Assembly: GCA_046760505.1 (NCBI GenBank)
Contig: JBHIEG010000021.1
Span: 1-35,466, forward strand
Direction: 5' to 3'
Source: CAYFZR01 sp046760505 [NCBI: Candidatus Hydrothermarchaeota archaeon]
GTDB lineage: Archaea > CAYFZR01
Length of the DNA: 35,466 nt
Shown: piece by piece, positions 1-35,466 of the stretch
Position numbering within the stretch: position 1 is the first letter of the stretch
Layout: every line of letters begins with the position of its first letter
Notes under the pieces: generated by a model
The model's input: only the letters and a program-made list of their open reading frames with translations
What the model was told of the DNA's origin: nothing
Database searches by the model: none
Made by a program: the position numbers and the translations under genes

Positions 1-39
1 GGATTAGTTGAGATTCCTGTGGTAGAGGAAGCGAAGTAG
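1..39 (+). CDS. C-terminal end of an upstream gene (partial)
   Basis: Only the last 12 codons are in the window, reading GLVEIPVVEEAK followed by TAG at 37-39. The product cannot be identified from this. It shares a frame with the following gene, whose GTG start follows the TAG directly, so the two are almost certainly co-transcribed and translationally coupled. In HdrB/HdrD-type loci the preceding gene often encodes an iron-sulfur or flavin partner, but nothing visible here confirms that. Confidence 0.5.
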   Translation, partial: GLVEIPVVEEAK

Positions 40-834
40 GTGAATCAATTGACGACACTAGACAGAATACCAGAAAAGGTAGTCTTTTTTGAAGGATGCG
101 TAACCTCTAGAAGAATGCACCATCTTCGTTTTGCGATTCGTTTTTTGCTTGAAAATTATGGTATCGATTACATCACATTAGACCCAAGGGAACAGTGTTG
201 TGGCTCACCCATATTCAGAGCTGGAGCAGCAGATATTGCAGAAAGACAATTACTTCACAATCTTAGAGAAGTTGAGAAGACCGGTAGGAATGTCGTAGTT
301 ACTGCATGCCCAGGATGTGGATCTACGCTAAAATCTGATGAAGCCGAGAAGAGGGGCATTGAGGTAGTCCATATAATGGAAATCTTCATGAAGTTAGCCG
401 AAGAAGGAAAGCTGTTTGATGGTAACTTTAGAACTCTAGAGACTACTGTAACAGCGCATTTCCCATGTCATTTGATTAGAGGCATGGACGTTGATTGTTT
501 TAAAGGATTCAAAGAAATTTTCGCCCAAATGCCGGGGGTGGAATATATTGAATTAGAAGAGGCAAATGCTTGTTGCGGTGCTGGAGGAGGAGTAAGAGCA
601 TCACAGATTGAGTTGGCGAAAAAAATCAGAGAAAGAAAAATCAACTTCATTAAAGAGACAGGGGCTAAACTATGTGTGACAATATGTCCTTTCTGTGAGA
701 TTCATATTGGAGAGGGTTTAAAGGAAGCAGAACTGCCCGTAAGGATAATGTCATTACCTTTCCTTCTTGCCTTACTAAATAATAACTTTAAGACAAAGAT
801 AGATGAAATAGTGGAAAGAGAAAGGAGTGCGTGA
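40..834 (+). CDS. HdrB/HdrD-like two-CCG-domain iron-sulfur protein
   Basis: A 264-residue soluble protein with two complete cysteine-rich CCG domains. The first has C20, C53-C54 and C90-x-x-C93. The second has C143, C178-C179 and C216-x-x-C219. In HdrB, HdrD, GlcF and related proteins this motif holds non-cubane [4Fe-4S] clusters that split disulfides or pass electrons to quinone- or thiol-type acceptors. Having both sets intact argues for an active redox subunit. It starts with GTG directly after the upstream TAG, with a GAGGAAG stretch about 10 bases before. It heads a run of membrane genes and a NapH-like polyferredoxin, so it may be the cytosolic electron input or output of a membrane complex. 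The true substrate (CoM-S-S-CoB, another disulfide, or a quinone-linked donor) is unknown. HdrB proper, TfrB-like and GlcF-like proteins are alternatives. Confidence 0.75.
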   Translation: MNQLTTLDRIPEKVVFFEGCVTSRRMHHLRFAIRFLLENYGIDYITLDPREQCCGSPIFRAGAADIAERQLLHNLREVEKTGRNVVVTACPGCGSTLKSDEAEKRGIEVVHIMEIFMKLAEEGKLFDGNFRTLETTVTAHFPCHLIRGMDVDCFKGFKEIFAQMPGVEYIELEEANACCGAGGGVRASQIELAKKIRERKINFIKETGAKLCVTICPFCEIHIGEGLKEAELPVRIMSLPFLLALLNNNFKTKIDEIVERERSA

Positions 835-838
835 TCAA

Positions 839-1198
839 ATGGAGTCCTTGATTTACACCTTGTTTCTCCTGTTTTCATTGCCCTTTGCCTATTACTACTT
901 AAAGACGACTATCTTTCCAGATCACATTGGAAAAATTAAAAGATTCGAAGGGTATGGAAAAATGAAAGAGTGCGAAGTAACATGCGACACCTCAATTCAA
1001 GAAATATCAGACGGTAAAATGTCTATAAAGGTGTTGGTTGAGCTCTCGAATGGTGGGGAGATAAGGTGTGAAATGAGCCCTTGCAACATATGCTTGGAGA
1101 AGATGAAGGAAGGAGATCTTGTAGGTGTAACAAAACTGGGATCAAGATATATCGCCCAACCACTACTGTTAAAGAGGGTGTATGGAAGATGCCAGTAA
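839..1198 (+). CDS. Small membrane-anchored hypothetical protein
   Basis: About 119 residues that I do not recognise. The N-terminus (roughly residues 3-22) is a single hydrophobic helix, MESLIYTLFLLFSLPFAYYY. The rest is a soluble domain rich in beta-type segments with four cysteines (CEVTC, CNIC) that could bind a metal or form disulfides. I place the start at the ATG at 839, because the GGAG at 824-827 is well spaced for it. An in-frame GTG at 827 would overlap that ribosome binding site. It nearly abuts the HdrB-like gene and its 3' end overlaps the next membrane gene by 10 bases, so it belongs to the same operon. It may anchor or assemble the iron-sulfur protein at the membrane, which is inference from position only. 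Confidence 0.6.
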   Translation: MESLIYTLFLLFSLPFAYYYLKTTIFPDHIGKIKRFEGYGKMKECEVTCDTSIQEISDGKMSIKVLVELSNGGEIRCEMSPCNICLEKMKEGDLVGVTKLGSRYIAQPLLLKRVYGRCQ

Positions 1199-1866
1199 CG
1201 ATAATAGGATACATAGCATTAGTACTGTTCTTTGGGATCATATTGGCTTCGCTCATGGGAATTATTCCTCAATCAAGACTACCCATTCAGTCTGCCCTCA
1301 TTGTGGCTACGCTTGTGATAGTGTTGTTAGCTTTCATCGGTAATTTCATGGGTTACTCGGTAGAATTGATTTTCCCAACCGATCTTCTTGGACAGATTAT
1401 AATCCACCCAATCACCGCTTTGATGGCAGGATTCTTTGTTGCTGGCGCTCTAGAGGCTTCTGGTGGATTTGAAGCAGCAGCTGACTTATTGGACAGGATG
1501 GCAAAGACAAGGCTCGGGTTACCAGGCACTGCCTGCATTCTTGCAAACATGCCTACGATAATTAGCATGCCGTGCGGCAGGATATTGGGCGCAGCCTTGA
1601 TGCCTGCTGCACTTTACTTTGGATGGATTTTGGCAGAGAAAACAGGAAAAAAGGAATTAATTGGAGTGCTTGTATTTGCATTTATCGTTAACGCTGCAGC
1701 ATCTTGTGGACCATCTCCGCTAGGAGGAATCGGCATGATTGGAGAAGGAATGATAGCAATTCCCCTAACTTCACTTCAAGATCCTCAGCAGACAGGGATA
1801 ATGCTGGCTACAGGAGTTTGCGCACTCGTGATGAGATTCGTTACGCCATTGCTACCTGCTGAATAG
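1189..1866 (+). CDS. Polytopic membrane protein, paralog 1 (MPCGR / SCGPSPLGG family)
   Basis: A 225-residue membrane protein with about six hydrophobic helices. I do not recognise the family with confidence. It is a paralog of the next gene. The two share H-P-I-x-A-M/L-x-A-G-F near residue 73, an NMPTI/MPCGR loop (residues 120-131) and a very conserved SCGPSPLGG loop (172-180) followed by GEG. Broken hydrophobic segments carrying conserved Asn-Pro-Thr and Gly-Pro-Ser turns recall re-entrant loops of the ion transporter (ArsB/NhaD/DASS) superfamily, but at about half the usual length. The start is the ATG at 1189. A longer reading frame back to 1081 would run through the preceding gene. Likely role, by inference: half of a heterodimeric transporter or ion-conducting unit linked to the redox genes beside it. 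Confidence 0.65.
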   Translation: MPVTIIGYIALVLFFGIILASLMGIIPQSRLPIQSALIVATLVIVLLAFIGNFMGYSVELIFPTDLLGQIIIHPITALMAGFFVAGALEASGGFEAAADLLDRMAKTRLGLPGTACILANMPTIISMPCGRILGAALMPAALYFGWILAEKTGKKELIGVLVFAFIVNAAASCGPSPLGGIGMIGEGMIAIPLTSLQDPQQTGIMLATGVCALVMRFVTPLLPAE

Positions 1867-1877
1867 GAGGCTTAAGA

Positions 1878-2606
1878 ATGGAGGAAAGATTAAAAATCGG
1901 ATACTTCTCATTCTTCTTCTTCATGATTGTCTTAGCTGCTGCTATCATACTCTACAGTAAGATGGGAGTGAAAGTGCCTCCAATCCAGACTATTCTTATA
2001 TTCATAGCAATAGTGATAATGCTGGTAAGCAAGGCAAGAATAGAAGATCTGTTAGCTGGAGTGATTTTACACCCAATAATGGCAATGTCTGCAGGCTTTC
2101 TCATAGCCGGAGCACTGGGGCTAGCGGGAGGATTTGATGCACTACTAGACCTATGCTGGAGGATTGCAGGATTCATAGACAGCATTTTCGCACCACTAAA
2201 GGGTCTTGAAATATCCTTTCTTGGCCTAGAGAAAGGAGTATCTCTTGGATTACCGTTTGTGTCTGTTATAATAGTCAACATACCAACAATCACCCCCATG
2301 CCATGTGGAAGGATAATAGGCGCCGCAGTGATTCCTGGTGTATATTACTTTGCAAAGGCGGTGGTAGGCGCCACAGGAAATACCTTGGCATTACCTGTTT
2401 TGGTAGCAGCCTTCATTGTAAACGCCGCTGCCTCATGTGGACCTTCTCCGTTAGGAGGAGTGGGGGGCATAGGCGAGGGCAACCTAGGAGTGGAGATAGG
2501 CTCATCTGGCCCATCTCAGGAGACCGGAATAATAATAGCAACCGGGGTTACGGCCCTCGTTATAGCGTTCGTTACTGGATATGCCCTAATTCCATATTTA
2601 AAGTAA
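1878..2606 (+). CDS. Polytopic membrane protein, paralog 2 (MPCGR / SCGPSPLGG family)
   Basis: A 242-residue membrane protein homologous to the preceding gene. Shared blocks include HPIMAMSAGF (65-74), NIPTITPMPCGR (134-145), the SCGPSPLGG loop (186-194) and a C-terminal TGIIIATGV segment. It carries an insertion around residues 100-120 (two short hydrophobic stretches around a Gly/Glu turn) that paralog 1 lacks. Start ATG 1878 has a GGAGG at 1866-1870 and lies 11 bases after the previous stop. The pair probably arose by gene duplication and may form a pseudo-symmetric heterodimer. The exact conservation of one cysteine in each of the MPCGR and SCGPS loops suggests functional residues near the membrane core. 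Function is unknown. Confidence 0.65.
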   Translation: MEERLKIGYFSFFFFMIVLAAAIILYSKMGVKVPPIQTILIFIAIVIMLVSKARIEDLLAGVILHPIMAMSAGFLIAGALGLAGGFDALLDLCWRIAGFIDSIFAPLKGLEISFLGLEKGVSLGLPFVSVIIVNIPTITPMPCGRIIGAAVIPGVYYFAKAVVGATGNTLALPVLVAAFIVNAAASCGPSPLGGVGGIGEGNLGVEIGSSGPSQETGIIIATGVTALVIAFVTGYALIPYLK

Positions 2607-2619
2607 AGGAGGTAATGAA

Positions 2620-2763
2620 ATGAATTTCCCTCTCTTGTTTACAATGGTCGGTGCAGGAACTTTGACTGGAATAATGATAAATATAGCTTTAGGCTACAGC
2701 CCATTTAATATTGGCGGAATACTTGGTGGTGCAGTAACTGGATTGCTAATGTTCATACTTTAG
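2620..2763 (+). CDS. 47-residue glycine-rich membrane peptide
   Basis: A short gene missed by ordinary length cut-offs. ATG 2620 is preceded by a strong ribosome binding site, AAAGGAGGT at 2605-2613, and the frame runs 47 codons to TAG 2761-2763. The product begins MNFPLLFTMVGAGTLTGIMI and is hydrophobic throughout, with small-residue motifs (GAGTLTG, GGILGGAVTG) typical of tightly packed transmembrane helices, so one long or two short helices are likely. It sits between paralog 2 and the NapH-like gene, and the next gene's GTG follows its stop without a gap. It is probably a small subunit of the same membrane assembly. Function is unknown. Confidence 0.6.
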   Translation: MNFPLLFTMVGAGTLTGIMINIALGYSPFNIGGILGGAVTGLLMFIL

Positions 2764-3504
2764 GTGTCTTCCATGGAAATAGAGCCTATCAGAAGGGTGT
2801 CCCAGTTAGTAGTACTATTCGTAGTCCTCGTAAGCCTAGGTGCCGTGTGCTCCAGGGATCCGTTCTTCATGCTACAAACTATATTCGCAAGGGGGAGTGT
2901 CCTTCCTACCTTAATCCTAACTTCTCTCGGAGGACTCATCCTTTTTACACTAATATTTGGAAGGGCATTTTGCAGTTGGGTATGTCCCTATGGAACAATA
3001 CTCGATATATTGAATGGTATAACTTCTAAGAAGTACAAGATACCTGAATTTTTGGAGTACAGATCTTTAAAGTATTCTGTGCTTGGAGGTTTTTTGATAA
3101 CTGCTTTTGTATATGGATATACCACCTTCTGCACTGTTTGTCCTGCCGGAGTATTTTTCAGATCTGTTGAGGTTGCCACGGTAGCGCCCGTGTTTCCATT
3201 TATGCTTCTACTAGCCGCATTTGTTTTTGCCATATTCTATCACGGCAGGGCTTGGTGCAGATATCTATGTCCGCTAGGTGCTTTTATCTCCTTGGTTAGT
3301 AAATTTAGCCTTACGAGATTGAAAGTTGATAGCGAAAAATGTAGAGCATGCCTCTTATGCCAAAGGACTTGTCCCATGGATTTGTTGGTAGTAGAGGATA
3401 GCATATGGAAAAATAGAAACTCTGTACCTCCAGAAGAATGCATAAGATGTGGTGACTGCATTAACGTTTGTCCCGCTGGGGCAATAGAATTTGGAAGGTT
3501 ATAA
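2764..3504 (+). CDS. NapH/CcoG-like membrane polyferredoxin
   Basis: A 246-residue membrane iron-sulfur protein of the NapH type, with about four transmembrane helices. Membrane-side cysteine motifs are C70-x3-C74-P, C123-x2-C126-P and C165-x3-C169-P. Two C-terminal ferredoxin clusters follow: C193, C196, C199, C203 and C226, C229, C232, C236. NapH-family proteins pass electrons between a membrane quinol-type carrier and other redox partners or thiols. It closes the operon that begins with the HdrB-like gene, so together they could move electrons between a cytosolic CCG-domain protein and the membrane. GTG 2764 directly follows the previous stop. ATG 2773 is an alternative start that shortens the product by three residues. 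Confidence 0.85.
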   Translation: MSSMEIEPIRRVSQLVVLFVVLVSLGAVCSRDPFFMLQTIFARGSVLPTLILTSLGGLILFTLIFGRAFCSWVCPYGTILDILNGITSKKYKIPEFLEYRSLKYSVLGGFLITAFVYGYTTFCTVCPAGVFFRSVEVATVAPVFPFMLLLAAFVFAIFYHGRAWCRYLCPLGAFISLVSKFSLTRLKVDSEKCRACLLCQRTCPMDLLVVEDSIWKNRNSVPPEECIRCGDCINVCPAGAIEFGRL

Positions 3505-3667
3505 TCAGATCAAATTATTCTTCATACAGTAATAAACATTATTAAGTTATACGAGGTAGGTATCAGTACATACTTTTCAAACAAAACTTTTATCTTTTGT
3601 TACACAATACTATTGATAGTGTTGCTACTCGTTCAGGAAGAGGTAATGGATAGGATGGTGAGGGTAC

Positions 3668-4195
3668 ATGAATTCCGTGTTAAACGATTACTTCAGAGAA
3701 CTTGTCTTAGAGGTAGCGGGGGAAGAAGGGATCGACATCGTATCCGTTTTGGGAGGAAAAGAGGCTACCGATGAAGAACTTGCTCAGGAGACAGGATTAA
3801 GAGTCAATACGGTAAGGAAGACCCTTTACAAATTGTATGATAAACATCTTGCCTCCTTCGTGAGAAAGAGGGATAAAAGCACGGGCTGGTACATATACGT
3901 CTGGAAGTTGGACCTCGAGAGAATCAGCGAAGTCTTGCTCGCTGAAAGATACGAATTACTAGAAAAAATAGAAAAACGCTTGGATTATGAGAAAAATCAC
4001 ATGTTCTTTCATTGTTGCTCTGAAAATGGTGTTTGTACCAAGATCCCTTTTGAGACCGCTGCTGAAGCCAACTTTGTTTGTCCTAAGTGTGGGAACCATC
4101 TAGAGTTACTAGACAATTCGGAGATTATAAACAAACTTGAACGAGAAAGGGAACAAATATATCATGAAATAGAGATTTTAAAGCAATTTCAGTGA
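3668..4195 (+). CDS. tfe: Transcription initiation factor E, alpha-type subunit (TFE)
   Basis: A 175-residue archaeal basal transcription factor that helps TBP/TFB-recruited RNA polymerase open promoters. Residues 1-90 form a winged-helix domain with the typical helix DEELAQETGLRVNTVRKTLY. Residues 91-110 are a charged linker helix. Residues 112-145 form a zinc ribbon ending FVCPKCGNHL (C138, C141), and a C-terminal coiled coil follows. The first zinc knuckle is atypical: C116-C117 then C123 instead of the usual close pair. Length matches archaeal TFE. A GGTGAGG at 3656-3662 supports ATG 3668. The 163 bases upstream, after the NapH-like gene, contain AT-rich promoter-like sequence, for example ACTTTTATCTTTT near 3587-3599. 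The gene appears to be transcribed alone. Confidence 0.93.
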   Translation: MNSVLNDYFRELVLEVAGEEGIDIVSVLGGKEATDEELAQETGLRVNTVRKTLYKLYDKHLASFVRKRDKSTGWYIYVWKLDLERISEVLLAERYELLEKIEKRLDYEKNHMFFHCCSENGVCTKIPFETAAEANFVCPKCGNHLELLDNSEIINKLEREREQIYHEIEILKQFQ

Positions 4196-4237
4196 ATAAC
4201 TTGAAGCCCCATAAAAAATTTAGGTTACTCAAGGGTA

Positions 4238-4250
4238 AGTTTTATATTAT
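4238..4250 (+). promoter_or_regulatory. Probable TATA element of the decaheme cytochrome gene
   Basis: AGTTTTATATTAT lies about 36 bases before ATG 4281. Archaeal transcription usually starts about 26 bases from the TATA centre, which predicts a start near 4271 and a very short leader carrying the GAGGGG at 4271-4276. The placement is from motif and spacing only. Confidence 0.45.
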
Positions 4251-4280
4251 GTTACGATTACATCCCTAACGAGGGGTTGT

Positions 4281-4979
4281 ATGAGGAAGATATCAATAGG
4301 TTTAGTTTTCATAACAATTCTTCTGTTCATAGCGATAATACCTGCGATCTCAGAGGAGAAGCCAGAGAACCCTGAAGAAGTAAACTATACGAAGTCTTTT
4401 TGTTACGGATGTCATGACGTCGCTCACAATGTTCATGCAACAAAGGCGGTAGATTGTTCTCAATGTCATGGAAATCTTCCAAAGGTATTCATTCCTGAAT
4501 GCGTAAGGTGTCATACCCCGCCAATCCACAAAATCCACGAGGCTCCTGCCAGAGAAGACTGCACGAAATGTCACGGCGAAATAGCAGGGATACACGCCAA
4601 GTTAGGGGAAGTTATATGCTCGAGATGTCATGGGACAGATGTGGCGAAAATACACGGAGGAGAGACTAGTTGTGAAAGGTGCCATGGATCTGTTCCAAAC
4701 ATAGTGAAACCGCAAGCAAAAGAGGGAGAGATAGTCTGTCAGGCTTGTCACCAAGATAACCTGCTCACAATTCATGAAGAAATTGCTACTGGTAAAGAAA
4801 AGTGTTACAAGTGTCACGGGACCGTTCACTTCATTCACGCAAAAACGAGACTAGAAAAAGAAGGGAAAAAAGGACCCAGTTGCGTAACGTGTCACAGGGA
4901 AGTTGAGATCACCATACCTGAATGCACTCAGTGTCATAAGCCCGATATCATACATGCTCTCAGCAGACTTGTAGGATAG
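4281..4979 (+). CDS. Secreted decaheme c-type cytochrome
   Basis: A 232-residue protein with an N-terminal signal sequence (hydrophobic core about residues 5-22, then PAISEE). There are ten CxxCH heme sites, with first cysteines at 41, 59, 74, 94, 113, 131, 153, 175, 201 and 215. Ten further histidines lie outside these motifs (49, 52, 83, 86, 105, 125, 165, 183, 186, 225), exactly enough for bis-histidine ligation of all ten hemes. One heme per about 20 residues is very dense. It should sit on the outer face of the membrane and carry electrons outward, as multiheme cytochromes do in methane- and alkane-oxidising archaea and in Archaeoglobales. It lacks an obvious membrane anchor or surface-layer domain, so it is probably a soluble periplasm-like shuttle. 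It is followed by an F420H2-oxidoreductase-like gene. Confidence 0.93.
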   Translation: MRKISIGLVFITILLFIAIIPAISEEKPENPEEVNYTKSFCYGCHDVAHNVHATKAVDCSQCHGNLPKVFIPECVRCHTPPIHKIHEAPAREDCTKCHGEIAGIHAKLGEVICSRCHGTDVAKIHGGETSCERCHGSVPNIVKPQAKEGEIVCQACHQDNLLTIHEEIATGKEKCYKCHGTVHFIHAKTRLEKEGKKGPSCVTCHREVEITIPECTQCHKPDIIHALSRLVG

Positions 4980-4990
4980 GGAAACCCTCT

Positions 4991-5002
4991 TATTTTTTTT
5001 AA
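4991..5002 (+). terminator. Oligo-T tract after the decaheme gene
   Basis: A T-rich run TATTTTTTTTTA-like stretch follows the cytochrome stop codon by about a dozen bases. Archaeal RNA polymerase commonly terminates at such oligo-T tracts without a hairpin. It lies only a few bases before the next start codon (5005), so it may cause partial termination or simply be part of the AT-rich leader of the next gene. Confidence 0.3.
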
Positions 5003-5004
5003 AA

Positions 5005-5994
5005 ATGAAAAAAGAGAAAATAGGCTTCAACAACTTAGAAAAAGAGGTAATAAAAAAAGGCCTTTGTTCCTATTGCGGAACATGTATAGGCGTCTGTCCT
5101 GTTAGATGCATAGGAATCGTGGACGAGACCATCTCCTTGGTAGATGAATGTAAAGAATGTGGCGTATGTTTGTCGAAGTGTCCGAGATCGAATCTTAACG
5201 TGAATCCAGAAGATCTTGGACCCCATTACGATGAGTATCTAGGACCTTACTCAAAAATTACATGTGCTAAATCTAAGAGAGATGAGATCATTAGAGTTTC
5301 TCAAGATGGAGGCGTAATAACTTCTCTACTCACTTATTTATGTGATTTAGGCGATTTCATAGTAGCTGTAACCAGGGATAAGGAATGGAAGCCCATACCC
5401 GTTTTGACCAGTGATAAAAATGATATAATTAATGCCGCCGGCTCAAAATATTCTGTAGCAAGTCCAAATAGAGTTCTAAGTGGCGTTAAGGATTCGGTAT
5501 CTGTGGTAGGTACACCATGCCAAATGGAAGGTCTAAGGAATATAATCTTGAACCCCAAGGGTGCTAAAAAGTTAGCTTCTAAAATAAATTTCCTGATAGG
5601 CTTTTACTGCACAGAAAATTTTGTTTACTCGAAGTTAAAGAGTTTTTTAGTGGGGAGGAAGATTGACCTAAAAAGTGTTAGAAAATTTGATATAAAGAGG
5701 GGAAAATTCATTATACATGAAAGAGAAATCCATGAATTCCCTATCTCTGCTTTGGAAGAGTGTATTTCTAGCGGATGTCACTTTTGTAGAGACTTCACTG
5801 CTATGATGGCAGACATCTCGGTAGGGAGTTTGGGCGTCCCGCCCGATCATAATTCGGTTATTATCAGGACAGAGAAAGGACTTAACTTGTGGAGTGCCTG
5901 TGTAAAGGAAGGATACATAGAGGAAGGTGAGACTGAGGTAAATCTAAAGCCTATAAGGAAGTTATCACAGAGAAAAAGGGAGCGAAAAATATAA
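5005..5994 (+). CDS. FpoF/FqoF-like F420H2 oxidoreductase (FrhB-family) protein
   Basis: A 329-residue protein with two N-terminal ferredoxin clusters (C21, C24, C27, C31 and C49, C52, C55, C59) fused to an FrhB-type domain. FrhB hallmarks are SQDGGVITSLL near residue 95, GTPCQMEGLRN near 170, and the later segment CISSGCHFCRDF with ADISVGSLG near 250-275. This order, ferredoxins then FrhB, is that of FpoF/FqoF, which oxidises F420H2 with FAD and passes electrons through iron-sulfur clusters to the Fpo/Fqo membrane complex or to other partners. No other fpo/fqo genes are in view, so it may act as a free-standing F420H2:ferredoxin-type module. It lies between a decaheme cytochrome and Mtd. No clear ribosome binding site precedes ATG 5005. 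Confidence 0.82.
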   Translation: MKKEKIGFNNLEKEVIKKGLCSYCGTCIGVCPVRCIGIVDETISLVDECKECGVCLSKCPRSNLNVNPEDLGPHYDEYLGPYSKITCAKSKRDEIIRVSQDGGVITSLLTYLCDLGDFIVAVTRDKEWKPIPVLTSDKNDIINAAGSKYSVASPNRVLSGVKDSVSVVGTPCQMEGLRNIILNPKGAKKLASKINFLIGFYCTENFVYSKLKSFLVGRKIDLKSVRKFDIKRGKFIIHEREIHEFPISALEECISSGCHFCRDFTAMMADISVGSLGVPPDHNSVIIRTEKGLNLWSACVKEGYIEEGETEVNLKPIRKLSQRKRERKI

Positions 5995-5997
5995 AGT
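5985..5997 (+). promoter_or_regulatory. Probable BRE/TATA promoter of mtd
   Basis: AAAAATATAAAGT, preceded by the BRE-like purine-rich GCGA, overlaps the last codons of the FpoF-like gene. The predicted start is near 6018, just before the AGGAGGG ribosome binding site at 6021-6027. This suggests mtd has its own promoter in addition to any read-through. Confidence 0.5.
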
Positions 5998-6033
5998 ACT
6001 ATAGTTTTCAAGCACCTACTAGGAGGGATGGAG

Positions 6034-6864
6034 ATGGTAGTAAAAGTTGGCGTAGTTAAATGTGGAGCCATTGCTACTTCTGCGATGGTGGATCTTTTAT
6101 TAGACGAGAGAGCTGATAGAAAGGATATTTCTACTAGGGTAGTGGGTAGTGGCGCAAAGATGGGTCCAGAAGAAGCGGAAGAAGCGGTTAATAAAATTTT
6201 AGAATTTGACCCTGACATAGTTATATACGTAGGACCAAATCCAACAGTTGCTGGACCAAAAAAGGCTAGAGAACTGTTATCCAAGTCTGGAAAGCCTTCT
6301 CTAATCATTGGAGATGCTCCAGGCGTAAAAGCAAAGGAGGAAATGGAGAAAGAAGGTCTTGGATACCTTCTTATAAGAGCAGATTCTATGATTGGGGCCA
6401 GAAGAGAATTTCTTGATCCTTCAGAGATGGCAATATTCAACGGAGACCTAATTAAGGTTTTAGCGTGCACTGGAGCCTTTAATATAGTTGTAGAGGCCAT
6501 AGATGGTATGATTGAAGCCGTGAAGGAAGGTAGAGGGGTAGAACTCCCAAGGATTGTTGTTACGAGAGATAAGGCCGTAGAAGCGGCTAACTTCAGCAAT
6601 CCGTATGCAAAAACCAAGGCCATGGCTGCTTATGAGATTGCCACAAAGGTCGCTGATTTAGATGTTGAGGGATGTTTTGTGGTACAGGACCCGAACAAGT
6701 ATATCCCAATCGTCTCAGCAGGTCACGAGATGCTTAGAATTGCTAGCAAATTAGCGGAAGAAGCAAGAGAAATAGAAAAATATGGTGACACCTTATTCAG
6801 AAGACCTCACTTACCGGAAGGTAAATTGGTGCAAAAGACAGAACTTATGAAAAAACCTGAATAG
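6034..6864 (+). CDS. mtd: F420-dependent methylene-tetrahydromethanopterin dehydrogenase
   Basis: A 276-residue enzyme that reversibly oxidises methylene-H4MPT to methenyl-H4MPT with F420, a central step of methanogenesis and of its reversal. The N-terminus MVVKVGVVKCGAIATSAMVD and the segments VVGSGAKMGPE, YVGPNPTVAGPKKARE, IIGDAPGVKAKEEME and RADSMIGARREFLDP are typical of Mtd, and the length matches the family. I chose ATG 6034 because AGGAGGG (6021-6027) is 6 bases upstream. ATG 6028 is too close to that site. It lies directly downstream of the FpoF-like gene but appears to have its own promoter. It shows that this organism carries the H4MPT C1 branch, whichever direction it runs. Confidence 0.96.
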   Translation: MVVKVGVVKCGAIATSAMVDLLLDERADRKDISTRVVGSGAKMGPEEAEEAVNKILEFDPDIVIYVGPNPTVAGPKKARELLSKSGKPSLIIGDAPGVKAKEEMEKEGLGYLLIRADSMIGARREFLDPSEMAIFNGDLIKVLACTGAFNIVVEAIDGMIEAVKEGRGVELPRIVVTRDKAVEAANFSNPYAKTKAMAAYEIATKVADLDVEGCFVVQDPNKYIPIVSAGHEMLRIASKLAEEAREIEKYGDTLFRRPHLPEGKLVQKTELMKKPE

Positions 6865-6903
6865 GCTCACTTTACTCATCTTTTTTAACAACTTTTCAAC
6901 CAT

Positions 6904-6914
6904 ATGATTTAAGT
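6904..6914 (+). promoter_or_regulatory. TATA element suggesting a leaderless transcript
   Basis: ATGATTTAAGT, centred near 6909, is about 26 bases upstream of ATG 6936. That spacing puts the predicted transcription start at or next to the start codon, and no ribosome binding site is visible. A leaderless mRNA is therefore likely. Confidence 0.4.
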
Positions 6915-6935
6915 CTAAGTTATTGTAAAGATCCT

Positions 6936-7385
6936 ATGGTAGATAACATGCTTGATTCATTCAATTTCCGTCCGATAAGGGTTTCATCACGGGAGTTATT
7001 AGGAGAACTAAAGAATAAACTTACGAATAAAGAATATACAGAAATTTCAGATATATCTAACTCTAGAGTTGGAGAGATCCTTGATTTGCTCAAAGAAAGC
7101 GATTTCCTAGGGGAATTTGAGGTCATTAAGGCGGTTGAGAGAGAAGAAAATGCAAAGTTCGATGCTGTAGCAAGCATTGTTTCGCCAATCAGTTGCAACG
7201 CCTGTTCTACGTCTAAAGATAATCAGAGCTGGCTGATATACGATTACAGAGACTATGAAACCCTGTTAAACTTCAGTTTGGTCGTTTGCGCGGACTGTGG
7301 AACCATTGAGGAACAGGCAAGTGACACTCCCCTCAGCGTTGCAATTGGACTCTGTAAGTTACTGAAACTAGATAAAAAAATTTAA
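6936..7385 (+). CDS. Hypothetical protein with winged-helix-like segment and two CxxC motifs
   Basis: A 149-residue protein I do not recognise. The N-terminal half (about residues 15-65) has helix patterns compatible with a winged helix, including ISNSRVGEILDLLKESDFLG. The C-terminal half has CNAC (about residue 87) and CADC (about 118), spaced like a zinc ribbon or another metal-binding fold. This would fit a small transcription regulator or sensor, but the assignment is weak. The gene stands alone between mtd and tRNA-Lys. The upstream TATA spacing suggests a leaderless message. An internal ATG at 6948 is an alternative start. Confidence 0.6.
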   Translation: MVDNMLDSFNFRPIRVSSRELLGELKNKLTNKEYTEISDISNSRVGEILDLLKESDFLGEFEVIKAVEREENAKFDAVASIVSPISCNACSTSKDNQSWLIYDYRDYETLLNFSLVVCADCGTIEEQASDTPLSVAIGLCKLLKLDKKI

Positions 7386-7417
7386 GGCAATTTTCGATAT
7401 AAATTTGTAACAATTGT

Positions 7418-7491
7418 GGGCCTGTAGCTTAGTCTGGGAGAGCAACGGGCTCTTAACCCGTCGGTCGGGGGTTCAAATCCCTCCAGGCCCG
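7418..7491 (+). tRNA. tRNA-Lys (anticodon CTT)
   Basis: A complete 74-base cloverleaf. The acceptor stem pairs GGGCCTG (7418-7424) with CAGGCCC (7484-7490) and the discriminator is G7491. The D arm is GCTTAGTCTGGGAGAGC. The anticodon stem ACGGG/CCCGT encloses the loop CTCTTAA with anticodon CTT at 7452-7454. The T arm is GGGGG-TTCAAAT-CCCTC. No intron is present and the CCA end is not encoded, which fits the CCA-adding enzyme gene in this window. AT-rich TATA candidates lie at 7374-7386 and 7397-7406. The former gives the better spacing. Confidence 0.95.
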
Positions 7492-7510
7492 CATTTTAAT
7501 AGGTGGTTTC

Positions 7511-8071
7511 ATGCGAAAATCTGCCTTAGAAATATACGAGAGGCTCCAGACTATGGCAGATGACATAAAGCTAAGGTACAAGCACGGAGAGTTAGAAGAC
7601 TGGAGAGAGGTGGCTGCTTTCATTGATACCCTCAATAAATATGCTGACTCTCTTCCTCCAAGCATATTTGAGAGAATCAATGCAGGGCTTCCAGAAATCA
7701 TAGATAAGATGAGAGAAAGTACAAGAAAAGAATTAAAGGCTCTTAGAGAGAAAACTAGAGAATATCTCTCCCAGTATGAAAAAGGCGATATATCAGAGCA
7801 AGAATTTGAAGACATATTAACAGGAATTCTTGAAAAAAGAGACGAAATTACAGAGGGATTCATGGCTGGAGTAGCATCTGAATATCGGGAAATTGAAGAA
7901 GACGTAAACGTTTATAGGGAGAGAATAAAAAAGAAATTTTATGAAAGGAGAGAAGTTATAACCGATTTCTTGAGATTTGCCAACGATATTGAGGAGTATG
8001 TTAGCGGAGAAGAAAAATATCTCATAGCGGCTATTTTAACTCTGGTGAGTAAGTTAGAGGCACGTAAATGA
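7511..8071 (+). CDS. Coiled-coil hypothetical protein coupled to the CfbC-like gene
   Basis: A 186-residue, highly charged and almost entirely helical protein (Glu, Lys and Arg rich), with long heptad-like stretches between residues 60 and 160. It has no cysteine, signal peptide or membrane helix, and I do not recognise the family. The ribosome binding site AGGTGG at 7501-7506 precedes ATG 7511, which lies only 19 bases after the tRNA-Lys gene, so the two may share a transcript. Its last codons overlap the start of the NifH-like gene by four bases (ATGA), which implies translational coupling. A structural or chaperone-like partner of that ATPase is a reasonable guess but unproven. Confidence 0.65.
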   Translation: MRKSALEIYERLQTMADDIKLRYKHGELEDWREVAAFIDTLNKYADSLPPSIFERINAGLPEIIDKMRESTRKELKALREKTREYLSQYEKGDISEQEFEDILTGILEKRDEITEGFMAGVASEYREIEEDVNVYRERIKKKFYERREVITDFLRFANDIEEYVSGEEKYLIAAILTLVSKLEARK

Positions 8072-8880
8072 GGAATATCTTTAGAATGGCTATTTATGGA
8101 AAAGGGGGCATTGGCAAGTCGACTATTGCCTCCAATTTAGCGGTTTCATTCTCTCTTTTAAAGAAATCTACCCTTCTAATGGGATGCGACCCAAAAAGAG
8201 ATACAACCAGAAATCTCCTTTCTGGAAAATTGATTCCAACAGTGTTAGATAGTATACAAAAGAATAACAGTATTACTCTCGAAAAAGTAGTCCATAGAGG
8301 CTATAACGGCGTTTTTTGCGTTGAATCTGGAGGTCCAGAGCCAGGGATCGGTTGTGCTGGAAGGGGGATAATACTAGCAATCGAAACTCTTGAGAAGCTT
8401 GGCTTGTTCGACCAAGTTGACACGGTAATATTTGACGTGCTTGGAGATGTTGTTTGCGGAGGATTCGCGATGCCAATCAGGAAAGGCTATGCAAACTATG
8501 TTTACATCGTAATTTCTGGGGAATTCATGTCTTTATATGCTGCTAACAATATTTGTAAGGGTATCAAGCGTTTTTCGGATAGGAAAGGAGCATTACTAGG
8601 CGGATTGATATATAACTCTCGTGATGTTCCTAATGGTCTAGAAATATCAAAAAAATTTGCGAAAAAGATTGGAACAGATATTTTAGGAGAGATACCAAGA
8701 AGTAACTTAATATTAAAGGGAGATATCCAGAGAAAAACCGTATTTGAGGCTTTTCCAGATTCGGATATAGTGGAAAGGTTTAAGGAATTAACTCATAACA
8801 TCATGAAATCTTCTCCCACTACTCCAAAGCCGCTTTCCTATGAAGAACTGGAGGATCTTGCTATTCAAACTCTATTGTAG
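8068..8880 (+). CDS. cfbC: NifH-family ATPase, probably CfbC (Ni-sirohydrochlorin reductive cyclase component)
   Basis: A 270-residue NifH-like protein. The P-loop GKGGIGKST is at residues 11-19, followed by [13 protein letters not shown] near 39-51. The two cysteines that bind the dimer-bridging [4Fe-4S] cluster are visible: C96 in GCAGRG and C130 in [11 protein letters not shown]. No nitrogenase genes adjoin it. In archaea with methyl-coenzyme M reductase the usual stand-alone NifH homolog is CfbC, which donates electrons to CfbD during coenzyme F430 synthesis, and the rest of the window belongs to such an organism. A group IV NflH of other function is the main alternative. CfbD is not in the window. 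The 3' end overlaps the convergent guaAb gene by about 20 bases. Confidence 0.72.
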
Positions 8881-9790
8881 CAGGTGGCTTATCGGTGATG
8901 TCATATAAAACTCTACTTACCTCAGGTATCTCGCTCGTGACTCTCTGTTGAATTTTTTTCAGAAGGCTCCAAGGAGCCTCCAATATGTTTGCAGTCATGC
9001 CATCTGATGAGAGAACTATTCTCACCGCTACCATGTAACCATATGCTCTTATGTCCCCTTTCACCCCAGTAGCCTTTCCAGAGAGTAGAACCGCAAATGC
9101 CTGCCACGGCCTTATATCTAGACTTTTAATCTCTTCCTTTACGATTGCATCTGCCTTTCTTACTATCTCAACCTTATCGGGAGTCACTTCTCCGACGATT
9201 CTAACTGCAAGACCTGGACCTGGAAATGGCATTCTTTCTGCAATCTCATCAGGCAAATTTAGGTATTTTGCTAGAATCCTCACTTCATCTTTATAAAGAT
9301 CTGCCAGAGGTTCAACCAGTTTTAGTCCAAATTTTTCGGGTAATCCGCCCACGTTGTGATGGGATTTTATTCCTCCTCTTGACTCTATCCAATCCGGTGC
9401 TATGGTTCCCTGAACCAAAAAACTTGCTCCAATCTTTTTTGCTTCTTCCTCAAAAATTCGAATGAATTCTTCTCCTATTATTTTTCTCTTTTCTTCAGGA
9501 TCTTCGATTCCTCTTAGTCTGTTGAAGAACCTCTCTTTTGCATCGATAAATGTTAGATTCATGTTAGAAAATGTTTCTTTTATCTTTTCCGGCTCTCCAA
9601 GCCTCATGAATCCAGTGTCGACAAATATTGGGGTTAAATTTTCTCCTATTGCCCGATACGTCAAAGCAGCACATGTTGAGCTATCAACACCACCAGAGAG
9701 GGCTATTACTGCTTTTTCATTTTTTATTATTTCTCTTATTTCCTTAACCTTCTCCTCTATAAATTTTTCAGGATCGAACATAGGCATCAT
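8861..9790 (-). CDS. guaAB: GMP synthase, ATP-pyrophosphatase (synthetase) subunit
   Basis: A 309-residue subunit that adenylates XMP and uses ammonia to make GMP. The PP-loop motif LSGGVDSST lies near residue 32, and later segments [32 protein letters not shown] and [11 protein letters not shown] are typical of GMP synthase, ending with the dimerisation domain. As in many archaea it is separate from the glutaminase subunit, which is not in this window. The start is probably ATG 9790, overlapping the stop codon of purQ. Other ATGs follow at 9787 and 9781. It is the last gene of a minus-strand purine operon. Confidence 0.95.
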
Positions 9791-10644
9791 CAAAAATTAT
9801 TTGCTATGTACTCTATTAAAGACTCAAATATCTTAAAACCATCGCCCTCTTTTTCATAAGAGCGAGACCAATCATACATTTGATAGGGAAAAAACACCCT
9901 TTCTGGATGTGGCATTAGCCCAAAAACGTTTCCTTTTGGATTGCAGATCCCAGCTATATCGTAAAAGGATCCGTTAGGGTTCCATGGGTATTCCCCATCT
10001 GCCGGCGTACCACTGCTCTTTCCGTACCTGAAGACTATTTGCCTATTTTTTATCATACTTTGAAGTAATTCTTCTTCCCTCCCAATGGGTAATGTAAATC
10101 TACCTTCTGCATGTGCAATCGGCATTGTTAACATCTTTTTTTTAATTTTAGAGGTAAATACGCAACGGTTTTCCTCGTGAATTAAAATTACGGGTCTACA
10201 CTCAAAGTTTACGTTTTCATTTGGCGCCAAGGCCGCATGAACTCCTTCTTCATTTCCGGGCAAGAGTCCTAATTCAACCAACACCTGAAACCCGTTACAT
10301 ATGCCTCCAATTGCTCGTCCATCTTCTACGAATTCGTTTATTTTCCTTTCCAATTTTCTTTTTATTCTTGCGGCCATTATAGCACCAGCTCTTACGTAAT
10401 CACCAGCCGAGAATCCACCAGGTATCATGAGTATGTGATAATCAAGCAAATCTCTTTTTTTATGGCTTGGAACTTCTCCTGAAAGTTGTTTTAAGTGTAC
10501 TAACTCTACTTGAACGTTAAAATACTCAAAGGCTTTTTTTGTCTCATTTTCACAATTTGTACCTTCCATTACCAATATACACGTTTTAATATCTTTTTTA
10601 TCTATGTTTAACCCTCCATAAACCTGAAAATTGGGGCATTCCAT
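9790..10644 (-). CDS. purQ: FGAM synthase, glutaminase subunit PurQ
   Basis: A class I glutamine amidotransferase of about 284 residues that feeds ammonia to PurL. Key features are [12 protein letters not shown] near the N-terminus, the nucleophile loop [10 protein letters not shown] (Cys) and the catalytic His in GLMPHPERV. It is longer than the bacterial 225-residue PurQ, in line with larger archaeal forms. The start is uncertain. The usual first beta strand requires a start before ILVMEG, so I use ATG 10644, which lies inside the end of purL (37-base overlap). A TTG at 10653 is also possible. A strong GGAGGG lies instead just before an in-frame ATA codon. The gene is coupled to purL and guaAb. 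Confidence 0.92.
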
Positions 10645-12947
10645 GCATTCCAAATCTCTTCTAGTGGAAGACTTATCAGTTCCTTTTTTTCTTTTATTTC
10701 AAGTGTTTTTTCCTTCTTTGTTTTTCCAATAAATTTTATTGGAATCCTCATCCTCTTGCAAAAATCTTCTACTTTTTCCCTATTTTTACCCTCAATCTCT
10801 ATCAGGAACCTGCTATTTGATTCTGAGAACAATTTGATATCGGATCTTAAATTATTTAACCCTCTTAGATCAATCTCTGCTCCAATATCTCCGGCTATCA
10901 GGCTTTCTGAAAGCGCAACAGCAAGACCTCCGTTTGAGAGGTCATGGCAGCTCTCGATAAGTCCTTTAGAAATCAAATCTATTATTCCATAGATGTTTTT
11001 CTTTGATTCATCTATATTTACTCTTGGAACCTTTCCTCCGTTAACGTTCAATGCCTTATAATACTCTGATCCGCCCATTTCTTTCTTTGTTTCCCCTATC
11101 ACATACAAATAGTTTCCTGATCCTTTAATGTCTATTGTTACAGCCTTTCTCACATCTTCCATTATTCCTACACCAAGGAGGGTTGGAGTGGGAGCCACGC
11201 TGAGTAAGGGAGACTCATTATAGAAACTAACGTTTCCAGATACAAAAGGTATTTTGAAGGAGGATGCGACAAAATACATTCCTCTACAACATTCTCTAAA
11301 GTCTCCGAGTCTTTCAGGCTTTTCTGGATTACCAAAATTTAAGCAATCAGCCAGAGAGTGTGGATGAGCACCTACAGCTGCGAGATTTCTGAATACCTCT
11401 TCGACAGAAGAAGCAGCTCCCCAGTACGGATCGATTTTTGTATAGTTTATGTTGACATCACTTGCAATTGCAAGTCCCCTAAAACTATGGTCAAGAGGCT
11501 TTATTACTGCAGAGTCTCCATGAGACTGCCTATTTATGATGCCCTGAAGAGGCTTTATAACCGTGTTTCCTCTGACTTCGTGGTCGTATTGCCTTATCAC
11601 CCACTCTTTATTACATACATTGAGAGAAGAGAGCACTTTCAAAAATATTTCCTCGTAATCTGGCTCTTTTATTTTAGGATCTCCCTGATCTCTTTTAACA
11701 ACTTTGTAGGGCCTATTGTAGGTTAATGCCCCTGTTAAGAACTTTATATCCATATCAAGAATTTTTTTATCCGAGTATTCTACAATGATCCTATTTCCCT
11801 CAATTACTTCTCCAATTGGGGTTGCTTGGACGTCCCAGAAATCAAAGATTTCAAGAACCTCTTCAAGATTCTCTTTTTTTACGCATAACATCATTCTTTC
11901 CTGCGACTCAGAAACCCAGATCTCCCATGGGGCCATGCCCTCAACCTTCAACGGAACTTTTTCTAATCTTATATGTGCTCCATTTCCTCCCGCTAAGGCC
12001 ATTTCTCCTATGACACAAGATAAACCTCCTCCTCCAAGGTCTTTTAAGCCTTCTACCAGACCCTTCTCAACTGATTCTAAACAAGCATGTATAAGTGGCT
12101 CTTTTGTTATGGGATCGCCTAATTGAACTGCTGGTCTATCTTCTTCCTCAGATTTCTCTGTTAATTCCGCAGAAGCAAAGGTTACTCCGTGTATTCCATC
12201 TCTTCCTGTCTTTCCTCCAGCAAGCAAAAATATTTCCCCGGGTTTTTTCGCAATACTTCTGATTATTTTGTCTTTCCTAACTATTCCTATGCATCCAACG
12301 TTTACTAGACAATTTGTAACATAACTTTCATCAAAAACCACACACCCTGCTAGAGTGGGTATGCCGACCCTGTTACCATAATCTCCTATACCCTTAACTA
12401 CACCTCTGAACAGAAAACTTGGATGTTTTGTTCCAAGAGGAAGTTTTTCTTCAGGATAATCTAAAGGGCCGAAGAATAGGGAATCTACTAAGGCTATTGG
12501 TTGAGCGCCCATGCATACTACGTCTCTCAATATTCCGCCAACACCGGTTGCTGCGCCTCCATATGGATCTAAAGCGGAAGGATGATTGTGAGACTCCAAT
12601 GCAACGACGTAGGCATAGTTATCATCGAATTCTACCACGCCAGCATCCTCTTCTATTACAAATATGCACTGAGGAGCCTTGGTATCGAATATGGTTGTCT
12701 TAAGAATAGGCTTGCTTGTCTTGTAGCAGCAGTGTTCGCTCCAGGCCTGTGCTATGGATTCCAACTCTATATCATATGGGTTTCTTCCTTCTTTCCTGAA
12801 GTACTCTCTGATCTTTTTCATCTCGTAAAGGTTCAAGCCCAAAGATCTCTCTTTGCTTATTCTTTCTAGTTCTTCATCGCTTGCTTCAATTAGATTTATC
12901 TCATAGAGGTGAAAAGGAACATTTACCTTTCTATAAAGTTCTTTCAT
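10608..12947 (-). CDS. purL: FGAM synthase, large subunit PurL
   Basis: A 779-residue ATP-dependent synthetase that converts FGAR to FGAM in purine synthesis. Visible features are the catalytic [13 protein letters not shown] segment near residue 68, [20 protein letters not shown], the repeat of the PurM-like fold, [15 protein letters not shown] and the late [17 protein letters not shown]. Length is typical of the small-type PurL that works with separate PurS and PurQ. Promoter-like GATATAAGG lies on the minus strand near 13003-13016. The start is ATG 12947. PurS is encoded upstream on the same strand but separated by a small gene on the opposite strand. Confidence 0.96.
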
Positions 12948-13002
12948 ACCACCACTTATGGTCTCAATTGTTTTAATGTACTAAAACATTTTTATCATTT
13001 TT

Positions 13003-13016
13003 AACCTTATATCAAA
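13003..13016 (-). promoter_or_regulatory. Probable TATA element of the purL-purQ-guaAb operon
   Basis: On the minus strand this reads TTTGATATAAGGTT, about 60 bases before ATG 12947. Transcription would start near 12983, leaving a leader of about 35 bases. A second AT-rich stretch nearer the gene is an alternative. Confidence 0.35.
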
Positions 13017-13120
13017 TTTTAAAATCCTTGTACATATTTGTTGAAAAACCCGTAAAAATGTTAAGGGAAGTTAGATAAGTTAGTACATCTCTTATTAATA
13101 GTAGAAAGGAGGATATTTGC

Positions 13121-13315
13121 TTGAAAGATAATGAAGAGACCTTCAATCTCCTTGCAATTTTTTTTGCAGGAGTAGGTTTGATAGCTCTACTCCTTGGAAA
13201 CGTACTCACCGCGGGAATACTTGGCATCCTAGGAGCGATCTCATTCACCATAAGTTTGAAGTACAAAGAAATTTATGAAGATTACGAATCTTTATCTGCT
13301 GAAAGCAATGCCTAG
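13121..13315 (+). CDS. Small membrane protein between purL and purS
   Basis: A 64-residue protein starting with TTG 13121, supported by AAAGGAGG at 13106-13112, eight bases upstream. Two hydrophobic helices (about residues 9-26 and 29-46, with glycine-rich GILGILGAISF) are followed by an acidic C-terminal tail. I do not recognise a family. It lies on the opposite strand between purL and purS, and its last bases overlap the convergent purS stop by four. Its role, and any link to purine synthesis, are unknown. Confidence 0.6.
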   Translation: MKDNEETFNLLAIFFAGVGLIALLLGNVLTAGILGILGAISFTISLKYKEIYEDYESLSAESNA

Positions 13316-13554
13316 TCTTTTACGGTTATTTCATAATCCTGTATAACCGGATTCGCAAGCAATTTATTGCATGCATCTTCTATTTCCTTTAACACCTCTT
13401 CCTTTCTCTCTTTATTCATGCCTATTTCATATACTTTAATGGTTCTAACGTAGTCTACATCAAATCCTAAAAGGCGCAAAGACTTCTTTACCGTCTCTCC
13501 CTCTGCATCTAATACACCTGGTTTCAATTTTACCCTAACCTCAACTTTATGCAA
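13312..13554 (-). CDS. purS: FGAM synthase, small subunit PurS
   Basis: An 80-residue structural subunit that bridges PurL and PurQ. Its sequence follows the family pattern closely: VEVRVKLKPGVLDAEG, then VKKSLRLLGF near residue 24 and a final PVIQDYEI. The start is TTG 13554, with AGGAG about nine bases upstream on the minus strand. It faces the OB-fold-like gene at 13666 across a short promoter region. Genes for PurS and PurL are usually adjacent. Here about 365 bases and a gene on the other strand separate them. Confidence 0.93.
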   Translation of the reverse strand: MHKVEVRVKLKPGVLDAEGETVKKSLRLLGFDVDYVRTIKVYEIGMNKERKEEVLKEIEDACNKLLANPVIQDYEITVKD

Positions 13555-13593
13555 AGGTCCACTCTCCTGTTTTTACTTCTTGATCTGTTCTAC

Positions 13594-13605
13594 TTCAAAT
13601 ATAAT
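13594..13605. promoter_or_regulatory. Near-symmetric TATA element between purS and the OB-fold gene
   Basis: AAATATAATTTT can act as a TATA box in either direction. On the minus strand it predicts a start near 13573, about 18 bases before the purS TTG. On the plus strand it predicts a start near 13625 for the gene at 13666. This is motif and spacing evidence only. Confidence 0.4.
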
Positions 13606-13665
13606 TTTTTTACTTTGACAGCCTTGCAGGAAAGCCTTGAGTTGTCTACCACCCTTTACTACAGT

Positions 13666-13974
13666 ATGGATATAAGGCATATATGTCTCGCTACCGCCCT
13701 CCTAGGTACAATACTCTTGAATGCACTTGCAAATCACATTGAACCCTTGCATACAGACATAAAATCTCTTGAGAAAATGTCAGAAGGGAGTTACGTTTCC
13801 GTAGAAGGCGTTGTAACAAAAAGTGGTAAAAATTCTTGGATAAAGGACGAGAGTGGCAGAAAATGTATGGTAAACGGAAGACTAAAAGAAGGAAGTAAAG
13901 TCAGGGTAACAGGTTATCTTAGTTATTACTACAATAAACCCGTAATTAGACCCAAGAAAATTGTTGGAATATGA
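13666..13974 (+). CDS. Membrane-anchored OB-fold-like protein
   Basis: About 102 residues. An N-terminal hydrophobic helix (MDIRHICLATALLGTILLNA) precedes a domain of alternating beta strands with SVEGVVTKSGKNSWIKDESG and KVRVTGYLSYYYNKPVI, the pattern of an OB fold of the nucleic-acid-binding (tRNA_anti-like) or NfeD type. I use ATG 13666. The frame extends back to 13549, but that would overlap the start of purS. The stop overlaps the next start by four bases (ATGA), coupling it to the TctA-like membrane protein. Function is unknown. An extracytoplasmic or membrane-surface binding domain is plausible. Confidence 0.55.
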   Translation: MDIRHICLATALLGTILLNALANHIEPLHTDIKSLEKMSEGSYVSVEGVVTKSGKNSWIKDESGRKCMVNGRLKEGSKVRVTGYLSYYYNKPVIRPKKIVGI

Positions 13975-15155
13975 ATACGACTAATATTTTTCTATGCACG
14001 ATTTTAGGCATGCTGTTGGGAATTTTGACAGGCTTAGTCCCGGGATTGCATCAGAATACAGTTGCTCTTGTGTTATTTGCTCTGTCTCCCCTTGACTCAC
14101 TAGAAACGTCATGCTTAATATTTTCAATGAGCATATCTCATAACTTATTCGATTTTATTCCGGCGCTTTTGTTTTGTGTACCAGATCCTGAACTATCGAT
14201 ACTTCAGAATCCCACAATCATTTTAATCAGGGAATATGGATTTAAAGGGGTGATCAGTTGCATAAATCTTGGTTACCTATTGGGTTTTTTATTTTCATGT
14301 ATCATCTGCATCTCACTGCTTCTTATGCCAGTCAGGGATCTCTATTTACTGATTCGACCTTATCTAGCATACATCCTAATTTTGGTATCTCTTTTCTTTA
14401 TTTTGCACGAGAAAAATAGAATGATGGCTCTGATAGTTTTTCTCATGGCTGGTTTTTATGGTTTGGCTTCCTTTGATATGATACCCCTAATAAAGAAACA
14501 TTCAATGGTAAAATATTCGGATTGTCTTTTTCCTATCTTTACTGGTCTTTTTGGGATGACTTCATTAATCATGAGCGAAAAAAGTTTAAAATCAAGGGAG
14601 AAAAAATTTCAAATCGACTGGAGAGGTTTAACTAAATTTAGTTTGATAGGATCCCTTGTAGCATTATTGATAAGTCTACTACCCAGTTTAAGTCCAGCTC
14701 AGGGTGTGGCAATGGCTCACTATTTATTGGGAAGAACAGGAATTGGATTTTTGGTTTCTTCTTCAGCAGTGAATTCTGGCGACACAATCTTCTCTGTAAT
14801 TTCATGCTACACAATAAAAAACCCAAGAAGTGGTGTTGGAGTCTTAATAGAAGATTTAATAAGGGTAAACCTTTTTGAAGTCCTATTGATGTTATCCATA
14901 GGATTAATATCTCTAGGACTTTCTTCTCTAGTCTTTAATTTCTTAATAAAGAACCTAGAAATGCTTAACATCGAAAGAATAAAAATTCCCGTAGTGCTCT
15001 GTTTGTTCATCCTTCTATTCGTTTTCTCTGGTCCATTTGGTATTCTAGTTAGTTTAGTTGGTGTTAGCATTGGGTTGTTACCTCATTTACATGGAATTTC
15101 AAGGATACACTGCATGGGTGTTTTGATTGTTCCTACCATAATCTTTTTGTTGTAA
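13971..15155 (+). CDS. TctA-like (archaeal COG1784-type) polytopic membrane protein
   Basis: A 394-residue membrane protein with ten or more hydrophobic segments. The first loop, LGILTGLVPGLHQNTVAL, matches the glycine/proline signature of the TctA (DUF112) membrane subunit of tripartite tricarboxylate transporters. The second half has LLPSLSPAQGVAMAHYLLGR, a repeat of that motif, consistent with an internal duplication. Bacterial TctA works with a small TctB and a periplasmic TctC. Neither is seen here, and archaeal members commonly stand alone with unknown substrate. It is translationally coupled to the small OB-fold-like gene upstream. Confidence 0.72.
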   Translation: MNTTNIFLCTILGMLLGILTGLVPGLHQNTVALVLFALSPLDSLETSCLIFSMSISHNLFDFIPALLFCVPDPELSILQNPTIILIREYGFKGVISCINLGYLLGFLFSCIICISLLLMPVRDLYLLIRPYLAYILILVSLFFILHEKNRMMALIVFLMAGFYGLASFDMIPLIKKHSMVKYSDCLFPIFTGLFGMTSLIMSEKSLKSREKKFQIDWRGLTKFSLIGSLVALLISLLPSLSPAQGVAMAHYLLGRTGIGFLVSSSAVNSGDTIFSVISCYTIKNPRSGVGVLIEDLIRVNLFEVLLMLSIGLISLGLSSLVFNFLIKNLEMLNIERIKIPVVLCLFILLFVFSGPFGILVSLVGVSIGLLPHLHGISRIHCMGVLIVPTIIFLL

Positions 15156-15176
15156 AATAAAGCTAGAAGTTAAGGT

Positions 15177-15848
15177 ATGAAAATTATCGAATATCGATTG
15201 AGTCAGGCCAGAAAATTACTGGAGAGTTGTAGATTGAATGCATCCATAGAGGTTCCTGAAAACCCAAAGGGAAATGTTGAAACTCGTGCAATAAGAGATT
15301 TAATCCAAGATTTGATTGAAATAGAAGATTTGTTGAGGAATAGAGTACCAGCAGAAGAAATAGAAGGCGAAGACGCAAAATTTATCGTAAACACGCTTTT
15401 AGAGATGAGAGAAAAAATCAACAATATCTTGCCGGATTTTGGTGTCAAGGGAGTTAAGGCACCGGAAAAGGAGATAGACCTGAATAAAAAGATGGCGAAT
15501 AAGCTCATAATCCTGATGAGATCAAGCGATAGGAAAAAATTGAGCGAGCATATTGATGCAAGAAGAATCATAGCTACAGGAACTCCCTTGTTTATAGAAG
15601 ACATGAGAGATTTAAAACCAGATTTACCTGAGACTGCTATCAAAAGTATAGAAAAGAAAATTCAGGGAGTAAAAAGAGAAATAGAGAGCAAAATAAAAGA
15701 ACTCAATATAAAAGAGATAATCGTACTAATGGAAGACGAAGACAAATATTTAGAAAGGGCAAAAGAATTGTACGAAAATGTTAGGGTTGTGAGATGCTTT
15801 AAGATCTCGGATTTGAGTATAAAAGAGCTTTCGGAGATAATAGGATGA
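15177..15848 (+). CDS. Hypothetical archaeal protein (possibly DUF2100 family)
   Basis: A 223-residue soluble, charged protein. The helical N-terminal half (residues 1-90) contains SQARKLLESCRL and IRDLIQDLIEIEDLL. The C-terminal half contains a segment that resembles a nucleotide-fold strand, KEIIVLMEDEDKYLERAKEL, near 175-195. Its general look and length recall DUF2100, a family of methanogenic archaea without known function, but I cannot confirm that from memory. Its stop overlaps the start of the nicotinate phosphoribosyltransferase gene by four bases, so the two are probably co-expressed. Confidence 0.6.
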   Translation: MKIIEYRLSQARKLLESCRLNASIEVPENPKGNVETRAIRDLIQDLIEIEDLLRNRVPAEEIEGEDAKFIVNTLLEMREKINNILPDFGVKGVKAPEKEIDLNKKMANKLIILMRSSDRKKLSEHIDARRIIATGTPLFIEDMRDLKPDLPETAIKSIEKKIQGVKREIESKIKELNIKEIIVLMEDEDKYLERAKELYENVRVVRCFKISDLSIKELSEIIG

Positions 15849-17041
15849 GAAAAGAGAATCTTACGAAAGAAAAAAGTCTTCATGTCGCTTCTTTCGATGA
15901 GATTAAATCTGGAAATACCGCTGATATTTATTTCCAGAGGTGCAAAGAGGTCTTGGAGAAATATGAAAAGTGCGATAAGAGAGTTGTTGCTGATGTTACG
16001 GCAACTTCCTTCCCGTTTAACTGGAAATGGGCTATTTTTGCTGGATTAGAAGAAATCTTAATTCTTTTTGAGGGTGTTGATTGTGATATATACGCCATGG
16101 AAGAAGGAACAGTATTCTATCCGTATCAGCCCGTTATGGAGATAGAAGGAAAGTACTGTAACTTTGGTCTGCTAGAAACTGCTCTTTTGGGATTAATATG
16201 TCAATCTTCTGGAATCGCGACCAGAGCCGCAAGGTGCAAAGTGGCAGCCAAAGGCAAACCAATTTATAGTTTCGGCATAAGAAGAATCCATCCCTCTATT
16301 TCTCCTATGGTAGATAGATCTGCTTACATCGGGGGTTGTGATGGAGTCTCAGGAATATCTGGAGCAAGATTGATAGGCATCGACCCTGTAGGTACCATGT
16401 CTCATGCTTATGTTATCCTGATGGAGTCGCAAGAAGAAGCATGGATAGCCTTCGATAAGGTAATGCCAGAAAAAATCCCAAGAATAGCGCTAACTGATAC
16501 ATATTTCGATGAAAAAACTGAGTCCATAATGGCAGCAGAGAGTTTGAAAGATAGACTACTCGCTGTAAGATTAGACACTCCCGGAAGCAGGAGAGGTGAT
16601 TTTAAAAGAATAGTTGAGGAGGTCAGATGGGAACTGGATATAAGAGGATACGAATATGTTAAAATTCTCATATCTGGAGGGATCGATGAATTCAAAATTA
16701 AAGATCTAAGGGATATAGCTGACTACTTTGGAGTGGGGACTTTTATTAGCGGATCTCCTCCCATAGACTATGCAATGGACATAGTCGAGGTGGAAAATGT
16801 ACCCTGCGCAAAGAGAGGAAAATATGGAGGTAAAAAACAAGTTTTTAGATGTAGTAAATGCAACACTGATATTCTTGCCTACAGAAAAGATGAGAAAGAA
16901 AAAACTTGTAAATGTGGAGGAACCGCTTATCCATTGCTGAAAAAGGTCCTTGAAAAGGGAGAAATAATCGTAGATCTTCCAAGTCCCGATGAAATAAGGA
17001 GAAAGGTCTTGTCTCAAATATCAAAGCTGACGCTGGAGTAA
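15845..17041 (+). CDS. pncB: Nicotinate phosphoribosyltransferase
   Basis: A 398-residue enzyme that makes nicotinate mononucleotide from nicotinate and PRPP for NAD salvage. Recognisable parts are DVTATSFPFNWKWAIFAGLE, the active-site SFGIRRIHPSISPMVDRSAY region near residue 140, RLDTPGSRRGDF near 243 and ISGGIDEFKIKDL near 278. The C-terminal part has a zinc-ribbon insert (CSKCN near 338 and CKCGG near 358), as in archaeal Thermoplasma-type enzymes. ATG 15845 overlaps the upstream stop. The following TIM-barrel-like gene begins five bases downstream. Confidence 0.92.
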   Translation: MRKENLTKEKSLHVASFDEIKSGNTADIYFQRCKEVLEKYEKCDKRVVADVTATSFPFNWKWAIFAGLEEILILFEGVDCDIYAMEEGTVFYPYQPVMEIEGKYCNFGLLETALLGLICQSSGIATRAARCKVAAKGKPIYSFGIRRIHPSISPMVDRSAYIGGCDGVSGISGARLIGIDPVGTMSHAYVILMESQEEAWIAFDKVMPEKIPRIALTDTYFDEKTESIMAAESLKDRLLAVRLDTPGSRRGDFKRIVEEVRWELDIRGYEYVKILISGGIDEFKIKDLRDIADYFGVGTFISGSPPIDYAMDIVEVENVPCAKRGKYGGKKQVFRCSKCNTDILAYRKDEKEKTCKCGGTAYPLLKKVLEKGEIIVDLPSPDEIRRKVLSQISKLTLE

Positions 17042-17046
17042 TACTC

Positions 17047-17751
17047 ATGATTTCAAGGGTGATGTTTGGAACCAGCCCGATGATTGGAGCGGGACAATTT
17101 GGCATGCGCTCTTTACTGTACTATCAGAAGTTCTACAGCAATCCAAAGAACATGACAAATTTATTTAAAAAATCCATAGAGAGCGGATTTCCAGACTTTC
17201 AACTCGTGGCGTTACCAAGGCTTGTGAACTCTTTGTTAAAGTTAAAAAAAGATTATGAATTCAGAGTGCTTGGAACAATTGATGTAGAGGACTTTGAAAC
17301 TGAAATCAATCTAATGAATGAAATAGAGGCTTATGGTTGCGCAATTCATGCAAGCAAAGCAGAGCGAATGGGAGCTGATTTAAACGATAAATTAGAAAGA
17401 ATAAAAGAAAACGATATGAAGAGGGGTCTTGCATTACATAATCCTCACAAGACAATGGAAAAATTAGATAGGTTAGATTTCGATTTCTATCTTCTTCCTC
17501 TAAACAAAAGAGGAGAGTTCATGGGGGATTTTAGAAAGACAATATCCTTGATAGAGAATACAGATAAAAAGGTAGTTTCGATAAAACCTCTCGCTGCGGG
17601 AAATATAAAGCCTGAAGAGGCTTTTGAGTTTATATTTGAATATGCTGAAGGAGTTACAGTTGGAATAGCAGACGAAAATGAACTTATTAGTCTCGAAATA
17701 GCAAAAACATTTGCAGAAAAAAAGTTCGGCTCGATTTTCATGGATTTCTAA
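17047..17751 (+). CDS. TIM-barrel-like protein (aldo/keto reductase-like C-terminus)
   Basis: A 234-residue soluble protein. The opening FGTSPMIGAGQFG and the late VSIKPLAAGNIKPEEAFEF followed by GVTVGIADENEL resemble the first and last strands of aldo/keto reductase-type or related TIM barrels. The catalytic tetrad of aldo/keto reductases is not obvious, and the protein is short for that family, so another barrel enzyme or a non-catalytic relative is possible. GGAG at 17035-17038 supports ATG 17047. It follows pncB closely, which may indicate a role in NAD or related cofactor metabolism, though this is only contextual. Confidence 0.55.
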   Translation: MISRVMFGTSPMIGAGQFGMRSLLYYQKFYSNPKNMTNLFKKSIESGFPDFQLVALPRLVNSLLKLKKDYEFRVLGTIDVEDFETEINLMNEIEAYGCAIHASKAERMGADLNDKLERIKENDMKRGLALHNPHKTMEKLDRLDFDFYLLPLNKRGEFMGDFRKTISLIENTDKKVVSIKPLAAGNIKPEEAFEFIFEYAEGVTVGIADENELISLEIAKTFAEKKFGSIFMDF

Positions 17752-17775
17752 ACCTAGGTTTTTATTTCGAACGCA

Positions 17776-17791
17776 AGTATTAGGGAATACT
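17776..17791. repeat. Short perfect inverted repeat between convergent genes
   Basis: AGTATT-AGGG-AATACT forms a 6-base-pair stem with a 4-base loop between the TIM-barrel-like gene and the convergent modE gene. It could help end transcription on either strand, although no long T tract follows it on the plus strand. Confidence 0.35.
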
Positions 17792-17812
17792 CATCCCCCA
17801 AAGAACCTGTAA

Positions 17813-18367
17813 TCACTCTTTTCCTATCAAGACTTCAGTAGCCTTTATAATCGCTTCTACTTTGTCTCCAGGTTTTATTCCAAGTTCTTCTATAGCCTCT
17901 CTTGTTATGATTGCAGTTATTATTGCAGGGGTTTTTATTTCAATTTTTACAGACGCAGTCACATCCTCTTTTTTAACGTCTTTAACAGTACCTTTCAACC
18001 TATTTCTAGCACTTAATTTCAAACCGCAAGCCTCCCAGTAATGTTCATCTTCTAGAATTCTATCTAAATAAATCCTGTACTTCCTGTACTCTTTCAAAAG
18101 TGCCTTTCCAAAATCTGTTAGTACAGTCCCCCCTCCTCCGTGTGCACCCCCTCGATAAGTTTTTACTATAGGGACACCCAATTTTTTTTCTAATTTAGAT
18201 AAATATCCCCATGCATGACGATAAGAAATATTTAGGGATTTTGCACTTTTTGAGAGAGAGCCTGTTTTCTCTATAGCCTCAAGCAAGCTTGCTATGCCCT
18301 CACCCATTATCGACGTGTGATCGGAGGATAACCAGAGCTTTGTTCTCGGGCGCAGTTTATCAGACAT
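17813..18367 (-). CDS. modE: ModE-family molybdate/tungstate-responsive regulator
   Basis: A 184-residue regulator. Residues 25-90 form the ModE winged helix, with SLSKSAKSLNISYRHAWGYL and the basic-glycine wing YRGGAHGGGGTVLTDFG. Residues 119-182 form a single TOBE/Mop domain (LSARNRLKGTV, AIITREAIEELGIKPGD) that binds molybdate or tungstate. E. coli ModE has two TOBE domains. One is common in archaeal forms. It is divergent from the tupABC-type genes 87 bases away, the usual arrangement for a local oxyanion-uptake regulator. A candidate operator lies between them. Confidence 0.9.
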   Translation of the reverse strand: MSDKLRPRTKLWLSSDHTSIMGEGIASLLEAIEKTGSLSKSAKSLNISYRHAWGYLSKLEKKLGVPIVKTYRGGAHGGGGTVLTDFGKALLKEYRKYRIYLDRILEDEHYWEACGLKLSARNRLKGTVKDVKKEDVTASVKIEIKTPAIITAIITREAIEELGIKPGDKVEAIIKATEVLIGKE

Positions 18368-18416
18368 GGAATTTTTCTCCCTTCCTATAGAAACTCATAA
18401 ATACAAGATTAAAAAT

Positions 18417-18440
18417 CGATATGCACATATAAACCTATCG
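18417..18440. promoter_or_regulatory. Candidate ModE operator overlapping a TATA element
   Basis: The inverted repeat CGATA-N14-TATCG (18417-18440) resembles the ModE site architecture of E. coli, which has CGxTATATA-type arms. Its centre contains ACATATAAACC (18425-18434), a TATA-like element readable toward tupA and, in reverse (GGTTTATATGT), toward modE. Binding here would block both promoters, as expected for repression by metal-loaded ModE. The arms are short and the match was made by eye. Confidence 0.5.
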
Positions 18441-18454
18441 TAAAAAGTGATTCG

Positions 18455-19426
18455 ATGAGTATTAATCACAAGTTCTCGGCCGGAATCCTCTTAATGTTTT
18501 TAATATTGGGATGCACCGCACCCTATGAGACAGCGAAAGTTAGAGAAAGACTAGTAGTATCCACAACCACAAGTTTGTTTGATACAGGGTTATTAGACGA
18601 TTTGGAGGAAAAATTCGAGAAGAAATATGACATTGACCTTTATTTCATATCGGTAGGGACAGGATTGGCCTTGCAGCACGCGAAAAGAGGAGATGCTGAT
18701 GTCGTTATTGTACATGCTCCGCCAGAAGAATTTGCCTTCATGAGGGAGGGAGGGGGCGTAAACAGAAAGATCATAGCATACAACTTCTTTGCGATTGTAG
18801 GACCTGAAAAAGACCCCGCTGGAATAAAAGGACTCAGCCCTATAGAAGCCATGAAAAAAATATATGAAACTGGGAACGTTGGTAAAGCACTCTGGATTTC
18901 CAGAGGAGATAAATCTGGTACGAACATCAAAGAAATAAAACTTTGGAGTCTTGCAGGTTTTGATCCTAACAAACTCAAAGAAAAACCATGGTATTTGGAA
19001 TCAGGAACCGGAATGGGGCGAACTCTTCTATTAGCAAACGAGAAGGATGCATACACCCTAGCTGATATGGGAACCTACCTCAAGTACTACAAGGATGGCA
19101 CTATCACGCTTGAACCTCTCGTTACACGAGGAAAAGAATTGTTAAACGTTTACAGCGTCATTGCTGTTAATCCGAGGATTCATCCGGATATCAACTTCTA
19201 TGGAGCCCTCGTGTTTGAAAAATTTCTGATATCAAACCAGACTCAAGAATTCATAGGTAAATTTGGAATGGAAAGTTATGGAAGGCCTCTCTTTTATCCT
19301 GCAGTGCAATTAATTAAAGAGGGCAAAGATGGCGAATTGGTAGAATGGATAAAAGATTATGCATTCTTCAATAACACCGAGTGTCCTGAGAAATATCGCT
19401 ACAATCAATCTGGACTGTATGGTTAG
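18455..19426 (+). CDS. tupA: Tungstate ABC transporter, substrate-binding lipoprotein (TupA-type)
   Basis: A 323-residue extracytoplasmic binding protein. The signal sequence ends in a lipobox LILGC, giving a lipid-anchored Cys20. The mature protein carries TupA hallmarks: VVSTTTSLFDTGLLDDLEE, then a segment around ISVGTGLALQHAKRGDAD and later SGTNIKEIKLW and YTLADMGTYLKY. TupA binds tungstate with very high affinity, and WtpA/ModA-type proteins look different at the N-terminus. ATG 18455 lies just after a candidate ModE operator. It is the first gene of an operon with a permease and an ATPase. Tungsten would serve formylmethanofuran dehydrogenase or aldehyde:ferredoxin oxidoreductase type enzymes. 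Confidence 0.9.
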   Translation: MSINHKFSAGILLMFLILGCTAPYETAKVRERLVVSTTTSLFDTGLLDDLEEKFEKKYDIDLYFISVGTGLALQHAKRGDADVVIVHAPPEEFAFMREGGGVNRKIIAYNFFAIVGPEKDPAGIKGLSPIEAMKKIYETGNVGKALWISRGDKSGTNIKEIKLWSLAGFDPNKLKEKPWYLESGTGMGRTLLLANEKDAYTLADMGTYLKYYKDGTITLEPLVTRGKELLNVYSVIAVNPRIHPDINFYGALVFEKFLISNQTQEFIGKFGMESYGRPLFYPAVQLIKEGKDGELVEWIKDYAFFNNTECPEKYRYNQSGLYG

Positions 19427-19463
19427 AGTAAATCGGTTTACCAATTAAAACACAGTGATAGAA

Positions 19464-20171
19464 ATGGTGGTAGAGATCCTAGAAGGTTTAAAAAGCGCTT
19501 TGGAACTAATAGTTTCAGGAGATCCAGTTGTGGTGAAAATCGCCCTGAGATCAATTTATGTCTCTGGGATGGCTACACTTCTCTCCTCCACATGGAGCAT
19601 TCCTATAGGGATGCTAGTAGGTATGAAAGCGTTTAAAGGCAGACGCATTGTGAAAGGTTTTTTTAACGCCTTGCTTGGAATGCCTACTGTAGCCTTAGGT
19701 CTTATACTTTACATCTTTTTGTCTAAATCTGGTCCATTCGGTTTTCTTAACCTTCTCTATACTCCGGAAGGAATAATAATCGGTCAGGCAATCCTCATCA
19801 CACCCATAATGGTAAGCTTTTCAATAAGCGCCATCGAATCCATCGAACCCGAGATAATGGAACTTGCCAGAACCTTGGGAGCATCAGAAATATATGCATC
19901 CCTCACCGTCCTTAGAGAGGCGATTAGTGGCGTAATACTGTCTATAATAGCCAGTTTTAACAGAGCAATCGCGGAGTTGGGCATAGCTCTAATGGTAGGA
20001 GGAAATATCAGAGGAAAGACCAGGGTCTTAACCACAGCGATAGCCCTTGAAACTACTAGGGGAGAAATAGTACTTGGAATAGCACTAACAGTGATACTGA
20101 TCACTTTTGTTTTCGGATTGAGCCTTGCAATAAATCTTGTTCAGAGGGTTGACATTGGAAAATATCGTTGA
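19464..20171 (+). CDS. tupB: Tungstate ABC transporter, permease (TupB-type)
   Basis: A permease of about 235 residues with five or six membrane helices. The cytoplasmic EAA-type loop that docks the ATPase is visible as ELARTLGASEIYASLTVLRE near residue 135, followed by ASFNRAIAELGIALMVGGNI. Length and sequence pattern fit TupB. I use ATG 19464. A GTG at 19455 would add three residues. It lies 37 bases after tupA, and its last codons overlap the start of tupC. Confidence 0.88.
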   Translation: MVVEILEGLKSALELIVSGDPVVVKIALRSIYVSGMATLLSSTWSIPIGMLVGMKAFKGRRIVKGFFNALLGMPTVALGLILYIFLSKSGPFGFLNLLYTPEGIIIGQAILITPIMVSFSISAIESIEPEIMELARTLGASEIYASLTVLREAISGVILSIIASFNRAIAELGIALMVGGNIRGKTRVLTTAIALETTRGEIVLGIALTVILITFVFGLSLAINLVQRVDIGKYR

Positions 20172-20877
20172 ACTAAAAAATGTCTCCAAAAAATATGGTG
20201 AGATTACTGCTCTGAGAGAGATAAGCCTAGAAATAAGAAGAGGTGAAATCTTCTCCATCATGGGTATAAACGGTGCTGGAAAAACCACTTTACTCAGAAT
20301 AATAGCCGGAATCGATAAACCAACCTCTGGGGAATTTTACTACAACAAAAGATTGGTTGAAAATGATTACAGAAAAGAGGTAAGGAGAAATTGCACTATG
20401 GTCTTTCAAAAGTGTGTGCTTTTTAAAACCTCTGTTTACAAGAACGTTGCGTACGGACTTAAATTTAGGGGCTATTCAGGAAAAGAAATCGAAATAAAAG
20501 TCAGAGAAGTACTAAAAAAATTGAGGCTATCCGGGTATGAAAACAGACAAGCGAGAAGTTTATCCGGGGGAGAACAGCAGAGAGTATCCCTTGCCAGAGC
20601 CTTGGTCTTAGAACCAGAGCTTCTACTCCTGGATGAGCCTACCCTAAATCTTGATCCTAGTAACACGGCCATTGTAGAAAATGTTATAAAAGACTTGAGG
20701 GGTGAAACAACTATTGTTTTAGCGACCAACGATCTTTATCTGGCAAGAAACATATCTGATACGATAGCCCACATCCTTGATGGAACAATAATTGAGACAG
20801 GTACTCCAGAGGAAATTTTTAAAAATCCAAAGGACGAAAGAACCAGAAGGTTTATCAAAAAAGAGATAGTCTTCTAA
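20155..20877 (+). CDS. tupC: Tungstate ABC transporter, ATPase (TupC-type)
   Basis: A 240-residue ABC ATPase. The Walker A motif GINGAGKTT begins near residue 37, the Q-loop is in VFQKCVLFKTSV, the signature LSGGEQQRVSLARAL is followed by Walker B LLLLDEPTLNLD, and the H-loop position carries an Asn in LATNDLY. I choose TTG 20155, inside the end of tupB, because AGAGGG at 20143-20148 is well placed. Other TTG codons at 20137 and 20149 are possible. A canonical H-loop histidine is replaced by asparagine, also seen in some TupC/ModC relatives. The convergent CCA-adding enzyme gene ends 17 bases downstream. Confidence 0.9.
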   Translation: MENIVELKNVSKKYGEITALREISLEIRRGEIFSIMGINGAGKTTLLRIIAGIDKPTSGEFYYNKRLVENDYRKEVRRNCTMVFQKCVLFKTSVYKNVAYGLKFRGYSGKEIEIKVREVLKKLRLSGYENRQARSLSGGEQQRVSLARALVLEPELLLLDEPTLNLDPSNTAIVENVIKDLRGETTIVLATNDLYLARNISDTIAHILDGTIIETGTPEEIFKNPKDERTRRFIKKEIVF

Positions 20878-20894
20878 ACATCAATCCAATAATA

Positions 20895-22244
20895 TTAATC
20901 GTATACCTCGAGCCAATGATAGGTTTTTGAGAGATAATCCTCTAGGAATTCTAGATCAACCTTTGCGTGGAATATTTCGTCATTCAAAAATATCTTAGAT
21001 TCTCTTATAAATGGTGTAAGATGTTTTCCAAGATCTTTTTTTAACGCATCCTTTACTGATTCTATTGCATTCCTTCTTGATCTTTTCTTTTCTACCACCC
21101 ACCTTTCTCCCTCTATCCACGGACCGGAAAGCGTTGATTCTTTGTTTAAATGTTTTTTGATGAAATTTTCTTGGAATTCAAAATCATCATATACTCTAGG
21201 CCCTATATGTCTTTTAACCGAGCTTAACTCTATATTTTCAAGTTCTAAGGTTATTATGCCAACTTTCTTTTCATCTGTCCAAAAATCAGATCTGATCAAA
21301 ACGAAATCCTCTTCTCTAAGATGATCCGCTATTCTTTCTCTAGCCTTCTTTAACTGCGGATACAAAATGTCCATTGATATCCTTGGGATTTTGAACAATA
21401 AGAAGACGAAATCTGTACCCCTTTTAGAAATATCCTTATCAGCTCTCCTCTTACTCGGAATAAAAAATCTTTCACTTGGATATTTTTTGAATACCTTGCA
21501 AGCAGATATGAATTTTGAAAGACTTTCTAAAGAAACCGCGGATGCGACATTTCTCTTGGGATCTACTGGGTCTACGACCACCAATTTTTCGTCCTTTATT
21601 TTTCCATGTCCCTCAATGTCTATGAGTACAGGTAGCTTCCATTCACAAACATTTTTAATGGTTGATTCAAAGTCTCCGTAATAAATTATCAGAAGTTCGC
21701 ATAGATAGCCTGAAAAACCATTCACCTTAGCTTCGGCTCCGTATACGCCAATACTTCTAAGAAAAGCTTTTAGCAAAAGAACTTCATCCTTCTGTTTGTC
21801 AGAAAGCCTAGATTTGATGTACTCATTGTGAAAAGGAGTTCTGTCCACGGAAGATATCATGTCTTCTATTTTTTTGATGGAATAGCATGGTACGAGATCA
21901 ATGGCATAGCCTTTTTGATACATTGTGGAATATGGATGCTCGGCATAGTTAAGTTCGTATCTTTCTATTACTCTACTTTTCAACAAATTTTCAGAGATAT
22001 GCGTAACAATACCTTTCATTTGATCCTTAGAGTATTCTAAGGGTAGAATAATGAATATGTCTATGTCTTTCTTGTCCCTTAAGAATGTTCCTCTTGTAGT
22101 GGATCCAACGTGCTCTATTCTGATTTTTGGATCCATGCTTTTTGTTATTTCATAAATACTGGATGTGATGTTTTCAATTACTATTTTTATCTCTTTAATC
22201 TCTTCTTCAGTCGGTTTTATCATTTTTAGAATATCTTCATACAT
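20895..22244 (-). CDS. cca: Archaeal (class I) CCA-adding tRNA nucleotidyltransferase
   Basis: A 449-residue enzyme that adds CCA to tRNA 3' ends without a nucleic acid template. The nucleotidyltransferase signature HVGSTTRGTFLRDKKDIDIF lies near residue 45, with the catalytic DxD at its end and the third acidic residue on a later strand (AIDLVPCYSIK). Length fits the archaeal class. The tRNA-Lys gene in this window lacks an encoded CCA, which agrees with the need for this enzyme. It lies two bases after thpR and is co-transcribed with it. Confidence 0.95.
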   Translation of the reverse strand: MYEDILKMIKPTEEEIKEIKIVIENITSSIYEITKSMDPKIRIEHVGSTTRGTFLRDKKDIDIFIILPLEYSKDQMKGIVTHISENLLKSRVIERYELNYAEHPYSTMYQKGYAIDLVPCYSIKKIEDMISSVDRTPFHNEYIKSRLSDKQKDEVLLLKAFLRSIGVYGAEAKVNGFSGYLCELLIIYYGDFESTIKNVCEWKLPVLIDIEGHGKIKDEKLVVVDPVDPKRNVASAVSLESLSKFISACKVFKKYPSERFFIPSKRRADKDISKRGTDFVFLLFKIPRISMDILYPQLKKARERIADHLREEDFVLIRSDFWTDEKKVGIITLELENIELSSVKRHIGPRVYDDFEFQENFIKKHLNKESTLSGPWIEGERWVVEKKRSRRNAIESVKDALKKDLGKHLTPFIRESKIFLNDEIFHAKVDLEFLEDYLSKTYHWLEVYD

Positions 22245-22246
22245 GT

Positions 22247-22798
22247 TTATCCCAGTGGAATGTTCAGGAGGTCTTCGTAAACTGGTCCTTTCTTGGTTAG
22301 AGTACTTTTCTTAAAATTTATCTCTCTTACTTTAAATTCTCCAACTTCAATATCTTTTTTACTCTCGATAAGAGATGCTAATTCTTTTTTAGCTCTGTAA
22401 TTTTTTACTCTGGCTATGGTAAGATGAGGATGGAATTTTTTCTCTTTTTTGAATCCAATACTTTTTAATTCATCATCTATCCTTCTCTGAATGCCCAGAA
22501 TCTCCATCGCGCCCTCTTCCACACCTATCCATACTATCCTAATATATTTTAAACTTGGAAAACATCCAGCCCCTCTTAGTCTAACATTGAAGGATTTAAA
22601 TTCTTTTCCAATTTTTTCTAGCCTTCTTCCTATCTCAGTGACCTTTGATTCCTGGATCTCGCCGAGGAATTTTAGGGTGATGTGCATATTTTCAGGTTCG
22701 ACTAACTTGACATTAGATACATTTTTAATCTCTTCCTGAATTTCTCGTAGGCCCTCTGCTATAGATCTGGGTATATCTATTCCGATGAAAGACCTCAT
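22247..22798 (-). CDS. thpR: RNA 2',3'-cyclic phosphodiesterase (2H family)
   Basis: A 183-residue 2H phosphoesterase (often called 2'-5' RNA ligase). Both catalytic motifs are present: HITLKFLGE near residue 43 and HPHLTIARVK near 127. The N-terminal strand RSFIGIDIPRSI is typical. These enzymes open 2',3'-cyclic phosphates on RNA, often in tRNA metabolism. That suits its operon partner, the CCA-adding enzyme. I use ATG 22798. A GTG two codons upstream (22804) is the alternative. Confidence 0.9.
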   Translation of the reverse strand: MRSFIGIDIPRSIAEGLREIQEEIKNVSNVKLVEPENMHITLKFLGEIQESKVTEIGRRLEKIGKEFKSFNVRLRGAGCFPSLKYIRIVWIGVEEGAMEILGIQRRIDDELKSIGFKKEKKFHPHLTIARVKNYRAKKELASLIESKKDIEVGEFKVREINFKKSTLTKKGPVYEDLLNIPLG

Positions 22799-22829
22799 AT
22801 TCACTACCCAAATTTTTTATTGACCTAAA

Positions 22830-22841
22830 GAATATATAATA
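22830..22841. promoter_or_regulatory. Bidirectional TATA element between thpR and the AAA gene
   Basis: GAATATATAATA is close to palindromic. It predicts starts near 22809 on the minus strand (thpR-cca) and near 22861 on the plus strand (AAA gene), each giving a short leader of about 10-17 bases. It is the only TATA-like stretch in this gap. Confidence 0.5.
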
Positions 22842-22877
22842 GATACCTTACCTCTTAGGTTGGGGGTAATGAGCAAT

Positions 22878-24005
22878 ATGCAAACCCGGTTAGATTTTTG
22901 GATAAAGTCAAAATCTCAAAAACCCATATCCAAACGAAGGAAACGCATATCCTCTTCCTCGGCCATATACATTAAACTCAAACCAGTAGGCTATCCCCTC
23001 CGCTGTGACTGCCATGAGAGACACAGGATATCTACCGACGACATAAAGTTATTTGAGATGTACGCCAAGGAGCAGTGGCTGGGATACAGTGTTAAAAAGG
23101 GTGAGTTTCTGTTTGATCAGAGAATGTACCCTGATTTTGCATTTGAGGTTGTAGAAACGATTCCAAAAAAACACTGCAGGATTACAGAGGAGACGGTAAT
23201 AGAATTAGAGGCTAATGAAGTTCCAGTATACAGGGAAATATTTGAAGAAACAAGGTTTAGAGACATTATTGGGCAAGAAAGAGCGAAGAAAAAGTGCGAA
23301 ATTCTGGAAAAATATCTGGAGGACCCTGATTTGTTTGGTGAGTGGGCTCCCAAAAACATACTTTTCTATGGGCCCCCTGGAACAGGAAAAACAATGACCG
23401 CTAAGGCACTGGCTTTCGAGACGAAGGTTCCCTTATTTTTGATAAAGGCGACCGATCTAATAGGTGAACACGTGGGGGATGGTGCAAGCAGGATCCACGA
23501 GATGTACAAAAATGTATCTAGGAGAGCACCGTCCATCATATTCATAGATGAATTAGATGCAATAGGACTGGACAGACGTTATCAATCTTTGAGAGGGGAT
23601 GTCCTAGAAATAGTAAATGCCTTATTAGCAGAGATGGATGGAATTCCAAGCAACAAAGGAGTGATTACAATAGCGGCCACGAACAACATAGCATCTTTGG
23701 ATCCTGCGATAAGAAGCAGGTTTGAGGAGGAAATAGAGTTCTCCTTACCAAATGAGTCTGAAAGGAGAGAACTACTGAATTACTATGCGAAGAGGATTCC
23801 CATTGGAATCTCTGTAAAGTTGGAACCTTATGTTTCAAAGACAAGGGGGATGTCGGGGAGGGATATAAAGGAAAAATTCCTCAAAACAGCTTTGCACAAG
23901 GCAATATTGGACGGAGATAAGCAAATAGAAAGCAAACACCTAGAATATGCCTTAAAAGTATTTAACACAACGAAATCAGAGCCCCCAAGAGATATGTTCG
24001 TTTAA
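22878..24005 (+). CDS. Archaeal AAA ATPase with unusual N-terminal domain
   Basis: A 375-residue AAA protein. Residues 1-120 form an N-terminal domain with GYPLRCDCHERHRIS (Cys43 and Cys45), unlike proteasome-activating nucleotidase or Cdc48. The AAA module has Walker A GPPGTGKT (165-172), Walker B IFIDELDA (221-228), sensor AATNN (266-270) and arginine fingers in IRSRFEEEI. A small lid domain with MSGRDIKEKFLK follows. It has no membrane helix. It resembles single-AAA proteins found in methanogens with undefined function, perhaps a remodelling factor. The start is ambiguous among TTG 22860, ATG 22869 and ATG 22878. The last gives the best spacing from GGGGGT. It overlaps the convergent cofE by four bases. 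Confidence 0.8.
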   Translation: MQTRLDFWIKSKSQKPISKRRKRISSSSAIYIKLKPVGYPLRCDCHERHRISTDDIKLFEMYAKEQWLGYSVKKGEFLFDQRMYPDFAFEVVETIPKKHCRITEETVIELEANEVPVYREIFEETRFRDIIGQERAKKKCEILEKYLEDPDLFGEWAPKNILFYGPPGTGKTMTAKALAFETKVPLFLIKATDLIGEHVGDGASRIHEMYKNVSRRAPSIIFIDELDAIGLDRRYQSLRGDVLEIVNALLAEMDGIPSNKGVITIAATNNIASLDPAIRSRFEEEIEFSLPNESERRELLNYYAKRIPIGISVKLEPYVSKTRGMSGRDIKEKFLKTALHKAILDGDKQIESKHLEYALKVFNTTKSEPPRDMFV

Positions 24006-24772
24006 CTCTTTTTTTCCCAAAAAACATTAAAGAAGAGACATTCTTCCGGAGAGATAAACATGTCGTTCTTAGGATTATCAGTTAGCCTTACTTTCGCACC
24101 CTTAATAAGAACCGCTGGGATGCATTCATCGGATTCGCCCATCAAGAGTTGAGCCGCACTGGTTAAGTCATCGGCTATAGCCCTGAAGGTGATCTTTAAT
24201 TCCCTACCGTAAAGATCTTTTTTGCCTCTGTTATCTTCAACAGGCTCTAAACCTGAGACTGCTAATGCTCCACCAACAACTCCCTTTTTCAGTGGTTGTG
24301 TCCTGCTGTCCCCTATTATCACTCCAATCTTTTTTCCTGTCTTGTTTTCAATTTTTTCCCTTATTTTATTAGCCGTATACTGTATATTGTCAGGAAACAG
24401 TATCACATGACCCAAAGGTGCATTAGAATGATCTACACCCGCGTTAGCAATCAAAAAACCATTTTTCTTTGTGAGCAAACAGTATTTGACCCCCCCATAC
24501 ACTTCATCTGCCTCATTCAATATTACCTCAACCACCCTGGGATCCATTTCGTATTCTTTTGCCAATTTTTCTGCTTCTTTTGAAAATGAAACATCTTCTA
24601 ATCTAACTATTCTTGATTGAGTTAGCGATACTGCTGTTTCCGCTATAACAAGGACGTCTCCATCTTCTATTTCTATTTTTTCTCTGCTTAATGCCTCCAT
24701 TATCTTATCAACGAGGTCATCCTTGATTTTAATTAAACCAGTCCTTATGGGAAGAATTTTTATTTCATTCAT
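24002..24772 (-). CDS. cofE: Coenzyme F420-0:L-glutamate ligase
   Basis: A 256-residue ligase that adds gamma-linked glutamates to F420-0 using GTP. Family landmarks are LPIRTGLIKIKDDL near the N-terminus, VLVIAETAVSLTQSRIV near residue 40, NAGVDHSNAPLGHVILFP near 110, VIIGDSRTQPLKKGVVGGAL near 151 and IADDLTSAAQLLMGE near 200. It matches the archaeal length. ATG 24772 overlaps the DHPS-like stop by four bases, so it is the last gene of the adk-glyA-folD-purN-DHPS-cofE operon. Its product serves Mtd and the FpoF-like enzyme encoded here. Confidence 0.95.
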   Translation of the reverse strand: MNEIKILPIRTGLIKIKDDLVDKIMEALSREKIEIEDGDVLVIAETAVSLTQSRIVRLEDVSFSKEAEKLAKEYEMDPRVVEVILNEADEVYGGVKYCLLTKKNGFLIANAGVDHSNAPLGHVILFPDNIQYTANKIREKIENKTGKKIGVIIGDSRTQPLKKGVVGGALAVSGLEPVEDNRGKKDLYGRELKITFRAIADDLTSAAQLLMGESDECIPAVLIKGAKVRLTDNPKNDMFISPEECLFFNVFWEKKS

Positions 24773-25974
24773 TCAATATCCTCTAATTCATCCAATAAAG
24801 ATGCGATGATAGGGAGATCAAAGGCTTGCTTTTTTAGTTTCTTCTTTAAACTACTGATTTGTGCTGATGTGCCAAATATAATTATACTTAAGTTATTGCC
24901 TCCTCTTAACGCAACTTCTGGTATGGCGGCCTCTCCCCCCCTTGCTAGGATTTCTTGCTTGAGGATCAAAGCCTCCTTATGAGTAACGTTCTCTATCAAT
25001 ATAGTCCTGAAAGATGCCTTCTCTTTCATAATTCTTATACCAGTCTCACCGACTCCTATCTTTTCCATTAAAGCAGCAATATCTTCTTTTTTTGAAATCC
25101 AATTCAGAAGTGTTGCCTTTTTCTCTTTATTCTCCACCAAAATTGGATCTTTCCTCAGAAGCTCGGCAATCTTAATCGAGTGCAAAGTTTCTCTCACATC
25201 ATGAGTCCTCACGATGTGGGCCCCCTCATAAACGGCTATGGCAGTTGCGCCCAAAGAACCATAGAGTCTTTTCTCAGGCGGACCCACATTTAATATTTCG
25301 TCTATAAAAGATTTTCTGGAAATTGCCACTAAAATTGGCTTCCTTAACAACTTAAGAGAACTTAAACCTTTAATGATCTCTAAGTTGTATTCATAAGTCT
25401 TTTCTTGAATCCATCTTCCAATTCCGGGATCTATTATGATGTCATTTGGATCAACGCCCTTGGACTCAATTAAATTTATGGTCTCTTCTAGGCAGTTCTT
25501 AATTTCTGATAGTGTTAGCAGATCTCCTGGTCTTTTTTTAGAAGCCATTATTATAAGGGGACATTTATAATTTAAAATTACATCTAGCATCTTTTCATCT
25601 TTTTTAAGACCACTCACATCGTTAATTATACTTGCTCCAATTTTTAAGGCTCTTTCGGCGATTATGCTGCTTTGTGTATCCACAGATATAGGAACATCTA
25701 TTTCTTTGACCATTTTTTTTAAAACAGGAATCAATCTCTCTTCTTCTTTTTCGATGGATATCTCCTTCCTGCCCGGTGCAGTAGAAGCAGCACCCAAATC
25801 TATCATTTCTGCTCCATTTTCTATCATGTTTATTGCTCTATTCAGAGCATCTTCTTCGTTCCTTACAATAGAACCCTCATAAAATGACTCTGGACTTAGA
25901 TTTATAACCCCCATTATTCTAACCGGATGGAAATCTCCTAACTTTATACCACAGATCTCTGCGTCTATGATCAC
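24769..25974 (-). CDS. Dihydropteroate synthase-family protein with C-terminal extension
   Basis: A 401-residue protein. Residues 15-270 form a dihydropteroate synthase barrel: MGVINLSPESFYEGS (21-35), IDLGAASTAPG near 60, SVDTQSSIIAERAL near 98, INDVSGL near 117 and IDPGIGRW near 161, ending RTHDVRET near 254. Residues 280-401 form an added domain with GETGIRIM and a GGEAAIP segment, as in longer bacterial and archaeal members. The enzyme joins a pterin diphosphate to an aryl amine, either p-aminobenzoate (folate) or the ribofuranosyl-aminobenzene precursor of methanopterin. Its operon holds folate enzymes and cofE, so either pathway is plausible. GTG 25974 lies one base after purN. Confidence 0.85.
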   Translation of the reverse strand: MIIDAEICGIKLGDFHPVRIMGVINLSPESFYEGSIVRNEEDALNRAINMIENGAEMIDLGAASTAPGRKEISIEKEEERLIPVLKKMVKEIDVPISVDTQSSIIAERALKIGASIINDVSGLKKDEKMLDVILNYKCPLIIMASKKRPGDLLTLSEIKNCLEETINLIESKGVDPNDIIIDPGIGRWIQEKTYEYNLEIIKGLSSLKLLRKPILVAISRKSFIDEILNVGPPEKRLYGSLGATAIAVYEGAHIVRTHDVRETLHSIKIAELLRKDPILVENKEKKATLLNWISKKEDIAALMEKIGVGETGIRIMKEKASFRTILIENVTHKEALILKQEILARGGEAAIPEVALRGGNNLSIIIFGTSAQISSLKKKLKKQAFDLPIIASLLDELEDIE

Positions 25975-25975
25975 T

Positions 25976-26584
25976 TTACCACCTGATCTTTACTCTTCGT
26001 CCTTCGATTTCTAATTTGTCTTCTAAGAAGAGTTTAACTGCAAGAGGATATAGTTTGTTTTCTTCTTTGAGTATTCTATCAGCGAGGGTCTCTGGTGTAT
26101 CGTCTTCTTTTACTTCAACTGCTTTTTGTAGAATTATAGGTCCTGTATCAACTCCTTCATCTACAAAATGGACCGTACATCCACTCACCTTTACGCCGTA
26201 TTCAAGAGCCTGTTTCTGAGCGTTTAATCCAGGAAATGAGGGGAGCAAGGCAGGATGGATATTCATTATCCTCCACTTAAATTCTTTTACTACTTTGGGT
26301 GATAAAATGCGCATGTATCCGGCTAGCAATACTAGGTCGCATTCGTATTTTTTTAGAACTCTAAGTATTTCATCATCAAATTCTTCTTTTGTTTTGAACT
26401 TATAGGGATCTATGAATACAGCAGGAATTCCATGTTTTTTTGCTCTTTTTAATGCTAAAGCATCTTTATTATCGCTTATTACAACGGAAAGTTCAGCATT
26501 TTTTATTTCTTTCTTTTCTATAGAATCTATGATTGATTGTAAGTTTGTACCCCTCCCTGAGGCTAGAACTCCAATTTTTTTCAT
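25976..26584 (-). CDS. purN: Phosphoribosylglycinamide formyltransferase
   Basis: A 202-residue enzyme that transfers a formyl group from 10-formyl-tetrahydrofolate to GAR in purine synthesis. The N-terminal VLASGRGTNLQSIID and the catalytic region NIHPALLPSFPGLNAQKQAL, followed by GCTVHFVDEGVDTGPIILQ, contain the catalytic Asn, His and Asp. Many archaea use the formate-dependent PurT instead, so PurN implies a formyl-folate pool. Its start overlaps the folD stop by four bases (ATGA). Confidence 0.95.
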   Translation of the reverse strand: MKKIGVLASGRGTNLQSIIDSIEKKEIKNAELSVVISDNKDALALKRAKKHGIPAVFIDPYKFKTKEEFDDEILRVLKKYECDLVLLAGYMRILSPKVVKEFKWRIMNIHPALLPSFPGLNAQKQALEYGVKVSGCTVHFVDEGVDTGPIILQKAVEVKEDDTPETLADRILKEENKLYPLAVKLFLEDKLEIEGRRVKIRW

Positions 26585-27438
26585 TTTTTCTCGTTTAAAA
26601 TTTTTTTTGCGGCTATTATGGTATTCTTTAGAACCATTGCAACGGTCATAGGGCCAACTCCACCTGGAACTGGTGTTATGAAAGAAGTCTTTTGATATAC
26701 ATCATCGAAGTCCACGTCTCCATAAACTTTTTTATCTACTCTATTTATTCCCACATCGAATATGACCACACCATCTTTTACCATGTCCTTCTTTATTAAT
26801 CCTTTCTTGCCTGCGCCAACGATCAGTATATCTGCTTCTCTTGTGTGTTTTTTTAGATCCTCCGTCATGATATGACATACGGTTACGGTGGCATTTCTGT
26901 TAAGAAGCATCATCGCCATAGGTTTCCCTACTAGGTTACTGTGCCCAACGACCACGACCTGTTTTCCTGCTACATCGATGTTTAGTTTATCTAGCAGGTA
27001 AATTATGCCTTTTGGAGCGCATGGAACTAGCTCTTCCTCACCCAAAAAAAGATTTCCAATGTTTAAAGGATTTAATCCGTCTACGTCTTTTTCCGGAGAA
27101 ATAGTTGCCATCACGGTATTCGGGTTTATTTGTTTCGGCAATGGGAGCTGTACTATGATCCCATGAATATTTTTTTTCTCATTAAGTTTTTTGATAAGTT
27201 TTGTTAACTCCTCCTCTGATGTACTCTCCGGGAGCCTGTATATTTCCTTGTGCATTCCCACTTCTTCGCAGGCTTTTTCTTTCATCTTTACGAAGATCTT
27301 TGATGGCGGATGCTCTCCTACCAAGATAACTGCCAGACCAGGACGAATACCGTATTTTTCTTCTATATATTTTACATCCAAGGATACCTCTTTCTGAATT
27401 TCATTAGCATATTTTACCCCGTCAATAATCTCTGGCAT
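26581..27438 (-). CDS. folD: Methylene-tetrahydrofolate dehydrogenase / methenyl-THF cyclohydrolase
   Basis: A 285-residue FolD. Diagnostic blocks are VILVGEHPPSKIFVKMKEKA (catalytic Lys53), IIVQLPLPKQIN, KDVDGLNPLNIG, VPCAPKGI, VVVGHSNLVGKPMAMMLL and TPVPGGVGPMTVAM. It interconverts methylene-, methenyl- and formyl-THF with NAD(P). Two positions differ from the usual consensus: the Tyr of Y-V-x-x-K is Phe49, and the His of DGFHP is Asn. The second may reflect lineage or cofactor differences. It sits between glyA and purN, so it can turn serine-derived methylene-THF into formyl-THF for PurN. Confidence 0.95.
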   Translation of the reverse strand: MPEIIDGVKYANEIQKEVSLDVKYIEEKYGIRPGLAVILVGEHPPSKIFVKMKEKACEEVGMHKEIYRLPESTSEEELTKLIKKLNEKKNIHGIIVQLPLPKQINPNTVMATISPEKDVDGLNPLNIGNLFLGEEELVPCAPKGIIYLLDKLNIDVAGKQVVVVGHSNLVGKPMAMMLLNRNATVTVCHIMTEDLKKHTREADILIVGAGKKGLIKKDMVKDGVVIFDVGINRVDKKVYGDVDFDDVYQKTSFITPVPGGVGPMTVAMVLKNTIIAAKKILNEKK

Positions 27439-27449
27439 GAAAGAACCTC

Positions 27450-28721
27450 TCAGAGCTCTTTATATCTTTGAAGCAATTTCTCGTATATAGGAAATCTACC
27501 ACATAGGTCTATAACTTTTTTCTTTACCTCTTCTTTCGTTCTTTCATCATCTTTGTTCTCAAGGACCCTATTGATCAACTCACTGATCTCGATCATTTCT
27601 CTTTCTTTCATTCCCCTTGTTGTTATAGCAGGAGTGCCTACCCTGATGCCACTAGTAATCCTTGGAGGTCTTTTGTCAAAAGGTATCGCATTTTTGTTAA
27701 CGATTATCCCCGCATCTCCTAAAGCATCCTCAGCTTCCTTTCCGGTCATGTTTTTTTCAGTTAGATCAATTAAAATGAGATGATTATCGGTTCCTCCCGA
27801 AATCAATGAGTAACCGCGCTCTATCAACGCATTTGCCATGGTTTTAGCATTTTTAACGATTTGTTTTTGGTATTCCTTGAATTCATTCGTCATGGCTTCT
27901 TTGAATGCGACCGCCTTGGCCGCTATAACATGCTCTAAAGGACCACCCTGTATGCCTGGAAACAATGTTCTGTCAATTTCTTGGGCGAATTCCTCTTTGC
28001 AGAGAATCATACCTCCTCTTGGTCCTCGAAGGGTTTTATGAGTAGTTGTGGTAACAAAATCAGCGTATGGAATGGGGCTCTGATGTAGTCCTGCTACGAT
28101 TAGGCCTGCGATGTGCGCGATATCAGCCATGTGATACGCGCCGACTTCATCTGCTATCTCTTTGAATAAGGAGAAGTCTATCTCCCTTGGATAAGCGCTT
28201 GCCCCTGAGACAATCATATCTGGTTTGTATTTTTTTGCGAGTTTTCTAACTTCATCATAGTCTATAGTCTGAGTTTCTCTCGATACTCCGTAGTGCACCA
28301 CCTTGAAGAACTTGCCTGAAAAATTTACTGGACTTCCATGAGTTAAGTGACCACCGTCAGATAACCTCATCCCCATTATGGTATCTCCCGTATTTAAAAC
28401 CGAAAAATAGACAACCATATTTGCTTGCGATCCAGAATGAGGCTGTACGTTTGCATGTTCTGCATTAAAAATCTTTTTTGCCCTTTCTATTGCAAGTTCT
28501 TCCGCTTCATCAACCCATTCACACCCTCCGTAGTATCTTTTTCTTGGATATCCTTCAGCATATTTGTTCGTCATCACACAACCCTGTGCCTCTAAAACCG
28601 CCTCGCTAGCATAGTTTTCAGATGCTATAAGGTTTAATTGATATATTTGTCTCTCTATATCTTTTTTAATTACTTTTGCTATGTCTGGATCTATATTTTG
28701 GAGAAAACTCAATTTTTTCAC
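27450..28721 (-). CDS. glyA: Serine hydroxymethyltransferase
   Basis: A 423-residue PLP enzyme converting serine and a tetrahydropterin to glycine and methylene-pterin. The PLP-lysine motif [17 protein letters not shown] is near residue 225. Other landmarks are [12 protein letters not shown] near 32, [12 protein letters not shown] near 97 and SASYPREIDF-type sequence (here [12 protein letters not shown]) near 173. GTG 28721 follows the adk stop by six bases. In a folD-purN operon the acceptor is most likely tetrahydrofolate, although some archaeal GlyA enzymes use methanopterin. Confidence 0.96.
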
Positions 28722-28727
28722 CTTATT

Positions 28728-29378
28728 TTATCTCAAATCCATTAGAAGCTTATTAATGCTTTCAGATATTTCTTCTATGGGTCTGTTCCCGTCTACTTCT
28801 TTCAAAATGCCCTTTTTTTTGTAATAATCGATCAGAGGAAATGTTTGCTCCTCGTATACGCTTATTCTTTTCCTCACTGTTTCTTCGGTATCATCAGATC
28901 TCTGGTAGAGTTCCCCTCCGCATTCATCGCAGACTCCGCTCACCTTGGGAGGGTTAAATGTAAGATGATAGGGTTTTTCACAGGATCTGCATATTCTTCT
29001 CTGACTGATCCTTCTAACTAACTCTTCCTTATCTACCTTCAGGTCTATCACTAAATCCAGATCGATACCTATCTTATCCAATACACTGTCAAGAGCCTCT
29101 GCTTGGGCTATGGTTCGTGGAAATCCATCTAAAACAAATCCCTTCTTGCAGTCATCTTCCCTCAATCTTTCTTCTATAATACCTATCACAATTTCATCAG
29201 GCACGAGTTTTCCTTTCTCCATGTATTTTACCGCTTCTTTTCCTAACTGGGTTCCTTCTTTGACTGCTTCTCTTAAAATATCTCCAGTCGCTATATGCGG
29301 TATTCCAAACTTTTCTGCAACCATCTTGGCTTGAGTACCTTTACCTGCCCCCGGGGCTCCCAAGAGTATTAAGTGCAT
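28728..29378 (-). CDS. adk: Adenylate kinase (bacterial-type, zinc lid)
   Basis: A 216-residue kinase equilibrating ATP, AMP and ADP. The P-loop GAPGAGKGTQ is near residue 8, then TGDILREAVKEGT, VLDGFPRTIAQAEAL and a lid domain with four cysteines (CRSC and CDEC, near 126-152) for zinc. This is the long-lid bacterial-like family rather than the trimeric archaeal AdkA. The start is ATG 29378 with GAGGTGGG upstream. An in-frame extension to 29432 lacks such a signal and adds residues not seen in the family. It is the first gene of the minus-strand C1 operon. Confidence 0.95.
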   Translation of the reverse strand: MHLILLGAPGAGKGTQAKMVAEKFGIPHIATGDILREAVKEGTQLGKEAVKYMEKGKLVPDEIVIGIIEERLREDDCKKGFVLDGFPRTIAQAEALDSVLDKIGIDLDLVIDLKVDKEELVRRISQRRICRSCEKPYHLTFNPPKVSGVCDECGGELYQRSDDTEETVRKRISVYEEQTFPLIDYYKKKGILKEVDGNRPIEEISESINKLLMDLR

Positions 29379-29437
29379 AAGAATACCCACCTCATTTTTT
29401 GGATGGTTTGTTATTCCCACTCCTATTGGCATAAATC

Positions 29438-29449
29438 AATATAAAACTA
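29438..29449 (-). promoter_or_regulatory. Probable TATA element of the adk-glyA-folD-purN-DHPS-cofE operon
   Basis: On the minus strand the sequence ATAGTTTTATAT lies about 65 bases upstream of the adk ATG, within the 82-base gap after the next gene. It predicts a start near 29418 and a leader of about 40 bases. Confidence 0.35.
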
Positions 29450-29460
29450 TTTTCATTTCA

Positions 29461-30210
29461 CTACTCATTTTTAGGTACGGTGGAGCATCCGCATTTTTTA
29501 TGAACTGGTATGTTTGGAACAATTTTCTCCAAAATACTCTTAATTTCATCCTTCTTTTTCTCCATTATATCTAGTACTTCCTTTGCGGTTAATTTTTCCT
29601 TTGAAATCCCTGCAGCAAGATTTGTCACCGTGCATATAGAAATGTAGCACAAGCCTAATTCTCTTGCTAGGATCACTTCTGGGACGCCAGTCATTCCAAC
29701 TACATCACAACCAAGTAACTTAAATACCTTAATTTCCTGGACCGTTTCAAATCTAGGGCCTTCGGTACAGAGATATACACCACGTGGGTGTATTTTATCA
29801 ATTTTTTTTAGTACAATCTCTCTCATCTCAGGACAGTATGGCTCTGTCATGTCTACATGGACCGATTGAGTTTCGTAAAATGTGTACTTCCTTGAACGTG
29901 TAAAGTCAAAGAAATCGTCTATCAGTACAAAGTCTCCGGGTTTCATTTGCTCATTCAAAGATCCTACCGCATTGAATGCAATAATTCTATCTACTCCAAC
30001 TTCCTTCAATCCCCAGAGATTAGCCCTGTAGTTCACTCTGTGGGGCGGAATACTCTGTTTTTCACCGTGTCTAAAAATGAGGTAAGAATCTCTATGGGAT
30101 AATTTCCCCTCCAATATGGTCACTCTTCCGTATGGTGTGTTTTTTTCTATCCTTCTCGAATCTTTCAGTATGTTATCTACACCAGTACCTCCTATGATCC
30201 CAACAGCCAA
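29461..30210 (-). CDS. Methylthioadenosine/methylthioinosine phosphorylase family enzyme
   Basis: A 249-residue phosphorylase of the PNP/MTAP superfamily. It starts VGIIGGTGVD, has the phosphate-binding RHGEKQSIPPHRVNYRAN near residue 47, FNAVGSLNEQMKPGDFV near 79, TEGPRFET near 148 and GMTGVPEVILARELGL near 170. The base-contacting GMTGxPE differs from the SMTxxPE-type segment common in methylthioadenosine phosphorylase and fits 6-oxopurine substrates, so methylthioinosine phosphorylase is my preferred reading. It recycles methylthio-nucleosides. The start is TTG 30210, with GGAGGG upstream on the minus strand, and it overlaps the cobD end by 19 bases. Confidence 0.85.
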   Translation of the reverse strand: MAVGIIGGTGVDNILKDSRRIEKNTPYGRVTILEGKLSHRDSYLIFRHGEKQSIPPHRVNYRANLWGLKEVGVDRIIAFNAVGSLNEQMKPGDFVLIDDFFDFTRSRKYTFYETQSVHVDMTEPYCPEMREIVLKKIDKIHPRGVYLCTEGPRFETVQEIKVFKLLGCDVVGMTGVPEVILARELGLCYISICTVTNLAAGISKEKLTAKEVLDIMEKKKDEIKSILEKIVPNIPVHKKCGCSTVPKNE

Positions 30211-31160
30211 AGAAATCCCTCCGATACAATAAAGAACAGGATGCTTGAGGTTGCAACTAAATTAACTGCCTTTTTAATATCCTCATGTGTCGGCATACGA
30301 TAATCCCCAATCCTGTATACATTAGGCTTAACAAAAGAAACGTTTAAAAGGCAGGATGCACTTGCCATTGGATATCCAGAATTTGGGCTCTTGGTAAGGC
30401 ATGCATATTTTTTAATTTCCTTTGTGTTTTTAAAATTCAATTTCAGAAACAACGATGCCCAGAGCATAAAAGGGACGCATAATCTAGCGGGAATGTAGTT
30501 CAATAGATCGTCCAATCTAGCCGCATAGTAACCAAATGCATCGTATTTTTCGTATCCTATCATGGCATCCAATGTATTTATAACCCTATAGAACACTGCT
30601 CCATACAATCCAAATAAAAGGAAATAAAAAATCGGCGCAACTATTGAATCGCAGAAATTTTCAGAAAGGCTCTCTATGCAGGCAGAAGATATTAAAGACT
30701 CATCGAAACCTTCTACATTCCTGCTCACAAGATTAGATACTTTAATTCTGGCTTCCTCGATCTTACTATCTTCTAAAATTTTTGATACATCGGATGCTTC
30801 CCCTAATAACATCCTGAATGAAAACATGCTTGAAAGCCATAAAGAAGAGATTATAATGTAGAGATAGAAGTTGAGGTACTTAAAAAATGACAATAATGAA
30901 GTTAAAATTAGAAAGGTAAATGTAGAGATAAATATTATTAAAATTCCTCCCTTAGATCCAAGATGAATTAATTTTCTTGATAATATCTCAATTTCTTTTC
31001 CCATCCAAACTACAGGATGAATATTATGAGGTAGTTCTTTGATCAGCAAGTCAACTATGATAGCTAAGAGCAATATGAATGATGGGGTTACGTCGCTTGA
31101 GATAACGTAATTTGAGGCGTGATTAGATATAAAATGAATATATAAGAGATGATTTTGCAT
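30192..31160 (-). CDS. cobD: Adenosylcobinamide-phosphate synthase
   Basis: A membrane protein of about 322 residues (CobD/CbiB) that attaches the aminopropanol arm to the corrin in cobamide synthesis. Hallmarks are the first helix ending IIVDLLIKELPHNIHPVVWMG, then SLSENFCDSIVAPIFYFLLFG and YRVINTLDAMIGY, and a late SPNSGYPMASASCLL region. Several transmembrane helices are visible. The N-terminus before the first helix is about 30 residues longer than usual. ATG 31160 has GGTGA upstream, and GTG 31172 is the alternative. A cobamide is needed by methyltransferases such as Mtr. It overlaps the phosphorylase gene downstream. Confidence 0.92.
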   Translation of the reverse strand: MQNHLLYIHFISNHASNYVISSDVTPSFILLLAIIVDLLIKELPHNIHPVVWMGKEIEILSRKLIHLGSKGGILIIFISTFTFLILTSLLSFFKYLNFYLYIIISSLWLSSMFSFRMLLGEASDVSKILEDSKIEEARIKVSNLVSRNVEGFDESLISSACIESLSENFCDSIVAPIFYFLLFGLYGAVFYRVINTLDAMIGYEKYDAFGYYAARLDDLLNYIPARLCVPFMLWASLFLKLNFKNTKEIKKYACLTKSPNSGYPMASASCLLNVSFVKPNVYRIGDYRMPTHEDIKKAVNLVATSSILFFIVSEGFLWLLGS

Positions 31161-31223
31161 GTTTCCTCTCACCTTTTTTACTTTAAATTCTTATTTTGTT
31201 ATCATTACATTTCTTTATCACCT

Positions 31224-31760
31224 TTAGTACAGCAAGCCTATGACAATTAGAAGAGAGGCAATGCCAACAATATCTCCAATTGAGGCTACTATTGGGATGA
31301 AAACGTTATCAGGGTCGTATCCCTTTAAATAAGAGAGGAATATTATCAGAATGGTTAAAACTATCATGGAACTCACCGTTATGACACCCGCTAAAACCGT
31401 GATCTTGACGAAAATTTTTACTGTAACTCCAGACTCTTTTTGGGCGTAAACAATGTACCCCAAGAATCCCAGAGTGATAGATGAAATAATTCCTATAAAT
31501 AGAGCCACCATAGAGTCCTTTACTGCTAAATTCCTTAAATCTAAACCCAAATGCATGAATGATGATATTCTAGATCCCAAGACGCTTCCAATACTTCCAG
31601 CTAGATTTATCATTGGGGGAACAAGGATTATGATTCCTGGAATACTGATGAATAATTCTTTTTTACTCTCTAGCATCCCACCAGACGCAAGATCAAGAAA
31701 CATTGACATTATAAGGAAAGGTATGCTTTCCTTGAGAATTCTTTTTACCGTATATACCAT
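31224..31760 (-). CDS. MgtE-like divalent cation transporter, membrane domain, copy 2
   Basis: A 178-residue membrane protein with about five helices, consisting only of an MgtE (SLC41) transmembrane domain without the cytosolic N and CBS domains. The motif PGIIILVPPMINLAGSIGSV is the pore-lining signature (PxxxxxxGNxGxQ-like, with GSIGS here). It follows the paralog upstream with no gap (stop TGA then ATG), so the two probably make a heterodimeric Mg2+ channel or transporter. A PhoU/TrkA-C protein is divergent next to them. Confidence 0.85.
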   Translation of the reverse strand: MVYTVKRILKESIPFLIMSMFLDLASGGMLESKKELFISIPGIIILVPPMINLAGSIGSVLGSRISSFMHLGLDLRNLAVKDSMVALFIGIISSITLGFLGYIVYAQKESGVTVKIFVKITVLAGVITVSSMIVLTILIIFLSYLKGYDPDNVFIPIVASIGDIVGIASLLIVIGLLY

Positions 31761-32318
31761 TCAAAGCACCCTTACTAGCCAAATCGCAGGAAATAATGAG
31801 AATACCGTTATGATGTCTCCTATGGTCGCTAATAAAGGTGCAATGAAATTGTCTGGATTTAATCCATGTGAATACCCAAAGAAAGATATAAAAATCGCCA
31901 GAAAAGTGAGAAAGAAGCCTGAAACAATCCCTGCAATCAGAGATATTAATATTAGAGTCAGGATTCCAGCACTGGGAAGGTTTAGGAGTAAGCATGCATA
32001 GTGTGCGAAGATACCTACGAAGATGGACATGAAAAGGGTTTGCGAGAGTGACGCATAAATATTAACATTCAGTACTTTGCTTCTCCAAACGCTAGGATCG
32101 ATAAGACCTAAATGCAGAGATGTGGTGAGACGAGATCCTAATGAGCCGTATATGTTCCCCCTGATACACATTACTGGGGGTAATAAGACAAGCAGACCTG
32201 GAACCGAGACTATCTCTTTCTGCATGTGACTTAGACTGTTTCCGGCTACCAGTTCTAACGTAAGGCATAACAAGATGATTGGGAGCCCCTCTTTTAGATA
32301 TTTCTTCGCACTTATCAT
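31761..32318 (-). CDS. MgtE-like divalent cation transporter, membrane domain, copy 1
   Basis: A 185-residue paralog of the next gene downstream, again with only the MgtE-type membrane domain. The signature is PGLLVLLPPVMCIRGNIYGS near residue 40, and the last helices contain GLNPDNFIAPLLATIGDI, matched in copy 2 by GYDPDNVFIPIVASIGDI. Such split pairs occur in archaea and are thought to substitute for one homodimeric MgtE. Regulation would have to come from elsewhere because the CBS domain is missing, and the divergent PhoU/TrkA-C gene is an obvious candidate. Confidence 0.85.
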   Translation of the reverse strand: MISAKKYLKEGLPIILLCLTLELVAGNSLSHMQKEIVSVPGLLVLLPPVMCIRGNIYGSLGSRLTTSLHLGLIDPSVWRSKVLNVNIYASLSQTLFMSIFVGIFAHYACLLLNLPSAGILTLILISLIAGIVSGFFLTFLAIFISFFGYSHGLNPDNFIAPLLATIGDIITVFSLFPAIWLVRVL

Positions 32319-32377
32319 TCATATCGCCTCACCGGTTCCAGAGGATCTTCGTTGAATACTGTATCCGAAACCCACAA

Positions 32378-32388
32378 CTATTTAAATG
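32378..32388. promoter_or_regulatory. Palindromic TATA element shared by mgtE-like and PhoU/TrkA-C genes
   Basis: CTATTTAAATG contains the palindrome ATTTAAAT. Its centre predicts starts near 32357 (minus) and 32409 (plus). The plus-strand start lies about 10 bases from GTG 32419. Shared promoter elements would tie the expression of the two divergent transcripts together. Confidence 0.45.
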
Positions 32389-32418
32389 TTAGTACCATAG
32401 AAAATTCTGGTAGAATCC

Positions 32419-33000
32419 GTGACCACATCAAAAACTGTCAAAGAACTCCTTGTAGAGATGAAAGATGTGTCTGAACTCATGATAGACTTAGCCTATTCTG
32501 CTTTACTCCTAAACAACAAAGAAATCGCTAGTGAAGTAGAAAGACTGGAAAAGAAAATGGACTCTTTAAAATATGAAATAAGGATAATGGCTATGTTAGC
32601 AGCGAGGACTCCAGAAGAAGCCGAGCAACTGAGCGGTATCCTTCATGTTGCTGCCTCTGCAGAGGCTATTTCTAATGCGGCAAAGGACATTGCTGATGTT
32701 GTTTTAAGAGGTTTAGCTAGTCATCCATTAATAGAAGAGGCTCTAAGTGAGACAGAAGAAATAATAAAGATTTTTGAGGTAAAAGAAAACTCAATCTTGG
32801 TAGGAAAAAGTTTAGGTGAATTAAGACTTGCAACAGAAACAGGAATGTATGTGATAGCCATAAGAAGAGGAAATGAGTGGATATATGGGCCAGACAAAGA
32901 CGTTGTGATTCAAGCCGGAGACAGTTTGATCGCAAGGGGGACGGAAACAGGTTCTGAGTTGTTAAGTGAAATCTCCAGTGGAGAGAGAAGATGGTTTTAG
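32419..33000 (+). CDS. PhoU-like helical domain plus TrkA-C (RCK-C) protein
   Basis: A 193-residue soluble protein. Residues 5-100 are helical and PhoU-like (MKDVSELMIDLAYSALLLNN, and AEAISNAAKDIADVVLRGL). Residues 115-185 form a TrkA-C domain, with NSILVGKSLGELRLATETG and GDSLIARGTETG, which in RCK proteins binds ligands and gates channels. This domain pair in archaea is often encoded next to MgtE-like transporters, as here. It is a probable cytosolic regulator of the Mg2+ transporter, sensing a nucleotide or ion. GTG 32419 is the start, with the TATA element 35 bases upstream. Confidence 0.85.
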   Translation: MTTSKTVKELLVEMKDVSELMIDLAYSALLLNNKEIASEVERLEKKMDSLKYEIRIMAMLAARTPEEAEQLSGILHVAASAEAISNAAKDIADVVLRGLASHPLIEEALSETEEIIKIFEVKENSILVGKSLGELRLATETGMYVIAIRRGNEWIYGPDKDVVIQAGDSLIARGTETGSELLSEISSGERRWF

Positions 33001-33116
33001 ACTTTCTGAATCTAATAGTAAAAAAGACAAAAAATAAAAGATAAGAATAATTTAAGATGTTTAATTTAAAGAATAACTTAAGGATGACTACAGGGATTAA
33101 TGAAGGATCGATGAAT

Positions 33117-33542
33117 ATGAAATTTGGCCATCAGTTTTATGAGGAAATAGACTTGGAGGATGAAGAGGATATAGTAGATATACTAACACTCGAAGATGCT
33201 GAGGAGATAATAGAAAGATTGGTCAGGAAGAGGATCCTGATATATATGGGGAAAGAATACGTCTTAAGTAAATGCGCCTTGGACAAGATTCTAGATTTTG
33301 CGAACAGAAACGACTATGTAGAAGAAGATCTCTTCGAAAGAATACTTAGAGGAATCAAGTGCCTCTTGGATGAATCCTTTACGGGGGCTTCCAGCCTAGA
33401 CGAAAGCGAAATTATTCGATATGTTGTAATTATCTTTGATTTAGGAAAATTTACCGAGATGTTTCCTACAATAAGAGAGAGTTTTGAGTCTATTTGCCCC
33501 AACATCTCTCAAGATTCTTTTGAAGACTACTCGGATACTTGA
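33117..33542 (+). CDS. Hypothetical acidic protein
   Basis: About 141 residues, soluble and strongly acidic. The N-terminus is very rich in Asp and Glu (EEIDLEDEEDIVDILTLEDA), and a mainly helical remainder has two cysteines. I do not recognise a family. The start is uncertain: ATG 33117 has AAGGA nine bases upstream, ATG 33111 and ATG 33084 are alternatives, and the frame stays open back to 33057. It follows the PhoU/TrkA-C gene on the same strand, after a 55-120-base AT-rich gap containing ATAATTTAAG near 33047, which could be its promoter. It is convergent with the NicO-like gene. Confidence 0.55.
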   Translation: MKFGHQFYEEIDLEDEEDIVDILTLEDAEEIIERLVRKRILIYMGKEYVLSKCALDKILDFANRNDYVEEDLFERILRGIKCLLDESFTGASSLDESEIIRYVVIIFDLGKFTEMFPTIRESFESICPNISQDSFEDYSDT

Positions 33543-33568
33543 TTATTTCTCAACTTGATCGTAGATTA

Positions 33569-34183
33569 TCAGCGTAAGATAATAATTATAATTCCTAAGA
33601 ATGCAAGTACTATGCCCATTATCAGTTTTTCATACCTTTCTAGGTACGGATGTTCGAATTTCTTTAAACCAATCGAAGCGGTCGCAACCATGATTGCCAT
33701 ACCTCCAACGGTTCCTATAGCTAAAATTATTGCTAGGGGTACAATTATCTTCCATCCAAAGGAACTGGCTGCAAAGAAGATTGGAATCACTGCCTCGCAC
33801 GGAGAAAAGGTTAGAATTGTAAAAAGGGACATTATTGCTGCCCTATTAGATAGGTCAACTCTCTCAGGTTGACTATCTTTTCTAAAAAATATGTGTATGT
33901 ATGCAATTCCCAGTAAAAAAAGCATAATGCCACCTAAAAGTTCCACCAGTCTCGCTGCTACTTTTGAAATTTCTATTCCTATTCCTGCGACGATTAATCC
34001 AAGAACAGTTGTCACAGAAACATGCCCTAAACCAGCAAACACGGTTATAGAAATCGTTTTTAAGTAAGACCATTTTTGGGCTCTGCCAACCAGAACAAAA
34101 GGGAGCCAGTGGGTAGGCATTATCGCGTGTATTGTGGTCACTATCAATGTTGCAACTATTAGACTGGCAAATGATATGATCAT
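33569..34183 (-). CDS. NicO/UreH-like polytopic membrane protein
   Basis: A 204-residue membrane protein with about six helices. The first helix contains HAIMPTHWLPF, like the His-containing segment of NicO/RcnA and UreH-like transporters, followed by a GLGHVSVTTVLGLIVAGIG helix. The second half has SLFTILTFSPCEAVIPIFF, the conserved Pro-Cys-Glu turn of this superfamily. Nickel or cobalt transport is the usual suggestion, and Ni is needed for F430. Other members handle different substrates, so the assignment is tentative. ATG 34183 has AAGGAG eight bases upstream. It follows the CoA-transferase gene by 13 bases and is probably in its operon. Confidence 0.7.
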   Translation of the reverse strand: MIISFASLIVATLIVTTIHAIMPTHWLPFVLVGRAQKWSYLKTISITVFAGLGHVSVTTVLGLIVAGIGIEISKVAARLVELLGGIMLFLLGIAYIHIFFRKDSQPERVDLSNRAAIMSLFTILTFSPCEAVIPIFFAASSFGWKIIVPLAIILAIGTVGGMAIMVATASIGLKKFEHPYLERYEKLIMGIVLAFLGIIIIILR

Positions 34184-34196
34184 CAAAATTTCTCCT

Positions 34197-35375
34197 TCAG
34201 ATTACTCCATCGCCTCTAAGGTTTTCAATACTCTCTTTATCCAATCCAATCCAGGATTTAAGAACTTCTTCGGTATGCTCTCCCAATTTTGGAGCTGGTT
34301 GTGATATATTTCTAGAGGAAAGAGATAGTTTTATGGGATTTCCAGCCATCTTAACTGGGCCTACTTCCGGATGATCGATCTCAATTATCATACCCCTCTC
34401 TCTCACCTGAGGATGATTCACAACTTTATCAACCGTATTGATTGGACCGCATGGCACTCCAGATTTTTCCATTTTCTCAATCCACTCTCTTACAGTTTTA
34501 GTCCTTGAAATTTCAGCGATTATAGGGCGTAATATGGAATGATTCTCCGACCTTAGGGCATTAGTTTTAAATCTTGGATCATCGATGAGGTCCTCTCTTC
34601 CAATTTCTCTGCAGAAATTTTCCCAGTGAGCAGATCCAACTGCAAATATAACATAACCATCCTTAGCAGGAAAAGCTTCAAATGGTGCTATAGAAGGATG
34701 TCTGGACCCTAAAGGTTTAGGAATCTCTCCAGTAGTCAGGTAACGGATAACTGCATTTTCTAGTATGCTTACCTGACAGTCAAGCATGCCTACATCCACC
34801 ATTTGTCCTTTTCCAGTCTTTTCTCTGTAATATAATGCTGCCAGAATGCCAATGGTTGTAAAAAAAGCAGCCGTGATGTCTCCTATGGATACGCCAACTC
34901 TCACCGGAGGCATTCCTTCCTCCCCGGTAATGCTGATAATCCCTCCCATTCCCTGAATGATCATGTCATAGGCTCCTCTATGAGCATAAGGACCAGTCTG
35001 ACCAAAACCTGAGCATGCTGCGTATATTAGACGCGGGTTAACTTCTTTTAACACATGGTAATCCAATCCCAAACGAGCCATGACGCCTGGTCTAAAGTTT
35101 TCTACAAGTATATCTGCCTTCTCACACATCTTGAGAAGAATTTCTCTACCTCTTTTTTTCTTTAAGTTCAGTGTAATGCTCTTTTTTCCTCTGTTAAGGC
35201 TTAAGAAGTAGGCACTTACTCCGTCTATGAATGGCCCTATGCCGCGAGCCTCATCTCCCTTTTTGGGCTCTTCTATTTTTATCACTTCTGCACCCAGATC
35301 GCATAGAATCATGGTGGTGTAGGGACCTGCAAGCACGCGTGTTAAATCCAAAACCCTCAACCCCTCTAGAGTCAA
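34197..35375 (-). CDS. Family III (CaiB/BaiF) acyl-CoA:carboxylate CoA-transferase
   Basis: A 392-residue CoA-transferase. It begins TLEGLRVLDLTRVLAGPYTT, the classic CaiB/BaiF N-terminus, and has AEVIKIEEPKKGDEAR, NRGKKSITLNLK, SGFGQTGPYAHRGAYDMIIQ (catalytic Asp137) and GPINTVDKVVNHPQV near the C-terminus. The enzyme moves CoA between carboxylic acids through an aspartyl-CoA thioester. The substrate is not predictable from sequence alone. In a hydrocarbon- or fatty-acid-oxidising archaeon it could activate succinate-, butyrate- or long-chain acids. The start is TTG 35375 with GGAGGG six bases upstream on the minus strand. The open frame extends to 35441 but lacks family-type sequence. Confidence 0.9.
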   Translation of the reverse strand: MTLEGLRVLDLTRVLAGPYTTMILCDLGAEVIKIEEPKKGDEARGIGPFIDGVSAYFLSLNRGKKSITLNLKKKRGREILLKMCEKADILVENFRPGVMARLGLDYHVLKEVNPRLIYAACSGFGQTGPYAHRGAYDMIIQGMGGIISITGEEGMPPVRVGVSIGDITAAFFTTIGILAALYYREKTGKGQMVDVGMLDCQVSILENAVIRYLTTGEIPKPLGSRHPSIAPFEAFPAKDGYVIFAVGSAHWENFCREIGREDLIDDPRFKTNALRSENHSILRPIIAEISRTKTVREWIEKMEKSGVPCGPINTVDKVVNHPQVRERGMIIEIDHPEVGPVKMAGNPIKLSLSSRNISQPAPKLGEHTEEVLKSWIGLDKESIENLRGDGVI

Positions 35376-35440
35376 AAATATCCCTCCATAAAATCCTCCC
35401 ACGATAGGATTCAGTGAGGTATACCATATAGAGTATCTCA

Positions 35441-35449
35441 TATAAAATA
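35441..35449 (-). promoter_or_regulatory. Possible TATA element of the CoA-transferase gene
   Basis: On the minus strand the sequence TATTTTATA lies about 70 bases before TTG 35375. It predicts a start near 35419. The last 90 bases of the window are AT-rich and contain another similar stretch, so the choice is uncertain. Confidence 0.25.
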
Positions 35450-35466
35450 AATCTCGATATAAAATA

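What the first reader, a model, noticed from the sequence alone, without database searches (positions are those of the whole stretch)
1..3504. Unnamed redox-membrane operon: HdrB/HdrD-like protein, two paralogous membrane proteins, tiny membrane peptides and a NapH-like ferredoxin
Seen: six genes spaced by 0-14 bases or overlapping, with two complete CCG domains at one end and NapH-type cysteine motifs plus two ferredoxin clusters at the other. Between them lie two membrane paralogs with strict MPCGR and SCGPSPLGG loops, a single-helix protein and a 47-residue membrane peptide. Known: CCG proteins handle disulfides or quinone-type electrons, and NapH proteins exchange electrons with membrane carriers. 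Inference: this could be a membrane complex that couples a disulfide- or ferredoxin-linked redox step to ion movement or to a membrane electron carrier.
Basis: partly seen in the sequence, partly recalled or inferred. Interest (0 to 1): 0.75.

Follow-up and report, generated by a model that had tools for sequence, protein, structure and literature searches.

The report
Redox operon with split carrier pair
A set of neighbouring genes found in scattered anaerobic archaea and some bacteria joins electron-handling iron-sulfur proteins to a membrane carrier that is split into two mirror-image halves with four never-changing cysteines, and it may be an undescribed way of moving electrons across a membrane.

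Summary
In detail: a tight six-gene operon at 40-3504, and its core recurs. Seventeen other genomes carry the two membrane paralogs (C, D), each time as one adjacent or fused pair, nearly always with a CxxC membrane protein (B) and tiny two-helix peptides (E). New: C and D look like the two inverted repeats of an ion-transporter (IT) superfamily carrier (CitMHS/ArsB/DASS type), here often on separate genes. Support: the AlphaFold2 model of C (pLDDT 76) aligns best with DASS carriers; the profile hits both repeats of a CitMHS carrier; some natural C-D fusions match CitMHS; loop charges indicate opposite orientation. All 34 C/D rows keep two cysteines, in the hairpin and broken-helix loop that enclose the substrate in ArsB; none of 20 CitMHS-type carriers has these motifs. 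Related operons add ferredoxins predicted to lie outside and HdrB-like, NapH-like or flavin modules inside. Best reading: a transmembrane electron conduit whose four cysteines hold an intramembrane cluster, similar in plan but unrelated to RnfA/RnfE. The cluster and the electron flow are inferred. Main rival: a real carrier feeding a redox enzyme.

The parts
1..39 (+). 3' end of a cut-off upstream gene; in 6 related loci (L001, L003, L004, L007, L008, L009) the gene just before the CCG gene is a two-cluster ferredoxin protein that I call HdrC-like
   Evidence: the fragment itself is too short to assign and shows no clear likeness to those C-termini
40..834 (+). A: HdrB/TfrB-like protein with two complete CCG cysteine domains
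   Evidence: PF02754 E 2.9e-33, two stretches; best NCBIfam match TfrB, 189.6 bits, below its cut-off of 385
827..1198 (+). B: single-helix membrane protein with a small CxxC domain, read by eye as cytoplasmic (K/R after the helix)
   Evidence: no family; relatives in 16 of 18 loci, CxxC kept in 16 of 16
1189..1866 (+). C: first inverted-repeat half of an IT-type carrier, predicted N-out/C-in
1573..1575 (+). codon of invariant Cys129 of C, in the predicted re-entrant hairpin (MPCGR)
1705..1707 (+). codon of invariant Cys173 of C, in the predicted broken-helix loop (SCGPSPLGG)
1878..2606 (+). D: second inverted-repeat half, predicted N-in/C-out
2304..2306 (+). codon of invariant Cys143 of D (MPCGR)
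2436..2438 (+). codon of invariant Cys187 of D (SCGPSPLGG)
2620..2763 (+). E: 47-residue two-helix glycine-rich membrane peptide; half of the loci have two separate copies
   Evidence: family members in 17 of 18 loci, window included; two separate copies in 9
2764..3504 (+). F: NapH-like membrane protein with Fer4_5 motifs and two 4Fe-4S ferredoxin motifs
4281..4979 (+). possible partner, not in the operon: decaheme c-type cytochrome (10 CxxCH) with a hydrophobic N-terminus
5005..5994 (+). possible partner, not in the operon: FrhB/FpoF-like protein with an N-terminal ferredoxin domain

Best explanation
The operon encodes a membrane electron-transfer complex. C and D form an antiparallel pair that together make one IT-superfamily (elevator-carrier) fold. 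The four invariant cysteines, two from each half, sit at the centre where carriers hold their substrate, and they bind a redox metal centre, most likely an iron-sulfur cluster. This centre passes single electrons between cytoplasmic Fe-S proteins (HdrB-like A and its HdrC-like neighbour, NapH-like F, perhaps the CxxC domain of B; in some relatives a NAD(P)H-type flavin domain) and acceptors outside (TAT-type or anchored ferredoxins in relatives; perhaps the decaheme cytochrome in this window). The E peptides are small accessory helices, often two per C/D pair. Shown directly: operon, recurrence, fusions, cysteine invariance. Shown by prediction and profile: fold and inverted topology. Inferred: the cluster, the electron path and any coupling to ions.
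For: Cys in 34 of 34 C/D rows at both sites; neither motif occurs in any of 20 CitMHS-type carriers. Cys129 lies between helices 110-124 and 130-152, and Cys173 in the break between helices 156-171 and 181-188; in ArsB the hairpin and loop motifs of both halves enclose the substrate (PMC13381914, passages). Fold: the top seven VIA rows are DASS carriers, Z 11.0 (NaS1, 197 residues aligned, rmsd 4.0 A) to 8.0; ArsB 7.0. Sequence: the C/D profile hits both repeats of one CitMHS protein; PF03600 hits the L007 and L002 fusions at E 8e-6; hhalign fused C-D vs CitMHS 95.2%, E 2.9e-8 for that single comparison. Inverted topology and a CARDB domain N-terminal to C in L003. Fusions in 12 of 18 loci. 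Ferredoxins with TAT-like starts, NapH-flavin fusions, HdrC/HdrB-like neighbours. In L041: Sdh/Frd-like, NrfH-like and NrfD-like neighbours. RnfA/RnfE is a precedent for paired inverted paralogs with 2+2 Cys and a mid-membrane [2Fe-2S] (PMC12174285, passages). The ArsB authors note that weak contacts suit translocation, in contrast to As-S bonds (passage), which speaks against four Cys in a carrier site.
Against: No cluster is shown. The only model of the C-D pair (fusion L007) has pLDDT 53.6 and is too poor for measuring Cys-Cys distances. Foldseek found nothing at E <= 0.001; its first three rows are unrelated, and the best DASS row has E 1.2, probability 0.90. The aligner warns that Z under about 13 for helical folds may be generic. 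5 of 9 fusions gave no CitMHS hit. The known function of the fold is solute transport. The hhalign register in the loop is uncertain. The anchored (non-TAT) ferredoxins have charges that favour 'outside' in only 6 of 9. L039 and L040 show no ferredoxin-type ORF, though both contigs end just downstream. In this window no exported ferredoxin is visible, and the cytochrome lies beyond an unrelated gene (TFE).
Confidence: 0.5

Rival explanations
1. C-D is a true secondary carrier, for example of a dicarboxylate, a thiophilic metalloid or metal, or a sulfur compound, that brings in or removes the substrate of the neighbouring redox enzymes. The cysteines bind the substrate.
For: The fold is that of IT carriers. 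In L041 the core sits beside Sdh/Frd-like and malic-enzyme-like genes and ORFs that I read by eye as fumarase (not scanned); DASS carriers move C4 acids (VcINDY with fumarate and malate).
Against: One identical 2+2 cysteine set is kept beside very different enzymes. Ferredoxins predicted outside and the B and E subunits are not expected of a carrier. ArsB, a metalloid carrier of this fold, binds arsenite by hydrogen bonds of polar residues, and its authors contrast this with As-S bonding (passages).
Confidence: 0.25
2. C-D is a thiol-disulfide relay that carries electrons across the membrane through cysteine pairs, as DsbD/CcdA does, with the HdrB-like protein acting on the inner disulfide.
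For: CCG proteins handle thiols (established knowledge). DsbD_2-like proteins lie in the L007 and L010 operons and one like L007's in L044.
Against: No profile match of C/D to a small (four-row) DsbD-like set (0.4% and 0.2%). Operons with a DsbD_2 gene already have that relay as a separate protein.
Confidence: 0.12
3. NapH (F) and B carry the electrons; C-D-E is only a membrane anchor or a site for a quinone-like carrier.
For: NapH-like proteins are proposed as transmembrane electron-transfer modules in their own right (PMC8238504, passages).
Against: No NapH relative was found by BLAST in L038-L042 (E <= 1e-4) although C-D is there; an anchor needs no strict cysteines.
Confidence: 0.1

Closest known systems
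Ion-transporter (IT) superfamily carriers: CitMHS (PF03600), ArsB, DASS (NaS1, NaCT, INDY, Pho90)
   Same: Same predicted repeat plan (three helices, a short helix, re-entrant hairpin, broken helix, last helix), same inverted two-repeat topology with a cytoplasmic link, and distant sequence relation
   Different: Repeats on separate genes in 6 of 18 loci; four invariant cysteines whose motifs are absent from 20 CitMHS-type carriers; beside redox genes in 16 of 18 loci; B and E subunits; scores stay below Pfam's cut-off
RnfA-RnfE / NqrE-NqrD
   Same: A pair of paralogs in opposite orientation, each with two Cys at helix breaks, in a redox gene cluster
   Different: No sequence relation found (hhalign 0.1% against three Rnf-Nqr rows); the RnfC model matches only ferredoxin stretches of three L041 proteins, far below its cut-off; PF02508 absent from 15 of 17 carrier genomes
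NapH-like electron-transfer systems
   Same: F has the NapH Fer4_5 and Fer4 motifs
   Different: Below the NapH model cut-off (142.6 vs 213 bits), and coupled to C-D-E; no nitrate reductase among the window ORFs scanned
HdrB / TfrB (CCG proteins)
   Same: Two complete CCG domains in A; an HdrC-like neighbour in relatives
   Different: Far below the HdrB and TfrB cut-offs; no HdrA- or TfrA-size gene in the visible operon
DsbD/CcdA thiol relays
   Same: Membrane proteins with conserved cysteines that move electrons
   Different: No profile match; in some loci a DsbD_2 protein occurs in addition

Membership tests
IT superfamily (CitMHS/ArsB/DASS) | repeat plan: 3 helices, membrane-parallel helix, hairpin, broken helix, last helix | tested here: met
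   AF2 of C, pLDDT 76.2, pTM 0.69, compared with ArsB as described; DASS rows top the VIA list, Z 11.0-8.0. A prediction; Foldseek alone was weak
IT superfamily (CitMHS/ArsB/DASS) | two repeats of inverted topology joined on the cytoplasmic side | tested here: met
   Loop 4-5 K+R mean C 3.0, D 0.5; N-terminal C 0.1, D 3.5 (some C N-termini trimmed); CARDB before C in L003; charged linkers in fusions. Prediction, not experiment
IT superfamily (CitMHS/ArsB/DASS) | sequence match over the curated Pfam cut-off | tested here: not met
   PF03600: best 25.6 bits vs 31.9, 29.7; significant by E-value only; 5 of 9 fusions gave no hit. So a distant relative, not filed as CitMHS
IT superfamily (CitMHS/ArsB/DASS) | transports a solute | not testable with these tools
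   needs transport assays
Rnf/Nqr | RnfA/RnfE homology (PF02508) | tested here: not met
   not among Pfam hits of 18 C/D members at E up to 1; hhalign against three Rnf-Nqr rows 0.1%
Rnf/Nqr | inverted paralog pair with two Cys each | tested here: met
   an analogy of plan, not homology
Rnf/Nqr | intramembrane [2Fe-2S] cluster | not testable with these tools
   needs purified protein
CCG (HdrB/TfrB) proteins | two CCG domains | tested here: met
   PF02754, two stretches
HdrB of heterodisulfide reductase | score over the HdrB equivalog cut-off | tested here: not met
   86.3 vs 345.15 bits (TIGR03288)
NapH | Fer4_5 domains plus ferredoxin motifs | tested here: met
   PF12801 E 1.1e-22, PF00037
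NapH | score over the NapH/MauN model cut-off | tested here: not met
   142.6 vs 213.05 bits (TIGR02163)
DsbD/CcdA | DsbD-type membrane domain | tested here: not met
   not among Pfam hits; hhalign 0.4% and 0.2% against four DsbD-like rows

The most novel reading that the evidence does not exclude
A redox-driven ion pump evolved from a secondary carrier: the C-D pair swings like an elevator carrier, but its cargo site holds an iron-sulfur cluster, so each electron crossing the membrane is tied to movement of Na+ or H+ through the old carrier sites. This would be a second invention, independent of Rnf/Nqr, of a carrier-like electron pump.
Probability: 0.25. Interest if true: 0.95.

Novelty: new variant of a known kind. 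Interest (0 to 1): 0.75.

Why it matters
If the reading is right, a solute-carrier fold has been turned into an electron conductor, by a route separate from Rnf/Nqr. That would add a new type of membrane electron-transfer core to the five classes named in one survey of flavinylation-linked gene clusters (NapH-like, MsrQ-like, PepSY, DsbD, RNF/NQR-like; PMC8238504, passages). It gives a testable candidate for how some anaerobes connect cytoplasmic thiol, NAD(P)H, F420H2 or succinate pools to acceptors outside the cell; [quoted passage not shown] The C/D genes, separate in some genomes and fused in others, also show an inverted-repeat carrier in two-gene form.

Tried and rejected
Homology to Rnf was my first hypothesis, because of the 2+2 Cys and the paralog pair. 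The profile test failed (only three Rnf rows), so only the analogy is kept.

The AF2 model of the whole C-D fusion was too poor (pLDDT 53.6, pTM 0.43) and was not used for a fold search. Adding the D-only rows to that alignment failed because MAFFT put them on the N half; these five rows were dropped.

Relatives in viral contigs: none confirmed. Plasmids: none. PDB by sequence: none at E <= 10. Pfam for single C/D halves: nothing of use. One extra weak hit in a phylum scan (G184) proved to be an ordinary CitMHS carrier and became evidence for the fold.

In one search the search for E drifted into C/D proteins; I repeated it with ORFs of at most 100 aa and use only that count.

Absence of Rnf in 15 of 17 carrier genomes has no base rate here and is weak evidence. 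The tree separates C and D within 24 archaeal-type rows (93/93 and 99/97); the ten rows of L038-L042 join on long branches, so one common duplication is not shown.

Anchor charges of the non-TAT ferredoxins (L007, L009, L044; nine proteins) favour an outside cluster in six, are equal in one and speak against it in two.

Two papers opened for the string NapH gave only strain NaphS2 or naphthalene in the passages shown (PMC13416013, PMC13343851). The listings of paper searches showed nothing that describes the C/D pair; the library is partial and I saw only listings and passages.
Full report
OBSERVATION. A carries two CCG domains and F is NapH-like with two ferredoxin motifs; B, C, D and E match no known family at a meaningful score. 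C and D are 44% identical. G+C is 0.38-0.46 in 1-kb windows over 1-9000, so nothing there suggests a mis-join.

RECURRENCE. One scan of the collection of 84,980 species genomes, with two exact eight-residue patterns, gave 10 loci, titled Methanomassiliicoccales, Thermoplasmata, Euryarchaeota, Altiarchaeales, Undinarchaeales and one deltaproteobacterium (all MAGs). It misses more distant members by design. Profile searches found C/D in 4 of 292 genomes of the phylum of L001 (a fifth match there was an ordinary CitMHS carrier), 4 of 29 in the phylum of L007, 6 of 247 in that of L010, 1 of 10 in that of L008 and 1 of 148 in that of L004 (centre genomes included). That makes 17 distinct carrier genomes, each with exactly two matches, side by side or fused. 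Of 18 loci (window included), C and D are fused in 12 and adjacent genes in 6. B-like genes are in 16 of 18 (in L044 the contig ends next to C-D, L008 lacks one) and keep CxxC in 16 of 16. E-like peptides are in 17 of 18, two separate copies in 9; in the five fusions L038-L042 a further E-like stretch sits at the C-terminus (its place was shown for four before the output was cut). A CCG gene is in L001-L009 and L044. NapH-like genes are in eight of L001-L010 (not L004, whose contig ends soon after E, nor L010) and in L044. Ferredoxin-type or CCG neighbours were seen in 16 of 18 loci; L039 and L040, whose contigs end just downstream of C-D or E, showed none. The family is rare and patchy in these samples.

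WHAT C AND D ARE. AlphaFold2 of C with 20 rows gave pLDDT 76.2 and pTM 0.69: helices 5-22, 33-53, 74-91, a helix 93-105, a hairpin 110-124/130-152, a broken helix 156-171/181-188 and a last helix 197-218. The structural second look put DASS carriers in the top seven rows (NaS1 Z 11.0, 197 residues, rmsd 4.0 A; Pho90 10.1; NaCT 9.2), with VcINDY and ArsB at about 7. The tool warns that Z under about 13 may be generic for helical folds, and Foldseek itself was weak, so I tested by sequence. The C/D profile matched a CitMHS/ArsB-type carrier twice, at residues 5-115 and 228-344, with the same profile segment both times: that is the carrier's repeat. PF03600 matched the C-D fusions of L007 and L002 (E 8.3e-6 and 8.4e-6) across both halves, L043 (0.023) and L001 (0.2) weakly, and five other fusions not at all; in whole-genome searches it also rang at the fusions of G007, G307 and G001 (1.8e-7, 2.9e-6, 2.5e-4). 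Profile-profile comparison of 12 fused C-D proteins with 20 CitMHS-type carriers gave 95.2% and E 2.9e-8 (a single comparison) over 335 columns; small Rnf (3 rows) and DsbD (4 rows) controls gave 0.4% or less. So C and D are best read as two inverted repeats of the IT fold, distant from the named families.

TOPOLOGY. The loop between hairpin and broken helix holds on average 3.0 K+R in C and 0.5 in D; the N-terminus 0.1 in C and 3.5 in D; the C-terminus 1.2 and 0.1 (10 rows each; several C N-termini were cut at my chosen domain start). In L003 the C protein carries an N-terminal CARDB domain (Pfam 1.9e-7) behind a hydrophobic N-terminus, so its membrane part probably starts outside; L005 has a similar N-terminal extension but no Pfam hit. 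This agrees with ArsB, whose halves join on the cytoplasmic side (PMC13381914, passages), and with the charged linkers of the fusions.

THE CYSTEINES. Cys129 and Cys173 of C, and Cys143 and Cys187 of D, are kept in all 34 rows examined (17 C, 17 D; L006, near-identical to L005, left out), also in L038-L042 at about 33-43% identity. They lie at the predicted hairpin turn and broken-helix loop, the elements that enclose the substrate in ArsB. Neither motif is present in any of the 20 CitMHS-type carriers. Exact residue equivalence is not claimed, because the alignment register in the loop is uncertain.

SURROUNDINGS. Archaeal relatives add Fe-S proteins whose N-termini look TAT-like (RR motifs by eye in L001, L002 and L008; Pfam TAT_signal 22.6 bits for one of L001, just under its cut-off of 22.7) or have a single N-terminal anchor (L007, L009, L044), where flanking charges favour an outside cluster in six of nine. 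Two-cluster, HdrC-like proteins precede the CCG gene in six loci. NapH is fused to a Fer4_20/Pyr_redox_2 domain in L001 and L005. In L041 the core sits beside a TfrA/SdhA-like flavoprotein, an NrfH-like cytochrome, an HdrC-like protein, NrfD-like and molybdopterin proteins and a malic-enzyme-like protein, all below the models' cut-offs; L038 and L042 show ORFs of similar size and sequence. In the window a decaheme cytochrome, an FrhB/FpoF-like protein and a protein I read as Mtd (not scanned) follow on the same strand after TFE; a link is only a suggestion.

MECHANISM. The constant core is C-D-E-B and the enzymes around it vary; that fits a conductor better than a substrate carrier. I propose that the four cysteines hold an Fe-S cluster mid-membrane that passes electrons between inner and outer Fe-S proteins. 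RnfA/RnfE does this with an unrelated inverted pair (PMC12174285, passages). If electrons run outward they move along the membrane potential, which could drive uphill oxidations such as that of succinate; this step is inference. Whether ions are pumped is open.

KNOWN OR NOT. No Pfam or NCBIfam model covers B, C, D or E (C/D also 45). Seven literature searches listed no description. [quoted passage not shown]

Noticed in passing
window 4281-6864: A decaheme c-type cytochrome, an FrhB/FpoF-like protein with a ferredoxin domain and a protein that reads like F420-dependent Mtd (not scanned) follow on the same strand, so an F420H2-to-outside electron route could be encoded near the operon.
   Followed up: partly
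window 31224-31760 and 31761-32318: Two tandem, separate MgtE membrane-domain genes (PF01769), another pair of half-size membrane proteins in the same window.
   Followed up: partly
window 13971-15155: A TctA-family membrane protein (PF01970) next to a small ORF at 13549-13974.
   Followed up: no
window 8068-8880: A NifH/frxC-family ATPase (PF00142); no nitrogenase partner was noticed among the window ORFs (not searched).
   Followed up: no
L041 (also L038, L042): C-D-E beside a TfrA/SdhA-like flavoprotein, an NrfH-like cytochrome and a malic-enzyme-like protein in L041: a possible succinate-oxidation island.
   Followed up: partly
L001, L002, L003, L005, L006, L007, L009, L010, L044, downstream of C/D: E peptides come in two tandem copies here, matching the two-fold C/D pair; the window has one.
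   Followed up: yes
window 27450-28721: The window's GlyA-like protein is at best 70% identical to the 196 sampled genomes of the phylum of locus L004, so the host may belong to that phylum but is not close to a sampled species.
   Followed up: partly
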